From Acidobacteriota bacterium (GTDB lineage: Bacteria; Acidobacteriota; Terriglobia; Versatilivoradales; Versatilivoraceae): 64,000 nt of DNA. Where the stretch lies: contig JAPPDF010000054.1 of NCBI GenBank assembly GCA_028875575.1, forward strand, positions 1 to 64,000, read 5' to 3'. The position numbers and the translations under genes were made by a program. The notes below the pieces were generated by a model. It worked only from the letters and a program-made list of their open reading frames with translations. It was not told the DNA's origin and made no database searches. This document shows, one piece after another, positions 1 to 64,000 of the stretch (positions within the stretch are counted from its first letter, which is position 1; each line of letters begins with the position of its first letter).

Positions 1-131
1 CCACGCAGGGCTACGTCCGCATCCGCAAGGTCTCGGGGGCCAATCCCTTCCTGGCCTACGGGGTGGTCAACGACGGCGGAGCTCCGGGTGAGCGAACCGG
101 CGACGGCGCCTATATCCCGGCTCGGGAGTAG
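1..131 (+). CDS. C-terminal end of a secreted repeat/adhesin-like protein (5' end outside window)
   Basis: The first complete codon begins at base 3 and the frame runs 42 codons to a TAG at 129-131. The residues (TQGYVRIRKVSG, then YGVVNDGG, PGER and GDGA) match, almost residue for residue, the last 42 residues of the large protein at 561-3668. This is therefore the tail of a paralogue lying upstream in tandem. The function is unknown beyond being the terminal beta-rich module of this family. A 6-bp stem-loop (166-171 with 178-183) follows but has no T-run. Confidence 0.8.
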   Translation, partial: TQGYVRIRKVSGANPFLAYGVVNDGGAPGERTGDGAYIPARE

Positions 132-165
132 GGTCCGGCCGAAGCCGACTGGAGTCCTTGCATAT

Positions 166-183
166 CCCCTCACCTGAGAGGGG
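166..183 (+). other. small stem-loop after the upstream gene
   Basis: CCCCTC pairs with GAGGGG around a 6-nt loop, 35 bases after the upstream stop codon. No U-tract follows, so it is at best a weak or Rho-assisted 3' end. I see nothing else in the 132-357 spacer. Confidence 0.3.
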
Positions 184-357
184 AGTCTCTCTCGCCTGTT
201 AGCCTCTAAAGGTTTGATTTCTTTGAGATTAACGCTTTACTGGTCCGGCTTCGGGATCCCTTTCAGGGGAACATTGTACGCCTGAGGGAATGCCACTTCC
301 TCACTTTCGAACCGAATCTCGATTTAAGGGAAGGCACTCCAAGGGCTGGACCCGACA

Positions 358-564
358 ATGTCCATGCAACCCAGAATGCTCAAAACCCTTGCCCTGTCCT
401 TATTCGTTATCTCCCCGACCGAACCTGGTGGGTTCGCTCAGGGCGCGTCACCGGATCTTTCCTTCTCCAGCCTGAACGACATTGCCCTCGACGCCGAGGG
501 CAACATTCTGGTTGTCGATCACGACTCCAAACGGGTTTCCATAAAAGAAAGGACAGATTCATGA
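358..564 (+). pseudogene. N-terminal fragment of an NHL-repeat secreted protein
   Basis: The 68-residue frame has a signal-peptide-like start (MLKTLALSLFVISP) and then the opening of an NHL/SMP-30-type blade (SLNDIALDAEGNILVVDHDS), after which it stops. A normal protein of this type carries many such blades. I read this as a 5' remnant of a paralogue of the downstream gene, left by a deletion. Its TGA overlaps the ATG of the next gene (ATGA at 561-564), so if translated it would couple to that gene. It could instead be a short upstream coupling frame. Confidence 0.45.
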
Positions 565-3500
565 AACCGTCCATGTCTTTCCTGGTGAAATTCTGCCTGA
601 GCGGCTTGCTGCCGGCGTTGGCAGCCTGGCAGCCTTACCAGGCGCAAGAAGATACACAGGCAACCGAGGTTGTCTACGCCATCTACACCGTCGCGGGGAC
701 CGGGACTGGCAGTTACTCTGACCGCGGCTACTCCGGGGATGGCGGCCCGGCGGTCGAGGCAAAGTTCTCGGACCCCCATGACGTTGCTGTCGACAGCGCC
801 GGAAACCTGTACATCACCGACAACAGCAACACCCGCATCCGCAAAGTGGATCCCTCGGGCACAATCACCACCTTCGCGGGGATCGGCCGTCCTGGCTATC
901 TCGGAGACGGTGGCCCAGCGGTCGAGGCTTGGATACGCAGCCCTACCGGTGTGGCAGTGGACAAGGCCGGCAACGTCTATTTCGCCAGCAGAAGCAATGA
1001 CGTCGTTCGCAAGGTTGATCCCGCCGGGATCATCACCACCATCGCGGGGATCGGGAGGTCCGGCTTCAGCGGAGACGGTGGCCCGGCGGTCGAGGCGAAA
1101 CTCGGCGAGCCCCGAGGTTTGGACGTAGATGGGGCCGGCAATCTCTACATCGCCGATACCACCCACGACCGCGTTCGCAGGGTCGATCCCTTGGGCATCA
1201 TTACCACAATCGCAGGCATTGGGCGAAATGACGAGGACGGCGGGGATGGTGGCCCGGCAGTCGAGGCAAGTGTATACCCCAGGGATGTGGCGGTGGACGG
1301 AGACGGCAATGTTTACATCTCTGGCGGCAACCGCATTCGCAGGGTCGATCCCTTGGGGATCATCACCACCATCGCCGGAACCGGAGCCAAGGGGTTCAGC
1401 GGAGACGGCGGACCGGCAGTTCAGGCCCAGCTAGGAAGCCCTTATGGCGTGGCGGTGGACGGGGACGGCAACGTCTACATAGCCGATACCCTCAACCGTC
1501 GCATTCGCCGTGTGGACACCTTGGGGATCATCACCACCATCGCGGGAACAGGAGTAAGAGGTTTTGCCGGGGACGGCGGACCAGCGCTCCAGGCCCAGTT
1601 CACTCCGTACGGTGTGGATGTGGATGGGGCAGGCAATGTCTTCTTCGCCGATTTCCACAACAATCGCATTAGAGTCTTAAGGCCCTCTTCTGCACCTTCA
1701 CCCCCTACCAACCTGACGGCAATAGCCGTCTCCGCCTCCAGGATCGACTTGACCTGGCAGGACAACAGCAGCAATGAGAACGGATTCAGAGTGCAGCGGC
1801 GGGTTGATGGTTCCGATGAGTGGATTGGCATTGGAACAACCGCTGCCAACGTCACCATGTTTTCGGATGGCGGGGTACTACCGGCCACCCTCTATCACTA
1901 CCGGGTACGAGCCTTGGGGCCCACCGTCGATTCCGAATTCTCCGACGAGGCCATGGCGATCACCCCGGCGCTTCCGCCAACGGTTACCGGGTTTGTGCCC
2001 TCGAGCGGGCAGGTGGGCACAAGGGTCACCGTTAGCGGCACCCTTTTCCTGGGCGTCACTGACGTCCTGTTCAATGGGGTGAGCGCTCCGGAGTTCGAGG
2101 TCCTGTCCAGGAAAAGCCTCTGGGCCATCGTGCCGCCGGATGCCACCAGCGGGCCGATCAGCGTGGTTGCGTCCGACGGGACGGCCGTGAGCGCCGAGTC
2201 CTTCACCGTGACGACCGGCATCTACAGCCGTTTGTTCGTTCCCATCGTGCTGCGGGCCATGGGCCGGGCAGGATCCTTCTTTACGTCCGAAATGACCCTC
2301 ACCAACCGGGGAACCACTACGGCATACATCCGGTACGTTTACACGGCGTCCTTCGGGGGAGGCACGGGCACGGCCGTGGATTCCCTGGGAGCTGGCCGGC
2401 AACGGATCGTTCCCGACGCTGTCGCTTACCTGACCTCCCTGGGCATTCCCATCGGGGGCGGTTCGGCGGGCGGGACCCTGCAGGTCGATTTCTCCAATCT
2501 CTCCTCCGCTGCGGATGCCGCGGTCACCCTGAGGGTCAGCACCCCGGTTGAAGAGGGACGAGGAAGGGCCGGATTGTCCTACGTGGGCTTGAGCCCTGAG
2601 GACCTGTTGACCGGCTCGGCCGTTATCGCCGGATTGCAGCAGAACAGTCAGGACCGCTCCAACCTGGCGGTCCAGCACGCCGGGAACTCAGACGACGGGG
2701 CCATTACCCTGAGGGTCACGGTCGTCTCCGGGGACTTGGCAGCTCCGGGGAGCAGCCTTGAACTGCCGGATCGCAACCTGGAGCCGGGAGGGTTCCATCA
2801 GTACAACCGTATCCTGGACACGGCCGGATTTGACAACGGCTATGTGAAGGTGGAACGAGTGAGCGGATCGGCCCCCTTCTACGTCTACGGGGTCATCAAC
2901 GACAACTTCAATTCGGACGGCTCCTTCGTCTTTCCGGTGACCGAGTCTTCCCTGGTGGGCACCAGCGGACAGACCCTGCCGGTCATCATCGAAACCGGCA
3001 ACTTCCAAAGCGAGCTGACCGTCACCAACTTCTCGGCCTCTGAAAAGACCATCGTTTTCAACTTTGTGGCCGGCGCCGACGACACCGCCGAATTCAACCT
3101 GACTCTAAAGGCGGGGGAACAGACCATCCTGCCCGACATCGTGGAGGAACTGCGCCGGCGGCAGGTGGAGGGCATAGGCCCGGCCAACCGGGCCTATGTG
3201 GGAGCGCTGTTCGCCAGGGCGGCCGAGGGGGACATGAGCGGGATTGTGATCGGGGCGCGGACGGGGGCTCCCGACAAGAGGGGGGGACAATACAGTCTCT
3301 TCTACAACGGGGTGCCCTATGGCTCGGCTTCGATCGAAAGCGCCTGGGTCTACGGGCTGCAGCAGAACGCGGAGAACCGCAGCAACCTGGCCCTGGTGAA
3401 TACGGGAGAGATCGACAACAGCTCCAGCACCTTCGAGATCACCATTTACGACGGTAGCGGGGATTCTCAACCGAGAACCAAAACGGTGACGCTCGGTCCT

Positions 3501-3668
3501 CGCCGTTGGAGGCAGGAAAACGGGATTCTAGGCAAGATCGGCCAGGGGTACGTCCAGGTGAGGAAGGTTTCGGGCAACAACCCGTTTGTCACTTACGGCG
3601 TGATCAACGACGGCGGCAGGCCCGGGGAGCGGAGCGGGGACGGCGCTTTCCTGCTCAGCCAGGAGTAG
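561..3668 (+). CDS. secreted NHL-repeat / fibronectin III / TIG-domain protein
   Basis: This is a 1035-residue secreted protein. Residues 1-29 form a signal peptide. Residues 40-375 hold six NHL beta-propeller blades of the type 'VAVDGDGNVYIADT..RIRRVD', each joined to the next by 'GIITTIAGTG..GFSGDGGPA'. A fibronectin-III domain covers about 380-468 (PPTNLTAIAVSASRIDLTW), and an IPT/TIG domain about 472-552 (GFVPSSGQVGTRVTVSG). The last 480 residues are two related beta-rich halves, each with a 'GLQQNxxxRSNLA' motif and a terminal 'YGVINDxxxxxGSF/GAF' signature. AAAGGA lies 7 bases before the ATG. NHL proteins with this linker are abundant in Acidobacteriota, and their ligands are unknown. 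The partial gene at 1-131 is a tandem paralogue. Confidence 0.85.
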   Translation: MKPSMSFLVKFCLSGLLPALAAWQPYQAQEDTQATEVVYAIYTVAGTGTGSYSDRGYSGDGGPAVEAKFSDPHDVAVDSAGNLYITDNSNTRIRKVDPSGTITTFAGIGRPGYLGDGGPAVEAWIRSPTGVAVDKAGNVYFASRSNDVVRKVDPAGIITTIAGIGRSGFSGDGGPAVEAKLGEPRGLDVDGAGNLYIADTTHDRVRRVDPLGIITTIAGIGRNDEDGGDGGPAVEASVYPRDVAVDGDGNVYISGGNRIRRVDPLGIITTIAGTGAKGFSGDGGPAVQAQLGSPYGVAVDGDGNVYIADTLNRRIRRVDTLGIITTIAGTGVRGFAGDGGPALQAQFTPYGVDVDGAGNVFFADFHNNRIRVLRPSSAPSPPTNLTAIAVSASRIDLTWQDNSSNENGFRVQRRVDGSDEWIGIGTTAANVTMFSDGGVLPATLYHYRVRALGPTVDSEFSDEAMAITPALPPTVTGFVPSSGQVGTRVTVSGTLFLGVTDVLFNGVSAPEFEVLSRKSLWAIVPPDATSGPISVVASDGTAVSAESFTVTTGIYSRLFVPIVLRAMGRAGSFFTSEMTLTNRGTTTAYIRYVYTASFGGGTGTAVDSLGAGRQRIVPDAVAYLTSLGIPIGGGSAGGTLQVDFSNLSSAADAAVTLRVSTPVEEGRGRAGLSYVGLSPEDLLTGSAVIAGLQQNSQDRSNLAVQHAGNSDDGAITLRVTVVSGDLAAPGSSLELPDRNLEPGGFHQYNRILDTAGFDNGYVKVERVSGSAPFYVYGVINDNFNSDGSFVFPVTESSLVGTSGQTLPVIIETGNFQSELTVTNFSASEKTIVFNFVAGADDTAEFNLTLKAGEQTILPDIVEELRRRQVEGIGPANRAYVGALFARAAEGDMSGIVIGARTGAPDKRGGQYSLFYNGVPYGSASIESAWVYGLQQNAENRSNLALVNTGEIDNSSSTFEITIYDGSGDSQPRTKTVTLGPRRWRQENGILGKIGQGYVQVRKVSGNNPFVTYGVINDGGRPGERSGDGAFLLSQE
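700..1680 (+). repeat. coding tandem repeats (NHL blades)
   Basis: Six in-frame units of about 160-175 bp encode the NHL blades. The string ATCATCACCACCATCGC recurs exactly at 1029, 1359 and 1527, and GGAGACGG(T/C)GG blocks recur at the same relative position. This is DNA-level similarity between blades, indicating recent unit duplication or gene conversion. The units are contiguous coding sequence, not spaced like a CRISPR. Confidence 0.8.
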
Positions 3669-3764
3669 CCGTTCGGTCCTTGGAGAGTGGGCCGGTGACG
3701 ACCAGGACACGGAAGCTGTAAGCACCGAAGACTGCGGACAGTCCGGCATCCTTTTGGTTGCGGG

Positions 3765-5180
3765 TCAGGCCAGGATAGGCCGGATTACGCTGCCGTGGAC
3801 GTCGGTCAGGCTGAGGTCGCGCCCGCCGAAGCGGTAGGTCAACTTCTCGTGGTCAAGGCCCACCAGGTGAAGGATGGTGGCATGGAGGTCGTGCACCGTG
3901 GTGATGTTTTCCACCGCCTTCTTGCCGATCTCGTCGGTCTCGCCATAGAGAGTGCCACCCTTGGTGCCCCCGCCGGCCATGAAGATGGTAAAGGCGGTTT
4001 CCAGGTGGTCGCGGCCGTCGCCGTTGGAGCTGTCCGGGGTCCGCCCGAACTCGGTGCCCCAGATGAGCAGCGTCTCCTCCAGCATGCCGCGCGACTTGAG
4101 GTCCTTGATCAGCGCCGCCACCGCCTGGTCCGTTACCAGCGCGTTGGCTTCGTGGCCCCGCTTCAGATAGGAGTGCTGATCCCAGGTCCCGTTGTTCTGC
4201 CCGAATAGAACCGGGCAGGTGATTTCCACGAAGCGCACCCCTTCCTCCACCAGCCGGCGGGCCCGCAGACACTGCAGGCTGTAGTTCAGCTTGTCCTTGT
4301 TGGTGGTGTCCAGGCCGTAGAGACGCTTGGTGGCTTCGGTCTCCTTGTCCAGATCCAGAACGTCCGGCACCAGTGACTGCATGCGGTAGGCCATCTCGTA
4401 GTTGCGGATGGCCGCATCCACGGCGTCGTCGCTGCCGGCCGAGGCGCCGAAGGCCCGGTCCTGATCCAGGAGCAGGTCTAGCTTGGCCTGCTGGAGCTTC
4501 GGGTCATCGGAGGCCACCAGGTTGTCGATGGCATTGCCCTCGGCCTTGACGGGCAGGGCCTGGTGAGTGGCCGGCAGGAAGCCGTTGGAGAAATTCTCCA
4601 GGCCGCCGGGGGGAATATCTCCGGTGTGCAGCAGCACATATCCGGGCAGGTTCTTGTTTTCGCTGCCCAAAGCGTAGGTGATCCAGGATCCCAGGCTGGG
4701 ATGCCCTCCCACGTTTCTGCCGGTATGGAACAGGATGTTGCCCCGGGGATGCAGTGGAAACCCGGAGACCATGGAGCGGACCACGGCCAGATCGTCGACG
4801 CAGGTGGCGATATGGGGGAGCAGCTCGCTGACGGGCATCCCGGACCGTCCGTAGCGTTTGAAGCTCCAGGGGCACCCTTGCCAGGTCCTCTGCCCGTCTC
4901 CCGAAAGCTGGCCGTGCAGCTCGTTCAGCTTGGGCTTGGGGTCGAAAGTATCCATGTGCGAGACCCCGCCAGGCATGAAGCAGAGGATGACGTTTTTCAC
5001 CTTGGACGGGAAATGAGGCATGGCCGTGGGAACAAGTCCAGCGTAGGCCTCATCGGCCATGAGCGAAGACAGCGCCAGCATTCCGAAACCATTGGCTGCC
5101 TGCTTGAGCATCTGGCGCCGGGTCAGCGGAGCGCCGGCATATCCTGGACAACCCTCTCCGTTCCCTCTTCGAATCGACAT
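3765..5180 (-). CDS. DUF1501 family exported protein (alkaline-phosphatase superfamily fold)
   Basis: The protein has 471 residues. It starts with a Tat-type signal: R21-R22 (LTRRQMLKQ), then a hydrophobic stretch ending near MADEAYAG. The body is typical DUF1501: 'CFMPGGVSHMDTFDPKP' near residue 67, 'EEGVRFVEI' and 'WGTEFGRTPDSSNGDGRDH' with the expected late metal-ligand-like Asp/His cluster. The family belongs to the sulfatase/alkaline phosphatase superfamily, but its substrate is unknown. It starts 9 bases after the stop of the PSD1 cytochrome gene, the classic two-gene arrangement in Planctomycetes, Verrucomicrobia and Acidobacteriota. The two products probably act together outside the inner membrane. 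Confidence 0.9.
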   Translation of the reverse strand: MSIRRGNGEGCPGYAGAPLTRRQMLKQAANGFGMLALSSLMADEAYAGLVPTAMPHFPSKVKNVILCFMPGGVSHMDTFDPKPKLNELHGQLSGDGQRTWQGCPWSFKRYGRSGMPVSELLPHIATCVDDLAVVRSMVSGFPLHPRGNILFHTGRNVGGHPSLGSWITYALGSENKNLPGYVLLHTGDIPPGGLENFSNGFLPATHQALPVKAEGNAIDNLVASDDPKLQQAKLDLLLDQDRAFGASAGSDDAVDAAIRNYEMAYRMQSLVPDVLDLDKETEATKRLYGLDTTNKDKLNYSLQCLRARRLVEEGVRFVEITCPVLFGQNNGTWDQHSYLKRGHEANALVTDQAVAALIKDLKSRGMLEETLLIWGTEFGRTPDSSNGDGRDHLETAFTIFMAGGGTKGGTLYGETDEIGKKAVENITTVHDLHATILHLVGLDHEKLTYRFGGRDLSLTDVHGSVIRPILA

Positions 5181-5189
5181 GGTGGGGCC

Positions 5190-8100
5190 TCAGAACAGAT
5201 AGATAAGCTCTTTCAGATTGAACATGGCATGAGCCACGTCTTTCCACACTTTTTTTTCGCCCAGTATATTCTCTTCAGAGACACCGTGCAAGGCAGATAA
5301 CCGCGACACCGCGCCTCTGAATCGCTCCAGTTCGGTCGGGTCCGGCGAACGGCCCAGCGCCCGGCGGAACATTCGTTCCAGGCGGGTTTCCACGGTTTCA
5401 TCCCCTTCAGCCAGCAGTCGTTCCGCCCAATAGCCGGCTTGCTCGACCACAAAGGCGTCATTGAGCAGCGCCAGGGCCTGGGAAGGCACGTTGGTGCGGT
5501 CTCGACGGCCGCGCGTGGCCGAGGGCGCCGGAAAGTCAAAGAGTTCCAGAAAGGGCGGACTCTCCATGCGGGTCACTCTCAGATAGAGGCTGCGCCGCCC
5601 GTTTCCGTCCAGGGGGCCGGAGAGCAGCTTGCGATAATCCTTGGGATCGTCCCGAAAGGGCTGGATGCTGGGACCGAAGAGTCGGGGTTCCAACCTCCCG
5701 GAGGCCGACAGGATGGTGTCCCGAATGACCTCGGCTTCCAACCGCCGCAGCGGATAGTGGTGGAGGCTTTGGTTGTCGGGGTCGACCCGGGTGGCCAGGG
5801 ACGACGGCCGGCTGGACTGGCGAAAGGTTTCCGAGAGAACCAGCAGGCGCAGCAACCGCTTGACCGACCACCCGTCCTTGACGAATCGGCTGGCCAGGTA
5901 GTCGAGCAGTTCGGGATGGGTGGGCTTGTCTCCGAAGCGTCCGAAGTCATCCACGGTGGACACGATGCCCCGGCCAAACACGTGATGCCAGAGACGGTTC
6001 ACCATCACCCGGGCCGTCAGCGGATTGTCGGCCGAGGCGATGATCTCGGCCAGTTCCCTGCGTCCGCTGCCCGGGGTCCGGAAGGCCGATCCGGAGGCAT
6101 TCAACAGGGTCAGGTAGCCGCGAGGCACCGGATCGGCGGGACGCTTGGCGTCTCCCTTCTCCAACAAAGGGGCATCGAATCCGGGGTCGATGTCGCCCAT
6201 GGAGCTGATGATCCGCGGTGTTGAGAGCCGGGACTCCAGGTTGCGGTAGGCGGAAACCAGGCGGTTGAGCCGGGGGCTCAGGTCCCTGCGGTTCTCGAGC
6301 AGCTTGTTCCCGATCAGCCAATTGATCCAGCGCACCTCCGGCAACCCCGCCTTCCCCTTGGCCCAGGCGGTCAGGGCGCGGCGGCTGGCGGCTCCATAGC
6401 GCCCGGCCAACTGCTCGGCACTGCGCGGCGCTCCCCCCTGGAACAGCGGGTCCAGGTAGTCCAGCTCCTCCCGCGGCAGTTCCTCGATGTCGTGCAGCAC
6501 CGCCCGAGAAATGCCGAAATAGGACCCGGGTCTGACGAAGTCCTCCTCGGTGTAGCCTTTGAGATGCCGGGGGCGCTCGGGTATGCGGGGATTCCCGTCC
6601 TTGGTGACCAGCTCGATATAGAGCGGAAAAGTCGTGTCGCGGTGCTTGATGGGTATCCGGTACCAGGACAGGCGATCGCTCTCCAGCGGCTTGTAGTCGT
6701 CGCCGAGGATGCAGTGATCCACAATGGTCCGGCGGGATGCCAGCTTGCCTCCCATGAGCCGCAGACTCACGAATTTCTTGTCCTTGGGCAGATAGGGAGA
6801 GCGCAGGGCGCCGTTGAGACGTTCCGACAGGACGTGGCTGTAGAGGCCGGCGGAAAGAACCCCCGAAACAGCTCGCGAGCCATCGGTGTTGAGGGTCAAT
6901 GCTCCGTCGCTTACCGCCCCCCCCATGATTCCGAGACCGTCGGGGCGCCAGTCGCCGGGGCTGCCGGAACGAAAATCGCCGAAGCTCAGAAAGTGGGTCC
7001 GGTTGAAGTCCTTGCGCTCCGCCGTCTCCCGCTTGTAGTGGGTCTCCATCTTCGACCAGGCCTGGCGAAAGCTTGCGGGAGACAACCCGGCCTCACAGGC
7101 GATGGCTGCCCAGGGATAGAGAATCCCCTCGGTGTCCATGCTCTGCTTGAGCAGGACCAGGCGCCATTGCTTCAGCCGTTCGGGATCGAGACCGGCGGCC
7201 CGGGCCGCGGATGGAGCAGCTCCGCTCTGGGCCGCCTGGATCGCCAGCAGGTAGTCGGGTATCTGTTCGGACTGGCGAATCCAGAGCCTGGCCAGCTCCT
7301 TGCGGATAGAAGATTTGAGCTTCTTGAGGCGCTGCTTGATCCATTGGTCGGAGTCCCCGACGTCCAACGTCCGGGAAAGCTGGCGCGAGCTGTTCAGGAT
7401 CCCGTAGAGCGCGTAATAGTCCTGGGTGGGAACGGGGTCCAGCTTGTGGTCGTGGCAGCGGGCACAGGCCACCGTCAGGCCCTGAAAGGCCTTGGTGAGG
7501 GTGTCGATCTGGTTGTCGACCACGTCGGTGCGGATTTCCCTGAAGGTCACGCAGTTGTCGTGACCCATTTCTCCCAGGCGGAAGAATGCCGCCCCGGCCA
7601 GGGACTCATTCAGTCTCAACCTGCGGTCGATGCGGGGCTGATCCAGCAAATCGCCGGCCACGTGTTCCCGCACCAACTGGTCGAAGGGCAGATCCTGGTT
7701 GAAGGCCCGGATCAGATAATCGCGGTAGCGCCAGGCAGCCAGCAGCTCGTAGTTCCACTCGTAGCCGTAGGTTTCCCCGAAGCGCATCACGTCCATCCAG
7801 TGACGCGCCCACCGTTCCCCCAGGTGAGGAGAGGCGAAAAGACGGTCCACCATCCGTTCGTAGGCGTTGGGGGAGGCATCCCGAACGAATCGATCGACTT
7901 CCTCGGGCTCGGGCGGCAACCCGGTCAACACCAGGCTGAGCCTTCGGACCAGGGTCTGCCGGTCGCCCGGCGGGGCCGGCTTCAGACCCCGGCGTTCCAA
8001 CTCCGCCAGAATGAACCGGTCCACCGGATGCCCCGACGCAAGTGCGCCATTCCCAGGCGTCCGGGGTTCGGTCAAGGGTTGATAGGACCAGTGCTCCCGC

Positions 8101-8540
8101 AGCATTCCAGCGTAGAACTCATCCACCTCACCAGGCCCGCCCGGGGTGGCGGCAGGCTCGGGCCAGGGCGCACCCAGGGCGACCCAGCGTTCCAGGGCGC
8201 CGATCTGCTCGGCTGACAGTTGGCCGGCCGGCGGCATCTCCAGCTCCTGGTGGCGAACCGCCTTGATCAACCAGCTTGACCCGGGCTCCCCTTCCACCAC
8301 CGCGGCTCCGCGGCTCCCCCCCTTGAGAATTCCCTCTCTCGAGTCCAGCCGCAACTCGCCCTGCTGCATCTGGGGACCGTGGCAGTCGTAGCAGTGCGTG
8401 GCCAGGAGCGGACGCACATCCTTCTCGAAAAACTCCAGCGCCTCGGCCGGAAACTTCTCGGACGCCAGTCCCGACCCGGCCAGGCAAAGCACCAGCGCCC
8501 CGGCTGCAATCAGTCTTGACTTCAGGGATTCGGCCTTCAT
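5190..8540 (-). CDS. PSCyt1-PSCyt2-PSD1 (DUF1549/DUF1553) cytochrome-like protein
   Basis: The product has 1116 residues from the ATG at 8540. That ATG was preferred over an open extension upstream because it begins a signal peptide (SRLIAAGALVLCLAGSGLA) and is preceded by AGAAGG. The domains in order are: planctomycete cytochrome C (PSCyt1) with haem motif C50-x2-C53-H54; DUF1549/PSCyt2 with 'RRLSLVLTGLPP' and a second CxxCH (CARCHDHKLDPV); a long beta-rich middle region; and DUF1553/PSD1 ('NPLTARVMVNRLWHHVFGRGIV', 'PSQALALLND'). Co-occurrence with DUF1501 is near universal. The role is unknown; periplasmic redox processing of polysaccharide or sulfated substrates has been proposed. Confidence 0.92.
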   Translation of the reverse strand: MKAESLKSRLIAAGALVLCLAGSGLASEKFPAEALEFFEKDVRPLLATHCYDCHGPQMQQGELRLDSREGILKGGSRGAAVVEGEPGSSWLIKAVRHQELEMPPAGQLSAEQIGALERWVALGAPWPEPAATPGGPGEVDEFYAGMLREHWSYQPLTEPRTPGNGALASGHPVDRFILAELERRGLKPAPPGDRQTLVRRLSLVLTGLPPEPEEVDRFVRDASPNAYERMVDRLFASPHLGERWARHWMDVMRFGETYGYEWNYELLAAWRYRDYLIRAFNQDLPFDQLVREHVAGDLLDQPRIDRRLRLNESLAGAAFFRLGEMGHDNCVTFREIRTDVVDNQIDTLTKAFQGLTVACARCHDHKLDPVPTQDYYALYGILNSSRQLSRTLDVGDSDQWIKQRLKKLKSSIRKELARLWIRQSEQIPDYLLAIQAAQSGAAPSAARAAGLDPERLKQWRLVLLKQSMDTEGILYPWAAIACEAGLSPASFRQAWSKMETHYKRETAERKDFNRTHFLSFGDFRSGSPGDWRPDGLGIMGGAVSDGALTLNTDGSRAVSGVLSAGLYSHVLSERLNGALRSPYLPKDKKFVSLRLMGGKLASRRTIVDHCILGDDYKPLESDRLSWYRIPIKHRDTTFPLYIELVTKDGNPRIPERPRHLKGYTEEDFVRPGSYFGISRAVLHDIEELPREELDYLDPLFQGGAPRSAEQLAGRYGAASRRALTAWAKGKAGLPEVRWINWLIGNKLLENRRDLSPRLNRLVSAYRNLESRLSTPRIISSMGDIDPGFDAPLLEKGDAKRPADPVPRGYLTLLNASGSAFRTPGSGRRELAEIIASADNPLTARVMVNRLWHHVFGRGIVSTVDDFGRFGDKPTHPELLDYLASRFVKDGWSVKRLLRLLVLSETFRQSSRPSSLATRVDPDNQSLHHYPLRRLEAEVIRDTILSASGRLEPRLFGPSIQPFRDDPKDYRKLLSGPLDGNGRRSLYLRVTRMESPPFLELFDFPAPSATRGRRDRTNVPSQALALLNDAFVVEQAGYWAERLLAEGDETVETRLERMFRRALGRSPDPTELERFRGAVSRLSALHGVSEENILGEKKVWKDVAHAMFNLKELIYLF

Positions 8541-8640
8541 GGCAGAAAAACCTTCTAAACGGCCGCAGACGCCCATCCGGCATCCGAGCCCCAACGAACG
8601 CCGCGATGGATGCTCCCATTCTATTCCCGCGCCCGGTAGT

Positions 8641-9152
8641 GCGGCAATGGGAAGTTGATGGCCCGCGTCCCAATGGCTCGGGCCGGGCCTAGCTGACGCC
8701 CACGGCTACCGGTTGTCGCCGCATTCGCGGCTGTCAAGGAGCCTGGCTCATGCAGCGTTTTTGCAGATGAGTAATGGGCTTGCGTTTGAGTTTGGTATGC
8801 CGGTTTTTGCTGCCGCCGCGTTCGCGGCTCAACTCCCCTATGTGACGTTTCCCGATGGCTCCCCCGGGCTTTTGCCCGGGGCACTATTCTAAATAGAAAA
8901 GCACGTTTCCTTTTGCAGTGTTGTGGGTTATGGGAGAGCTGCGAATGCTGCGGTTGACGTGGGTTGCCCGGCAAGACGCCACCTACGAGCCATCCCTATA
9001 GAGCTGCGTAGCTGCGGCTCAGGGTGGCCCCGGGTGGCAACCCGGGGTCGTATGGGTCCGCGTCAACCCAGCCGCGAATGCGGCGAATAGAAAGCACCCG
9101 TTCCGGAACGCACAGCGTTACCAAAACGCAACACCCACGCACCGTTGACCTG
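8641..9152. repeat. repeat-rich intergenic spacer with GC hairpins
   Basis: About 510 bases without a convincing gene. A perfect 8-bp stem (CCCCGGGC, 8862-8869, with GCCCGGGG, 8874-8881, TTTT loop) and a similar hairpin (CCCCGGGT/ACCCGGGG near 9028-9044) stand out. Variants of 'GCCGC(A/G)TTCGCGGCT' occur in both orientations near 8722, 8814 and 9072. This looks like degenerate palindromic repeat DNA. The hairpins lack T-tracts, so I do not call terminators. Confidence 0.5.
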
Positions 9153-9383
9153 TCACTCACGGGGCGCGGCGTCCACCTCCTGGTCAATCAGGTCGAGGAT
9201 TTCTTGCTGGACATATCGGGCATTGCGGTCCTTGACCCGGCTGACAGTGAAATCGAGCAAACGGCGGCGCACGGCTTCATCGACAAATCGGGACAAATTG
9301 CCTTCCTTGCCTCCGGTGCGTGCAAGATAAGTGAGCACTGCCCGGTCGGTCTCTTCAGGGATAGAGAGATGCCATCGCGTCAT
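9153..9383 (-). CDS. ribbon-helix-helix antitoxin-like protein (orphan)
   Basis: The product is 76 residues starting MTRWHLSIPEETDRAV. It has an N-terminal beta-strand followed by two helices (residues 10-45, with GNLSRFVDEAVRRRL), the ribbon-helix-helix pattern of VapB/CopG-type antitoxins. The acidic C-terminus (QQEILDLIDQEVDAA) resembles a toxin-binding tail. I chose the ATG at 9383 over an upstream start because the family begins with the strand itself. No PIN or other toxin frame follows downstream on this strand, only repeat DNA, so it appears to be an orphan antitoxin. It could also be a stand-alone regulator. Confidence 0.65.
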   Translation of the reverse strand: MTRWHLSIPEETDRAVLTYLARTGGKEGNLSRFVDEAVRRRLLDFTVSRVKDRNARYVQQEILDLIDQEVDAAPRE

Positions 9384-9553
9384 GGATCTATCTCCACACA
9401 CAAACACCCAAACGCATGGGTGCCTATCTTGCCTTATGTCGGTCTACCAGGTCACATCCGGTGAAGCCACTTCGCAAATCGGCGCCGTTGATTGCTCTAG
9501 CGGGGGACATGTAAGATAAACATCAAAACCTATAGGCGATACAGGTGAGTGCC

Positions 9554-9814
9554 ATGGCCAGAGTTCAGCTCGTCATTCCCGATGAAGATCGCGACCGCTA
9601 TTTGTACCAGGCACGTAAGGAGGGCATGACGTTGAGTGCCTGGTTGAGGGCTGCCGCCCGCGAGCATCTCCAGAAACGACAGCAATCCAAACCCTTCCAA
9701 TCCCCGGAGGATCTGAAAGAGTTTTTTCGAGCCTGCGACAGCATGGAAGGCCCGGAAACGGAACCGGATTGGGACGAACACCTCGATCGTCACCCTGGCC
9801 CGGCAACTCCATGA
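9554..9814 (+). CDS. VapB-type RHH antitoxin of a broken vapBC locus
   Basis: The 86 residues begin MARVQLVIPDEDRDRYLYQARKEGM, a beta-strand/helix arrangement typical of antitoxins paired with PIN toxins. The central part (EGMTLSAWLRAAAREHL) is the second helix. AGGTGA lies 7 bases before the ATG at 9554. The expected C-terminal tail after 'EPDWDEHL' is replaced by RHPGPATP, because the DNA from about 9786 is the distal part of a vapC gene read in another frame. The antitoxin is therefore probably altered at its toxin-binding end. Confidence 0.65.
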   Translation: MARVQLVIPDEDRDRYLYQARKEGMTLSAWLRAAAREHLQKRQQSKPFQSPEDLKEFFRACDSMEGPETEPDWDEHLDRHPGPATP

Positions 9815-9938
9815 ACGGCATTCCGGCTTGAGCCCGCGGGACCTCTGCCACCTTGCCAGTTGCCGCAGGCGCGGCGTGAGCGAGATCAAGACCTTCGATC
9901 AAGCTCTCCATGCCGTGGCAGGGGCCCGACCCCGATAG
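9786..9938 (+). pseudogene. C-terminal remnant of a VapC (PIN-domain) toxin
   Basis: A frame overlapping the antitoxin's 3' end reads IVTLARQLHERHSG, LSPRDLCHLASCRRRGV, SEIKTFDQALHAVAG to a TAG at 9936-9938. 'LSxRDxxHLAxxxRxGxxxIxTFDxA' is the characteristic C-terminal part of PIN toxins (the Asp of SPRD and the Asp of TFD are metal ligands). The N-terminal 80 or so residues are absent, so a deletion removed the end of vapB and most of vapC in one event. No start codon or SD precedes it. Confidence 0.6.
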
Positions 9939-10112
9939 AGGGCCGACAACGGCAGGGTGGTGCCGGGCATCCGGCACTGAGCATGCAGGTCCCCTTCTCA
10001 AAGTCACCTGGCCGAGCGACGACGAACGACTGTCAGGTCGAGGGAGGATATCCGAGGCTGGCCGCATTCAGAGCAACATTCGCGGAGTTCGATCCGAAAG
10101 GAATCTCCAACG

Positions 10113-10694
10113 ATGTCAATGGATATCATCGACGTAGACGATCGCCTGATCCGTGTCCTGTTCGCAATCGACCTCGTTGCCCTCTTCCTGCTGTTGGTCG
10201 CAACCGTCTCGTCCGTGGTCCGGCCCGACCGCCGGATCTGGCCTCCACCGGCGCGGCGCTCGTGGCAGTTCGTGATGATCTGGATCTGCTACCGTGGGGC
10301 CTTGGGACTCAACGCGTGTCTGCTGGTGCTGGATTGGAATACCTGGGTCTTTTCGGGCGGCCTCCGGTTGCTCCTCGGCATCCCGCTGGCTCTGCTCGGA
10401 GAAATGCTGGTGCTGTGGGGAATCGCCACCATCGGCCGGAAGGCTTCCTGGGGCCTCAGGGACGGCTTCGTCGACTCCGGCCCCTACCGGTTCACCCGCA
10501 ACCCGCAATCCCTCGGACTCAACCTGCTCTTCCTGGGCCTGAGCATCATTGCGAACTCACAGTTCCTCTGGGTCACCCATGGGCTGCTTGCCCTGGTGTT
10601 CATCATCATGCCACTCAGTGAGGAGGTTTGGCTGAAGGAGCAATACGGGGAGGAGTACGAGCGGTATCGGCGGGAGACGCCGCGATTCTTGTGA
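10113..10694 (+). CDS. ICMT/PEMT-like membrane methyltransferase family protein
   Basis: The product has 193 residues and is an integral membrane protein with about four or five hydrophobic segments (residues 14-36, 50-75, 78-100, 131-165). The C-terminal half carries the signature of the isoprenylcysteine carboxyl methyltransferase / phospholipid methyltransferase family: 'DSGPYRFTRNPQSLGLNLLFLGL', then 'EEVWLKEQYGEEYERYRRETPRFL'. In this family the motif binds S-adenosylmethionine at the membrane face. The bacterial substrate is unknown; prenylated or lipid acceptors are typical guesses. A TGA closes it 28 bases before the convergent lysZ. Paralogy with NnrU-like proteins cannot be excluded. 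Confidence 0.75.
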   Translation: MSMDIIDVDDRLIRVLFAIDLVALFLLLVATVSSVVRPDRRIWPPPARRSWQFVMIWICYRGALGLNACLLVLDWNTWVFSGGLRLLLGIPLALLGEMLVLWGIATIGRKASWGLRDGFVDSGPYRFTRNPQSLGLNLLFLGLSIIANSQFLWVTHGLLALVFIIMPLSEEVWLKEQYGEEYERYRRETPRFL

Positions 10695-10722
10695 GGACGC
10701 CGCCAGTGTCCTGTCTCGCCAA

Positions 10723-11541
<819 letters not shown>

Positions 11542-11646
11542 GGTTGCTCGATCTCCTTGATTTTGACTTGGCTTGGGGGCAGGTCTGGGCGCAACCCGAG
11601 GTTCTTGGCGAGTCCGGCCGCTACCGCCTGAATTCTCCGGCGGCGT

Positions 11647-12801
11647 TCAGCGCAGCCTCTTGTCCAACCACTCCACCACCAGGTCGGAGGCTTCCGGAAT
11701 CTCCGCAAGCACCTCGATGCCCCGAGAGCTGGAGCCTTCAAAGACTCGGGTTAGTCTCGGATATCCGGTCTGCTGCTCCAATCCGGCGATGGAAGCGGTG
11801 GAGGACTCATCCCCCCGGGTTGCCAGAAAGAGGATGGAGTGAGGTTGGAAGTCTTGAGCCCGCTCGGCCACGCCGCGGACATTGGCCAGGTTGCCGGAAA
11901 CCACCACCGCCGCGCGCACATTTTCGTACTTGCCGGAGGCCAGAAACGCCAGGTCGGCTCCAAGTCCGGTTCCCACCACGCCGATGAGGTAGGGATCGAT
12001 CGTTCCCTGAGCCTCCAGCCAGGCAAAGGTCGCCTCGAACAGTTCCAGCAAGGCATCCATCCGGTCGGGATCCGACTCCGAAGGAGTGGCCGCGCCCCCT
12101 GACGACTCCTCTTCCCCGGAGTGCAGATCGAGGTTGAGCACCCCGACCATGTTTCCCGCAAGCTTCTCCTGGATGAAGGTGTTCCAGACGCCGCGGGTCT
12201 CCCCCGAACCGTGCAGCAGCAACACCGCCGGAAACCGCACCTCCTCCGAGTCCGGTGGGGGATACCAGTCGCCCGTGAAGTGCAATCCACCCTTTCCCGG
12301 GATCTCGACGCTCTGCATTCGCACAGGGACATCCGCGGGTTTTTCCTCGACCACCCTTTCGGCCAGCTTGAAGTTGAGGACGTTGTCGTAACGTTGGAGC
12401 ATGGAGCTGATGGCCAGAACTCTGGAGCTAAGCTGCTGGTATTCGGCGTGGATCTCGTAGTCGAGCGCCGGCTCCAGGCCGAAAATGGCAAAGAGTCCCT
12501 TCTCGTCCGTGATGAGGATGGTGGTGGTCTCGTTCTTGACGTTCCTGACGAAGACCTTGGCCCCCGGCTGGGATTTCCCGTCTGGCCCGGCCACGTGGCC
12601 GCGAATCGACTTGGTCCGAGGCGCCTCCTCGTCACCCTGGGGTCTGGCTTCCCCGGAAACCAATCCCCAGATCAGAGCCAACCCCAAGAGAAAGGGCGCC
12701 GGTCCCATCCTGACGATGGTTCGCAATCCGGCGGTTAACTGGAGACTTGGTCGCATCATGGCTTTGGGGGCAGGGGTCGGCATCGAATCGTTAGTCCGCA
12801 T
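11647..12801 (-). CDS. secreted carboxypeptidase-regulatory-like / alpha-beta-hydrolase-like protein, nucleophile Ser missing
   Basis: The frame is open far upstream, but the upstream gene ends at 12819, so I use the ATG at 12801 (384 residues). Several later ATGs are possible, including one at 12708 just before the signal peptide (MGPAPFLLGLALIWGLVSG). A carboxypeptidase-regulatory-like beta-sandwich follows (IRGHVAGPDGKSQPGAKVFV, 'TDEKGLFAIFGL'), then a dienelactone-hydrolase-like domain: 'PAVLLLHGSGETRGVWN' (oxyanion region) and 'IDPYLIGVVGTGLGADLAFLA'. In active relatives the last motif is G-x-S-x-G. Here the serine position is Gly (GTGLG), so hydrolase activity is doubtful. It is embedded in the LysW operon with no evident metabolic link. 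Confidence 0.7.
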   Translation of the reverse strand: MRTNDSMPTPAPKAMMRPSLQLTAGLRTIVRMGPAPFLLGLALIWGLVSGEARPQGDEEAPRTKSIRGHVAGPDGKSQPGAKVFVRNVKNETTTILITDEKGLFAIFGLEPALDYEIHAEYQQLSSRVLAISSMLQRYDNVLNFKLAERVVEEKPADVPVRMQSVEIPGKGGLHFTGDWYPPPDSEEVRFPAVLLLHGSGETRGVWNTFIQEKLAGNMVGVLNLDLHSGEEESSGGAATPSESDPDRMDALLELFEATFAWLEAQGTIDPYLIGVVGTGLGADLAFLASGKYENVRAAVVVSGNLANVRGVAERAQDFQPHSILFLATRGDESSTASIAGLEQQTGYPRLTRVFEGSSSRGIEVLAEIPEASDLVVEWLDKRLR

Positions 12802-12818
12802 TTCATAGGAGGAACCGG

Positions 12819-13265
12819 CTACTCCGACTTGGTAACCGGCGTCATCCGGATGGCGATGTGCTGCATCTCGTCGGCGTAGAACTGAACGGACTGTTCCGTC
12901 TTCCGGTAGCCCTTCTTGCTGGCGGTCACCACCACGGTCTGTTCTCCGGCGGGAAGACGGACGGCAAATTCCCCGCGGCGGTCGGACTGCATCCGCCAAC
13001 GCTTTTCCTTTTTCCTTCCGCTCTCCCCCGGCGGCAGCGTCACCTGAATGGCCACTCCCGGCAGGCTGAAGCCTCTCTGATCGAAGCAGCTCCCCTTGAG
13101 CAAGGCAAAGGGTTGATCCTTCTTGGACTCCTCCCCTGGGAGAGCTGTCCCGGGCGCCCAGGCGAAACAAATCAAGGCAGCCAGAACAGCCGCCGCGGCC
13201 AGCTTGAGTGACTTCGACCTCGACAACACCATGGGAGGGCTCGACAAATCAGTCCTGTTCACCAT
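12819..13265 (-). CDS. small secreted carboxypeptidase-regulatory-like domain protein
   Basis: The product has 148 residues: a signal peptide (SLKLAAAAVLAALICFAWAPGTALP) followed by one carboxypeptidase-regulatory-like beta-sandwich ('GSCFDQRGFSLPGVAIQVTLPP', 'SDRRGEFAVRLPAGEQTVVVTASKKGY'). The ATG at 13263-13265 shares one base with the TAA of the argC/lysY gene (TAATG), so translation is probably coupled. An internal ATG at 13232 would also keep the signal peptide. It is probably a small periplasmic or surface protein. The next gene also carries this domain and may work with it. No enzymatic motif is visible. Confidence 0.7.
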   Translation of the reverse strand: MVNRTDLSSPPMVLSRSKSLKLAAAAVLAALICFAWAPGTALPGEESKKDQPFALLKGSCFDQRGFSLPGVAIQVTLPPGESGRKKEKRWRMQSDRRGEFAVRLPAGEQTVVVTASKKGYRKTEQSVQFYADEMQHIAIRMTPVTKSE

Positions 13266-14308
13266 TATACGGGATGCAAACCGGGAAATCCCAACCCCAG
13301 GGTCTCCTCCCAGCCGTGCATCGCGTTCATGGCCTGGACCGCGTTTCCCGCCGCCCCCTTCATCAGGTTGTCCAGGGCGGAAAGCACCACCAGGCGCCCC
13401 TCCGCCGGGTCCAGCTCGAAACCGACGTCGCAGTAGTTGGATCCCGCCAGGATCTTGGGTTCCGGGTAACGGTAGACCCCCGATCTTTCCTTGACGATTC
13501 TGAGGAAGGGCTCCGCCTGATAGGCCTCCCGATAGGCTCTCCAGAGGGCCTTCTCCTCCGGAACCCGCTCCAGCAGCACCTGGGCGGTGGCCAGGACGCC
13601 CCGCACGGAATCGGTGGAGGTGGCCGACAAATGAATCCGGGGTCTGGCACCGTTCAAAGCCAGCTCCTGCTTGACCTCGGCCGTGTGGCGATGGCGGGTC
13701 GGCTGGAAGGACCGGAGAGAACCGCTGCGCTCCGGGTGGTGGGAAGCCAGGCTGGACTTGTTGCCGGCCGCCGACGAGCCCACCTTGGCCTCGATGAAGA
13801 TGTCCTCCGAATCCACCAGTCCCGCCTTGTAGAGCGGGAAGAGGCCCAGAATGGCGGCGGTGGCCAGGCAGCCCGCCCCGGTCACCAGCCTGGCTTCTCG
13901 AATCTCCTGCCGGTGCAGTTCGGGAACGCCGTAGACCGCCCGTTCCAGCAGCTCCGGCCTGGAATGCTCGTGGTGGTACCAGGTCACGTAATCCGCCGGG
14001 GAGCGCAAGCGAAAATCGGAGGAGAGGTCAATGACCCGATTGCCCAGATCGAGAAATTCCTCCATGCGCTCCACGGCCATCCCGTGGGGCAGGCAGAGGA
14101 AGAGCAGGTCCACCGTCTTCAAGGCCTGGCTGGCCACAAATCGCAGCTTGCAGCGCTTGCGAAGGTTGGGGTGCACCGAATGGACGAACTTGCCCACCCT
14201 GGATTCCGAGGTCACCTGACACAGCTCAACCTCGGGATGGCCCAACAAGAGGCGCAACACCTCTCCACCGGTATAACCGGAACCTCCGACGATGGAAACC
14301 GAGATCAT
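13265..14308 (-). CDS. argC/lysY: N-acetyl-gamma-glutamyl-phosphate / LysW-gamma-aminoadipyl-phosphate reductase
   Basis: The product has 347 residues. It opens with an NADP-binding Rossmann motif ([17 protein letters not shown], residues 5-21). The active-site cysteine is C147 in '[13 protein letters not shown]', and a late '[22 protein letters not shown]' block is diagnostic of ArgC/LysY reductases. It reduces the acyl phosphate made by LysZ to the semialdehyde on the LysW carrier. ATGA overlaps the end of lysX by 4 bases. Its length is normal and all key residues are present. Sequence alone does not separate lysine-type from arginine-type specificity. Confidence 0.88.
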
Positions 14309-15171
14309 GGATGCCCCTCGGACCCGGACTGCCCTTCGGGGGCAGCGTTCAGGACGTAGTCGACGATTCTGGCCGGGATGTCGACACCGGTGGTATGGAT
14401 GGAATTCCTGAACTCCATGGTGTAGTTGACTTCGTTGACCTGAAAACCCGACTCCGACTCGAAGAGATCCACGGCAAGGACCCCGCCGCCAACGGCTCGG
14501 GCGGCCGCTTTAGACAGGCGGTCGATTTCCGGGGTCACCGGGCAGTTCTCGGCTCGCCCTCCTCGGGCCGTGTTGGTAATCCAGTGGGAGGAATAGCGAT
14601 AGATGGCGCAAATAGTCTCGTCACCCACCACGAAGCTCCGGATGTCCCGGCCCGACTTGGGAACGTACTCCTGAATATAGAAGACGGAGTGCTGGTAGGA
14701 ACCCAGGATGTCCTTGTGTTCCAGCACGGCTTCGGCGGCCTCTCGATCATTGATCTTGGAGAGCAGTCGCCCCCAGGACCCCACCGCCGGCTTGAGCACT
14801 ACCGGATAACCCAGTTCCTCGATGGCTTTCAGAGCCGACTTGGGCGTGAAGGCCATGACGGTCCGAGGGGTGGGAATCCGATTCCGGAGGAGCGCGCTGC
14901 TGGTCAGGAACTTGTTACCGCAGGTTTCGGCCACCGGGTAGCTGTTGACCGTCCGGATCCCCCAGTCGTTGAGGACCTTCAGGGAATAGAGGGCCCGGGA
15001 GTGATTGACGCTTCTCTCCAGAACCACGTCGAAATCAAGATGCCTGGAGTCCAGGCGAAAGATCAGCTCGCGGTCGTCGACGATCTCCGGAGCAACGCCA
15101 CGGCTACGAAACTCCTGCAGCAGCAGCTTTTCTTCCTTGCGCAGGATGGAGCAGAGTAGTCCTACTTTCAT
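14305..15171 (-). CDS. lysX: [LysW]-amino-acid ligase, ATP-grasp
   Basis: The product has 288 residues from the ATG at 15171 ([17 protein letters not shown]). The upstream extension reads through a T-tract and is rejected. The fold is RimK-like ATP-grasp: '[17 protein letters not shown]' (phosphate-grasp Lys), '[17 protein letters not shown]', and the C-terminal '[22 protein letters not shown]' with the Mg-binding Glu/Asn. This last motif is close to characterised LysX enzymes, which join alpha-aminoadipate to the C-terminal Glu of LysW. ArgX enzymes use glutamate. I lean to the LysX reading without being able to prove it. No SD is visible; a hairpin plus seven Ts ends 10 bases before the start codon. 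Confidence 0.85.
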
Positions 15172-15181
15172 CAGTACACAC

Positions 15182-15234
15182 AAAAAAACCACAGGGAGCG
15201 GAATCGGTCAAGAAACCCTCGCATCCTCTGTGGT
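15182..15234 (-). terminator. hairpin plus T7 between lysW and lysX (terminator/attenuator)
   Basis: On the minus strand ACCACAG (15234-15228) can pair with CTGTGGT (15194-15188) across a 33-nt loop, followed immediately by seven Ts (15188-15182). It lies downstream of lysW and ends 10 bases before the lysX ATG. The stem is only 7 bp with a long, partly structured loop, so efficiency is uncertain. Confidence 0.5.
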
Positions 15235-15277
15235 CGTACGGGTCGGAAGGTGAGTTGTAAACACTCCTTGCCGGGGA

Positions 15278-15442
15278 TCATTCCCCCCAATCTTCTTCTT
15301 CCTCCGGAGCCAGGTCCAACTCCACGGGATCCATGCCCACGACCTCCAGGTCGGCCCCGCAATCGGCGCAGGTTACGATCTCACCCTTTTCCACATCGTC
15401 TTCCAATTCCAATTCGGCTTCGCATTCCGGACAGTTGGGCAC
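15278..15442 (-). CDS. lysW: LysW amino-group carrier protein
   Basis: The product has 54 residues from the GTG at 15442, which has GGGAGGG 5 bases upstream and gives exactly the length of known LysW proteins. The frame stays open further upstream, but without a good start. Two zinc-binding pairs are present (NCPEC near residue 4 and TCADCGA near 25), followed by an acidic body. The hallmark C-terminus EEEEDWGE carries the terminal Glu whose gamma-carboxyl is ligated to the amino group of aminoadipate or glutamate. It carries intermediates through LysX, LysZ and LysY and is recognised by its acidity. The deacylase (LysK) and aminotransferase (LysJ) are not in this window. Confidence 0.93.
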
Positions 15443-15478
15443 GGTACCCTCCCTGGACACCGACAAAGATTGCAGCAA

Positions 15479-15766
15479 TGGTGACGATCGTGGAGAACCT
15501 AAAGCAAAATGGGCGCCTCACTTCCCGACCAGCCACAATCAGGATGGGAACCAAGGCAGTGCAGGTGACCAAGCCGGCGTTAGTTGCGGCAGCAGGCGGC
15601 AGTATAAGGAAGGGCCGAAGAAACTGTCAAGCGCATTATACGGCTCCCGAGGCACCCTCCGGGTGCTGCCCAATCGCGTCAGGCGTTGTTTCTTTTAGGT
15701 TTACAAGCCAAGCTGTCTTTTCCTATGATGGAGCGATCTTGCCGTTGCCTCCGGGGACCCGCGTCT
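15479..15766. other. divergent spacer between lysW and dacB
   Basis: This 290-base spacer must hold the divergent promoters for the minus-strand LysW operon and the plus-strand PBP gene. I could not pick a convincing -35/-10 pair. No RNA motif was recognised. Confidence 0.3.
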
Positions 15767-17167
15767 ATGACGGCTGCTCTGTTCAAGCACCTCCGACCGA
15801 TCCAATCCGGTCCCTGCTGTCTCGCTTTTCTGGTGTTGAGCGCCTTCTGGCCCGTAGAAGCCAATCAGAGCAGCGAGCTGCGACACCCGGTTGCCCAACC
15901 GCTGCCTGCCCCGCCCCGGCAACTGGAAAGCACAGCCCTGCAAAATTTCTCTCGCCGAATCCGGAGGCATCGCTACAACCTGGACAGGCAGGGGATTCTG
16001 GTGGAATCGCAGGATGGTCGCACCGTTCTGGCGCAACTGAACCCGGAAACCCCGCTCAATCCGGCCTCGGTGATGAAGCTGGTCACCTCTCTGGTGGCTC
16101 TGGCGCAGTTGGGCCCCGATCACCGCTTCGTCACTCGAGTCTACGGCGATTCCCCCATCGATCAGGAGGAACGGGTGCTGCCCGGCAATCTCTACCTGGT
16201 CAGCGACGGGAATCCCCTTCTCGGCAGGGCCGAACTTTACCGATTGACCCGTTCCCTGAAGCGAAGGGGCTTGCGCCGGGTGGAGGGAGACCTGGTGGTA
16301 ACCGGACCCTTCTCGGTGAACTCCAGCAGCAACCCCGACTACCCTGTCCGGTACCTGGCGCGCTACTTCCGGCGAACCGGCATCAGGATCAAGGGACGAG
16401 TCTACGCCGCGCCGAAAGAGTGCGTCAGCGAGCGGTTGCGAATCGAGTATCTCAGCCACTCTTCACCGCGCCTCCGGGACATCCTGTGGAAGGTGAATGC
16501 GTTCAGCGTCAATGCTATCGCCGACAGGCTGGGGCGCGCTCTGGGAGGGCCCGAGTCCATGCGGGAGTATCTGATCCGGGAGATGGGCATTCGTCCCCTG
16601 GATATTCGGATAGAAAAACCGTCCGGAATAGGACGCAGCCGCATGACCGCACGTGCCGCCGTTCAAGTGCTCCACTGCCTTCGCGCCACCGTCCAGGGTC
16701 ATGGTATGAAGCTGCAGGACATCATGCCCGTGGCTGGAGTGGACCAGGGGACGCTTCGCGGGCGCTTTCGGCATTCCAGGTACCGCGGCCGTGTCCTGGG
16801 AAAAACGGGAACCAATTCTTCCAAGGATGGAGGTGTCAGTACGCTGGCGGGTGTAGCCATGACCCGGGCCCACGGACCCGTCTTCTATGCCATTCTCAAC
16901 AACGGCGGCGGCGTCATGGCCTACCGGCGATGGCAGGATGAGTTTCTGCGGAAGCTGATCCAGGAGAACGGCGGCAAGGTCCAGGCCCTGAAGACCCGCC
17001 CCAAGTCCCGCCGGCTCAACGGCTCTTCTTCCTGGAGTCCCTCCCCCTATTGGGAAGGGCTGGCCCGGGTTCCCGCCTATCGGCGCAAGATACGCAGGAG
17101 ATCCAGACGGCCCGTTCGAACAGGAGAACTCCGAATCCTCCCCGCCCCGATCCCGGCTTCAACCTGA
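15767..17167 (+). CDS. dacB: D-alanyl-D-alanine carboxypeptidase/endopeptidase, PBP4 type
   Basis: The product has 466 residues from the ATG at 15767 (GGGGA 9 bases upstream); upstream ATGs at 15725 and before would add an unlikely N-terminus. A signal peptide (CCLAFLVLSAFWPVEA) precedes the penicillin-binding domain. The three serine-transpeptidase motifs are present: S101-V-M-K104 (NPASVMKLVTS), S247-V-N249 (NAFSVNAIADRL) and K346-T-G (VLGKTGTNSSKDGG). This matches class C low-molecular-weight PBPs (DacB/PBP4), which trim or cleave peptide crosslinks in the periplasm. The tail after residue 410 is basic and low-complexity. Confidence 0.9.
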   Translation: MTAALFKHLRPIQSGPCCLAFLVLSAFWPVEANQSSELRHPVAQPLPAPPRQLESTALQNFSRRIRRHRYNLDRQGILVESQDGRTVLAQLNPETPLNPASVMKLVTSLVALAQLGPDHRFVTRVYGDSPIDQEERVLPGNLYLVSDGNPLLGRAELYRLTRSLKRRGLRRVEGDLVVTGPFSVNSSSNPDYPVRYLARYFRRTGIRIKGRVYAAPKECVSERLRIEYLSHSSPRLRDILWKVNAFSVNAIADRLGRALGGPESMREYLIREMGIRPLDIRIEKPSGIGRSRMTARAAVQVLHCLRATVQGHGMKLQDIMPVAGVDQGTLRGRFRHSRYRGRVLGKTGTNSSKDGGVSTLAGVAMTRAHGPVFYAILNNGGGVMAYRRWQDEFLRKLIQENGGKVQALKTRPKSRRLNGSSSWSPSPYWEGLARVPAYRRKIRRRSRRPVRTGELRILPAPIPAST

Positions 17168-17821
17168 GCTGGAACACCCTCGATTCGCCGCTTATGAGTC
17201 GTCGCCCTGTTATGGGACGGCAGCGCTGCCAAGTGAATAGTGGTTAGTGGATAGTTATTCGATCGACACGTTAAGCCCAACCTGAAGCAACTGAAATAAA
17301 GAGTGATCCACGAAGGAACACGAAGGGCCATCGAGCGTGACGGCTCTGCCGCCTGCAGGGCTGCGGCAAGCCAAGCCGGCACGCCCCCTTGAGGAGCAAG
17401 ACTGAGGGAGGATGCCCCCCCCCGGGAGCGCGGGCGTCCCGCCCGCATCCTCTCCCGTGGGTTGCCGCTCGGTTTCCCTGCGATGGCGCACCCTGCCACG
17501 CTGGCGGCGGGAACCGCATGGGCACGACCGAAGCAGAGCCCTGGCGTCTTTGCCGGTCGATCCAGGTCGAGGAGATGGGCCAGGCTGTGCCAGGAATTGT
17601 GCGGGCGGGACGCCCGCGCTCCCGGGGGTTCCCATTGGGCTGGCCTCTCAGGAATCTGACCCGCGGCCTCGCCTGCCTGCCAGCCGGCTTTCTTGACATC
17701 TCCCTATCCGTTACCTATTCTTGGCCTTCTTTCGGCGGCTGCGCCCATCTCGCCGCTCCGGTTCAGATAAAGGTTCCAACACTGCTTTCGATGCTCGGTT
17801 GATTACCCGCACCCCCCGGCC
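17168..17821. repeat. repeat-filled spacer upstream of the DUF5752 gene
   Basis: 650 bases without a gene. At 17225-17290 lies 'AGTGGATAGTTATTCGATCGACACG..', similar to 46200-46260. At 17305-17335 is the 'CCACGAAGGAACACGAAGGGCCA' repeat also seen at 43088-43132. At 17421-17626 is an element bounded by inverted GC palindromes, listed separately. Short open frames here have the composition of repeat translation products. Confidence 0.6.
17421..17626. repeat. palindrome-bounded intergenic element, copy 1
   Basis: The left arm CCCGGGAGCGCGGGCGTCCC (17421-17440, continuing GCCCGCATCC) and right arm GCGGGCGGGACGCCCGCGCT (17601-17620, continuing CCCGGG) are inverted copies. Inside, 17551-17600 ('CGATCCAGGTCGAGGAGATG') is shared with the copy at 26101-26488. 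No coding capacity; probably a REP/BIME-like or MITE-like element. Confidence 0.7.
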
Positions 17822-18481
17822 ATGCCCCATAGCGAGTCCTTCGTGTTCAATACGGAACGCCGGCTGGTGGTTCTAACCGGCCAAACGGCTCGCAACCTGC
17901 CGGAACTGCTGGCCATTCTCAAGCGGATCTCGGGATCCTCCATCTTCTACCACTCCCACGAGGAGTATTTCCTCTCTCGACAGTTCGCCAGGCACGAGTT
18001 CTACAACGACTTCTCCCTCTGGATCTCGGAAGCGCTCCAGGAGGAGCCCCTGGCGGAAAAGCTGGCCGCCATCGACCTGCTCAGCTTCTCTTCCATCCGG
18101 CAGATTCGGGAGAGCATGGTGGCGGAGATCACCGCCTTTCTGGAGAGCACTGGAGGCCGCGCCCGCGAGTGTCCTCCCGGAAACGAGTTCCACTTCTGCA
18201 AGGCCAAGAGCTTCGTGGTGCCGACAGGGATCGTGGCTCGGGATCTGCCCGATTTTCTGAACCGGCTTCCCTCGGTCTCCAACACCTCCCTCTACTTTCA
18301 TTTCTTCGAGGCCCGGCTCCGACTGGAGCGGATGACCAACGATTTCTCGTTTTGGCTGAGCGGTATCGGACAGGAGGCCCTGGCGGACCAGATCGGCAGG
18401 CTCAACCCCTATGCCATGACCCTGGACGAGTTGCGCCACCGAATCATCCAACTGGGAATGAGTGTTCTGTCCCAGAAATAG
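17822..18481 (+). CDS. DUF5752 family protein (two internal repeats)
   Basis: The product has 219 residues and no signal peptide. It consists of two homologous halves. Residues 5-95 contain 'FVFNTERRLVVLTGQTARNL', 'SIFYHSHEEYF' and 'NDFSLWISEAL'. Residues 122-213 contain 'FHFCKAKSFVVPTGIVARDL', 'SLYFHFFEARL' and 'NDFSFWLSGIG'. This is the DUF5752 pattern, and the family usually sits beside a TreT-like glycosyltransferase, as here. The biochemical role is unknown. The last six codons and the TAG lie inside the left terminal repeat of a MITE (from 18462), so the native C-terminus may have been replaced. The loss is probably small, because both repeats are complete. Confidence 0.8.
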   Translation: MPHSESFVFNTERRLVVLTGQTARNLPELLAILKRISGSSIFYHSHEEYFLSRQFARHEFYNDFSLWISEALQEEPLAEKLAAIDLLSFSSIRQIRESMVAEITAFLESTGGRARECPPGNEFHFCKAKSFVVPTGIVARDLPDFLNRLPSVSNTSLYFHFFEARLRLERMTNDFSFWLSGIGQEALADQIGRLNPYAMTLDELRHRIIQLGMSVLSQK

Positions 18482-18730
18482 GGTTGCCATCTTTCGGAGC
18501 GCAACGGCGCCGGATTCTAGGAGCGACGACGATGCAATGCCCCTTCATTGTGAGGAGGAGCGACGACGAAGACGGCGCTGTTCCGCCCGAACCCGGAGGG
18601 CCGATGGAGGTTCCCGGGATGGGAGAACAAAACGGCGCCTGTTCGCTGAATCGCAAAGGGACTCTCCAACCGACTGTTTTCCTTTGGAACCTCCATCGGA
18701 GATGGTAATCCTATTTCTGAGACAGGACAC
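18462..18730. mobile_element. MITE family A, copy 1 (269 bp, imperfect TIRs)
   Basis: The ends GTGTTCTGTCCCAGAAA (18462-) and TTTCTGAGACAGGACAC (18714-18730) are imperfect inverted repeats. Internally GATGGAGGTTCC (about 18603) and GGAACCTCCATC (about 18685) form a second inverted pair. The whole sequence is about 80% similar to 61681-61946. It contains no transposase, so it is non-autonomous. It lies between the DUF5752 and glycosyltransferase genes. Confidence 0.8.
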
Positions 18731-18750
18731 TGTCCACATGGGAAGCTGAC

Positions 18751-19986
18751 ATGGCCATCCGGCTGCAGGACTACGAACAGATCGTCGGCCGGGAAGAAAT
18801 CGCCGAGCTCTCCGTCTTCGCCGAGAGGGTCCGGAACAAGCGGCTGCAGAACATCAACTCCACCGCGGTCGGCGGCGGCGTGGCCGAGATCCTCACCCGG
18901 CTGGTCCCGCTGCTTGGCGAGCTCGGAATCGAGGCCACCTGGGACGTCATCAAGGGAGACCAGGCTTTCTTCAACATCACCAAGGCCTTCCACAACGCAC
19001 TGCACGGGCACCCGGAAGAAATCACCCGGGAAATGCTGGATCACTTCCAGGCCAACACCGAAGCCAACCTCAAGAGCCTCGATCTGAACGGCGACGTAAT
19101 CGTGGTCCACGACCCTCAGCCGGCAGGCCTGATCCTCAAGAAAAAGGAAATCGGGCGCCGCTGGATCTGGCGTTGCCACATCGATGTCTCATCCCCCAAT
19201 CCCAAGGTATGGGACTTCCTCCGCCCGCTGGTCGATCAGTACGACGCCTCGGTCTTCTCGATGCCCGAATTTGCGCGGGACCTGGCAGTTCCACAATACA
19301 TGGTCCCGCCCTCGATCGACCCGCTGAGCGACAAGAACAAGCCCCTGAGCCAGAGCACCATACAAGGGGTGCTGGACAAGTACGAGCTGGACAGCACCCG
19401 TCCGATCCTGACTCAGATCTCTCGCTTCGACCGGCTGAAAGACCCGCTGGGGGTCATTGCCGCCTACCGCCTGGTCAAGAGAAACTATGACTGTCAACTG
19501 TTGTTGGCCGGGGGCGGCGCCCCGGACGACCCCGAGGGGGAAGTGGTGTTGCGGGAAGTGGAGGAAGCGGCGGCCGGCGATCCGGACATTCACGTGTGCC
19601 TGCTTCCCCCCTTCAGCGACCTGGAGATCAACGCGCTGGTGCGCGGGTCCACCGTGGTGATGCAGAAATCGATCAAGGAGGGTTTCGGGCTGACGGTGAG
19701 CGAAGCCCTCTGGAAGAAAAAGCCGGTAGTGGGAGGAAGAGTCGGCGGGATCAAGCTGCAGATTCTGAACGGAGTGACCGGATTCCTGGTACACTCGCCT
19801 GAAGGGGCGGCACGGCGAACCATGCAACTGCTGGCCAACCCCGGACTGCGCCGGACCATGGGGGAGAACGGGCACCAGCACGTCAAGCAGAATTTCCTGT
19901 TGACCCGGCACCTCAAGGACTATCTGTTTCTCATGCTGTCGCTGGACCACCCGGATGAAGACATCGTCCAGTTTTATGAAAATTGA
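18751..19986 (+). CDS. TreT-like (trehalose synthase-type) GT4 glycosyltransferase
   Basis: The product has 411 residues. The N-terminal Rossmann half has 'NINSTAVGGGVAEILTRLVPLL' (nucleotide-sugar binding loop, cf. trehalose glycosyltransferring synthase) and 'VIKGDQAFFNITKAFHNALHG'. The C-terminal half has 'DSTRPILTQISRFDRLKDPLGVI' and the GT4 E-x7-E motif region 'KSIKEGFGLTVSEALWKKKPVVGGRVGG'. TreT joins NDP-glucose and glucose to make trehalose. Acceptor specificity of these DUF5752-linked homologues is not established. The family usually starts a little downstream of the DUF5752 gene; here the MITE separates them. Confidence 0.85.
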   Translation: MAIRLQDYEQIVGREEIAELSVFAERVRNKRLQNINSTAVGGGVAEILTRLVPLLGELGIEATWDVIKGDQAFFNITKAFHNALHGHPEEITREMLDHFQANTEANLKSLDLNGDVIVVHDPQPAGLILKKKEIGRRWIWRCHIDVSSPNPKVWDFLRPLVDQYDASVFSMPEFARDLAVPQYMVPPSIDPLSDKNKPLSQSTIQGVLDKYELDSTRPILTQISRFDRLKDPLGVIAAYRLVKRNYDCQLLLAGGGAPDDPEGEVVLREVEEAAAGDPDIHVCLLPPFSDLEINALVRGSTVVMQKSIKEGFGLTVSEALWKKKPVVGGRVGGIKLQILNGVTGFLVHSPEGAARRTMQLLANPGLRRTMGENGHQHVKQNFLLTRHLKDYLFLMLSLDHPDEDIVQFYEN

Positions 19987-20061
19987 TGCGCCGGCGCCGG
20001 CAGCTCGACAGCCACGTCGCTTTCCGGGAATGAATCCGATTAGATCCCAAGGAGATCATTG

Positions 20062-22761
20062 ATGAGAAGAAACTGGGGATTGCTCGTTATTTTGGCGATT
20101 CTGTTCGGCCTGGGGCTGTTCAACGGAATCATCGGCCTGTGGATGGACTGGCTCTGGTTCGAGGAAACCGGCTTTCCCGTGCTCTTCACCAAGCCGTTGG
20201 TCACCCAGTGGATCCTGACGGGGCTGTTCGGACTGTTCTTCTTCATGGTGGTTCACGCCAACGCCAAGGTGGCGCGCCGGCTGGCCGGCGATCAACCTTC
20301 ATTCTCACCCGACAACCTGATTGAAATCCCCGAGGGTGTGGACCAGGTGTTCCGCAAGTTCCTGCTGGGCGGCACCATTTTCATCGCCTACATCGTGGGG
20401 AGCTGGGCGGGCACAAAATGGGATGTCTATCTCGCCTATCAGAACGCCGTGGCCTACGGCAGCGTCGATCCCCTCTTCGAGAAGGACATCGGATTCTACT
20501 TCTTCACCCTGCCCTTCTACCAGTTCATCTATCAGTTCGGATGGGCGCTGCTGGTCTTTTCGGCCATCGCTGCTGCCGCCGTCTACCTGATTCAGGGAGG
20601 TGTCCAGATCACCCGGAGCGGCCCTCGCATGATCACGGCGGCCCGTTTCCATCTGTTCGGCCTGGTGGCTGCATTCCTGGCATGGCGGGCCATTCACTAC
20701 CACCTGGAAAAGTACAACCTCCTCTATTCCGACCGGGGCGTGGTCTACGGAGCCAGCTTCACCGACATCCATGCCCAGCTCCCGGTCCTGACCCTGATGA
20801 TCTTCGTCAGCCTGGTGGCCGCGGGGCTGGTGATGTCCAGCGCCTTCCGAGCCAAGTTCACCCTGGCCCTGGCCGGGATCGGGATTCTGCTGGGGGTGGG
20901 ATTCGTGGGGAACCAGGGATATCCCTATGTGATTCAGACCTTCGAGGTGGCTCCCAACGAGATCAGCAAGGAGAGCCCCTATATCGAATATGCGGTCAAG
21001 CACACACGGATGGCCTACGGGATCGACCGGGTGAAGGAGGAGGAATTCCCCGCCCTGGAGAATCTGACTTCCGAGACTCTGAAGCAAAACGAGCAGACCA
21101 TGCAGAACATCCGGCTGTGGGACCATCAGCCGCTGCTCCAGACCTACGGGCAGCTCCAGATCATTCGCCCCTACTACGATTTCGTGGACGTGGACAACGA
21201 CCGCTACTGGATCGACGGCGAGTACCGGCAGGTGAGCCTGTCTCCCCGTGAGCTCTCCTCCGAAAGCCTGCCCAGCCGCATCTGGATCAACGAGCACCTG
21301 ACCTATACCCACGGTTACGGGATCTGCCAGGGGCCGGTCAACCAGTTCACCCAGGAAGGTCTGCCCACCTTCATGATCAAGGACATTCCCCCGGCTTCCA
21401 CCACCGACATCAAGGTCACCCGGCCGGAGATCTACTACGGAGAACTCTCCCACTCCTACTGCTTTGTCAAGACCCACGCCAAGGAGTTCGATTATCCCTC
21501 GGGAGAGGAAAACGTCTTCACCGACTACCAGGGAGCGGGGGGCATCCCGGTGGGCGGTTTTCTGCGCAAGCTGCTTTTCGGCCTCTACTTCAAGGAACCC
21601 AAGATCATCCTCTCGAGCGACATCCACGCCGGAAGCCGCCTGATGTTCGACCGCGCCGTGGCCACCCGTCTCCGCAAGCTGCTGCCTTTCCTGCGCTATG
21701 ACAGCGATCCCTACATGGTGATCTCGGATGAGGGCAAGCTCTTCTGGATCGTCGACGGGTATACGGTCAGCGGGCAGTTTCCCTACTCCCAACCGGTGCG
21801 GGGCCTGGGAAACTACATCCGCAACGCGGTCAAGGTCACCATCGACGCCTACAACGGCACCGTCAAGCTCTACGTGAACGACCCCGAGGACCTTCTGATC
21901 AAGGTCTACTCCAAGATATATCCCGGCGTCTTTCAGCCCCTGGAGGGAATGCCCGAGGACCTCAGGCAGCACCTGCGCTACCCGGTGGACCTGTTTCGCG
22001 TCCAGGCCAACATCTACGCCACCTACCACATGACCGACCCCCAGGTCTTCTACAACAAGGAGGACCTGTGGCGGATCCCCACTCTCTCCCAGCAGGAGGG
22101 GGCCACCCCTCTGGAGCCCTACTACACCATCATGAAGCTCAACAGCGAGGCGGCGAAGGAAGAGTTCATCCTGATGATTCCCCTCACCCCGGCACGCCGC
22201 GAGAACATGATCGCCTGGATGGCCGCCCGCTGCGACGCTCCCAACTACGGGCAACTGGTGGTGTACAGGTTCCCCAAGCAGCGGCTGGTCTACGGCCCCT
22301 CCCAGATCGTGGGCCGCATCAACCAGGAAGCTGAGATCTCGCAACAGCTCACCCTTTGGGGACAGGGAGGCTCCTCGGTCATCCGGGGAAGCCTGCTGGT
22401 GATTCCGGTCGAGGAATCGGTTCTCTACATTCAGCCTCTCTACCTGGCGGCCGCCTCCGACCGCAGCCTGCCCGAGCTCAAGCGGGTGATCGTGGCCTAC
22501 GGCAACCAGATCGCCATGGAAGAGACCCTGGATCTCTCGCTGGCCAGGATCTTCGGCGGAAGCGTGAGTCCTGCCGCCACTCGAGTGGCCGAGGCCAACG
22601 GCCGGCCGCGGCAGCAGGAAACGGTACAGTCCCTCATCCGGGACGCGACTGAAACCTACAACCGTGCTCAATCGGCCTTGAAGCAGGGGGATTGGGCTCG
22701 CTACGGGGAGGAAACCCGCGTTCTGGGAGAAATCCTGCAGAGGCTTCGCCAGAGGCAGTAG
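20062..22761 (+). CDS. UPF0182 family membrane protein
   Basis: The product has 899 residues. ATG at 20062 has AAGGAG 7 bases upstream. The N-terminal 290 residues hold about seven transmembrane helices (beginning LGLLVILAILFGLGLFNGII), followed by a large soluble domain. Family landmarks are 'WMDWLWFEETGFPVLFTKPL', 'YVIQTFEVAPNEISKESPYIEYAVKHTRMAYGID', 'IWINEHLTYTHGYG' and 'LRYPVDLFRVQANIYATYHMTDPQVFYNKEDLW'. UPF0182 (COG1615) proteins occur in Actinobacteria, Cyanobacteria and Acidobacteriota and have no established function. The C-terminal helical tail is typical. Nothing is missing. Confidence 0.93.
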   Translation: MRRNWGLLVILAILFGLGLFNGIIGLWMDWLWFEETGFPVLFTKPLVTQWILTGLFGLFFFMVVHANAKVARRLAGDQPSFSPDNLIEIPEGVDQVFRKFLLGGTIFIAYIVGSWAGTKWDVYLAYQNAVAYGSVDPLFEKDIGFYFFTLPFYQFIYQFGWALLVFSAIAAAAVYLIQGGVQITRSGPRMITAARFHLFGLVAAFLAWRAIHYHLEKYNLLYSDRGVVYGASFTDIHAQLPVLTLMIFVSLVAAGLVMSSAFRAKFTLALAGIGILLGVGFVGNQGYPYVIQTFEVAPNEISKESPYIEYAVKHTRMAYGIDRVKEEEFPALENLTSETLKQNEQTMQNIRLWDHQPLLQTYGQLQIIRPYYDFVDVDNDRYWIDGEYRQVSLSPRELSSESLPSRIWINEHLTYTHGYGICQGPVNQFTQEGLPTFMIKDIPPASTTDIKVTRPEIYYGELSHSYCFVKTHAKEFDYPSGEENVFTDYQGAGGIPVGGFLRKLLFGLYFKEPKIILSSDIHAGSRLMFDRAVATRLRKLLPFLRYDSDPYMVISDEGKLFWIVDGYTVSGQFPYSQPVRGLGNYIRNAVKVTIDAYNGTVKLYVNDPEDLLIKVYSKIYPGVFQPLEGMPEDLRQHLRYPVDLFRVQANIYATYHMTDPQVFYNKEDLWRIPTLSQQEGATPLEPYYTIMKLNSEAAKEEFILMIPLTPARRENMIAWMAARCDAPNYGQLVVYRFPKQRLVYGPSQIVGRINQEAEISQQLTLWGQGGSSVIRGSLLVIPVEESVLYIQPLYLAAASDRSLPELKRVIVAYGNQIAMEETLDLSLARIFGGSVSPAATRVAEANGRPRQQETVQSLIRDATETYNRAQSALKQGDWARYGEETRVLGEILQRLRQRQ

Positions 22762-22777
22762 ACGGGGCGGAAAGAGG

Positions 22778-23914
22778 TCAGTCCGGGGAGGGCGACTTCC
22801 ATTCCGGAGGCGCGGTCTTGAGGTGCAGGTCCCGTTGGGGGAACGGAATGTGGATCCCGTGCTGCTGGAACTTTTCGTAGATGGCGAGGTTGAGCTGGCC
22901 GACGAAGACGCCGCGCCGATGAAGCATTCGTGTCGTCCAGACCCTGAGTTGGAACTCCAGGGCGCTGTCGCCAAAGGCCCAGAACACCACCCTCGGTGAG
23001 GGCTCCTTCAGGACATTTTCATTTTCCTCGGCAACCTCCAGCAGGAGCCGCTCCACCTGGCGCACGTCGGAGCCGTAAGCCACCGGAACCGGTATCCGGA
23101 ATCGCACCTTCTGGTCCCCGTGGCTCCAGTTGATCACATTGAAAGAAGTGAAGCTGGAATTCGGAATGATGAAGTCGATGTTGTCGTTGGTTCGCACCGT
23201 GGTAGCCCGGGCCGCAATGTGCACCACGTGGCCGTGCACCTCCCCGACCTCGATGCGGTCCCCGACCTTGATCGGCCGTTCGAAGAGAATGAATATCCCG
23301 CTGATGAGGTTGTTGGCGATGTTCTGCAGGCCGAAGCCGACCCCTACACCCACTCCGCCCGCCACCAAGCCCAGCATGGTCAGATCGATCTCGGCGGCGC
23401 TCTGAAGCAAGACCAGGAACCCCACGATGACGATCAGGTACTGGGCGGAGGTCGCGATCGCGTGGCGGACACTCAGGTCCATGGGGGCCTTGTTGAGGAT
23501 GTAGTTGAGCAGCAGGCGGCGGACCCCCCGGGCCAGCAGCGCAATCACCGCGAAAGCCGCCACCACCATAAACAGGTTCTTGATCTTGAAGTTGGTTTTC
23601 CCCGGCACAATTTCGCTTTCGAAAAACCGGTCCAGCAGGGAAAGCCCCTGGGAAAGCAGCCCCAGCATTTTGGTGTTGAGAAACCGGGTCTGAGGAATGG
23701 CGGCCAGCACTCCCGAAGCCACCGCGACCCAAACGGTCAGGCTTAGCAGGACAAAGGCCCAATCCAACCCGCTGTGCAGCATCGGTCCGAAGGGGTGCTC
23801 CCGTCGAATCAACTCCTTCAGGCGCCGCCGCACCCGGCGAAAGAGGACCTGGGCCGCCACTGCCACCAGGACCATTGCAATGGTGGCAATCAGTCTCCAT
23901 TCCTGATCTGACAT
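22778..23914 (-). CDS. mscS: MscS-family mechanosensitive channel
   Basis: The product has 378 residues. The ATG at 23914 is chosen because AAGGAGGT lies 9 bases upstream. Four to five hydrophobic helices precede the pore helix 'GLVAGGVGVGVGFGLQNIANNLISGIFIL', rich in Gly/Ala as in MscS TM3. It is followed by the beta domain ('IKVGDRIEVGEVHGHVVHIAARATTVRTNDN', 'IIPNSSF') and the C-terminal alpha-beta domain. The protein releases solutes on hypo-osmotic shock. It is slightly longer than E. coli MscS because of extra N-terminal helices. The gene converges on the UPF0182 gene, 16 bases apart. Confidence 0.9.
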   Translation of the reverse strand: MSDQEWRLIATIAMVLVAVAAQVLFRRVRRRLKELIRREHPFGPMLHSGLDWAFVLLSLTVWVAVASGVLAAIPQTRFLNTKMLGLLSQGLSLLDRFFESEIVPGKTNFKIKNLFMVVAAFAVIALLARGVRRLLLNYILNKAPMDLSVRHAIATSAQYLIVIVGFLVLLQSAAEIDLTMLGLVAGGVGVGVGFGLQNIANNLISGIFILFERPIKVGDRIEVGEVHGHVVHIAARATTVRTNDNIDFIIPNSSFTSFNVINWSHGDQKVRFRIPVPVAYGSDVRQVERLLLEVAEENENVLKEPSPRVVFWAFGDSALEFQLRVWTTRMLHRRGVFVGQLNLAIYEKFQQHGIHIPFPQRDLHLKTAPPEWKSPSPD

Positions 23915-24040
23915 TAGGCCCAACCTCCTTGAAGGGCTTATCTTGATCAACCCGTATATCCCACCAGGTCAACCCATACATTATAGAAGATCGTTCATTT
24001 TCAGGTCTTTCTTTGCCCTGCGATAAGATAATAGATACCC

Positions 24041-24709
24041 ATGTCAGTTTCCAACGACCCAGAGACAATCGAACAGGTCGGCAAGAGGCAGGTGTCCGGC
24101 ATTCTGGCGGGCCTGAAGAAGGCCTATCCGGAGGCCGAGTGCGCGCTGAGGCACGCTGACCCGCTGCAACTGCTGATCGCGACCATCCTGTCGGCCCAGT
24201 GCACCGACAAGCGAGTCAACCTGGTGACGCCGGAGCTCTTTCGCAAGTACCCTTCGGCGGAAGCCTTTGCCCGCGCCTCTCTGCCGACCCTGGAGCGGAT
24301 GATTCATTCCACCGGATTCTTCCGCAACAAGGCCAAAAACATCCGGGAGGCCTGCCGCCGCCTGGTGAGAGACCACAACGGGCAGGTGCCGCAGTCCATG
24401 GAGGAGCTTCTTCGACTTGCCGGAGTGGCCCGCAAGACGGCCAACGTCGTGCTTGGGACGGCCTACGGGGTGACCTCAGGGGTGGTGGTCGACACCCACG
24501 TGTTTCGGATTTCCCGGCGGCTTGGCCTGACCCGGGCGAGGACCCCGGAAAAAGTCGAGCAGGATCTCATGGCCGTGATTCCTGCCGGTGAATGGATCAA
24601 TTTTTCCCACCGCCTCATTCACCACGGCCGCCGAATCTGCAGCGCCCGCAAACCCCAGTGCAGCCTGTGCGCGCTGGAGTCCCATTGCCGGAAGGTGGGG
24701 CTCGATTAG
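24041..24709 (+). CDS. nth: endonuclease III
   Basis: The product has 222 residues: a bifunctional DNA glycosylase/AP lyase for oxidised pyrimidines. The helix-hairpin-helix 'LLRLAGVARKTANVVLG' contains catalytic K132. The essential aspartate is D151 (VDTHVFRISRRLGL). The 4Fe-4S ligands follow the canonical spacing C200-x6-C207-x2-C210-x5-C216. The 3' end overlaps the convergent NUDIX gene tail-to-tail by four bases. Confidence 0.95.
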   Translation: MSVSNDPETIEQVGKRQVSGILAGLKKAYPEAECALRHADPLQLLIATILSAQCTDKRVNLVTPELFRKYPSAEAFARASLPTLERMIHSTGFFRNKAKNIREACRRLVRDHNGQVPQSMEELLRLAGVARKTANVVLGTAYGVTSGVVVDTHVFRISRRLGLTRARTPEKVEQDLMAVIPAGEWINFSHRLIHHGRRICSARKPQCSLCALESHCRKVGLD

Positions 24710-25305
24710 CCCGGGCTCTCCGCGCCCGTTCCGCGGCGGAGTCGACTCTCCAGCATGTGCAGTCCGATCAGCGTCTTGGCATCCTGGATCTGTCCGGAGC
24801 GGGCCATTTCCAGAGCCTGGCTCAAGGGCACCCAGCAGGCCTGAATGTCCTCCTCTTCCTGCGCCACACCGTGAACGCCCAGAGACTGCTCGGGATCCTC
24901 CAGGGTGCCCACGAAGAGATGTACCTTGTCGGAACAGGCTCCGGGACTGAAAAAGTACTCGGCCAGCAACTCCAGGCCCGCCAGCTTCAGCCCGGTCTCC
25001 TCCAGAACCTCCCGGTGAGCCACGGTCTCGATGGACTCCCCTTTCTCCTGGATTCCCGCCACGCATTCGATCAGCCAGCCGTCGCCGGTTCGGGCGTGCA
25101 CGGCATAGCGAAACTGGCGGATCAGGAGCACCCGATCCCGACCGGCGTCGTAAATCATGATCGCCGCTACTTCCCCGCGGTGGTAGCGATAACGCCGGAC
25201 GGCGCCGCTCATCTCCCCACTGAACTTTTCGAAGGCCAGGTCGGCCCTCTCAATCCGAATGAAGCCGTCATACTCCAAACCCGTTTGTCTGATGTGAACT
25301 CTCAC
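24706..25305 (-). CDS. NUDIX hydrolase, ADP-ribose pyrophosphatase type
   Basis: The product has 199 residues. A perfect Nudix box G-x5-E-x7-REVLEETGL spans residues 84-106 (starting GIQEKGES and ending EETGLKL), preceded by 'VLLIRQFRYAVHARTGDGWLIECVAG', the ADP-ribose pyrophosphatase signature. It probably cleaves ADP-ribose or a related nucleoside diphosphate sugar. It lies 21 bases downstream of the uridine-kinase-like gene on the same strand and is probably cotranscribed with it, suggesting a nucleotide-housekeeping pair. Confidence 0.88.
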   Translation of the reverse strand: MRVHIRQTGLEYDGFIRIERADLAFEKFSGEMSGAVRRYRYHRGEVAAIMIYDAGRDRVLLIRQFRYAVHARTGDGWLIECVAGIQEKGESIETVAHREVLEETGLKLAGLELLAEYFFSPGACSDKVHLFVGTLEDPEQSLGVHGVAQEEEDIQACWVPLSQALEMARSGQIQDAKTLIGLHMLESRLRRGTGAESPG

Positions 25306-25326
25306 GAACCTGGCTCCCTCCTTCCC

Positions 25327-25947
25327 TCAGATGCCGGCCGCTATCTTGATCCGGTCCCCGACCTGGGCAAGCTGCTGCTCAATGCCGTCCACCCCGGAGA
25401 TCACCAGATCGGCCTGCGTTCGAGCCGGCTCGACAAAGCGCAGGTGCATGGGCCGCACCGTCTCAAGGTATTGGTGGACGATGGATTCCACGCTCCGCCC
25501 CCGTTCCCGGATATCGCGCCTCAGGCGGCGGATGAAGCGGATGTCGGGATCGGCATCCACAAAGAGCTTCAGGTCGAGACAGCCGACCAACTCCTCCGCC
25601 GCGAAGACCAGCGTCCCCTCTACCAGAATGACCGGCCGGGGAGGAGCCGGCTCCGAGCCCTCAAGGCGAACGTGTCGCGTGAAATCATATCTTGGCCGGT
25701 CAATTTCCAGGCCCGCTTGCAGCTGCTTCAGATGTCGCACCAGCAGCTCGAAATCCACCGCCTCCGGCCGATCGAAATTCCGCAGGGCCCGTTGTTCCAC
25801 CGGGAGATGGCCGGCATCCCGGTAGTAGTGGTCCTGAGACAGGATCAGCACCCGCTCCGGCCCCAAAAACTCCGCCAGTTTCAGGGACAGCGTCGTCTTG
25901 CCCGACCCCGTTCCCCCGCCGACGCCGATTGTTATTCTGGGCTTCAT
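25327..25947 (-). CDS. udk: uridine kinase-like P-loop kinase
   Basis: The product has 206 residues. The Walker A motif G11-GTGS-G16-K17-T18 lies at the N-terminus. 'ILSQDHYYRDAGHLP' and 'FDRPEAVDFELLVRHL' match uridine/cytidine kinases (Asp-His substrate region). 'PVILVEGTLVFAAEEL' is Walker-B-like, and 'FVDADPDIRFIRRLRRDIRERGRSVESIVHQY' is the lid with its arginines. It salvages pyrimidine nucleosides to monophosphates. Related phosphoribulokinases share these motifs, but length and motif wording favour Udk. Confidence 0.85.
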   Translation of the reverse strand: MKPRITIGVGGGTGSGKTTLSLKLAEFLGPERVLILSQDHYYRDAGHLPVEQRALRNFDRPEAVDFELLVRHLKQLQAGLEIDRPRYDFTRHVRLEGSEPAPPRPVILVEGTLVFAAEELVGCLDLKLFVDADPDIRFIRRLRRDIRERGRSVESIVHQYLETVRPMHLRFVEPARTQADLVISGVDGIEQQLAQVGDRIKIAAGI

Positions 25948-26681
25948 GGTTGAGACATTCCCGGCGGCGCCGACCCGACCGAGCAGTTTGAATGATCAGT
26001 GTTCTCCGACGACATGCTGCCGGGAGATCAAGGCTAAGGCCTCCGCCGACAACCCGTCAAGCCTTCCGGACCCGCACCGAGCCATCGGGAGGGCGCCCCA
26101 TCCGGGAGCGCGGGCGTCCCGCCCGCATCCTTATTCCTTTTGGCCGCACAGCGATACTTGAAGGACAACGAAGCGCCACGACGGGAGAGGGAGTTGCTTC
26201 AACGCCACGCGCCACCATTAAACGGATAATTCACATCGATGCACAGGATGCACAGGATTTTTCCAGGATACTGCCAGCTCTTAATCCTGAGCACCCGCAA
26301 GCCCGCACCGGATCGACGCCCGAGCCGGCACTTGGTGCACAAACCCTTCGTCCTTTTAATCCTGTGCATCCTGTGTATCCATGTTCAAAAAATGTCGATC
26401 CCCTGCGCCGTAGCCGACCGATCCAGGTCGCGGAGATGGGGAAGGCCGTTCCAGGGATTGTGCGGGCGGGACGCCCGCGCTCCCGGGTGGCTTCCTCCCA
26501 TGACCTGATGACACCAAGGTCACGATCATCGCCCGATTCAGCCTCTCGTGCAGCAGCGTCCCGTCCTGATGATCCTGTGCATCCTGTGCATCGATGTTCA
26601 CTTGATCGTACTTCCCGATGGATCTGCCCAGTCGCGGGGAGCGCGCGCCTCCCGCCCGCATCCTGGTCCGTCCGATAGCAG
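25948..26681. repeat. intergenic repeat island (about 730 bp)
   Basis: No gene. It contains a palindrome-bounded element (26101-26488) with an inserted or overlapping inverted 'ATGCACAGGATGCACAGGAT' / 'ATCCTGTGCATCCTGTGTAT' pair (26238-26265 and 26360-26390). A further copy of the latter lies at 26568-26600, and another GC half-palindrome at 26636-26665. Repeat-translation peptides such as LILCILCIHV appear in several frames. Confidence 0.7.
26101..26488. repeat. palindrome-bounded intergenic element, copy 2
   Basis: The left arm at 26101-26130 (TCCGGGAGCGCGGGCGTCCC..) and the right arm at 26461-26487 (TGCGGGCGGGACGCCCGCGC..) are nearly identical to those of copy 1. The 26411-26460 block ('CGATCCAGGTCGCGGAGATG') is shared. 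The centre differs completely and carries an 'ACAGGATGCACAGGAT' inverted repeat pair. Confidence 0.7.
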
Positions 26682-26711
26682 TTGACAACCGAGAAAGCCT
26701 GCCTCTATGAT
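26682..26711 (+). promoter_or_regulatory. sigma70-type promoter for the molybdenum hydroxylase operon
   Basis: TTGACA (26682-26687) and TATGAT (26706-26711) are separated by 18 bp, with a perfect -35 and 5/6 at -10. It lies 160 bases before the first gene, just outside the repeat island. The long leader contains GGTCCACCGGGACC near 26767, a possible small hairpin. AGGAGG precedes the start codon. Confidence 0.6.
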
Positions 26712-26871
26712 GCAGACCTCTCTGGATTCATCCGGAATCAACGCCCATTCACATAGAAAGGCCGGGGTCCACCGGGACCGAACAGCGGCCCGTGAGACGC
26801 CCGTCGGGAACAGGCCATGGATGGCGGTCTGCTTTCCGAAAGCGATGGTCTTCTCCCTCAGGAGGTAACGC

Positions 26872-27531
26872 ATGCCAAAACCCAAAGAGCCTGAAGGCAA
26901 GGGCGCGCTCGAGGTATCGCGCAGAGGCTTCCTCACCGGCGCCGGCGCGGTGATTTCCTCCAGTCTGGTAGCCGGAACCGAGTCGCTACGCGCCGCTCCG
27001 GAATCCGCGGGGGCGGAGGTGGCCGGTCCGGGCAAGGTCGACATCACGCTCGCGGTAAACGGAGCCGAGAGAAGCCTGGCGCTGGAACCTCGCGTCACCC
27101 TGCTGGATGCACTTCGCTTCGAGCTGGACCTCACCGGCGCCAAGAAAGTCTGCGACCGCGGCACCTGCGGGGCCTGCACGGTCACCATCGACGGGAAACC
27201 CGCCTATGCCTGCTCCGTTCTGGCCATCCAGGTCCAGGGGAAGGACATCCGGACGGTGGAGGGGCTGGCCCAGGTCGACCGGCTGCACCCGATACAACAG
27301 GCCTTCGTCGACAACGACGCCCAACAGTGCGGGTATTGCACGCCCGGGTTCGTAATGGCCTGCAAGGCCTTTCTCGACAAGAACCCCACCCCCACCCTGG
27401 ACCAGGTCCGCACCGGTCTGGGAGGCAACCTCTGCCGCTGCGGAACCTACGTGGGCGTGGCCCAGGCCGTATTGCAGTCGTCAGAGAGTCAAACCGGCAG
27501 CCTGGTTGTCGAAGGGAGGAATCATGCCTGA
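26872..27531 (+). CDS. Tat-exported [2Fe-2S] subunit of a xanthine-dehydrogenase-family molybdenum hydroxylase
   Basis: The product has 219 residues. A twin-arginine signal (R17-R18, SRRGFLTGAGAVISSSLVAG) directs folded export. The plant-type ferredoxin cluster is bound by C94, C99, C102 and C114 (CDRGTCGACTV). The second, helical-bundle cluster uses C153, C156, C188 and C190 (QCGYCTPGF, NLCRCGTY). It passes electrons from the Mo site to FAD or a periplasmic acceptor, as in the YagT/PaoA type of aldehyde oxidoreductase. It is the first gene of an operon and overlaps the next gene by 8 bases. AGGAGG lies 6 bases before the ATG. Confidence 0.92.
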   Translation: MPKPKEPEGKGALEVSRRGFLTGAGAVISSSLVAGTESLRAAPESAGAEVAGPGKVDITLAVNGAERSLALEPRVTLLDALRFELDLTGAKKVCDRGTCGACTVTIDGKPAYACSVLAIQVQGKDIRTVEGLAQVDRLHPIQQAFVDNDAQQCGYCTPGFVMACKAFLDKNPTPTLDQVRTGLGGNLCRCGTYVGVAQAVLQSSESQTGSLVVEGRNHA

Positions 27532-29683
27532 GTATCGATGGCCCGACAGGAACGAACGACAGGTCCTGGGGAAACGAGTCAGCCGGCTCGACGGCCCCGA
27601 CAAGGTCACTGGAAAGGCCCAGTACACCTCCGACGTCAACCTGGCGGGGACGCTGCACGCCAAGTTCCTGCGCTGCCCCCATGCACACGCCCGGGTCACC
27701 AGCATTGACACCAGCGCCGCCGAGAGCCTGCCCGGGGTCAAGGCCGTGCGGGTGATTCAGGGACCGGGGAAAGAAGTCCAATGGTCTCTGGACGACATCG
27801 CGGTGGTGGCTGCCGTGGATGAGGCCACGGCCGAGGACGCGGTTCGAAAGATCGTGGTGGAGTACGAAGTGCTGCCTCACCTGGTCAACGAAGACGACCT
27901 GGGCAAGGCCGGAGACCGCACCAAGCCGGCTTCGGAACAGGTCAAGGGCGACCCCGATCAAGCCTTTCAGGATGCCGATGCGGTGGTCGAGGGCGAGTAT
28001 GGGATCCCGGTCATCACCCACTGCTGCCTGGAGCCGCACGGCCAGGTCATAGACTGGAGTGGGGAGACGCTGACGGCCTATCAGTCGACCCAGAACATTT
28101 CCGGGATGGCCAACCAGTTCGCCCAACCCCTGGAGATCCCGGCCGCCAACGTCTCCATTGTTCAGGACCACGTGGGCGGCGGATACGGCAGCAAGTTCGG
28201 GGCCGATAGCTGGGGCCTGGAAACCGCCAGGCTGTCTCGGGATACCGGCCGGCCGGTCCGCAACTTTCTGGAGCGGGACGCCGAGCTGTTCGTAGCCGGG
28301 GTCCGACCCTCCGGTTTCGCCAGGATCAAGGTGGGAGCCAAGAAAGACGGTTCGCTGACCGCCTGGGAAGCGGAGTCCTGGGGAACCAGCGGCTTGAGTG
28401 GAGGGGGGATTTCCATGCAGGTCCTTCCCTACGTGATCAATCCACCCAACGTCCGCAAGAAGCACACCGGCATTGCGACCAACACCGGCCCGGCGCGGGC
28501 CTGGAGGGCGCCCAACCATCCTCAGACCTGCTGGTTGACCTTCGCCGCCCTGGACGACTTGGCGGCCAAGCTGGAGATGGACCCCCTCGACTTCTACCTC
28601 AAGAACCTCAACCTCACCGAGCGCCCCGACCTTTATGGCAAGCAGCTGATCCGAGCCGAGGAGCTGATGGGGTGGCGCAAGAAGTGGCGCCCCAGAGGGC
28701 AGGAAGCGGCAGGTCCCGTCAAGCACGGGCTGGGTCTGGCCTTTCACACCTGGGGAGGACGGGGCCACAACAGCACGGCCCGATTGGTGATCGATCCGGA
28801 CGGTTCGGTTTCCATCAGCATGGGCACCCAGGATATCGGAACCGGCACCACCACCGTCATCGCCATGGTGGCCGCCGAGACCTTCGGATTGCCGGTCAAT
28901 TCCATCAAGGTCAACACCGGCCGCTCCCCCGACTACCCCCGTTCCGGCCCCTCCGGCGGCAGCACTACCGTCGGCGGGGTTTGCGCGGCCACCCGGCGGG
29001 CCTGCCAACTGGCCCTGGAAGAACTCTTCGAAAAGGTGGCTCCCAGGCTGGGGACGGAGCCGTCCGAGCTGGAAGCCGCAAGCGGCCGCATCCGGGTCAA
29101 GGGCAGACCCTTCAGAAGCCTTACCTGGAAGCAGGCTGCTTCCCGTCTGGGGGTGACTCCATTGGAAGTGACCGGCAGAAACATCAGCGCCAGCCGTAGA
29201 GCTTCAGACGGCAAGCTGATCGATTCCGGAGTGGCCGGAGTGCAAATGGCCGAAGTCTCGGTGGACACGGAGACCGGAGTGGTCAAGATGAAGAAGTTCG
29301 TGGCCATTCAGGACTGCGGTCTGATCGTCAACGAGAAGTTGGCCGAGAGTCAGGTGTACGGGTCGCTGATCATGGGCATTTCCTCGGCATTGACCGAGGA
29401 GCGCATCATGGACGAGCGAACCGGATCGCTCCTGAACGGAGAAATGGAGTTCTACAAGCTGGCTGGCCTGGGCGATATCGGTCAACTGGTCGTGGAGATG
29501 TGGAAAGATGCGGAGCAGGACGCTCGCGGAGTGATCGGGCTTGGGGAACCCCCGGTGATCGCACCGGTCGGGGCCATTGGCAACGCCGTGGCCAACGCTA
29601 TCGGCGTACGGGTGCCGCGTGCGCCCTTCATTCCGAGGCGCGTCCTGGCGGCGCTGGAAGAGAAAGGAGGGCTCTACGCATGA
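27524..29683 (+). CDS. molybdopterin-binding large subunit, xanthine dehydrogenase family
   Basis: The product has 719 residues from the ATG at 27524 (GGGAGG just upstream), which begins MPEYRWPDRNERQVLGKRVSR. 'RLDGPDKVTGKAQYTSDV' opens the a/b-hammerhead domain. 'EPHGQVIDWSGE', 'DHVGGGYGSKFG' (MCD-binding glycine loop), 'GPARAWRAPNHPQTCW' and 'GLGEPPVIAPVGAIGNAVANA' (catalytic Glu) are the standard large-subunit motifs. Aldehydes or N-heterocycles are typical substrates; none can be named here. It is exported with the Tat-bearing small subunit. Its 3' end overlaps the FAD-subunit start (ATGA). Confidence 0.92.
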   Translation: MPEYRWPDRNERQVLGKRVSRLDGPDKVTGKAQYTSDVNLAGTLHAKFLRCPHAHARVTSIDTSAAESLPGVKAVRVIQGPGKEVQWSLDDIAVVAAVDEATAEDAVRKIVVEYEVLPHLVNEDDLGKAGDRTKPASEQVKGDPDQAFQDADAVVEGEYGIPVITHCCLEPHGQVIDWSGETLTAYQSTQNISGMANQFAQPLEIPAANVSIVQDHVGGGYGSKFGADSWGLETARLSRDTGRPVRNFLERDAELFVAGVRPSGFARIKVGAKKDGSLTAWEAESWGTSGLSGGGISMQVLPYVINPPNVRKKHTGIATNTGPARAWRAPNHPQTCWLTFAALDDLAAKLEMDPLDFYLKNLNLTERPDLYGKQLIRAEELMGWRKKWRPRGQEAAGPVKHGLGLAFHTWGGRGHNSTARLVIDPDGSVSISMGTQDIGTGTTTVIAMVAAETFGLPVNSIKVNTGRSPDYPRSGPSGGSTTVGGVCAATRRACQLALEELFEKVAPRLGTEPSELEAASGRIRVKGRPFRSLTWKQAASRLGVTPLEVTGRNISASRRASDGKLIDSGVAGVQMAEVSVDTETGVVKMKKFVAIQDCGLIVNEKLAESQVYGSLIMGISSALTEERIMDERTGSLLNGEMEFYKLAGLGDIGQLVVEMWKDAEQDARGVIGLGEPPVIAPVGAIGNAVANAIGVRVPRAPFIPRRVLAALEEKGGLYA

Positions 29684-30669
29684 AGGCTTTCGAGTATGCC
29701 AGTCCCACCACCAAGGAGCAGGCCATCCAGTTGCTGGGAGCCCAGTGGGAAGAGGCCGAGGTTTTGGCCGGCGGCACCGACCTCCTCAGTCTCATGAAGA
29801 CCTTCGGCACCACCCCCAAGCGAGTGGTGGACATACAGGGAATTCAGGAATTCCAGGGAATCGACTACATCTCCTCCTCCGGCCTGCGCCTGGGAGCCCT
29901 GGCTACCCTGTCGGAGCTGATCGACCATCCGGCGGCCCAAAAGCACTATCCCTCGCTGGTGCAGGCAGCCAACGGCGTCAGAAGCCAGCAGATCCAGAGC
30001 TTCGGCACCATTGGCGGCGACCTTTGCCAGCGGCCGCGCTGCTGGTACTTCCGCAACGGCTTGGGGTATTTCCCCAAGGATGGCTCGGGGCAGGACCTGG
30101 TCAGGCAGGGAGAGAATCAATACCACGCCATCCTGGGCAACTCGGGAGAGGCGGCCTTCGTCAGCGCCTCCAGCCTGGGCCCGCCCCTGATCGCCCTGGG
30201 GGCCACCCTGAGGATTTTCAGCAAGGACGGTTCGCGCGAGCTGCCGGTGGCCGAGTTCTTCCGCACCCCGCGGCAGGAATCGGATCGCGAGACGATTCTG
30301 AAGCCCGGCGAGATCCTGGGAGAAATCCACGTTCCCCCGGCCGGGGAGGTGCTCGACGCCACCTATGAGGTTCGGGAAAAGGAAGCCTTGGACTGGCCGC
30401 TGGTCACGGCCTCGGTCGCCTTGAAGCTGAGCGGAGGCAAAGCGGAGCAGGCCCGCATCGTCCTGGGTCACGTCGCCCCGATCCCCTGGAACGCCGTCGG
30501 GGCGGCCGAGGGCCTGGTGGGCAATGCGATCGATGAAAGCACGGCGGCTGAGGCAGGCAATGCCGCCGTTGACGGAGCTACACCTCTGAGCAGGAACGGA
30601 TACAAGGTTCAACTGGCCCGGGTGGCGGTGAAACGGGCGATTCTGAACGCTGTCATGGGAGGGGCATAG
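29680..30669 (+). CDS. FAD-binding subunit of the molybdenum hydroxylase
   Basis: The product has 329 residues from the ATG at 29680 (AAAGGAGGG upstream), beginning MKAFEYASPTTKEQAIQLL. FAD-binding motifs 'VLAGGTDLLSLMKT' and 'SFGTIGGDLCQRPRCWYFRNG' follow the CoxM/YagS pattern. The second motif is extended with Cys and aromatics, a YagS-type insertion that may hold an extra Fe-S cluster as in PaoB. The C-terminal CO-dehydrogenase flavoprotein domain is complete. Together the three genes make a heterotrimeric periplasmic oxidoreductase in the order FeS-Mo-FAD, different from E. coli yagTSR. Confidence 0.92.
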   Translation: MKAFEYASPTTKEQAIQLLGAQWEEAEVLAGGTDLLSLMKTFGTTPKRVVDIQGIQEFQGIDYISSSGLRLGALATLSELIDHPAAQKHYPSLVQAANGVRSQQIQSFGTIGGDLCQRPRCWYFRNGLGYFPKDGSGQDLVRQGENQYHAILGNSGEAAFVSASSLGPPLIALGATLRIFSKDGSRELPVAEFFRTPRQESDRETILKPGEILGEIHVPPAGEVLDATYEVREKEALDWPLVTASVALKLSGGKAEQARIVLGHVAPIPWNAVGAAEGLVGNAIDESTAAEAGNAAVDGATPLSRNGYKVQLARVAVKRAILNAVMGGA

Positions 30670-30671
30670 CC

Positions 30672-30887
30672 ATGGCCGGACGCTTTGAAGGGTACGAACA
30701 TGAAGTCTGCAACTGCCTGCGCTGGAAGAGCCTTTTCTACGAGTCGGTCCCCGACCCCACCGTGCCTCCGGCAGGCGACGACAACTACTGGTGCGCGCTG
30801 ACCCAGAGAATCCTGGGCCCCGATGAGCAGCTGGTGGAGCCTGAGAACTGCAAGCTGGGACGAACCTGCTTTCGAGGAGGATTCTAG
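30672..30887 (+). CDS. small Cys-rich conserved protein in the molybdenum hydroxylase operon
   Basis: The product has 71 residues with no signal peptide or membrane segment. It contains five cysteines (C13-x-C15, C41, C60, C66) and many aromatics: 'EVCNCLRWKSLFYESVPDP', 'DDNYWCALTQRILGPDEQLV', 'CKLGRTCFRGGF'. The ATG lies 2 bases after the FAD-subunit stop, with GAGGGG upstream, so it is certainly cotranscribed. I do not recognise the family. The cysteines could bind a metal or cluster, suggesting an assembly factor or accessory electron carrier, but this is inferred from context only. Confidence 0.6.
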   Translation: MAGRFEGYEHEVCNCLRWKSLFYESVPDPTVPPAGDDNYWCALTQRILGPDEQLVEPENCKLGRTCFRGGF

Positions 30888-31001
30888 GCAGCACCGAGCC
30901 CGCGGAATATCGCTCGACGGGTGCGGTTGAGTTGCATCTCGCCAGCGTACTATAATGGCGGAGACGAGGGAGTCAGGCACCATCCACGGGAGGGACAAGC
31001 A

Positions 31002-31679
31002 ATGAAAGCAACTATCCTCTTGGTCTTGATCCTGGGTTTGGCCTGCCCGGGCTGGGCGGCCGTCATCTCGGGTGACTATGTGGAGACCCGCAGCGCCAAT
31101 GTCTATACCGGGCCCTGCGTGGCCAATGCCGAGTCCGGTCTGACCGGCGACCAGGCCATACTGGCCTGGCGGATCCGAAAGGGAAGCTGGCAGGGTGTCA
31201 AGCTGGACGGTCTGGGTGTGGTGGGCGTCACCAAAGCCAAAGCCACCCTGGGCGATCCTTATGGCAACCCTTATCCGGCAAAATCGGTGCTCATCGTGGA
31301 TGCGCGGGCCAACCCACGGCAACGGGCGGCTTTGGAGGCCTTCGCTCAAACCATGGCCCCCGAGCTCTTGCGGAACGTAGTGAATGTGGAACGCGCACCC
31401 ATTCACCTGGCGCTCGGAGAGGGCGAGTCGCACGGATCGGCCGAGTTGCAGGCCGGTAATCTGGCCAGAATCAAGGCCCGGCCCATCGGAGCCAAGGACC
31501 ACCTCTGTGGCAATGAGCACGTCCATTACCCTCCACTGACCCGGCTCTCCCATGCCATGCCGGCCTACACCATCAACGACGAGTTCAGCGGACGCGGACT
31601 GGGAGTGAACTGGAAAATCAACGGCAAGACCAACGCCTTCGTGGGACACTTCTCCTACGACTCCGCCCCGCAACGCTGA
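31002..31679 (+). CDS. DUF1326 domain secreted protein
   Basis: The product has 225 residues from the ATG at 31002 (GGGAGGGACAA upstream), starting with a signal peptide MKATILLVLILGLACPGWAA. 'ISGDYVETRSANVYTGPCVANAE' is the diagnostic opening of DUF1326, and the fold continues to 'GKTNAFVGHFSYD'. Two cysteines (GPC and HLC) may form a disulfide. The role is unknown; the family is common in Acidobacteriota and Actinobacteria. Confidence 0.85.
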   Translation: MKATILLVLILGLACPGWAAVISGDYVETRSANVYTGPCVANAESGLTGDQAILAWRIRKGSWQGVKLDGLGVVGVTKAKATLGDPYGNPYPAKSVLIVDARANPRQRAALEAFAQTMAPELLRNVVNVERAPIHLALGEGESHGSAELQAGNLARIKARPIGAKDHLCGNEHVHYPPLTRLSHAMPAYTINDEFSGRGLGVNWKINGKTNAFVGHFSYDSAPQR

Positions 31680-31752
31680 CCGCAACCGGGCGTCCGCCAA
31701 CCGAATGCGATGGCCGGAGCTCAGCCTCCGGCCAACCACCTTTCCCGCCCTC

Positions 31753-32421
31753 ATGGTCTTTCGCTTCGCCAGCTTCAGCCTGCTGCTGCTAACTCTCCCG
31801 GGCGTGCAAACCGCCTTGGGAGAAGACTTCTCCCTGGAAGAGGTCGAGCGTCCGCCCGAGGCTCTGGCGGAACCCCTCAAATCCAGCCTGAATCCGGCCG
31901 GCGTTCGTGTGCTGAATGGACAGGGAAACCCGTGGTGTGAGATTTGGGTCCGTCGAGAGATCGCAGACTCAGGTCAGCCCGCCTCCCCGGAAGCCGTATA
32001 TCCGGCTTTCCACTCGGGAGTCCTGCTGGGGTTGATGAGGTTCCCCGAGGGTGGTACCGATTTTCGGGGCCTTCCGGTCGGGAAGGGAACCTACACCATG
32101 CGCTACGGTGTGATTCCCCAGGACGGAAACCACGTCGGGGCCGCGCCCATTGTGGACTTCGTTCTGCTGATTCCGCTGAGCGAGGACACCCTGGCGCCGG
32201 ACGCGCAACTCAGTTCCGAGGAGTTGGTGGAACTCAGCAAGAAAGCGTCCGGGACCCACCATCCCACCGTCATCAACCTGGCATTCCCTCCCGACTCCGT
32301 AGAGCGTCCTATCCTGGAGAATTACGAATCCGACCATTGGATCCTGTCGCTGCCCTTGAATCAGAAGTCCGGTGGACAATTGCCGGTGAGTATTATTGTC
32401 CATGGCCAGGCCGCCGGATAG
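31753..32421 (+). CDS. secreted protein of unknown function
   Basis: The product has 222 residues from the ATG at 31753; an ATG at 31705 is also in frame. A signal peptide (FRFASFSLLLLTLPGVQTALG) is followed by a beta-rich domain: 'VRVLNGQGNPWCEIWVRREI', 'FHSGVLLGLMRFPEGGTDFRGLPVGKGTYTMRYGVIPQDGNHVG'. The latter loosely recalls DUF2911-type periplasmic proteins. No catalytic motif is visible. It lies 70 bases after the DUF1326 gene on the same strand and may be cotranscribed with it. Confidence 0.7.
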   Translation: MVFRFASFSLLLLTLPGVQTALGEDFSLEEVERPPEALAEPLKSSLNPAGVRVLNGQGNPWCEIWVRREIADSGQPASPEAVYPAFHSGVLLGLMRFPEGGTDFRGLPVGKGTYTMRYGVIPQDGNHVGAAPIVDFVLLIPLSEDTLAPDAQLSSEELVELSKKASGTHHPTVINLAFPPDSVERPILENYESDHWILSLPLNQKSGGQLPVSIIVHGQAAG

Positions 32422-32552
32422 TCCCCGCGGCCCGGGGAGTCGCGCCCCGTTCCCCAGCCCCAGCGTCGCGGAATTTTCGAGTTGCCATGTGTGCCGACTT
32501 CGTTGCATGATTTCGGTTCGTTTGAGCGGATCTCATTTTGGGAGAGTACGAC

Positions 32553-33869
32553 GTGATCGAGAAAGGAACCGAAGTTGCCGCACCCCAGGGCAAGCTGGGA
32601 ATTCTTCTGCCGGGGATGGGCGCCGTGGCGTCCACCTTCATTGCCGGAGTCGAGGCCATTCGCCGGCAAAAGGCTCCACCGATCGGGTCCCTCACCCAGA
32701 TGGGAACGGTCCGGTTGGGCAAGCGCACCGAAAAACGGGTGCCCTTGATCAAGGACTTCGTCCCCCTGGCTTCGCTGAATGACCTGGTCTTCGGCGGCTG
32801 GGACATTCACGGGGAGTCCTGCTACGAGACGGCCGTTCGCTCCGGGGTGCTGGACCCCCGGCAACTGGAAGAACTGCGGCCGCACTTGGAGGAGATCCGC
32901 CCCTGGAAGGCAGTCTTCAGTCGCAAGTACGTCAAGCGCCTGTCGGGACGCCACGTCAAGAGAGCCGCCAACAAGCGCCAACTGGCCCTGGCGGTCATGA
33001 AGGACATCGAGCAGTTCCGGAAGACCCACGATCTGAGCCGCCTGGTGATGATCTGGTGCGGAAGCACCGAAGTATTCCTGAAGCCCAGCGAGGTCCACTC
33101 CAGTCTGGCCAGGTTCGAAAAGGGACTGGAGGAGAACGACCCCAGGATCTCCTCCAGCATGATCTACGCCTACGCCGCCCTTTCGATGGGAATCCCCTAT
33201 GCCAACGGGGCTCCCAATCTGTCGGCCGACATTCCGGCCATGCTGGAACTGGCCAGGAAGAACAAGGTCCCCGTTTGCGGCAAGGACTTCAAGACCGGGC
33301 AGACGCTCATGAAGACCATCATTGCTCCCGGACTGAAGTCCCGGCTCATCGGCCTGGCCGGCTGGTACTCCACCAACATCCTCGGCAATCGGGACGGCGA
33401 GGTGTTGGACGAACCGCAGTCATTCAAGACCAAGGAGGAGACCAAGCTTTCGGTGCTGGATCAAATCCTGCAGCCCGGCATCTACCCCGAGCTCTACGGG
33501 GACTATCACCACCAGGTGCGCATCAACTACTACCCGCCGCGTGGAGACAACAAGGAGGGATGGGACAACGTGGATATCTTCGGGTGGCTGGGGTACCCCA
33601 TGCAGATCAAGGTGAACTTTCTCTGCCGGGACAGCATCCTGGCGGCTCCCCTCTGCCTGGACCTGGCCCTGTTCCTGGACCTGGCCAAACGCGCCGGAAT
33701 GCACGGGATTCAGGAGTGGCTGTCCTTCTACTTCAAGAGCCCTCAATGCGCGCCGGAACTCTACCCCGAACACGACATCTTCATCCAGCTCATGAAGCTC
33801 AAGAACACCCTGCGGTACCTGAAGGGTGAGGAGATGATCACCCACCTCGGCGTGGAGTACTATGACTGA
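32553..33869 (+). CDS. ino1: myo-inositol-1-phosphate synthase
   Basis: The product has 438 residues from the GTG at 32553, which has GGGAGA 7 bases upstream; a TTG at 32538 has none. The NAD-binding loop is 'GKLGILLPGMGAVASTFIAGVEA'. 'MIWCGSTEVF', 'NGAPNLSADIPAM', 'CGKDFKTGQTLMKT' and 'GWYSTNILGNRDGEVLD' are the conserved blocks of bacterial/archaeal MIPS enzymes, including the active-site lysines. It turns glucose-6-phosphate into inositol-3-phosphate for phosphoinositides or compatible solutes. Its closeness to a lipid-gene cluster 2.4 kb downstream suggests inositol lipids, which is inference. Confidence 0.92.
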   Translation: MIEKGTEVAAPQGKLGILLPGMGAVASTFIAGVEAIRRQKAPPIGSLTQMGTVRLGKRTEKRVPLIKDFVPLASLNDLVFGGWDIHGESCYETAVRSGVLDPRQLEELRPHLEEIRPWKAVFSRKYVKRLSGRHVKRAANKRQLALAVMKDIEQFRKTHDLSRLVMIWCGSTEVFLKPSEVHSSLARFEKGLEENDPRISSSMIYAYAALSMGIPYANGAPNLSADIPAMLELARKNKVPVCGKDFKTGQTLMKTIIAPGLKSRLIGLAGWYSTNILGNRDGEVLDEPQSFKTKEETKLSVLDQILQPGIYPELYGDYHHQVRINYYPPRGDNKEGWDNVDIFGWLGYPMQIKVNFLCRDSILAAPLCLDLALFLDLAKRAGMHGIQEWLSFYFKSPQCAPELYPEHDIFIQLMKLKNTLRYLKGEEMITHLGVEYYD

Positions 33870-33879
33870 CCGGCTCGGT

Positions 33880-33975
33880 TCAGAAGGCGATGCCGACCGA
33901 CACCTTCGACCGCAGCCGCGGAAAATCCCCCAATCGCACTTCCGGCACCAGGACCAGGTGCCGTGTCAGGTTTGA
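33880..33975 (-). pseudogene. possible C-terminal remnant of an outer-membrane beta-barrel protein
   Basis: Directly after the TGA of the next gene (33976-34629), and in the same frame, 31 codons read SNLTRHLVLVPEVRLGD, then FPRLRSKVSVGIAF and a stop. Alternating hydrophobic residues and a terminal Phe are typical of the last strands of an outer-membrane barrel. It has no start codon of its own. Chance is possible for so short a stretch. Confidence 0.3.
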
Positions 33976-34629
33976 TCACCCGTATCGGGCAATGAATTCC
34001 GGAAGTTCTTCCAGCTTCAGCCTGGAGGAATGATCCTGAATTTCAGCGCGACTATCGGCGATTCCCTTGCTGCCGATCGCACTCTCCAGACCGGCGATCT
34101 CTTCCTGAGCCACCAGTTGCGGCGGCATCTGCCTGAGCGCGGACAGGACCCCTTGCCAGGCCAGCCAGTGGCTGAAGGTCCTCAGGGCCGGGTAGTAAAA
34201 AAACAGGTTCGGTCCGGGAATGGGGACCAGCACGGGAGCCAGAGGCACCATCCCAAGGGCCAGCAGACCGTCGAAGACCATCCAGACCCCATGACGAATT
34301 CTCTGGACCACCAGTAGCGACTTCAGCCTGGCCCGCGCCTCCGATTCCGATAGGGAGGAGGAGTAGTGCACCCGCATGGGTCCGGCATCGCGCATGCGCT
34401 TGAATACCCGTTCCATGGGATCGAGCCGGTTCTGCAGTTCGTAGTACCCGTCCCGGACGGCGCGGATCAGACGGCTCATGGCCGTCGCCCACCACACTCC
34501 CCGCTCGGCCAGGCCCCCAATGATACGGTCGACTCGGTCCTGCGAGCGGCCCGCTTCCCCCTCGGGGAGTGGCGGGTCCTCGGCATACAGGACCCAGCGT
34601 TTCCCTATTTGAATGAGATAGGAATCCAT
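33976..34629 (-). CDS. conserved protein, possibly Mit_KHE1 (K+/H+ exchange-related) like
   Basis: The product has 217 residues and no signal peptide. 'HYSSSLSESEARARLKSLLVVQRIRHGVWMVFDGLLALGMVPLAPVLVPIPGPNLFFYYPALRTFSHWLAWQGV' contains two hydrophobic segments separated by a Pro-rich turn. This resembles the mitochondrial K+-H+ exchange-related family (PF10173), which has scattered bacterial members. The assignment is from pattern memory and tentative. The N-terminal 95 residues are basic and helical. It is transcribed in the same direction as the di-haem peroxidase upstream, 110 bases apart. Confidence 0.5.
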   Translation of the reverse strand: MDSYLIQIGKRWVLYAEDPPLPEGEAGRSQDRVDRIIGGLAERGVWWATAMSRLIRAVRDGYYELQNRLDPMERVFKRMRDAGPMRVHYSSSLSESEARARLKSLLVVQRIRHGVWMVFDGLLALGMVPLAPVLVPIPGPNLFFYYPALRTFSHWLAWQGVLSALRQMPPQLVAQEEIAGLESAIGSKGIADSRAEIQDHSSRLKLEELPEFIARYG

Positions 34630-34741
34630 TGAGATTCCTGCCGGGCGGCCGAAGCTCTCACCGGCAAGAAAGCAGGCGGGCCCCGATGGTTGAAGCCCGC
34701 ATTCGTGGGGTGGGCATGACGACGGTTGATCCGGTCGTCGC

Positions 34742-35794
34742 TTACTCGGGCAGCTTGGGTTCGGTCAGTTGACAGTCGTTGTTCAGTGACCCCAAGAAGG
34801 CAATCAGATTCTTCTTTTCGTCGTCGGTAGCCTTCCGCTTCTTGAGATTGGTGCGGTCCAGATACTTGTTGGGCTTGCCTCCTCCGATCATCAGGTCCAC
34901 GGCCTCTTCCAGGGTGGCCACGCTGCCATCGTGAAAATAGGGACCCGACTTGGCGATATCCCGCAGGGTCGGGGTCTTGAAGGCCCCTGTGTCCTCCTCC
35001 TTGTCGGTGACCTTGAACCTCCCGACGTCCGGCTTTTCGGCGTCCATTCCGATGCCCACATTGTGGTACTGCTGATCGGTGAAGAGGACCCCGTCGTGAC
35101 AGTTGGTACACTCCAACTTCTTGAATACTTCGTAGCCTTTCTTGACCTCATCGCTCACTGCCGTTTCGTCCCCGGCCCGCCACCGGTCGAATGGAGTGTT
35201 TCCGCTGATGATGGTCCGTTCAAAGGCGGAAATGGCCTGGACGATCCGTTCAGGGGTCGCCTCGCCTCCAAACACCGTTTGAAACTGAGCCCGATAGCCT
35301 GAGACGGCATTGATGGTGGCGGTGGCGACCTCCACGTCGGCTCCCATGTTGCCGCCCTTCCAGGCCGCCATGGCCTGCTTTTCCAGGGAGCCGCTGCGAC
35401 CATCCCAATAGAACTCGGAGTGGTATCCGATGTTCCAGAGAGTCGGACTGGCGCGCGTGAGCTTCTTGTTCAGAGCCCCAATGGCCGTGGGCAGACCATC
35501 CGTCAACCCGTTTTCGCACAGATGGCAGGAGTAGCAGGAACGGGATCCATCCGCGCTGAGGCGCTTGTCGAAAAACAGTTGGCGTCCGAGGGCGACCTTC
35601 TCCGGCGTCATGGGGTTGTCCTCCGGAATCTTCATCTCCTCGTAGGTCGCCAATTGCTCGGGCAAGGGCAGGATCTCCGGCTGATACTCCGGAGCCGGCG
35701 GTTCACCGGGGGCGCATCCCGTCAGGGACACACCCAGAAGGAAACCGATCGCCAGAGAGATAGCAACAGGGCTCAATGGATGCATGGACCGCAT
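34742..35794 (-). CDS. di-haem cytochrome c peroxidase / MauG-family lipoprotein
   Basis: The product has 350 residues from the ATG at 35794 (AGGAGG 4 bases upstream). The lipobox L24-T-G-C27 indicates a membrane-anchored lipoprotein. The first haem motif is C87-x2-C90-H91 (SCYSCHLC) and the second 'CTNCHDGVLFTDQQYHNVGIGMD'. The body matches bacterial di-haem peroxidases ('MTPEKVALGRQLFFDKRLSADG', 'GAFKTPTLRDIAKSGPYFHDGSVATLEEAVDLM'). It reduces peroxide or carries out MauG-like oxidations in the periplasm. A third cysteine follows the first haem (HLCENG). Confidence 0.9.
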   Translation of the reverse strand: MRSMHPLSPVAISLAIGFLLGVSLTGCAPGEPPAPEYQPEILPLPEQLATYEEMKIPEDNPMTPEKVALGRQLFFDKRLSADGSRSCYSCHLCENGLTDGLPTAIGALNKKLTRASPTLWNIGYHSEFYWDGRSGSLEKQAMAAWKGGNMGADVEVATATINAVSGYRAQFQTVFGGEATPERIVQAISAFERTIISGNTPFDRWRAGDETAVSDEVKKGYEVFKKLECTNCHDGVLFTDQQYHNVGIGMDAEKPDVGRFKVTDKEEDTGAFKTPTLRDIAKSGPYFHDGSVATLEEAVDLMIGGGKPNKYLDRTNLKKRKATDDEKKNLIAFLGSLNNDCQLTEPKLPE

Positions 35795-35896
35795 GACTCC
35801 TCCTCGACTCTGCTTGACGTTAATCCTGGTTCCAGACCACTTGGCTGGAGTTCCCGGGACGCTCCCGGGGTCGGCGGGACGGCGCTCCAATCTCAA

Positions 35897-36268
35897 GGCG
35901 TACCGCTTTTGCCAGTGTCACTGGGACACCGGAGCTACCGAGCCAATTCCTGAAGGCAATGAAAGTAAAGGAAGGACTTCTACGTCGACAATCGCGTCCC
36001 ATTGTACCCGAGGCTCGGCCCCGACTCAAGGGGGAGATGGCCCTTGGAACTCACGCCCTGCCCAGTGCCCGCGGCTTGCCCACCGCCGGCAGGGAGCCCT
36101 TTTGGGCTTGAAAAACCCATGGTGCTCACGTATTCTCTCCGATTGCCGGTGGCGGCCGGGCCTACCTTCTGAGTCCGGGAATCGGCCGGCCCACGAGAGG
36201 ATGGTTTTCCCGTCCGGGGCAGATCGTGAACCCTGAATCATGGCGCCCGGCCGGAAAACAGCAATTCG
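35897..36268. other. spacer with divergent starts (di-haem peroxidase / lipid cluster)
   Basis: This 370-base region must contain the promoter of the plus-strand lipid cluster. A small hairpin AGCCC-TTTT-GGGCT lies near 36097-36111. I see no clear -35/-10 pair and no RNA gene. Confidence 0.3.
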
Positions 36269-38605
36269 TTGCAGAACACCATTGATAAGCCTGGAAAGCT
36301 CGCCTTCGTGAGTGCCGACGGGGGGCTGTTCCGGGTCAACTCCTCCAGACTGGCTGCCCACTACGCCAGCAACTCCCAGACGTTTGCGGGTCGAATCCAC
36401 CGCCTGCTGGGCGTTGCTCTGATGCGTTCCATCCACCTGATCGTGGGTATCTGGAATCCGCGGCTGGCCACTCGACTGATTCACCTGCCCCTGAGGGGCA
36501 CCAGCCGGGACCGCCTGGACCTGCTGGGCGAAGAATATTTCCAGTACAAGCTGCGAAACCATCTCGAGCCCCAAGGGGTTGAGGCCATAAAGCAGTTGAG
36601 CGCCGACGGAAACCAGGTGGTGCTGGTCAGCCGCGAACTGGACCACCTCCTCCGTCCCCTGGCCCAGCACCTGGGTGTCCGGAACCTGGTCTCCAACCGT
36701 TTGGAGTTTCGGGACGGGCTGGCCACCGGGCGCCTGCATTCACCCATCATCCCCGACACCCTGCAACCCGAGCCGAACCGGGCACCGTTCGGCACACAGA
36801 GTTTTCTCATCGACGGCCTGCCCGGGCTTTCCTCCCGCGCATTGGAACCGCACATCCAGGCCACCGCCCGGCAAACCAGGAGCCCCGCGCCTCCGGTGGT
36901 GGATTTCCACCGGCGCCGGGCCAGCGCCGAGATTGTGTCAGTACGCCAGGCCCTTTCCGGCAAGCACATTCTGCTGATCGGCGGGACGGGATTCATCGGC
37001 AAGGTCTGGCTGTCCATGCTGCTGGAAGACCTTCCGGAGATCGGAAGGATCTACCTGCTGATTCGACGGCAGGGCTCGCGCAGCGCCCTGCAGCGCTTCG
37101 AGAAGATCGTCGCCGAATCTCCCGCGTTCGCTCCCCTTCATGAACGCTTCGGCGACCGACTGCCCCGGATGCTCATGGACCGGGTGGAAGTACTGGAGGG
37201 AGACATCGGGGATCCCGACCTGGGACTGAACGAAGCCACCCTGGAGCGCCTGATCCGGGATCTGGACCTGGTGGTCAATTCCGCCGGCCTCACCGATTTC
37301 AATCCGGACATCCGCCTGGCCATGACCACCAACGTGGACAGCGTCATGGGCCTGATCGGCTTTCTGAAGCGCTGCCGACGGGCCGCCCTGCTGCATGTCT
37401 CCACCTGTTTCGTCAACGGCCGCATCGACGGGCGGGTTTCGGAGGAGCTGCTTCCCAACTACACTCCCGCCGGTCGAGCCGATTTCGACGTCTACGAGGA
37501 ACACCGGTTGGTCCATCAAGCCATTGAGCGCATCACCGGGGAAGGAGACAGCCAGGCGGTAACGGACGAAGTCCAGGCCCGGGTCTCTGACCGCAAGCCC
37601 AATGTGAGCGACCCTTCACGCCTGGTTCGCAAGGAGCGCACCCGCTGGATTCGCGATCGCGGAATCGAATTCGGGATCGAGAGAGCACAGCACTGGGGCT
37701 GGCCCAACATCTACACCTTCACCAAGAGCCTGGGAGAATCGCTGCTGGCTACCCAGGATCTTCCCATTGCCGTGGTCAGACCCTCGATCGTGGAGTCCTC
37801 CATCAGTCAACCGTTTCGGGGATGGAACGAGGGCGTCAACACGACGGCACCGCTCTCCTATCTGTTGAGCACCTACTTCCGGCAACTCCCCTCCAACAAG
37901 CGCAAGCGCCTGGATGTCATCCCGGTCGACCTGGTGTGCCGCGGACTCACCCTGGTGGCGGCAGCCCTGGTCGAGCGGCGTCACGACAGGGTCTACCAAC
38001 TGGCGACCTCGGCCACCAATCCCGCCGACATGCGCCGGACCATCGAGCTGACCGGCCTGGCCCATCGCAAGTACTATCGGTCCCTGGAAGGCCTGGAGCA
38101 CTGGCTCCGAGCCCGCTTCGACACCATTCCGGTCTCCCAGGCCCGCTACCGGAACGTTTCCCTCCCCCGCCTGAAGACCCTGCTTGAGGGTCTTCAGCGT
38201 GTGACCGGGGTGCTCCCCGTCAAGAACGACAGCCTCGCCCGAAAGCAACGCGCCCTGGACCGGGTCCACAAGGTCATTGAGCTCTACCAGCCCTTCATTC
38301 TGGACAACGAGTACTTCTTTGCCGCCGACAATATTCGAAAACTGGGAGCGGCCTTACCCGGCGATGAAGTCGCCGATTTCGGATACCATCCGGAAAACAT
38401 CGACTGGTACGACTACTGGGTGAACCTGCACGTGCCGGCGTTGCGCCGCTGGACCTATCCCATCATCGAAGGGCGCCGTCCCGACACCGGCCTGCTCCCC
38501 CGCAACTTCAAGCTGGAGCCCGCCCACGCCTCAGCGGCAACCGCCAGCGCCCCCGCAGACCCGATGGGCGGCAGGGTCTACCATGCCCGGCCGAGCCAGG
38601 GCTAG
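36269..38605 (+). CDS. fatty-acyl reductase with N-terminal degenerate HAD-like domain
   Basis: The product has 778 residues. Residues 10-205 look like a HAD-IB phosphatase (VSADGGLFRVNSS, 'VVLVSRELDHLLRPLAQHLG', 'GLATGR'), but the nucleophile Asp of DxDGT is Ser and the late DD motif is lost. Residues 228-600 are a fatty-acyl-CoA reductase / thioester-reductase Rossmann domain: 'LLIGGTGFIGKVWLSMLLEDLP' for NADPH, 'LLHVSTCFVNG', and Y-x3-K in 'IYTFTKSLGESLL'. Residues 600-745 form the C-terminal FAR domain. The enzyme should reduce acyl-CoA or acyl-ACP to aldehyde or alcohol. It is the first gene of the lipid cluster, 3 bases before the next gene. Confidence 0.85.
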   Translation: MQNTIDKPGKLAFVSADGGLFRVNSSRLAAHYASNSQTFAGRIHRLLGVALMRSIHLIVGIWNPRLATRLIHLPLRGTSRDRLDLLGEEYFQYKLRNHLEPQGVEAIKQLSADGNQVVLVSRELDHLLRPLAQHLGVRNLVSNRLEFRDGLATGRLHSPIIPDTLQPEPNRAPFGTQSFLIDGLPGLSSRALEPHIQATARQTRSPAPPVVDFHRRRASAEIVSVRQALSGKHILLIGGTGFIGKVWLSMLLEDLPEIGRIYLLIRRQGSRSALQRFEKIVAESPAFAPLHERFGDRLPRMLMDRVEVLEGDIGDPDLGLNEATLERLIRDLDLVVNSAGLTDFNPDIRLAMTTNVDSVMGLIGFLKRCRRAALLHVSTCFVNGRIDGRVSEELLPNYTPAGRADFDVYEEHRLVHQAIERITGEGDSQAVTDEVQARVSDRKPNVSDPSRLVRKERTRWIRDRGIEFGIERAQHWGWPNIYTFTKSLGESLLATQDLPIAVVRPSIVESSISQPFRGWNEGVNTTAPLSYLLSTYFRQLPSNKRKRLDVIPVDLVCRGLTLVAAALVERRHDRVYQLATSATNPADMRRTIELTGLAHRKYYRSLEGLEHWLRARFDTIPVSQARYRNVSLPRLKTLLEGLQRVTGVLPVKNDSLARKQRALDRVHKVIELYQPFILDNEYFFAADNIRKLGAALPGDEVADFGYHPENIDWYDYWVNLHVPALRRWTYPIIEGRRPDTGLLPRNFKLEPAHASAATASAPADPMGGRVYHARPSQG

Positions 38606-38608
38606 CAC

Positions 38609-39735
38609 ATGGGCATCTTCCTCACGGGATCCACAGGTTACCTCGGCGCTCACATTGCCAGCGAGTTGCTGGAAAAACACCACCAACGCCTCATTCTTCT
38701 GGTTCGGGCCCCCAACCGCGAAGCCGCGGCCCAGCGCCTTTGGCGAGCCTTTCAGCTGCACCTGGACTTCGACCGCTTCCACCACCACCTGAATACCGGT
38801 ATCGAGGTGCTGACCGGCGACCTCACTGAAGAAGGATTCGGCTTCAGTCCGGACCAGTATCGCCACCTGGTCAAGAACGCCGATTCAATCCTGCATGTGG
38901 CGGCCTCTCTCAACCGCAAATCGGAAAAATCCTGCCTGAACATCAATCTTCGAGGGACCCTGGAAGTCGTCAAGCTGGCCCAAGCCATCTCCGCGGACCA
39001 CGGCCTGAAGCGATTCAGCCACATCAGCACGGTGGCGGTGGCTGGATTCCGCCAGGATGAAGTCGTCGAGGAAGAGCAGGCCATTGACTGGAACCGGTCC
39101 GACTACGATCCCTACGCCCGCACCAAGAAGTTCTGCGAACACCTGATCCGGGAGCTTTTGCCGGAAACTCCGCTGACCATATTTCGCCCCAGCATCGTGC
39201 TGGGCGACAGCCGGCGGGCGGAGACCACCCAGTTCGACATGGTCCAGGCCTTCGCCTTCCTGGCGGGGCTGCCACTGCTGCCACTGCGGGCCGGCGACCG
39301 CCTGGACATCGTCAACGTGGACTTCGTGGCCGAGGCGGTGGCGAATCTGCACCAGAAAGAGAGTCCCCGCTTCGACACCTACCATCTTTCTTCCGGCAGA
39401 AGCTCCCCCACCTGCCAGGACATTACCAACGCCTTGAGCGCCGTCCGAAATCGCCGCCGGCCCACCTACGCTCCCTCGCTGATCCGCCCCGTCAACTCCC
39501 TGGTGGGCTGGCTGGCCCGGCGCCGGGGAACTTCGGTGGGCTATCTGGCCAGCCTCATGCAGGTCTTTCTTCCATACCTGCATTGGAACACGGTCTTCGA
39601 CAACAGCCGGGTGGTGCGGGAAACGGGAACAAGCCCCGCATCTTTCACCGATTACTGCTATCCTCTCTATCAGTTCGCCACCAGGAACGACTTCACCTAT
39701 CCCTACCGGGAATGGCCTGAGAGGGGGGCTGCCCC

Positions 39736-39739
<4 letters not shown>
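38609..39739 (+). CDS. thioester-reductase-like NAD(P)-dependent SDR
   Basis: The product has 376 residues of extended short-chain dehydrogenase. The N-terminal 'IFLTGSTGYLGAHIASELL' is the NADP loop. 'ILLVRAPNREAAAQRL' and 'GDLTEEGFGFSPDQY' are typical of thioester-reductase (NAD_binding_4) domains rather than sugar epimerases. 'ISTVAVAG' and Y-x3-K ('YARTKKFCEHLI') complete the active site. It probably reduces an acyl thioester or aldehyde or oxidises a polyol; the substrate is unknown. It starts 3 bases after the FAR gene and overlaps the next gene by 4 (ATGA), so the three genes form a tight operon. Confidence 0.82.
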
Positions 39740-41145
<1,406 letters not shown>

Positions 41146-41389
41146 TGAGTGGATGAGTGATGAGTGAAGAGCTTTTTGGTCGATGGGTTGGGCATGGGGG
41201 AAAGGGTTGTCCACGCAGGAATACGACGGGGCGCTGAGTACTCTGGTTCATAGGCATTGCCACATATACCCGGCTGCACTCCATTAACAGGTGCGACAGG
41301 ATCAACAAGATGCTTGGCGTGTCGATTCAATCACTACCCAGCCTCATCACTATTCATCATTCATCATTCATCATCCATCATTAACCTAG
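41146..41389. repeat. spacer bounded by inverted ATGATGA-type repeats
   Basis: The left end 'ATGATGAGTGGATGAGTGATG' (41143-41163, degenerate) and the right end 'CATCACTATTCATCATTCATC' (41343-41363, continuing CATCCATCATT) are inverted, low-complexity pairs. A 180-base unique centre contains no gene. It looks like a small mobile or structured element inserted between operon genes. Confidence 0.5.
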
Positions 41390-43057
41390 ATGAACTTTCT
41401 ACAGACAATTTTCTCCAATCTCTCCCGGAGCCCTCAGAAAACGGTCCTGCAAGAGGTTCGGGAGGATGGTCTCCACTCGGTCAGCGGAGCCGATCTCCTG
41501 GATTGGATCGGCCAGGCCAGACGCCGTCTGAGGGAAGCCGGACTGCGTCCCGGAGACCGCTGCGGACTGCTGGGCCCCAACAGCAGCCGCTGGGTCGCCA
41601 TGAACCTGGCGATCATGGCCGAGGGCGCCATGGCCGTTCCTCTCTATTCCCGGCAGGCCCCGGACGAACTGGTGGCCATGATGAAGGATTGCGGGGTTTC
41701 CCTGCTCTGCTGCGCCGGCCCCTCAGAAATTGAAGCCATCCGTTCCTGCTGGAGCGACCTGCCGCCCGTTCTCGATTACTCGCAGGCTCTGGTAGAGTCG
41801 GCCCCCGATGCGGGCGACGGAAGCGATGTCGTGGGCGAGGAGGCGCCAGACCGGCTGGAGGTGGTGACCATCATCTACACCTCGGGCACCTCGGGCGAGC
41901 CCAAGGGAGTCATGCTCAACGGCGACAATATCGCCTTCATGCTGCAGCGGACCACGGCTCGCCTGGAAGAGCTGATGCAGGGCGTCCCCGGGAAGGGAGA
42001 TGATCGTGTCTTCCACTACCTGCCCCTCTGTTTCGCGGGCTCCTGGATCCTGCTGCTCACCTGCCTCTATCGCAACAACAACCTGATGTTGTCGACGGAC
42101 CTCAACCGTCTGGCCGACGAGTGGAAACTGGCGGCCCCCCAATACATGCTGAACGTCCCCGCCCTGCTGGAACGGATCCGAACCGGCGTCGAGGAAAAGA
42201 TCAGGGCAGGCGGCGGCGTGGGACTGCTGCTCTTCAGCCGAGGTCAATCGGCCTGGTTTCGCCAACAGGAGAACGGGTCCCGGCCGTTCGACAGGATCTG
42301 GCTGGCCCTGGCGACACGGCTGGTATTCGCCAAGATCCGAGACCGCATCGGGTCCGGTCTGCGGGCCCTCATCTGCGGTTCCGCCCCCCTGGCCGAGGAG
42401 ACCCAGCAGTTCTTTCAGATGATCGGGATTCCGGTCCTGCAGGTGTATGGATTGACCGAAACCACCGCCATCTGCACCATGGACGACGTGCACCGGGTGA
42501 CGGCGGGCCGTGTGGGTCCGGCCATCCGGGGCATCGAAATGCGGTTGAGCGAGGAGGGGGAAATTCTGGTGAAGGGCCCCAACATCTTTCCGGGATACTG
42601 GAATCGCCCCGAGGCCAACCGGGACGTCTTCCGGGAGGGGTGGTTCCGTACCGGTGACCAGGGTGAGGTGGACGCCACCGGAAACTGGAAAATCGTGGGA
42701 AGAATGAAGAACATCATCATCACCACCGGGGGGCACAACATCAGCCCCGAGCCCATCGAGGAGCGTCTGCTGGAAGCCCTGCCGGCCTCGACCCAGGTGA
42801 TGGTGGTCGGGAACGGACGCAAGCACCTGTCCGCCCTGCTGACGGGACCGGTGAGCCGGGACGAGTCGGCTCGCGTCATCGAAGAGGTCAACCGGCAACT
42901 GCCGCACTACCGCCAGGTTCGCCGGTTCCACATTGCCGCCGAGCCTTTCAGCATCGAAAACGGCCTGCTTGCCGCCAACGGAAAGCAGCGGCGAGCAGCC
43001 ATCGAGGCGCATTTCCTGGAAGAGATCGAGGCTCTTTACCAGTCTGAAGCCCAATAG
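41390..43057 (+). CDS. long-chain acyl-CoA/ACP ligase (AMP-forming)
   Basis: The product has 555 residues of the ANL superfamily. The P-loop is 'IIYTSGTSGEPKGVMLNGDNI', the adenine motif 'QVYGLTETTAI', the hinge 'WFRTGDQGEVDATGNWKIVGRMKNIIITTGGHNISPEPIE' and a C-terminal 'ENGLLAANGKQRR' holding the catalytic Lys. An aromatic gate region (RGQSAWFRQQENGSRPFDRI) and the order of motifs resemble long-chain fatty-acyl ligases. It activates a fatty acid as acyl-AMP and transfers it to CoA or the ACP encoded downstream. A second ligase gene lies 1.4 kb further on. Confidence 0.88.
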   Translation: MNFLQTIFSNLSRSPQKTVLQEVREDGLHSVSGADLLDWIGQARRRLREAGLRPGDRCGLLGPNSSRWVAMNLAIMAEGAMAVPLYSRQAPDELVAMMKDCGVSLLCCAGPSEIEAIRSCWSDLPPVLDYSQALVESAPDAGDGSDVVGEEAPDRLEVVTIIYTSGTSGEPKGVMLNGDNIAFMLQRTTARLEELMQGVPGKGDDRVFHYLPLCFAGSWILLLTCLYRNNNLMLSTDLNRLADEWKLAAPQYMLNVPALLERIRTGVEEKIRAGGGVGLLLFSRGQSAWFRQQENGSRPFDRIWLALATRLVFAKIRDRIGSGLRALICGSAPLAEETQQFFQMIGIPVLQVYGLTETTAICTMDDVHRVTAGRVGPAIRGIEMRLSEEGEILVKGPNIFPGYWNRPEANRDVFREGWFRTGDQGEVDATGNWKIVGRMKNIIITTGGHNISPEPIEERLLEALPASTQVMVVGNGRKHLSALLTGPVSRDESARVIEEVNRQLPHYRQVRRFHIAAEPFSIENGLLAANGKQRRAAIEAHFLEEIEALYQSEAQ

Positions 43058-43391
43058 AGAGGTAATCCACGAAGAGCAGGAAGGAAAAAAGAGTTATCCA
43101 CGAAGACACACGAAGGATGACGAAGGGCCACTAAGGGGTTGGAGATGGCTCAAGAAGGTTCCGTGAAGCACCACGAAGAGAGACATTAAGGGGAAATTTG
43201 GCAACGGGATCTTTGCCGAGAATGGCCACAAGAGGCACAAAAACACAAGAAGAGTGGAGCATCGTCAGGACTCAAAACTAAAAATTCGTTTTGTGCCTTT
43301 TGTGGTGAACCCATATTTCTCACCAAGTCGCGTCCTATACGCCAGGATGGTGTCCGGCTAACCCGGCTTCGCCTCAGGCAGACCAAGCACC
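43058..43391. repeat. spacer with 'CACGAAG' and 'GGCACAAAA' repeat families
   Basis: 'TTATCCACGAAGACACACGA' and following (43093-43135) belongs to the family also found at 17305-17335. 'GGCACAAAAACACAAG' (43236-) and 'TTTTGTGCCTTTTGTGG' (43289-) form an inverted pair. No gene is visible. Confidence 0.5.
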
Positions 43392-44195
43392 ATGAACTTG
43401 TTTCAAGGAAAGACACTTTCTTACAATCTGGCCGATGAAATCTTCGAGCTGCGGCTGCACCGGCAGCCCTGCAACGAAATCGGGTCGCTGGCGCTGAGGG
43501 AGTTGGAGGGATTCGTCCAGACACTGGAGGAACAGGCGGTCCGGGCCAAGGCTCTGGTGGTCCACAGCTCGATGGAGGCCGGGTTCAGCGCCGGAGCCGA
43601 CCTCAGGGAGCTCTATTTCGGGCTGCAGTCACTCGGTAAGGCTGAAAGAAACGCCGGGGTTCGCGATTTTCTGGAACGCATCCATCGGGTGTTCAATCGG
43701 ATCGACCAGATCCCGCTGACCACGGTGGCGGCAGTTCACGGAGTCGTGTTCGGGGGAGGGTTCGAGCTGGCGCTGACCTGCGATATGATTGTGGCCGACC
43801 GCACCGCCCGGTTCTGCTTCCCCGAATTGAGACTGGGGCTGATCCCCGGGTTCGGCGGAATTCCTCGACTCAAGCGGGATCTGGGCAACGCCCTGGTCCG
43901 CGACCTGCTCCTGACCGGCCGGAGCATCAACGCCGGCAAGGCGGCCGCTGCCGGGCTCGTCAGCCAACTGGTGGCGCCGGGTCACGCCTTGAGGGCAGCC
44001 CGCGGGATCGCGACCCAGGCAACCAAATTCGACGCGCGCGCGGCTCGCGAGGCCAAGCGCTTCATCAAACCGATCCCTCACCTGGAGCTCGAAAGGGAAA
44101 TCGAAACCTTCTGCGCTCTCTTCGATCGGCCCGAGGTGGAAGCGGCCCTTCTCAAATTCGTGGAGAGCAGCCAGGTTCAACCCTATCTGCCCTGA
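43392..44195 (+). CDS. enoyl-CoA hydratase/isomerase family protein
   Basis: The product has 267 residues with the crotonase fold. 'AGFSAGADLREL' (first oxyanion loop) and 'VAAVHGVVFGGGFELALTCDMIVADRTARFCFPELRLGLIPGFGGIPRLKRDLG' (second loop) are present. The hydratase glutamates align only partly: FPE is retained, while the first Glu position is Phe/Gly-rich (VFGGGFE), so the reaction could be hydration, isomerisation or thioester hydrolysis. It lies between two acyl ligases and 17 bases before the ACP gene, implying an acyl-CoA or acyl-ACP substrate. Confidence 0.85.
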   Translation: MNLFQGKTLSYNLADEIFELRLHRQPCNEIGSLALRELEGFVQTLEEQAVRAKALVVHSSMEAGFSAGADLRELYFGLQSLGKAERNAGVRDFLERIHRVFNRIDQIPLTTVAAVHGVVFGGGFELALTCDMIVADRTARFCFPELRLGLIPGFGGIPRLKRDLGNALVRDLLLTGRSINAGKAAAAGLVSQLVAPGHALRAARGIATQATKFDARAAREAKRFIKPIPHLELEREIETFCALFDRPEVEAALLKFVESSQVQPYLP

Positions 44196-44212
44196 GCCAA
44201 GGAGACCCTTTC

Positions 44213-44455
44213 ATGCCCGCGCAAGAAGAAACCCTGAACCGGATCCTTCAGCTCGCCGCCGAGCGGTTTCAAATTCCCCTCGGCCAACTGAGCGGCGACG
44301 ACGACTTCTTCGAAAAGCTGGGGATCAACAGCCTGCAGGCGCTGGATCTGTTGACCCAACTGGAAAATCACTTTAGCATCGAGCTTCCCGACTACGAGCT
44401 CCAGGGCGTGACCGATTTTCGAACCCTGGCGGAGCGCGTGGATTCCAGACTCTGA
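44213..44455 (+). CDS. acyl carrier protein
   Basis: The product has 80 residues, four-helix acidic. The phosphopantetheine site is S40 in '[16 protein letters not shown]'; the usual DSL is NSL, a variant common in secondary-metabolism carriers. A hydrophobic helix III follows. The TGA overlaps the ATG of the next ligase (TGATG), so carrier and ligase are made together. It is therefore probably a dedicated ACP rather than the housekeeping AcpP. Confidence 0.9.
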
Positions 44456-46179
44456 TGAAGATTGCCGCCCCCGACCTGACCCCCTACCGTTCTCTGGGAG
44501 AAGCCCTGCGGGCCTCCACCTCCAAGTGGACGGATCATCCGGCTCTGATCGAAGCCGACCGCGACCGGGAAAACTGCCGCCTGTCCTACCGGGACTTCAG
44601 CGAGGCCGCCCGCCCCATTGCCGCCACCCTGCAGGCCGCCGGGTTCGTTTCCGGAGACCGGGCAAGCATCATGATGTCCAACCAGTCCAAGTGGCTCATC
44701 GCCGCCTATGCGGTCTTCTACAGCGGGGGCGTGCTGGTGCCCCTGGACTACAAGCTGAGCCCTTCGGAACATCTTGCCCTGCTGGCTCACGCCAAGGCCA
44801 AGGTGCTGATCGTCGAGTACCCGATCTGGCGGGCCTTGGCCAAGGAAATCAAGGCCGAGGACTTCAGACCCGAAACCATCCTGGTCAGCGAAGCCCCCCC
44901 GGATGCGGAACTCTCCGGCGCTCGGCGCTGGGAGGACTGCCGTCCCGATCCCGCGCCCGAGTTCGTCCCCCGCGACCGCTCGGACCTGGCCTGCATCGTC
45001 TACTCCTCGGGAACCGGCGGACGGCCCAAGGGGTGCATGCTGACCCATGACAACTACCTGAAGCAGTGCCAGTCGCTCATGACCTGGTATCCCTTCTGGC
45101 CGGGGCTGCGCTATCTCAGCATTCTGCCCACCAACCATGCCATCGACTTCATGGTGGGCTTCATCGGACCCTTCATCTGCGGAGCCACCGTCATCCATTT
45201 GAGGACGCTCCGGCCCGAATTCCTCAAGGCGGCCTTCCCTCTCTACCGCATCAACTACGTCAGCGTGGTTCCCATGGTGCTGAAGGCCATGGAAACCGGC
45301 ATGAAGGCCAAGTTCGCCGAGCTTCCACCCTTTCGACACTGGGTTCTGAACCGCCTGATCGGGATCAACCGCCTGCTGACAGCCGGCAAGCCGAGACCCG
45401 CCCTGAGCCGGCGGCTGCTACCCCAGATCCACCAGGCCCTGGGTGGAGAGCTGGTGGCCTTTATCACCGGCGGAGCCTTTGCCGACCCCGAAACCCTGCA
45501 GTTCTTCTATGACCTGGGCCTTCCCGTCGCCAACGGCTACGGCCTCACCGAAGCCGGGACGGCGGTCACCGTAAACGATCTCAATCCCTTTCGCCCCGAC
45601 ACGGTGGGCAAGCCTCTGCCGGGAGTGGAGATCCGGGTGCTCGACCCGGACGCCGACGGCGTGGGCGAGATCGCCGTCAGGAGCGAGACACTGATGCGAG
45701 GCTATCTGGACGAGCCGGAGCTGACGGCCGAGACTTTCAAGGACGGCTGGCTTCTGACCGGCGACTTGGGCCGCATGGATCCCAGCGGACACCTCCAACT
45801 GGTGGGCCGCCTCAAGAACATGGTGGTCACCGAGGGAGGCAAGAACATCTATCCCGAGGACATCGAGAACGCCTTCAGCGGCCTTGAAGTCAAGGAGCTT
45901 TGCATCTTTGCCGCCAACTTCGTCTGGAAGCGGCGTGCCCTTACCGGGGAACAGTTGATCATCGCGTTCCACCTGGAGGCGGGCAGCTCGCTGGCGTCCG
46001 AAGAAGTGTTGGAGGAGCTGCGCCGCCGGAACCGAAGGCTGCCCGACTTCAAGCGGCTCTCGGGCTACCTGATGTGGCCGGAAGACTTTCCGCGGACGGC
46101 GTCGCTCAAGATCAAACGCCAGGTGCTGGCCGACGCCATTGCGGCCCGCATGGGCCCGGAAGACGTCCGTTCCCTCTGA
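44455..46179 (+). CDS. acyl-ACP/CoA synthetase (AMP-forming), second ligase
   Basis: The product has 574 residues of the ANL superfamily: '[22 protein letters not shown]', '[15 protein letters not shown]', '[41 protein letters not shown]' and the C-terminal catalytic lysine in '[13 protein letters not shown]'. Coupling to the ACP gene suggests an acyl-ACP synthetase. '[22 protein letters not shown]' is an AAS/VinN-like substrate region. The acyl group is unknown. This is the last gene of the tight operon before a 460-base repeat-filled spacer. Confidence 0.87.
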
Positions 46180-46642
46180 GGGGCACAGGCAAGTGGAGAG
46201 TGAAGAGTGGAGAGTGGAGAGTTATTGGATAGACAGGTTAGGCATAAGCTGAATCAAGCGCTGCGCCTCCTGGCGGGAAACCGGTTCAAAGTCAAGCATG
46301 AGTCGAGAGTTGATTGACATGGATGCACAGGATATACAGGATTTTTTGGCGAGAGTCTCCACCACCGTGCGCTCAACCATCGTCCAGGCTTCAACCGGGA
46401 TTCCGAATCCCGCTCCCGAGCTCCTGGAGCCCCTCGAAGACCCACCCGATCATTGAGCGAGTCCGCTCCCTGTGCGAAAGCGTCTCGTCCTGTTTATCCT
46501 GTGCATCCTGTCTATCCATGTTCAGTAGTCCGGGAATCCGGATTCACGGGACTGGGTCGTTGTTCTCGATAGGCCAGCAATAATCGTTGTTTCACCCTCG
46601 TATGATCCGCCCTGTTGTGGGGGGCGGGGGCACGGACCAGCC
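46180..46642. repeat. intergenic repeats between ligase and lipid kinase
   Basis: 'AGTGGAGAGTGAAGAGTGGA' repeats and 'GTTATTGGATAGACAGGTTA' (46200-46260) match 17225-17290. The inverted pair 'CATGGATGCACAGGATATAC' (46318-) and 'CCTGTGCATCCTGTCTATCC' (46499-46518) is the same family as at 26238-26600. No gene is visible. Confidence 0.6.
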
Positions 46643-47542
46643 ATGAAACCCTACTTCGCCATCGTCAATCCGGCTGCCGGCGGAGGGCGCTGCGGGCGGC
46701 AGGCTCCGGCGGCCCTGGAGCGGCTTCGCTCGCAAGGCGTCCCCGTGGAGTCGGTGGAAACCCAACGAGCCGAACATGCCACCAGTCTCTGCCGCGAAGC
46801 CTACCGGAGCGGTTTCCGCCGATTTCTGGCCGTGGGGGGAGACGGAACCAGCTTCGAAGTGGTCAACGGCCTCTTTCCGCGGGAGGGTGAATCGGATCCG
46901 GTAACCCTGGGATTTCTGCCCCTGGGGACGGGGAATTCCTTTTTGAGGGACTTCAGCGACCGGGGACTGGATCATGCCGTGGAAGCGCTGGTAGGCCAGC
47001 GTTCACGCCCCTGCGACGTGATGCGCCTGACCCATGCGGCAGGTGCGGTGCACTACATCAATCTGCTCAGCATCGGTTTCACGGCGGACGCCGGAGAGCT
47101 CACCAACCGGCGCTTCAAGGGCTGGGGAGAGTTGGGCTACCTGATGGCCATTCTGAGGTGCTGGATGGGGCTGCGCTACCCCACCTTTCCCTTCCGATTG
47201 GAGGAGGAGGGAGAGACCCAGCGTCAACCCTGCACCTATCTGACCTTCTCCAACAGCCGCTTTACCGGAGGAAAGATGATGATCGCCCCTCAAGCCGACA
47301 TCGCGGACGGGTTGATCGAAATCACTCGGGTCGGCGCTATCGGACGCTGGGAGTTCGTGAAGACCTTCCCTCGGATTTTCTCAGGAACCCATATGGCGCA
47401 CCCGCTGATCTGGCGAGCCGCGGCCCCACGGGTCGAGTTCGACCTCGAGGGCCCCACGCCGGTCATGATCGACGGCGAGGTGATCGTCTGCCGACCGCAG
47501 TCCATCCAGGTCCTGCCGGGAGCTCTCCAGGTGGCGGCGTGA
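46643..47542 (+). CDS. diacylglycerol/sphingosine kinase-family lipid kinase
   Basis: The product has 299 residues. 'PYFAIVNPAAGGGRCGR' (nucleotide loop) and G65-G66-D67-G68-T69 ('FLAVGGDGTSFEVVNGL') define the DAGK catalytic domain. 'LGFLPLGTGNSFLRDF' is the second conserved block. The C-terminal beta-sandwich closes with 'PTPVMIDGEVIVCRPQSIQVLPGAL'. It phosphorylates a lipid alcohol (diacylglycerol or similar, YegS-like). It is followed by a PlsC gene 85 bases on, a logical phospholipid pair. Confidence 0.9.
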   Translation: MKPYFAIVNPAAGGGRCGRQAPAALERLRSQGVPVESVETQRAEHATSLCREAYRSGFRRFLAVGGDGTSFEVVNGLFPREGESDPVTLGFLPLGTGNSFLRDFSDRGLDHAVEALVGQRSRPCDVMRLTHAAGAVHYINLLSIGFTADAGELTNRRFKGWGELGYLMAILRCWMGLRYPTFPFRLEEEGETQRQPCTYLTFSNSRFTGGKMMIAPQADIADGLIEITRVGAIGRWEFVKTFPRIFSGTHMAHPLIWRAAAPRVEFDLEGPTPVMIDGEVIVCRPQSIQVLPGALQVAA

Positions 47543-47627
47543 GTCGGAGAGGCTCCGCAGCCCCCAGCCGCCAGGCTGTCCAATCCCCGTCAGGCAAGCG
47601 GCCTCGCCCATCGAATCGGATACTTCC

Positions 47628-48386
47628 ATGCGCCGACTCTATTTGACCCTGCGCTGCGGCCTGATCTGGGCGGTCAGCAGCCTTCACTTCTTCACCGTCT
47701 GCACCTTCCTGGTGGCGCTGGGCATCTTCGTGGACCCACGCTGGAACGACCGGCCCCAGAGGATCCTCTGCCGCAATATCGTTCGACTGGCAGGCGTCCG
47801 TTTCCGGAAACGGTGGGCCCCGGGTTTCGACCCCGATCAGACCAGCATCTTCATCTGCAACCACGTGAACATCTTCGACGCCTTTGTGGTCTACTGCGCA
47901 ATCCCTCAGTTCGTTCGAGGACTGGAGCTGGAGTCCCACTTCAAGATCCCCGTCTACGGATGGATGATGAGCCGATTCGGCAACATTCCGGTCAGCAGGC
48001 GCGGAGGCCCCTCCCAGTTCAAGGCCCTGTTGAACCGGGTCCGCTCCCACCTGCAGGATCGAATCAGCGTGGTCGTGTTTGCCGAGGGGTCGCGAACCCT
48101 GGACGGCCGGGTCGGACCCTTCCAAAAGGGCGCCTTCGTCATCGCCCAGCGGCTGGGCGCTCCCATCGTTCCCATGAGCATTTGCGGATCGTTCCAGTTC
48201 TCCCGCAAGGGAAGCTCCATGCTCTACCCCTCCCAAATCACCGTGCACCTGCACGAAACCATCCAGACCAGGGACCTGCGCCCGCAGGAGGTCCCCGCCC
48301 TGATGGAACGGGTACACCGCATCATCGCCGAGCCGGTGGCCGAGAATCTGCGGTCCCACCCCTCCGGACACGCCGGCCCCTCATAG
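47628..48386 (+). CDS. 1-acylglycerol-3-phosphate acyltransferase family (PlsC)
   Basis: The product has 252 residues with N-terminal hydrophobic segments. The catalytic H79-x4-D84 motif is in 'CNHVNIFDAFVVYC', and 'VVFAEGSRTLDGRVGPFQKGAF' is motif III. It adds an acyl chain to lysophosphatidate or a similar glycerolipid at the inner membrane. The end overlaps the convergent aldehyde dehydrogenase by six bases. The position after a lipid kinase and downstream of two acyl ligases supports a role in a dedicated lipid. Confidence 0.9.
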   Translation: MRRLYLTLRCGLIWAVSSLHFFTVCTFLVALGIFVDPRWNDRPQRILCRNIVRLAGVRFRKRWAPGFDPDQTSIFICNHVNIFDAFVVYCAIPQFVRGLELESHFKIPVYGWMMSRFGNIPVSRRGGPSQFKALLNRVRSHLQDRISVVVFAEGSRTLDGRVGPFQKGAFVIAQRLGAPIVPMSICGSFQFSRKGSSMLYPSQITVHLHETIQTRDLRPQEVPALMERVHRIIAEPVAENLRSHPSGHAGPS

Positions 48387-50042
48387 AATACGGTCACTGC
48401 GGCGGGCGTCGAGCTCGCGTCCGATCAAGGCTGGAACCAGGTCCCACTGCGAGGCCAACAGGCGGCAGGGCTGCTTCCGGAACCAGGCCAGGGCCGACCG
48501 CACCAGGGCCTTGGCCAGGCGAAGCGGGCCATCGCCCGTGACATTGGGGAGCCAGGGGTCCTCCCAGGCGAGCGGTCCCAGCCCTTTCCTTCCCAGCGGC
48601 GCCGCCAGCACCACCTTCTCCATCCGGGCCTCGTCCAGGAACCGGAAATTGTGAACCCAGCCGCGGCCGCTGGCCTGCCCGCAGCCGGGGCCCCAGGGCA
48701 GAGAGGTGGCATAAGCCACCCCCGGATAGCTGTTGATGGCCACCACCCCGTGCTTGAGGTCGCGGGCCAGCTGACGAACGGGTTGCGAGCTCGGAAACGG
48801 GGTAAACACCGAGGCGCCCAGGTCGCCCGCCAGAGCGGGCTGATTGGCCCGAGAAAGGACCCTCCGGCAGAAGTCCCTGTCGGGCAGGCTTGCCAGACCC
48901 ACCACCGGACCGAAGGCTTCCTCGCGAAAGATCCGCATCTCTTCGGTGATCCCGCTCAGGAGCGTCACCGGGAAGCGGCGGCCCCGGGCCCTCTCCCCGA
49001 TAGAGGTCACTGAGGCTCCCAGGCGGCGGGCGTCCTCGACCATGGCCGCCACCCGGAAGGACGCCGCCTCGTCGATCAACAGCCGGTCGGGACCGACCAG
49101 GCCACCCGGCCGGGAAACCAGCGCCATCTCCCTGGCCAGCGCCTGACCCAGAGCGCCCCGCAGGGATTCCGGGACCAGCACCACCTGGTAGCTGACGCAG
49201 TGCTGCCCGTTGTTGGCCAGGGCTCCGAAGAGCACCTGCCGAGCCACCTGGCCCAAATAACGTCTGTCCCGATTGACTTCAGGAAGGACGATGGCCGGGG
49301 TCACTCCTCCCAGTTCGCAGGTGACCTTGTCCTGCCCCGCGATGGCCTGCACCGCGGCATCCGTCCGTGCGCTGCCCGTCAAGTGGATCCGGTCGAATTC
49401 AGGACGCGCCGCCAACTGCGCTCCGGTGTCGGGTCCGCCCTGCACAAAGGACAAGGCCCCACAGGACACCAGGGGTTCGAACAGCTTCTCAAGGTGACCC
49501 TTGAGAAATGGAGCCTTCTCGGAGACCTTGGCCAGGACCCTCCTGGGGCCGTTGCAAAGCAGATGAAGGATGTCCAGCGCGCCAATGCCGGCCAGGTTGA
49601 AGGGCAGCAGGCAAAGGGCCAGTCCCTCTTCGGTGGGCTGCTTTGGCGGCAGGTTCAGGGAAGGACGCAGCAGGACATGCCCCGAAAAGCCGGGCAAGAG
49701 CAGGCGTTGGAATTGGTTGGCGGGAAGCAGCCGCAACGCCGGCGACCCGGCGAACTCCTCGGTGGCTATCGGCTCGGCGGCAACGATCTCGCCCAGCGAG
49801 CCATGCAGGGACTCCAGAAAGGAGGCGGTGGAAAGCAGGCCCCAAACCGCGGGGAAAATGGACTCGAACCAGACCGAGACCGGAGGCACGCCCAGCCGTT
49901 CCTCGGTCTCCGAGGCCAGGCAATCTCCCCGGGTGTAAAAGGCCTCCGCCACTTCGAACAGCCGGCCGGCCAACTCCGGCGCCGGAGTTCGCGCCCAGGG
50001 GCGGGACCGCTCGGCTTCCATGAGCACTTTCAATTCCTGCAT
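48381..50042 (-). CDS. aldehyde dehydrogenase family protein
   Basis: The product has 553 residues from the ATG at 50042; the frame opens upstream only through the tRNA gene, so a longer start is rejected. ALDH motifs are 'DRIHLTGSARTDAAVQAIAG', the general-base region 'CELGGVTPAIVLPEV' and the catalytic Cys in 'NNGQHCVSYQVVLVPE', then 'EEAFGPVVGLASL'. The N-terminal 150 residues are unusual for the family. It would interconvert a fatty aldehyde and acid, complementing the reductases of the convergent lipid cluster. Its start lies 21 bases from the end of the tRNA-Sec gene on the same strand. Confidence 0.85.
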   Translation of the reverse strand: MQELKVLMEAERSRPWARTPAPELAGRLFEVAEAFYTRGDCLASETEERLGVPPVSVWFESIFPAVWGLLSTASFLESLHGSLGEIVAAEPIATEEFAGSPALRLLPANQFQRLLLPGFSGHVLLRPSLNLPPKQPTEEGLALCLLPFNLAGIGALDILHLLCNGPRRVLAKVSEKAPFLKGHLEKLFEPLVSCGALSFVQGGPDTGAQLAARPEFDRIHLTGSARTDAAVQAIAGQDKVTCELGGVTPAIVLPEVNRDRRYLGQVARQVLFGALANNGQHCVSYQVVLVPESLRGALGQALAREMALVSRPGGLVGPDRLLIDEAASFRVAAMVEDARRLGASVTSIGERARGRRFPVTLLSGITEEMRIFREEAFGPVVGLASLPDRDFCRRVLSRANQPALAGDLGASVFTPFPSSQPVRQLARDLKHGVVAINSYPGVAYATSLPWGPGCGQASGRGWVHNFRFLDEARMEKVVLAAPLGRKGLGPLAWEDPWLPNVTGDGPLRLAKALVRSALAWFRKQPCRLLASQWDLVPALIGRELDARRSDRIL

Positions 50043-50063
50043 GGCGGGAGCTTCAGAGGGGGC

Positions 50064-50160
50064 TGGCGGAGGCGTGTGGGAATCGAACCCACCCGTCCCG
50101 ACATCGTCGCGACGCACAGGTTTTGAAGACCAGGAGAGTCACCAGACCCTTTTCGCCTCC
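50064..50160 (-). tRNA. selC: tRNA-Sec (anticodon TCA)
   Basis: 97 bases including an encoded CCA. The acceptor pairs GGAGGCG (50160-50154) with CGCCTCC, followed by G and CCA. A long D-stem (AGGGTC/GACTCT), an anticodon loop CTTCAAA, an extended variable arm (GCGTCGCGACGATGT region) and a T-arm GTGGGTTCGATTCCCAC are present. The 8/5 acceptor-T stacking and long variable arm are specific for selenocysteine tRNA. One anticodon-stem pair appears as T-T (CTGGT against ACCTG), a possible polymorphism or sequencing artefact. Confidence 0.9.
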
Positions 50161-50189
50161 ACCCGGCAATATAGCATAGCCGCGGCCCC

Positions 50190-50217
50190 GGGAGCGCGGG
50201 CGTCCCGCCTGGTCCGG
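50190..50217. repeat. half-site of the GC palindromic repeat
   Basis: GGGAGCGCGGGCGTCCCGCC matches the left arm of the elements at 17421 and 26101. No partner arm lies within 400 bases. It is a truncated or solo copy between selC and the NUDIX-like gene. Confidence 0.5.
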
Positions 50218-50369
50218 AGCCGACCCTTGCCCCCCACCGCATCAGCCTTCGCCATTCGGCTCGGCTCCTACTTGAAACCCGTGATCACCCGCGGGAAGGC
50301 AAAATTCCGGGTTGCATTTCCCGGAGATCCTACCTAACCTCAAGCCTGCGTTGCCGACCGGGGAGAGCT

Positions 50370-51005
50370 ATGAAGGACGAGATGGTCCTGGGAGTCCCCA
50401 GCCGATTGCTGGAGACCTTGGAGATCGGGCAGGGGTTTCAGCCGCAGGTGGAGGCCCGGCTGGACGTGCTGCTGGACCCGCGAAATTCCCGCTTCCGACC
50501 CAGGTCCCAGGCCGAGCAGGACCCCGAGTTCAAGCAACTGATCCCCTACGTCCTGATCCAGAAGGGAGACCGCTGGCTGCACTACGTCCGGGGAAAGGCC
50601 TCGGGAGAAAAACGCCTGGTACACATGGGTTCGATTGGAATTGGCGGCCACATCAATCCCGCGGATGAAAGCCTGTTCCATCGCGGCCGGGAGTTTTACG
50701 AGGCGGCCTTGCAGCGGGAAATATCGGAAGAAATCTCCCTGGAGGGTGTTTTCCCAACCGAGCCGTTGGGGCTTCTCAACGACGATTCCACTCCGGTGGG
50801 GCGGGTCCACCTGGGAATCGTGCACCGCTGCCGGCTGGACCACCGCGAAGTCAGCAAGGGGGAGGGCTCCATCACCGAGCTTCGCTTCCTCACCCTGAAG
50901 CAACTGGTGCGGCGGCGCTCCCAACTGGAAACCTGGTCCCAGATCTGCCTGGACTACCTGCTGAAGGTCGAGCCCCCCGCTGCCGGTTCGAGTCGTTCCG
51001 GGTAA
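50370..51005 (+). CDS. NUDIX-like predicted phosphoesterase
   Basis: The product has 211 residues, GGGGAGAG just before the ATG. 'YVLIQKGDRWLHYVRGKASGEKRL' and 'GSIGIGGHINPADES' followed by 'YEAALQREISEEISLEG' form a variant Nudix motif (GGHI, then REIxEE). This is the pattern of the COG4112-type phosphoesterases. The nucleotide substrate is unknown. No operon partner is obvious, and the tRNA-Sec gene lies divergently 210 bases upstream. Confidence 0.78.
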   Translation: MKDEMVLGVPSRLLETLEIGQGFQPQVEARLDVLLDPRNSRFRPRSQAEQDPEFKQLIPYVLIQKGDRWLHYVRGKASGEKRLVHMGSIGIGGHINPADESLFHRGREFYEAALQREISEEISLEGVFPTEPLGLLNDDSTPVGRVHLGIVHRCRLDHREVSKGEGSITELRFLTLKQLVRRRSQLETWSQICLDYLLKVEPPAAGSSRSG

Positions 51006-51106
51006 AGGGTTCCGTGATACGCTTGCCTGCCGGCTTTCCAATGGCGAAGAAAGCCGGAGCCCCGCGCCGTTTGTTGGAAAACCGGATTCCCTTCGCAGCA
51101 GGACCA

Positions 51107-52129
51107 ATGATGATGCCTTCCAATCCCGTAAATCGAATTCGCAGGGGTCACGCCAGACCGACGGCTCCGTCACGGCCTCGCCGAACTGAAATCGCAACCC
51201 CATCCCGCGGCCTGGTGGCAGTGCTGAGCGGAATTCTTCTCTGGACTATCGGACCGGGGTGCGGCGGAGGCCAGCGACAGACGGCAACATCGGAGGGTAT
51301 CCACTATACCGCCGTGGCCGAGGGCGAGGTATGGTTCCGCCACTCCTCCATTCAGATCCGCTTCGATCGGGAACTCTACTGCAGTGTCTTCTTCAGGCAG
51401 GACGGACAACTCCTGGCTCTCAGCCACAACCCGCCCGATCCCACCCTGGCCAAACCCAGCCACTTCATTGCGGTTGAGGGACAAGACGTCCTGGATTTCT
51501 ACGTCGACTACCGGAACATCGGCCTGTCCGAGGTGAGAGGCCGCTTCGGCCCCGGGAAGCGCCTCAAGATCACCGGTCTCGGAGAAACCGAAGAGAACAT
51601 CCTGATCGAAAAGACCATGGTCGTCGAGCTCTTCGAAGCCTACCCGGACATCGCCATGGTCTGGGCCGTCTACCGCAACCCGGACTTGGAACGCCCCATC
51701 CGAATCACCGGAATCACCAACCAGTTCTTCCGCATGGATGCTTCCCTGACCGATGCCCAGGCCCCCCGACACGGCCTCCAGTGCTTCCACTACGATCAGC
51801 TCGTCCATGGAGATGGCACCGAGCCCCTGCTCGACCTCGACTTCGCCCGGACCGTGACCACCGCTTCTCCCGGTTTCGCACGGGTGGCCTTCTGGAACAG
51901 TGTCATGGGAATGACCGTGGCCAGCCGGCCTCCCGAGGCGGGGACACTCACCATACCCGTGGGAACCGCGCGCGACCGGCGGGTCGAGGTCTCCTTCGGC
52001 TACGGCCTCGATCGGATCCTGGAGCCCGAGGAGGAACTCGTCGGCCCCAAGGGCTTTGTCATGGTCTACGAGGGAGACTACGGCTCAGGCTTGGCCCGCG
52101 AGAAATCAATGATGGGAGGGGACGGATAG
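51107..52129 (+). pseudogene. truncated alpha-galactosidase-like lipoprotein (N-terminal domain only)
   Basis: The 340-residue product starts at an ATG triplet near 51107 (an earlier GTG at 51014 is possible). A lipoprotein-like signal ends at 'IGPGCGGG'. The body resembles the N-terminal beta-sandwich of GH36-type alpha-galactosidases: 'IQIRFDRELYCSVFF', 'ILIEKTMVVELFEAYPDIAMVWAVYRN', 'MGMTVASRPPE', and 'FVMVYEGDYGSGLAREKSMM', the point where the TIM barrel should begin. The frame then stops (TAG), and an AT-rich mazEF region follows. I infer loss of the catalytic barrel. It could instead be a stand-alone binding protein. Confidence 0.5.
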
Positions 52130-52168
52130 GAAGAGACCTCATTTTGTTTTAACAGCCTCTGTCCTTTG

Positions 52169-52189
52169 TTGTAAATACATTGTAATTAC
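52169..52189 (+). promoter_or_regulatory. direct-repeat operator candidate upstream of mazEF
   Basis: TTGTAAATAC (52169-52178) and TTGTAATTAC (52180-52189) are direct repeats one helical turn apart (11 bp), in an AT-rich pocket unlike its surroundings. This suits autoregulation by the AbrB-type antitoxin. GTAATTAC is itself palindromic. Confidence 0.45.
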
Positions 52190-52211
52190 TTTACTAACGT
52201 GGAGGCTTCCC

Positions 52212-52466
52212 GTGAAAGCCGCTCTGATACGGATTGGCAACTCGCGTGGCATACGCATACCCAAAGTTCTCGTGGAACAGTACCGTTTCAACGACGAAGT
52301 CGAACTGGTACCCCGCCAAGACCACCTGGTCATTCGTCCGGCTACACCGACCCGGGCCGGTTGGGATGACGCCTTCCGCCAAATGCGCGAACAAGGGGAC
52401 GACGCGCTTCTTGATGAAGAATTTCTGTCAGCTACCCGATGGGACACCACGGAGTGGGAATGGTAG
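52212..52466 (+). CDS. mazE: MazE-type (AbrB fold) antitoxin
   Basis: The product has 84 residues. 'MKAALIRIGNSRGIRIPKVLVEQYRFNDEVELVPRQDHLVIRP' is the swapped-hairpin AbrB DNA-binding domain. The acidic tail (DDALLDEEFLSATRWDTTEWEW) should bind and neutralise the toxin. GGAGG lies 8 bases before the start. It overlaps mazF by 7 bases, the usual coupling of antitoxin and toxin. Complete and intact. Confidence 0.88.
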   Translation: MKAALIRIGNSRGIRIPKVLVEQYRFNDEVELVPRQDHLVIRPATPTRAGWDDAFRQMREQGDDALLDEEFLSATRWDTTEWEW

Positions 52467-52744
52467 TTGCCCGCTTTGAGGTTTATCTGGCAGGACTCGA
52501 TCCCACTAAAGGGCACGAGACTCGGAAAACCCGCCCATGCGTCGTGATTTCTCCCGACGAGATGAACCAACACATTGGCACGGTCATCGTTGCCCCACTG
52601 ACAACAAGAGGTGCTCGCTACCCCACCCGCATCCCCGTCCTCTTCCAACAGAAAAGCGGGCAAATCGTCCTGGATCAGATTCGCACGATCGACAAATCGC
52701 GCCTGCTTCGACGCCTGGGAAAAATCAACGACAAGGCCGCATAA
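52460..52744 (+). CDS. mazF: MazF/PemK-family mRNA interferase toxin
   Basis: The product has 94 residues from the ATG at 52460. 'RFEVYLAGLDPTKGHETRKTRPCVVISPDEMNQ', 'VIVAPLTTRG' and 'QIVLDQIRTIDKSRLLRRLG' are the conserved MazF blocks. The family's catalytic Arg (KTRPCVV) and Thr (PLTT) positions are intact. It cleaves mRNA at short sequences. It is the second gene of an intact TA pair sitting at the breakpoint of the truncated galactosidase-like gene, consistent with arrival by transfer or insertion. Confidence 0.88.
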   Translation: MVVARFEVYLAGLDPTKGHETRKTRPCVVISPDEMNQHIGTVIVAPLTTRGARYPTRIPVLFQQKSGQIVLDQIRTIDKSRLLRRLGKINDKAA

Positions 52745-52847
52745 AAAGTCCTGCATGTCCTGGGTGAAATGTTTGCGCCGTAGCCCACGTTTCTCACTGC
52801 CAGCCTGCACTCTTCTCAAGAGTGTATGTTCCCTGTGAGAAATACCT

Positions 52848-53624
52848 TCAGAACCCATAGCGCAGGGATACCCAGAGTCCTTGGCTCGACACCCTTGCCC
52901 GCGTCTCGGCGAGGCTGAGCTCCAGTGGTTCCCGGCTCCCGTCATGCCAAACGATCCGTCCCGTGGCTCTGCCGGTTTCAGCAGTGCCGGAATTCCTGTA
53001 GCGATAGCCGAGATCGAGCGTCACCGTCTCGGTCAGTGTTATTCCGACCCCTGCCATCAGCATGCGGGCGATTCCGACCCGTCGTCCACCTGGAACAATG
53101 GTTGCCGTTTTTGGAAACTCCATGCGGGTTTCGCCGATGTCAATTCGAGAAACGCCGGCGCCGGCGCCGACAAACGGGCCGAACCTGCTCAGACCCAACC
53201 GTGGGAGATCCACATAGGCGGCAACCATGCCGGAAAGGGAGGACAAGTCCGCAGAGACAGTCTGCCTGGCTGTCGTTTGGACAAAATTGGCGCGGCCCTT
53301 GAAGGAAAAGCTCGGGCGGTGCTGCAGGACGGTTTCCAGCCTCAAGACAGGGGTCACCAAGCGGCCAATCCCGAGTTCGAAGCCGGCCATTGTGCCGAAA
53401 TCGCCCAGCGTACTCTTGGGTGCGCCGTCGTTGCCTGTCCCACAGCCGTATAAGGCCGCTGGAGAGGTGCTCGAACAGGATTTATCCTTGAACCGCGTTT
53501 CCTCAGCCGCTTCGAGGCTGCCCCCGACTCGCAGGTAAAAGTCGTTCGCTCGAGCCGTGGAGCCGGAGAATACCCATCCCGTCGCTACCACAAGAAGAGT
53601 GGCACGAATCCGCCAACTCCTCAT
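52848..53624 (-). CDS. outer-membrane beta-barrel protein
   Basis: The product has 258 residues from the ATG at 53624, which starts a signal peptide (RATLLVVATGWVFSGSTARA); a longer start at 53690 is less likely. Alternating beta-strands ('FYLRVGGSLEAAEE', 'FGPFVGAGAGVSRIDIGETRMEF', 'TVTLDLGYRYRNSG') end in 'LWVSLRYGF' with the terminal Phe needed for Bam insertion. It resembles OmpA-like or OmpW-like small porins. An internal CS..C loop near residues 50-60 may form a disulfide. The ligand is unknown. Confidence 0.8.
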   Translation of the reverse strand: MRSWRIRATLLVVATGWVFSGSTARANDFYLRVGGSLEAAEETRFKDKSCSSTSPAALYGCGTGNDGAPKSTLGDFGTMAGFELGIGRLVTPVLRLETVLQHRPSFSFKGRANFVQTTARQTVSADLSSLSGMVAAYVDLPRLGLSRFGPFVGAGAGVSRIDIGETRMEFPKTATIVPGGRRVGIARMLMAGVGITLTETVTLDLGYRYRNSGTAETGRATGRIVWHDGSREPLELSLAETRARVSSQGLWVSLRYGF

Positions 53625-53795
53625 CGGATGTTCTGTGATGGTATTCACCTGGCAGTCGGTGGTAAGGCGATCAAAGGTAGTGGTGACCATAAACTCCCGC
53701 CAAATCCAGGATCACCACATATGAATCTGAACAAGAGGGAGGCATGACTTGGTCAAGGACAAGGCGTCCCTTGTCTCGAAACAGGCAAGAGCCCG

Positions 53796-55235
53796 TCAAG
53801 CCGGCAACTTGCCTTCTTTCAGGGGCTTCCCCTGTCTCAACAGCGAGACAACTTCGTCCGGGTCCGTGATCTTTTCCCTCACCTTGCCCCGCTTTCGGCC
53901 TCGCTCCTGCTCCTCCGCGTCGATGAGTTGCCAGTCCTGAAAGTTGATGGGCCGGCTTTCTCGCTCCATGAGGAGACCTTCCAAGACCTCATGATTCCCC
54001 TCCGGAAGAGACCTGGCCTCCCGGCCCTGAAGATCTTCCATCATCCCACGGACCGTTTCGGCCGAGTCCCGCTTGTTGGCTCCAATGAGACCGGAAGGGC
54101 CTCGCTTGATCCAGCCCACCACGTACTCGGAGGTCCCGTTCTCGTCGCCGGGGGGGCGAAGGACCCGCCCCGCCGCGTTGGGAATCAAGCCCTTGCGTTC
54201 GTCGAAAGGGATGCCTGGAATCGGGATTCCCCGATATCCCACCGACCGAAAGACCAGGCCCGCTTCAATGCTCTCGAACACTCCGGTGCCTACGCAACGG
54301 GATTGTCCCTGTTCATCCCAAACCAGGCGATTCCGTTCCATCCGGACGGAGGCGACCCGACCCCGCTTCTCCAGAATCTCCACCGGTGAGGTGAAAAAGC
54401 GCAGGCGGACGCGGCGTCGCCCACGACTGGTCCCCTGGCTGGCCTGCTCCTTCAAGTACTCGAAATTGCGGCGCGCAGCCCCTCCCTTCTCCAGTTGGGA
54501 CCTTGAAAACGGGTCCAATTCCAGGTCCCGGGGTCTGACCGCCAGATCCACACCAGGCAGGTCGCCGATCTCACGGATCTCCTTGGGAGTGAACTTGGCC
54601 TGGACCGGTCCCCGGCGCCCCAACACCACTACCTCTTCGACCGAGCTCTTGCGAAGGGATTGCAGAGCGTGCTCGGCGATGTCGGTCGAGGCCAAGCCTT
54701 CCGGATCCTGCACCAGGATTCGCGTGACGTCCATGGCCACGTTGCCTACGCCCACTACCGCCACTCGCCGTGCGGACAGATCGAACAGGTCGTCCCGATG
54801 ATCGGGATGCCCGTTGTACCAGGCCACAAACGCCGTGGCCGTGTGGCTGCCCGGCAGATCCTCTCCCGGGATGTCCAACCGCCGGTCCGACTCACATCCG
54901 ACGGCATAAACAATCTGATCGTAGTGCTCCTGCAGTTCTTTCACCTGCAGATCGCGGCCTACCTGGACGTTTCCGAAGAATCGGAAGCGCGGATCCCTGG
55001 CCGTGGCTTCGTAGATGCGAATCACCTGCTTGGTTTTCTGGTGATCGGGGGCCACACCGTAGCGCACCAGCCCGTAGGGCATGGCCATGCGTTCGAACAT
55101 GTCCACCTTCAGGTGAAGATCCTTCTGCTTCAAGAGGGTGTCGGCCGTGTAGAACCCCGAAGGACCGGAGCCCACGATGGCCACCTGGAGGGGCCGCTCG
55201 CGACTGCCTATGGGAAAACGTTTCTGGGTGATCAT
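53796..55235 (-). CDS. fprA: ferredoxin/adrenodoxin-type NADP+ reductase (FprA-like)
   Basis: The product has 479 residues. The FAD site 'VAIVGSGPSGFYTADTLL' is followed by the adrenodoxin-reductase signature 'MFERMAMPYGLVRYGVAPDHQKTKQV' and 'IVYAVGCESDRRLDIPGEDLPGS'. The NADP site is 'VAVVGVGNVAMDVTRILV', then 'VVVLGRRGPVQAKFTPKEIREIGDL'. The late 'YVVGWIKRGPSGLIGANKRDSAETV' is diagnostic of the FprA family. It shuttles electrons from NADPH to ferredoxin, for example for P450 or Fe-S assembly. A ferredoxin partner is not visible nearby. Confidence 0.92.
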   Translation of the reverse strand: MITQKRFPIGSRERPLQVAIVGSGPSGFYTADTLLKQKDLHLKVDMFERMAMPYGLVRYGVAPDHQKTKQVIRIYEATARDPRFRFFGNVQVGRDLQVKELQEHYDQIVYAVGCESDRRLDIPGEDLPGSHTATAFVAWYNGHPDHRDDLFDLSARRVAVVGVGNVAMDVTRILVQDPEGLASTDIAEHALQSLRKSSVEEVVVLGRRGPVQAKFTPKEIREIGDLPGVDLAVRPRDLELDPFSRSQLEKGGAARRNFEYLKEQASQGTSRGRRRVRLRFFTSPVEILEKRGRVASVRMERNRLVWDEQGQSRCVGTGVFESIEAGLVFRSVGYRGIPIPGIPFDERKGLIPNAAGRVLRPPGDENGTSEYVVGWIKRGPSGLIGANKRDSAETVRGMMEDLQGREARSLPEGNHEVLEGLLMERESRPINFQDWQLIDAEEQERGRKRGKVREKITDPDEVVSLLRQGKPLKEGKLPA

Positions 55236-55646
55236 TCTGATCGTCCCGACGAATATCTGACAGGAATAATGAGCGATGACCGATTCGGGTTGTGCCCACC
55301 TGGCTTCAGCAAGGGACAGTCAACGAGATGTTCCGTGGTTCCGCCATGTTCCATGGACCCGCTGCTCAACGCCTCTCGGCATTCGTTCGCCAATCGCGCA
55401 CGGATCGACTGAATTGTATCCCGGCACATTGTCGCGCTCAACGCCTTAGGGCATCCCTCCGAGGGTCGAGGGATGAGAAAGAAGGCTGCTTCGCCAAATC
55501 CAGACCAAGAAAGTTCTCGGGACCTCAGGCGTCGACCGACAGCCATGTCCCGGAACTTGCCGGCAATCCAACTGCGTCCCCTGTTACCACCCGACAGTGG
55601 TCGGCGAACCTCTCGATCTGTTGGAGGTTGCGGCGAAAGAACTCCA
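55236..55646. other. spacer with a perfect 8-bp hairpin
   Basis: About 410 bases without a gene. CATCCCTC (55452-55459) pairs with GAGGGATG (55468-55475) across an 8-nt loop. No T-run follows. The rest resembles non-coding DNA. Confidence 0.35.
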
Positions 55647-55675
55647 TTGGTACACCGCATGGTGCCACATATAAT
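55647..55675 (+). promoter_or_regulatory. promoter of the second MazF-type TA pair
   Basis: TTGGTA (55647-55652) and a perfect TATAAT (55670-55675) are spaced exactly 17 bp apart. The predicted start of transcription is about 55682, which coincides with the first codon of the antitoxin. It is one of the clearest sigma70 promoters in the window. Confidence 0.65.
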
Positions 55676-55681
55676 ATAGCT

Positions 55682-55915
55682 ATTAAGACCATACAGATTA
55701 CGATGGATGAAGAGTTGTTGGCCAGACTCGACAAGGCTGAAGAAGTACAGAAGATTGGACGATCCGCAGTTCTTCGCCGTGCCACATCAGAATACCTGGC
55801 CCGTCAAAGCCGAGTCGAGATCGCCCGTCAGTACCGAAAGGCATATGGCGCCAATGCTGACCTCGGGAAAGAATTCAAGGGGTGGGAGGGTGAAGCTGCA
55901 TGGATGGAAGAATAA
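55682..55915 (+). CDS. RHH antitoxin with an ATT start codon (second MazF-type pair)
   Basis: The 77-residue frame begins IKTIQITMDEELLARLDKAEEVQKIGRSAVLRRATSEYL. Homologous antitoxins begin with Met at the first of these residues, followed by the DNA-binding strand 'KTIQIT'. Here the position is ATT (55682). The first ATG (55703) would remove the strand and presumably DNA binding. ATT is a rare start codon (as in infC). With the predicted transcription start at the same base, the mRNA would be nearly leaderless. It overlaps the toxin gene by 16 bases. The C-terminus (GKEFKGWEGEAAWMEE) is acidic as expected. Confidence 0.6.
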   Translation: MKTIQITMDEELLARLDKAEEVQKIGRSAVLRRATSEYLARQSRVEIARQYRKAYGANADLGKEFKGWEGEAAWMEE

Positions 55916-56232
55916 GACGTGGTGAAATTTGGTTACTTTCCCTCTCTCGTCCGGAAAAGCCTCGGCCGGTCCTGGTGCTGACCCGTCCGGAAGTCATCGA
56001 GTTGTTGCACACCGTGATGGTGGCGCCGGTTACATCCGTGATTCGGGGAGCGCCAAGCGAGGTTGTTGTGGGAGTGGAAGAAGGGTTGAAGAAGGATTCG
56101 GCCGTTAACCTGGACCACGTCCAAACGGTCGAAAAGACCCGCTTGAAGAAATTTGTCGGTACGCTTGGGTCGAAGAAAATGAACGACGTGTGCCGGGCTC
56201 TTGCCGTTGCCACCGCCTGTAGCGACGGCTAA
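55900..56232 (+). CDS. MazF/PemK-family toxin (second copy)
   Basis: The product has 110 residues. 'MDGRIRRGEIWLLSLSRPEKPRPVLVLTRPEVIELLHTVMVAPVTSVIRG' and 'DSAVNLDHVQTVEKTRLKKFVGTLGSKKM' match MazF/PemK toxins (RPVLVL with its Arg, APVTS with its Thr). It is quite different from the toxin at 52460, so the two systems are not recent duplicates. It follows the antitoxin with overlap and converges on the ANTAR gene. Confidence 0.85.
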   Translation: MDGRIRRGEIWLLSLSRPEKPRPVLVLTRPEVIELLHTVMVAPVTSVIRGAPSEVVVGVEEGLKKDSAVNLDHVQTVEKTRLKKFVGTLGSKKMNDVCRALAVATACSDG

Positions 56233-56272
56233 ACTTCAGGGATTCCGTCCATCTCGACGTTCCTCGCGCCCC

Positions 56273-57541
56273 TCACCCCTTGACCTCGGCGGCCAGGATG
56301 ATGGCTTCCGAGATCTCCCGCATCGACTTGCGCAGCTTCATGCTCTTTTGCTGAATGCGGCGGTAGGCGTCGGCCTCTGCCAAGCGCTCTTCCTTCAACA
56401 GAATTCCCTTGGCCCGCTCGATGATCTTGCGGGTCTCCAGGGCCTCCCTCATGGCGATGGTTTCGCTCATGAGCTTGGCGTTCTGAATGGCCACGGCCGC
56501 CTGGTTGGCCACCGAGGTCAACAACTGCATCTCCTCGCGCGAAAAGCTTCGCTCCTGGGAACTGTAGAGATTGAACACGCCAATGACCAGGTCCTTGATC
56601 ATCAGCGGAACCGAGACCAGGGAGCGGAGTCCTTCCCGGCGAGCCAGGTCTCGATAGGCATAGCCCCGCTCCTGGGTGACGTCGCGGATGACCAGGGGCT
56701 TGCGGCCCTTCACCACCCGGCCCAGCAGGCTGCGGTGGACCGGAAGGTTGGGCTTGGAGGCATAGTCTTGACTGAGGCTGTGGGTGGCCTTGATTTCCAG
56801 CTCCTTGCCCTCGTCGTCCAGCAACATGATGGAGCAGATGGGAGAGTTCATGGCCTCCGCGATCATGCCCACGATGAACTGGAGCATCTCGTCCAGGAAA
56901 TGGTGGGAGGTGATGGTCTGGCTGACGTTGGAGAGGGTCTCCAACTGAAGGGCCTTCCTCCGGGCCTCTTCATAGAGGCGGGCGTTTTCAATGGCAGCGC
57001 CGACCTGGTTGGCGATGGTCATCAACAGGGTCTTCTCGCTGGAGGAATGGCGATGGGAACGGCGGTGCTGCACGTTGATGACCCCGATCACCTCGTTCTT
57101 GGTAATGACCGGGACCGAGAGAAAGGCCTGATACCGATCTTCCGGAAGGTTGTGGAACAGTTTGAAGCGGGGATCGTTGCTGGCGTCCTTTTGGATGGCG
57201 ACCGGCTGTCGCTCCTGAGCCACCCAGCCGGTAATTCCCTCCCCCAGCCTCACCTTGATCCGGCCGATGATCCTGGGGTGAGGGTTCTTGGAGGCCCGCA
57301 GCACCAACTCTTCCCCGGTCTGGTCCAAAAGGTACAGGAGACAGGAATCTCCCTTGGTCACGTGGGTTACCAGATCGACGATTTCGTGCAGAACGTCTTT
57401 GAGGTTCAGATTTCCGCTGATCGCCCGGCTGATCTGGTGCAGGATGGCGACTTCCTGCTCCTTGAGTCTGAGGGCGGACCGCAGCCGACTGGGGCTTTCG
57501 GCTGAAACGTTCCGGCTCCTTCGTTCCGCGGTATTGGACAT
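56273..57541 (-). CDS. GAF-GAF-ANTAR RNA-binding antiterminator-type regulator
   Basis: The product has 422 residues from the ATG at 57541 (alternative at 57586). Two GAF domains span residues 40-190 ('SCLLYLLDQTGEELVLRASKN', 'GEGITGWVAQERQPVAIQ') and 205-355 ('PICSIMLLDDEGKELEIKATHSL', 'GVFNLYSSQERSFSREEMQLLTSVANQAAVAIQNAKL'). The C-terminal ANTAR helices have 'ETRKIIERAKGILLKEERLAEADAYRRIQQKSMKLRKSM'. ANTAR proteins bind dual hexaloop RNA and prevent termination. The ligand of the GAF sensors is unknown. No dual-loop target was identified in the window. Confidence 0.9.
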   Translation of the reverse strand: MSNTAERRSRNVSAESPSRLRSALRLKEQEVAILHQISRAISGNLNLKDVLHEIVDLVTHVTKGDSCLLYLLDQTGEELVLRASKNPHPRIIGRIKVRLGEGITGWVAQERQPVAIQKDASNDPRFKLFHNLPEDRYQAFLSVPVITKNEVIGVINVQHRRSHRHSSSEKTLLMTIANQVGAAIENARLYEEARRKALQLETLSNVSQTITSHHFLDEMLQFIVGMIAEAMNSPICSIMLLDDEGKELEIKATHSLSQDYASKPNLPVHRSLLGRVVKGRKPLVIRDVTQERGYAYRDLARREGLRSLVSVPLMIKDLVIGVFNLYSSQERSFSREEMQLLTSVANQAAVAIQNAKLMSETIAMREALETRKIIERAKGILLKEERLAEADAYRRIQQKSMKLRKSMREISEAIILAAEVKG

Positions 57542-57872
57542 CGGGATTCCCGTCGAATGGAGGGTTACGGCGAGTGGCCGAATCATAGCACAGCACCCCG
57601 CCCATTCCTACCGGACGGGTGCGGCCGGGAACCGCCTTCAGGATTGGACCGGGAGCGCCGCAAAGCCCGCCGGTCTGCGGGAATCCCAGGTAACCAAGGG
57701 AGGTTTTGGAGCAATTGGAATCAATCGGATGGAAGGTTCTGAAATGCCTTGGCGATGTGGACGTTGGAGTGGTTTGCCTGGTAGGGGATCCATGCCCGAT
57801 CTCTCCTCGATCTCTTCCGGATTTCGGTGTGATCGGAGTTTTCCGGGTAATTCAACGACGTCCCCTGTTTCT

Positions 57873-58085
57873 TCACTCGAAGGGAAGCAACAGTTGCTTC
57901 GGCGGTTTCTTGGGGAAGGAAACGTAGTCGACATTTGCCGCTCGCCAGGTCCGGTCAGGCCACTGCTTCGCCGGGCAGACGTCCCAGGGTAGCTGCTTGT
58001 TCCTTTCCAGAGGCAGGACCTGGTTGCAACGACTGCACCGGTAGACCGGCGGGTTGGACTGCTGCAGTGTCCATGTGTGCTTCAT
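57873..58085 (-). CDS. small zinc-ribbon-like hypothetical protein
   Basis: The product has 70 residues: MKHTWTLQQSNPPVYRCSRC followed by NQVLPLERNKQLPWDVCPAK and a basic/aromatic tail ending LLLPFE. The cysteine pair C17-x2-C20 and C37 could bind zinc as part of a half ribbon. The start at 58085 has no strong SD. Coding status rests on the plausible composition and cysteine motif, and I do not recognise the family. The 57606-57872 spacer on its 3' side shows no other gene. Confidence 0.4.
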   Translation of the reverse strand: MKHTWTLQQSNPPVYRCSRCNQVLPLERNKQLPWDVCPAKQWPDRTWRAANVDYVSFPKKPPKQLLLPFE

Positions 58086-58286
58086 CGGCCAAGTCCAATT
58101 CGTTCGGGCGTTCCCGTCAAACAACCCTGCGCCATGCACCCCTCCAGGTCTTCACCACCACCGTCGATTCCCCTCCCCCCTCCCGGAAACCGCAAATCCC
58201 CCTGTGAAGCTTGACCCGGCTCCCGGGGACAGACTCCTGCTGCACCGTTGCCACAGCGGCGGGTCTCCGCAACCTGCCGAGGTCTG

Positions 58287-58679
58287 TCAAGCGAACGGAT
58301 CGAGGATTGTCAGACTCGCGATGCGCCGGCCTGGCTGCAGGTCCTCCGTTAGCAGAACGTCGCATCCGGCTTCGAGCGCGGAGGCGACAATCAGAGCGTC
58401 ATAGAAGCCGAAGCCGTGCGATCGGGCCAAGGCAACAGCTTCCGTGTGGGTTTCGATACCGATGGGACGGACCGGATCGAGCGCAGTTCTCAGATCGGCG
58501 ATAGCCTCGTCGATAACGTCCCACTCAAAGGCGAACTTGCGGCGAAGAACGGAAGCAAACTCGCTCAGGACCTGCACACTGATCACCCCACCCGCCAGGA
58601 TTGTCTGTCGCGCCACCTCGCTCTTGGCCCCGCTGCCCTGGGCGTAAATCAGAATGTTGGTGTTGAGGAACGCGATCAC
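58287..58679 (-). CDS. VapC-type PIN-domain protein with first catalytic Asp replaced by Asn
   Basis: The product has 130 residues starting at a GTG that overlaps the antitoxin stop (GTGA). The PIN fold is clear: 'MIAFLNTNILIYAQGSG', 'VQVLSEFASVLRRK', 'SHGFGFYDALIVASALEAGCDVLLTEDLQPG'. In active toxins the first motif is FLDTNILIYA; here the Asp is Asn (codon AAC). The middle Glu (LSEF) and later Asps (YDAL, TEDL) remain. Loss of one of the four acidic metal ligands probably weakens or kills RNase activity. The protein could persist as a non-toxic corepressor of its operon. Confidence 0.85.
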   Translation of the reverse strand: MIAFLNTNILIYAQGSGAKSEVARQTILAGGVISVQVLSEFASVLRRKFAFEWDVIDEAIADLRTALDPVRPIGIETHTEAVALARSHGFGFYDALIVASALEAGCDVLLTEDLQPGRRIASLTILDPFA

Positions 58680-58906
58680 CGGGAGTTGGCCTCCTCACGG
58701 TCGAATACATAATCGTCGGGAATGGACAATGCACGAGCGCGCATGCGTTCGACAGCCAGCGCCCGCCGCTCATCTCTTGCCACAGCGATGCGATTCGGCG
58801 CCGCCGATACGACCTCCAACAGGTCTCCCGGCTTCAGACCGAGGTCCTCAACCAGTGTCTTGGGGAGTCGAACGGCGAGACTATTTCCCCATTTGGACAC
58901 TTTCAT
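58676..58906 (-). CDS. vapB: VapB-type AbrB-fold antitoxin
   Basis: The product has 76 residues from the ATG at 58906 (GAGG 5 bases upstream). 'MKVSKWGNSLAVRLPKTLVEDLGLKPGDLLEVVSA' is the AbrB/MazE swapped-hairpin DNA-binding domain. The C-terminal helix and tail (ALSIPDDYVFDREEANSR) wrap the PIN toxin. It is the first gene of the pair, with a 4-base overlap to the PIN gene. Upstream DNA (58927-58980) is AT-rich with two ATCGTCT(A/G)T(C/G)A repeats, a likely operator. Confidence 0.85.
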   Translation of the reverse strand: MKVSKWGNSLAVRLPKTLVEDLGLKPGDLLEVVSAAPNRIAVARDERRALAVERMRARALSIPDDYVFDREEANSR

Positions 58907-58929
58907 AATATCCTCAAAGATATCCAATC

Positions 58930-58976
58930 GATAAGTATATCACAGACGATATTCTTGATAGACGATTGTCCTTGAC
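58930..58976 (-). promoter_or_regulatory. repeat-rich operator region upstream of vapB
   Basis: On the minus strand ATCGTCTATCA and ATCGTCTGTGA are direct repeats about 17 bases apart, flanked by CAATCG / CGATTG. The pocket is AT-rich compared with its surroundings. It probably contains the TA promoter and autoregulatory site; an exact -10 box is not certain. Confidence 0.35.
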
Positions 58977-59141
58977 CACGCCTGATCAAGAAAAACTGCA
59001 GAGCAGGGGGGTGCCGTCCAAACGAAACGCGCTGCCGGTTCCCGGCAATTCCAGGCACGAACTCGAGGGAGGGTAAAAAGGGTGGCAAGAGGGCGATGGA
59101 ACGGGAGGAGTCACGCCCTCTCTGAGGCAGGCTGCTGCAGA

Positions 59142-61313
59142 TTATCGGATCAGCACCCGGGGGCCCTGGTACTTGTAGGGCTCCTCGATGTGCTTCTGGG
59201 CGATCTGCTGGGCACCCTGGGTGTTGTCGTTGGTGTCCAGGGCCTTCTGGTACTCGTTGAGGGCCCGGTCCCGTTGACCCGCCATATCGAAGATCTTGCC
59301 CAGGTTGACGTAGCACCAGACTTCGATCCACTGCGGGTCCAGATCGCCGTTGAGGGCCTCCCGGAAGGAGTTGGCGGCGGATTGGGTGCTGCGCTGCTCC
59401 AGGAATACTTCGCCAATCCGGAAGAAGGCCAGGGAACTTCTCTTTTTCAGCTCGATCGCCTGTTGGTACTGGGAAATGGCTGCAGTGTACTCACCCATCC
59501 TTCTGAGCTCATCCCCCTTGGCGATGAGCGAAGCCAGGTGAATGTCGTCGGAGACCCGCAGCAGGCGATGGTTGGGGTCGATGACCGCCCTGATCGGCTT
59601 TCCGAAGGTTGCGACCGAAAAGAAGGACTCCGTGCCCATGACCTCGATCTGCTTGGTCTCGGGCTCGCCCTCCGTCTCGATCAGAATTTCCATTGGCATC
59701 TTGAAAAGGTCCAGATCCTGCGTGATGACCCCATCCACCCGGAAACCGTCCTTGATGCGGTAAGTGGTGAATTCGTACTGGAACTCGGGCACGCCGGTCT
59801 GTTCAATCCACTGGGAGAAGAAGTACCCCAGGTCCGTTTCCGAAATCTTCTCGGCCAGGGCCTTGAAGTCTCCAATGGAGGCGGTCTTGTAACCGTAGTC
59901 ATAGACGAATTGCTTCATCAGCTCAAACCACTTCTCGTCGCCGATCACCGCCCGAAGCATGTGGAGGACGTAAGCTCCCTTGCTCTTGAGCACGGAGTTG
60001 TACTCGGGCGAGTAGAGGTCCAGAAGATTGGCGTTGAGGATGGAGGACTCGCCTTCATAGAGCAAGGCCGCCACGGCGACTTCCCTGAGCTGTTCGGCAA
60101 ACTCCTCCGGGCTGGAAACGCTTTCCTGATAGAGCAGGGCCGAGTAGGAGGAGAATCCTTCTTTCAGCCACAGGTCCCGCTCGGTCCGGGGAACGACGAG
60201 GGAACCCCACCACTGATAGGAGATCTCCTTGGCCAGCAGGTTGACGTTCGGCTCGGGACCAAAGGCCCGGTCGGCCAGGAACTGAATGCCCGGCGAGGAA
60301 AACCCCAAGAGGGAATCGTCGTCGATCACCGCCACCCTGAAGGTCCGGGAGGGATAGGGCGCAAACTTGTCGGAGTAGAGATCCAGCAGCTCGCCGATCA
60401 CCCGGGTATGGGCATCCAGGAAATCCCGCTTGTGGTCCATGACGTAGTACCGCAACTCCACCGGGCCCACCTGGACCGGAATTTCATTGAAAGGGGCTGC
60501 CGCCAGCGAGCCGGGAAAGTCCTGCTGCCGGTTCACGATGGTGAAGGTCTCCTGCTCCTCCTGCCGATCCAGGGAAACCAGCTCCCCATCCATGGCAACC
60601 AGGTAACCCCGGGGAACCGTCACCCGAAAGGTGGCCCTGGCCCGATCCTCACGATATCCGTGCGTGGGAAACCATCGACTGACGTCCAGCAGGTAACACA
60701 AGTCCTCGCTTACCCGGGCGGTAGCGACACCGAATAGGGGAGAGTGCTCGGCGGAGAAGAGCCTGCCGTCATATTCGATCACCAGGGAGGCGGCCTGTCC
60801 CGAATCGAGCCACCGAGGGAATTGGACTTCCAGGAGGTGCTGGTCGAAATCCTGCTGAAATACAAGCAGATTGGGATCCTGCGCGGCTGGGTCAGGAGCG
60901 GGAAGTTCGGGGTTGGAGGCGGGCTTGGGGGCGGCGGGCCGTCGCCGCGACAGGTAGGGCACCCCTTCCTTCTCCCGTTCTGGGCCGTAAGCGACCTGCC
61001 CTTGGGCGGACGCCCGTGACAGGCTGCCGGGAGCCGGGGGCCGATCCGCAAGGTATATCCGCTTTACGGTCAGATTGCCGTTGAATTCCAGGGAAATGCG
61101 GCTCAACCGGTCCTGGCTGGAAGAGAACTTGAGGGTGGCGGCGGCTTGCAATTCCTGCTGCGACGGTCGGAGCTCGACTGAGACGTCATACTCTTCAACG
61201 TCGATGGAGGGGCCCTGGTCGATCTGCTGGGCCGGCAGGGGAGCGGAGCCGGCCAGCAGCACCACCAGGAGAGCGAGAGCCCACGGGCAGGATCTATTGA
61301 ACCATTCTGACAT
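59142..61313 (-). CDS. M1-aminopeptidase-like protein without zinc site, with C-terminal TPRs
   Basis: The product has 723 residues from the ATG at 61313 (GGAGA 7 bases upstream), with a signal peptide ending near PLPAQQ. An M1 N-terminal beta-domain precedes 'GFSSPGIQFLAD' (in place of GAMEN). The HExxHxW zinc motif is replaced by K362-E363-I-S-Y366-Q-W-W. The third ligand Glu is kept at E385 (DLWLKEGFSSY). Both zinc histidines are lost, so it cannot be a conventional metallopeptidase. TPR repeats occupy about residues 590-700 ('GEYTAAISQYQQAIELKKRSSLAFFRIGEVFLEQ', 'RDRALNEYQKALD'). It is probably a periplasmic binding or scaffold protein. Confidence 0.85.
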   Translation of the reverse strand: MSEWFNRSCPWALALLVVLLAGSAPLPAQQIDQGPSIDVEEYDVSVELRPSQQELQAAATLKFSSSQDRLSRISLEFNGNLTVKRIYLADRPPAPGSLSRASAQGQVAYGPEREKEGVPYLSRRRPAAPKPASNPELPAPDPAAQDPNLLVFQQDFDQHLLEVQFPRWLDSGQAASLVIEYDGRLFSAEHSPLFGVATARVSEDLCYLLDVSRWFPTHGYREDRARATFRVTVPRGYLVAMDGELVSLDRQEEQETFTIVNRQQDFPGSLAAAPFNEIPVQVGPVELRYYVMDHKRDFLDAHTRVIGELLDLYSDKFAPYPSRTFRVAVIDDDSLLGFSSPGIQFLADRAFGPEPNVNLLAKEISYQWWGSLVVPRTERDLWLKEGFSSYSALLYQESVSSPEEFAEQLREVAVAALLYEGESSILNANLLDLYSPEYNSVLKSKGAYVLHMLRAVIGDEKWFELMKQFVYDYGYKTASIGDFKALAEKISETDLGYFFSQWIEQTGVPEFQYEFTTYRIKDGFRVDGVITQDLDLFKMPMEILIETEGEPETKQIEVMGTESFFSVATFGKPIRAVIDPNHRLLRVSDDIHLASLIAKGDELRRMGEYTAAISQYQQAIELKKRSSLAFFRIGEVFLEQRSTQSAANSFREALNGDLDPQWIEVWCYVNLGKIFDMAGQRDRALNEYQKALDTNDNTQGAQQIAQKHIEEPYKYQGPRVLIR

Positions 61314-61431
61314 CAGCAATTCTCCAGTCGTTCGGGACAGGGTCAACCTTCCAAACGGTTAGGACGAAAATCGGTCCGATGCTGTTGTCTCCACGAACTG
61401 AAAATCCAGGCAACCGGCCAGATCGACCCGG

Positions 61432-61682
61432 ACTAGCCCGCATTTCTCACCAGGGGGCGTGAACATGGCGCAGGCATTTTCCCCTCAGCGCGTGCTCGGG
61501 AGCGAAGAGCGTAGCCGTCACTACGGTCGAGCGAGCATGGATGCGCTGAGGGAAAAAGGACAAGCCAGGGCACGCCCAGCGCCGTCTGTAACCGCTAGGC
61601 ATCCCAATCGGGGGAACAAGTTCCTGAAAATAAATGGCCTTTCATCATGACTCCAGCGACCTGGTGAGAAATGCGGGCTAGT
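61432..61682. mobile_element. MITE family B (251 bp, perfect 22-bp TIRs)
   Basis: The terminal inverted repeats at 61432-61453 (ACTAGCCCGCATTTCTCACC..) and 61661-61682 are exact reverse complements over 22 bp. The interior encodes no plausible protein. Its right end (GGGCTAGT) touches the left end of MITE A copy 2 with a two-base overlap (GT at 61681-61682). Confidence 0.85.
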
Positions 61683-61946
61683 GTTCTGTCTCAGAAACAG
61701 GGTTGTCATCTTTCGGAGCGCAACGGCACTGGATTCCAGGAGCGACGACGAGCCAATGCCATTCATTGCGAGGAGGAGCGACGACGAAGACAGCGCCGTT
61801 CCGCCCGAACCCGGAGGGCCGATGGAGGTTCCCGGGAGGGAAGCAGAACGGTGCCTGTGCGCTGAAGCGCGAAGAATCTATCGAACCGACAGTTTCCCGG
61901 TGGAACCTCCATCGGAGATGGCAACATTATTTCTGAGACAGGACAC
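61681..61946. mobile_element. MITE family A, copy 2 (266 bp)
   Basis: The ends GTGTTCTGTCTCAGAAA (61681-61697) and TTTCTGAGACAGGACAC (61930-61946) are inverted repeats with one mismatch. The interior closely follows copy 1 at 18462-18730, including GATGGAGGTTCC and GGAACCTCCATC. It ends 9 bases before the lpxB stop codon. Confidence 0.85.
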
Positions 61947-61955
61947 CGGCCTGCA

Positions 61956-63137
61956 TCATCCCCCTTTCGGTCCCGCTTCCATCCAGGAAGCAATGCTCTC
62001 GGCAGCCCTCGGGACGGCACCTCCCCGACCCAGCTTTTCCCTGACTCCGGACAGCGCCATTCTAGCACGCGCGGAACAACCGGATTCGGTGAGAAACTTC
62101 CGGATCTCGGCATAGAGCCGGTCGTCGGTAAAGTCCTGCTGGTAGAGCTCGGGGATGATCCCGCGACCGGCAATCAGGTTGACCAGGCTGTAGTAGGGCA
62201 CATCGATCAGATACTGGCCCACAATCCAACTCGGAATCGAGATCCGGAAAACCGCTATCAGCGGAGTTCCCAACAGGGCGGCCTCCAGGGTGGCCGTACC
62301 GCTGGAAACCACCGCCAGGTCGGAATGGCCCACGCTGTTGTAGGTGTCGTTCTCGACCAGCGATGCCGAGAGCCCGGGGGCCTCGTCCCGGATCAGACCG
62401 CGGACCAGCCGGGCATGCGAGGGAGCGGCCAACGGTACCAGAAACTGCGCCGAATGCTCCCACTGGAGCCGCCGCGCCGTGCGGGCCATGGCCGGCAGAT
62501 TGAACCGGATTTCCCCGGATCGGCTGCCTGGAAGCAGGCTGATGGTCAGGCGGTCCTCGACCAGACCGAATGAGCGCAGGAACTGAGCCCGCGAGCAGGA
62601 AGTCTTCACCCGGTCCACCAGCGGGTGACCAACGTATTCCACCTGCATCCCGTATCGCCGGTAAAAGTCGGCCTCGAAGGGCAGAATGACGATCATTCGG
62701 TCCACCCATCGTCGAAGGGCATGCACCCGGCGCTTCCGCCAGGCCCAGACCTGGGGACTGATGAAGTAGAATACGCCTATACCCTGTCGCTTGAGCCGTT
62801 TGGCCAAGGGGAGGTTGAAGTCCGGGAAGTCGACCAAAATAGCCCAGCGGGGCTTCTTTTGCCTGGCGGCAGTCTCCAGTTGTCGCAGGGCGGCAAAAAA
62901 CCGGCCCAGATGGGAAACGGCCTCGAAAGGCCCCAGCACACTCAGTTGCCGGTTGTCTACCAGGATCTCCATCCCTGCCTGCCGCAGAGCCGGGCCGCCG
63001 CACCCGAAGTAGGCAGGTCCGGAGGCGCCCAGCCTGGTTCCTAGAGCCTGGACCAGCTCGGCGGCATACATGTCTCCGGAAGCCTCGCCCGCCACCACCA
63101 GAATGGGTGCTGCCGGCTCCTGTGAAACGGATTTCAT
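61956..63137 (-). CDS. lpxB: lipid-A-disaccharide synthase
   Basis: The product has 393 residues from the ATG at 63137, the first Met before 'APILVVAGEASGDMYAAELVQAL', the conserved LpxB opening. The frame is open upstream but overlaps lpxL. 'WAILVDFPDFNLPLAKRLKRQGIGVFYFISPQVWAWRKRRV', 'LPFEADFYRRYGMQVEYVGHPLVD', 'SLLPGSRSGEI' and 'VVSSGTATLEAALLGTPLIAVFR' are all diagnostic. It condenses UDP-2,3-diacylglucosamine with lipid X to form the lipid A disaccharide. A MITE sits directly behind its stop codon. It starts 19 bases after the lpxL-like gene, as in an operon. Confidence 0.95.
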   Translation of the reverse strand: MKSVSQEPAAPILVVAGEASGDMYAAELVQALGTRLGASGPAYFGCGGPALRQAGMEILVDNRQLSVLGPFEAVSHLGRFFAALRQLETAARQKKPRWAILVDFPDFNLPLAKRLKRQGIGVFYFISPQVWAWRKRRVHALRRWVDRMIVILPFEADFYRRYGMQVEYVGHPLVDRVKTSCSRAQFLRSFGLVEDRLTISLLPGSRSGEIRFNLPAMARTARRLQWEHSAQFLVPLAAPSHARLVRGLIRDEAPGLSASLVENDTYNSVGHSDLAVVSSGTATLEAALLGTPLIAVFRISIPSWIVGQYLIDVPYYSLVNLIAGRGIIPELYQQDFTDDRLYAEIRKFLTESGCSARARMALSGVREKLGRGGAVPRAAESIASWMEAGPKGG

Positions 63138-63156
63138 GGGAAATGCCCTCCCCCGC

Positions 63157-64000
63157 CTAATAGGGCGACACCTCGCCCGGCGGGCGGGTCTTCCAGCGGC
63201 GGTGAACCCAGAGCCATTGATCCGGGTGTTGTTTGACCAGGCCTTCCAGGATCTTGTTGAAGCGGGCCGTGTTCTCCACGATGTCGGCACGGGTGTCGCC
63301 CGTCTGGACGATCTCGACCGGCGGCTCAAAGTGGAGTCGATGGATCTTGCGGGTGCTGTCCCAGATGAGCACGCCTGGAATGACGGTGGCTCCCGTTCGC
63401 AATGCCAGGGCGGCCAGGACCGTGGTGGTGCAGGCCGGCAGGCCGAAGTAATCCACAAAGACCCCCGCGTCGCGGGTGGTGTTCTGATCGATCAGGATGC
63501 CGACCCCTTCGTTCCGTTTCAGGGTCCTGAGCATTTCCCTCAAGGAGTCTTTCTTACGAATGACCTGATTGCCGGAAGCCGTTCGGTAGGCGTTGACCAG
63601 ACGGTCCACGTAGGGATTGTCGATCGGCCGCACCACGAATTTCAGCGGGTGGCCATAGAGCGCATGGGCAAAGGGACACAGCTCCCAGGCTCCGTAGTGG
63701 GCAGTCAGAAAAAGGGTGCCGTTGCCCCGGCGAAGAGATTCGGCGAAATGGTCAAAGCCGTCATAGACCACCACCCGGGAAATATTGTCACGGTTGAGCC
63801 TGGGCAGCCTTGCAAATTCGACCAGCAATCTTCCAAAGTTCTGAAAGACTCCCCGAACCACGGCCTTGGTCTGTTCGGAGGTCCAGTCGGGAAAGGCCAG
63901 GTTCAGGTTTCGGGTTGCGGTGCGGCGGAGATGGCCCAGGCTCCGATGGGCCAGGGTGGCAACTCCCCGGGCCAGACACAGGGCAACCCCACGGGGGAGA
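63157..64000 (-). CDS. lpxL: LpxL/HtrB-family lipid A acyltransferase (5' end outside window)
   Basis: 281 codons run to the window edge without a start of their own; the reading frame continues past 63861 with LPRGVALCLARGVATLAHRS and RNLNLAFPDW, the usual N-terminal region. The catalytic HX4E motif is 'LTAHYGAWEL'. 'GVGILIDQNTTRDAGVFVDYFG' and the C-terminal 'PDQWLWVHRRWKTRPPG' are conserved in lauroyl/myristoyl transferases. It adds a secondary acyl chain to lipid A at the inner membrane and is cotranscribed with lpxB. Confidence 0.92.
   Translation of the reverse strand, partial: LPRGVALCLARGVATLAHRSLGHLRRTATRNLNLAFPDWTSEQTKAVVRGVFQNFGRLLVEFARLPRLNRDNISRVVVYDGFDHFAESLRRGNGTLFLTAHYGAWELCPFAHALYGHPLKFVVRPIDNPYVDRLVNAYRTASGNQVIRKKDSLREMLRTLKRNEGVGILIDQNTTRDAGVFVDYFGLPACTTTVLAALALRTGATVIPGVLIWDSTRKIHRLHFEPPVEIVQTGDTRADIVENTARFNKILEGLVKQHPDQWLWVHRRWKTRPPGEVSPY

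What the first reader, a model, noticed from the sequence alone, without database searches (positions are those of the whole stretch)
36269..50042. A possible dedicated lipid pathway split over ten genes
Within 14 kb lie two thioester/fatty-acyl reductases, two AMP-forming acyl ligases, a stand-alone ACP (NSL site), a crotonase homologue, a DAG-type lipid kinase, PlsC, an aldehyde dehydrogenase and a pyruvyl-transferase-like protein. ATGA/TGATG overlaps tie several of them. In Myxococcus the elb ether-lipid locus contains, as I recall, a multidomain protein joining carrier, ligase, reductase and acyltransferase activities. Here the same activities are encoded separately. Inositol-phosphate synthase lies 2.4 kb upstream, raising the possibility of an inositol or pyruvylated lipid head group. 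The specific product is inference.
Basis: partly seen in the sequence, partly recalled or inferred. Interest (0 to 1): 0.8.

Follow-up and report, generated by a model that had tools for sequence, protein, structure and literature searches.

The report
Conserved nine-gene acidobacterial lipid operon
Many uncultured Acidobacteriota carry the same nine genes in the same order, probably a dedicated pathway for an unusual (most likely ether-linked) membrane lipid that stands in for the known elb ether-lipid genes and adds a pyruvyl-transferase and a crotonase; no product has been measured.

Summary
Nine co-directional genes (A-I, window 36269-48386) encode a HAD-fatty-acyl reductase, a thioester reductase, a PF04230 pyruvyl-transferase-like protein, two AMP ligases, a crotonase, an ACP, a YegS/DAGK kinase and PlsC. 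The tenth, an aldehyde dehydrogenase, is convergent and restricted to the window's family. Gene order is conserved far beyond close relatives: all 80 retained loci (of 357 relatives in GTDB) keep the A-to-H order on one strand as far as their contigs reach; 35 hold all nine. Its FAR is the sister clade of acidobacterial ElbD FARs. Its N-terminal HAD is an ElbB-like domain that has lost its catalytic Asp. Among 151 class genomes 49 have this set, 33 an elb-type FAR, none both. It is an unfused counterpart of elb, not a canonical elb locus: no single ElbD, no LarA-like partner, but an added PF04230 protein and crotonase. The inositol idea gains support: INO1 or a PI-phosphate-synthase-like gene sits beside this cluster in three lineages and beside elb in a fourth. 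C keeps the four CsaB PEP-binding positions. Best reading: an alkyl (ether) glycerophospholipid pathway, probably feeding inositol phospholipid. Product and C's acceptor are unproven.

The parts
36269..38605 (+). A: N-terminal pseudo-HAD (ElbB-like, catalytic Asp lost) fused to a fatty-acyl reductase (FAR)
   Evidence: Pfam HAD, NAD_binding_4, Sterile; model closest to rice DPW fatty-acyl reductase 7eoz; HAD half matches elb HADs, hhalign 99.8%, E 2e-27; none of 20 orthologues has the DxD motif; sister of elb FARs
38609..39739 (+). B: stand-alone thioester reductase (extended SDR), YxxxK kept
   Evidence: NAD_binding_4 E 2e-46, Thioester-redct best NCBIfam model; conserved second gene
39736..41145 (+). 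C: PF04230 pyruvyl-transferase-like protein, GT-B-like fold
   Evidence: PF04230 E 2e-9; R176, R346, H348, R368 invariant, matched by motif with CsaB R148, R306, H308, K328 (PMC10435577); GT-B-like model, pLDDT 84
41390..43057 (+). D: AMP-forming acyl ligase
   Evidence: AMP-binding E 3e-60, AMP-binding_C_3; conserved fourth gene
43392..44195 (+). E: crotonase with both hydratase Glu residues
   Evidence: ECH_1 E 8e-36; both Glu align with EchA8 and are conserved in orthologues
44213..44455 (+). F: stand-alone acyl carrier protein (Ser in GINSLQ)
   Evidence: PP-binding E 4e-13; Ser conserved
44455..46179 (+). G: AMP-forming acyl ligase without the FAAL insertion (read by eye)
   Evidence: AMP-binding E 2e-72; conserved seventh gene
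46643..47542 (+). H: YegS/DAGK-type lipid kinase
   Evidence: DAGK_cat and YegS_C; nearest solved relatives are diacylglycerol kinases, ahead of sphingosine kinase
47628..48386 (+). I: PlsC-type acyltransferase (absent in the Acidobacteriaceae-type loci)
   Evidence: Acyltransferase E 2e-20; 35 of 80 loci have A-I; about 13 with room for it lack it
48381..50117 (-). J: aldehyde dehydrogenase, convergent neighbour, not part of the conserved set
   Evidence: Aldedh E 5e-37; beside the cluster only in close relatives
32538..33869 (+). INO1: myo-inositol-1-phosphate synthase, possible functional neighbour
   Evidence: PF07994 and PF01658; also 66 bp upstream of A on the same strand in L153

Best explanation
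Genes A-I are a dedicated lipid-biosynthesis operon that does the job of an elb ether-lipid locus with separate proteins. D and G activate fatty acids, F carries them as a thioester, and A (with B) reduces the thioester to a fatty alcohol or aldehyde. The alkyl chain is joined to a three-carbon (glycerol-type) backbone; H phosphorylates the resulting neutral lipid and I adds the second acyl chain, giving an alkyl-acyl phosphatidic acid that enters the CDP-alcohol pathway, most likely to inositol phospholipids. C transfers a pyruvyl or enolpyruvyl group from PEP either to the head group or to the alkyl chain, and E acts on an enoyl thioester of the pathway. Shown by sequence: gene content, conservation, homology of FAR and HAD to elb, kept active-site residues, mutual exclusion with elb FARs. 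Inferred: ether linkage, order of steps, acceptor of C, head group.
For: Families of all nine. Same order and strand in the 80 retained loci where contigs allow; 357 relatives of C in GTDB species genomes. Median gaps between genes -26 to 73 bp. FAR clade (100/99) sister to split and fused ElbD FARs (94/86), together apart from 7eoz and L184. HAD half of A is the only ElbB-like HAD detected in the window's genome and matches elb HADs. 49 nine-gene, 33 elb-type, 0 both among 151 class genomes (Fisher p 3e-7); same pattern in 396 phylum genomes. The elb loci also carry HAD, SDR, DAGK, ligase, ACP and acyltransferase. PI-phosphate-synthase-like gene next to the cluster in 23 loci and just upstream of the elb FAR in L071/L072; INO1 beside it in two families. 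Ger/PlsA marker PF09989 absent from the window's genome.
Against: No lipid has been measured and no cultured carrier is known to me. elb itself is only partly understood: FAR and acyltransferase activities of ElbD were not shown in vitro (PMC9131029), and elbD-positive Pontiella lack detected ether lipids (PMC11868695). The FAR divergence from elb is deep. Ligases D and G are not clear orthologues of the ElbD ligase domain. Mutual exclusion partly follows phylogeny. No enzyme of the cluster is an obvious ether-bond former of a known type; alkyl-DHAP synthase was not searched for. PlsC is missing from one lineage.
Confidence: 0.5

Rival explanations
1. The operon makes a pyruvylated glycolipid or inositol lipid with ordinary ester-linked chains: C ketal-pyruvylates a sugar or inositol, H and I build the anchor, and the reductases make a fatty alcohol or aldehyde for another purpose such as a wax-like tail.
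For: C keeps the CsaB PEP site and CsaB-type enzymes act on saccharides (PMC10435577); inositol genes are nearby.
Against: No glycosyltransferase belongs to the conserved set (one search lists the recurring neighbours); two reductases and mutual exclusion with elb FARs are then unexplained.
Confidence: 0.22
2. A secreted secondary lipid or signal (fatty aldehyde, alcohol or unsaturated acid, as in DSF-type signalling with crotonase RpfF) rather than a membrane lipid.
For: Crotonase next to ACP and ligase; compact operon with stand-alone ACP.
Against: Kinase and PlsC imply a phospholipid; the broad, order-conserved distribution is unlike variable secondary metabolism; the crotonase has an ordinary hydratase site.
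Confidence: 0.12
3. A sphingolipid-like pathway, with B as a ceramide-type reductase and H as a ceramide kinase.
For: Bacterial ceramide loci also hold an ACP, a ligase, an SDR and a DAGK-family kinase (own knowledge); H has weak similarity to sphingosine kinase 1.
Against: No serine palmitoyltransferase or other PLP enzyme among A-I or as a recurring neighbour; H is closer to diacylglycerol kinases.
Confidence: 0.05

Closest known systems
elb ether-lipid operon (Myxococcus xanthus elbA-E; acidobacterial elb-like loci L070, L178, L179, L185)
   Same: FAR, ligase, ACP, PlsC-type acyltransferase, HAD and SDR in one locus, often a DAGK; FARs are sister clades; HAD domains homologous; distributions exclude each other.
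   Different: ElbD is one protein in elb, or FAR plus ACP-FAAL-AT in the split form, but separate genes here; the HAD is inactivated and fused to the FAR; LarA-like and PlsY proteins are absent; PF04230 protein, crotonase and a second ligase are added; ligases lack the FAAL insertion of the split form. M. xanthus sequences themselves were not available.
Fatty-acyl reductase DPW (PDB 7eoz)
   Same: Same fold and domain pair as the FAR half of A.
   Different: About 24% identity; no HAD; plant pollen-wall function.
Ketal-pyruvyltransferases CsaB and Pvg1p (PF04230)
   Same: Family, GT-B-like fold and PEP-binding residues.
   Different: Lys328 is naturally Arg (the CsaB K328R variant is active, PMC10435577); about 470 aa with family-specific invariant motifs (CEGSMFKSKFANAL, MDERxRNL); acceptor unknown; Pvg1p was not among the top 50 fold matches.
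Ger/PlsA ester-to-ether reductases
   Same: Proposed route to bacterial alkyl ethers (PMC13274423, PMC10087280).
   Different: No sequence relation; marker PF09989 absent from the window's genome.

Membership tests
elb ether-lipid operon | Multidomain ElbD (FAR-ACS-ACP-AT) in one protein | tested here: not met
   Separate genes A, D/G, F, I; fused form of about 1,500 aa in L178
elb ether-lipid operon | FAR homologous to the ElbD FAR | tested here: met
   37% over 540 aa to L178 ElbD, sole FAR match in the genome; sister clade in tree; M. xanthus ElbD itself not available
elb ether-lipid operon | ElbB-like HAD phosphatase in the locus | tested here: inconclusive
   Domain present, fused to the FAR, hhalign 99.8%, but the catalytic DxD is lost in all 20 orthologues
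elb ether-lipid operon | LarA-like partner (probable ElbC; position-based inference) | tested here: not met
   NF052592 LarAH14/15/16 in L070 and L178; no match in nine-gene loci
elb ether-lipid operon | ElbE-type SDR | tested here: inconclusive
   B is an SDR but closest to thioester reductases; elb SDR closest to HpnA
elb ether-lipid operon | Alkyl or vinyl ether lipids in the cell depend on the locus | not testable with these tools
   Needs lipidomics and mutants
PF04230 pyruvyltransferases | PEP-binding residues (CsaB R148, R306, H308, K328) | tested here: met
   R176, R346, H348, R368 invariant, matched by motif reading, not by a structural superposition; K to R tolerated in CsaB (PMC10435577)
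PF04230 pyruvyltransferases | Pyruvyl transfer activity on an acceptor | not testable with these tools
   No assay
enoyl hydratases (crotonase) | Two catalytic glutamates | tested here: met
   Both align with EchA8 3q0j and are conserved
Ger/PlsA route | Large activase/reductase protein with PF09989 | tested here: not met
   None in the window's genome; control Thermotoga positive
AGPS (alkyl-DHAP synthase) route | AGPS homologue in the genome | not tested

The most novel reading that the evidence does not exclude
C builds the ether bond itself. It puts the enolpyruvyl group of PEP on the fatty alcohol made by A; the 2-alkoxyacrylate is activated by the second ligase on F, hydrated by crotonase E to a 2-O-alkylglyceroyl thioester, reduced by B to 2-O-alkylglycerol, phosphorylated by H and acylated by I. 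This would be a new route that grows the glycerol backbone from PEP on an alkyl chain, and it gives every one of the nine genes a step.
Probability: 0.1. Interest if true: 0.92.

Novelty: new variant of a known kind. Interest (0 to 1): 0.66.

Why it matters
How Acidobacteriota make ether lipids, including possible precursors of the branched tetraethers used as palaeothermometers, is unsettled: elb is present only in some subdivision 4 genomes (PMC11868695) and Solibacter lacks ElbD (PMC10087280). A second, widespread, order-conserved gene set that replaces elb in hundreds of species makes the question testable: one operon, nine enzymes, a defined prediction. A PEP-dependent step would be new chemistry in membrane-lipid synthesis. 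It would also explain why screens for fused ElbD miss many candidate producers.

Tried and rejected
ALDH as tenth member: rejected, restricted to close relatives and convergent. Orphan ACP-FAAL-PlsC at G000:C66:4194-7034 as a hidden elb: rejected, no other elb gene around it. Ligase orthology with the ElbD ACS: not upheld. Sphingolipid reading: no PLP enzyme. Sequence search of C against solved structures gave nothing; the fold search gave GT-B enzymes only. First FAR tree had three mistranslated rows; rebuilt without them. Promoter/terminator scan no better than shuffles. Literature searches found no description of this gene set and no PEP-derived ether lipid, in the held library only.
Full report
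Observation. The ten reported activities are all there. The aldehyde dehydrogenase J is on the other strand and meets PlsC tail to tail. Two junctions overlap (B/C ATGA, F/G TGATG). The larger gaps of the window hold short inverted repeats; in other genomes the same gaps are mostly under 100 bp, so the nine genes look like one ancestral operon.

Conservation. A search of 151 genomes of the class with A found full HAD-FAR orthologues in 49, in five families, at 47-97% identity. Neighbourhoods of 31 of them show A-B-C-D-E-F-G-H-I in one order on one strand, some cut by contig ends or lacking I. A scan of GTDB species genomes with C found 357 relatives; the best 80 were kept, practically all Acidobacteriota (Terriglobia, groups gp1, gp2, gp11, some labelled Blastocatellia or Chloracidobacterium), one labelled Latescibacterota. 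All 80 keep the order where the contig allows: 35 have all nine, about 13 of an Acidobacteriaceae-type lineage lack PlsC although there is room, L121 and L161 are incomplete. One genome splits the set into A-D and a second place with G about 145 kb away on the same contig. The window's nearest named relative is Candidatus Versatilivorator vitaminiformans, to my knowledge a sponge symbiont.

Relation to elb. In the same class other genomes carry an operon FAR / ACP-FAAL-PlsC / PlsY / HAD / LarA-like / SDR / DAGK; elsewhere in the phylum a fused ElbD of about 1,500 aa (FAR-AMP-ACP-acyltransferase) lies with HAD, LarA-like protein and SDR, as in the M. xanthus elb operon (PMC9131029: elbB HAD, elbC unknown, elbD, elbE SDR). 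By position ElbC should be the LarA-like protein (NF052592); this is inference. The FAR of A and the elb FARs form sister clades, apart from rice DPW 7eoz and a divergent FAR L184. The HAD half of A matches elb HADs (hhalign 99.8%) and is the only such HAD detected in the window's genome, but the DxD nucleophile motif is absent from all 20 orthologues aligned (mostly R-V-E; S-A-D in the window) and no GDxxxD region is recognisable: a pseudophosphatase fused to a reductase. In the class sample 49 genomes have the nine-gene FAR, 33 an elb-type FAR, none both (p 3e-7, not corrected for phylogeny; only up to six candidates per genome were scored). Two families contain both kinds in different genomes. 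The window's genome has an orphan ACP-FAAL-PlsC but no elb operon. The ligase domain of ElbD is closer to another ligase in the window's genome than to G or D, so only FAR and HAD show clear shared descent.

Inositol. INO1 lies beside the cluster in the window's genus and, in an unrelated family, directly upstream of A on the same strand, 66 bp away (L153). In 23 loci a CDP-alcohol phosphatidyltransferase follows PlsC tail to tail; its best models are archaetidylinositol-phosphate and phosphatidylinositol-phosphate synthases, scoring below their cut-offs. It exists in all 11 genomes tried, so it is a household gene. In one genus the same gene sits just upstream of the split-elb FAR. Four lineages thus place inositol-lipid genes next to one or the other system. 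This is association, found after the fact, not proof.

Mechanism. The sites that can be judged are kept: ACP serine, kinase GGDGT, PlsC NHxxxxD, YxxxK in both reductases, both crotonase glutamates, and the PEP residues of C (compare PMC10435577, where the natural K-to-R change here corresponds to an active variant). The conservative account is elb-like: activate, load, reduce to alcohol or aldehyde, join to glycerol, phosphorylate, acylate, pass to the CDP pathway, with C decorating a head group. The bold account lets C make the ether bond from PEP and fatty alcohol, E hydrate the alkoxyacryloyl thioester and B reduce it to alkylglycerol; it uses all nine genes but rests on no experiment. The Ger/PlsA marker is absent from the window's genome.

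Verdict. Real, conserved, partly as interpreted: an unfused, independently assembled or deeply diverged counterpart of elb with a pseudo-HAD-FAR fusion, a PF04230 enzyme and a crotonase. New variant of a known kind; product unknown.

Noticed in passing
L083 (G000:C66) 4056-7091: Stand-alone ACP-FAAL-PlsC protein (about 1,000 aa) downstream of metK, with homologues in most nine-gene genomes of families f1 and f6; not in an elb context.
   Followed up: partly
L070:13803-15491, L178:12065-13666: A LarA-like protein (NCBIfam LarAH14/15/16) accompanies elb loci next to the HAD and is probably ElbC, which the literature lists as of unknown function.
   Followed up: partly
L071 and L072 upstream of the elb FAR: A PI-phosphate-synthase-like gene heads the split elb operon, hinting that elb lipids too may get an inositol head group.
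   Followed up: partly
L078 (G000:C82:40000-53549): Type I PKS followed by two B12-binding-type radical SAM proteins and a thioester reductase-sulfotransferase-like fusion (835 aa) near a contig end.
   Followed up: no
window 43226-43305 and 46321-46508: Inverted repeats of 17 and 21 nt in the intergenic gaps of the cluster; these gaps are much shorter in most relatives; possible small mobile palindromes.
   Followed up: no
L180:8485-10074: A diverged paralogue of C (36-37%) next to an unrelated patatin-like gene in a genome that also has the nine-gene cluster.
   Followed up: no
L136 (CP070763.1), L107 (VFZK01000025.1): Loci labelled Latescibacterota and Acidimicrobiia carry the cluster; the second is placed in the window's own family by the genome search, so its label is probably wrong.
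   Followed up: partly
window 33976-35896: Between INO1 and A lie a Mit_KHE1-type protein and a di-haem cytochrome c peroxidase on the minus strand.
   Followed up: no
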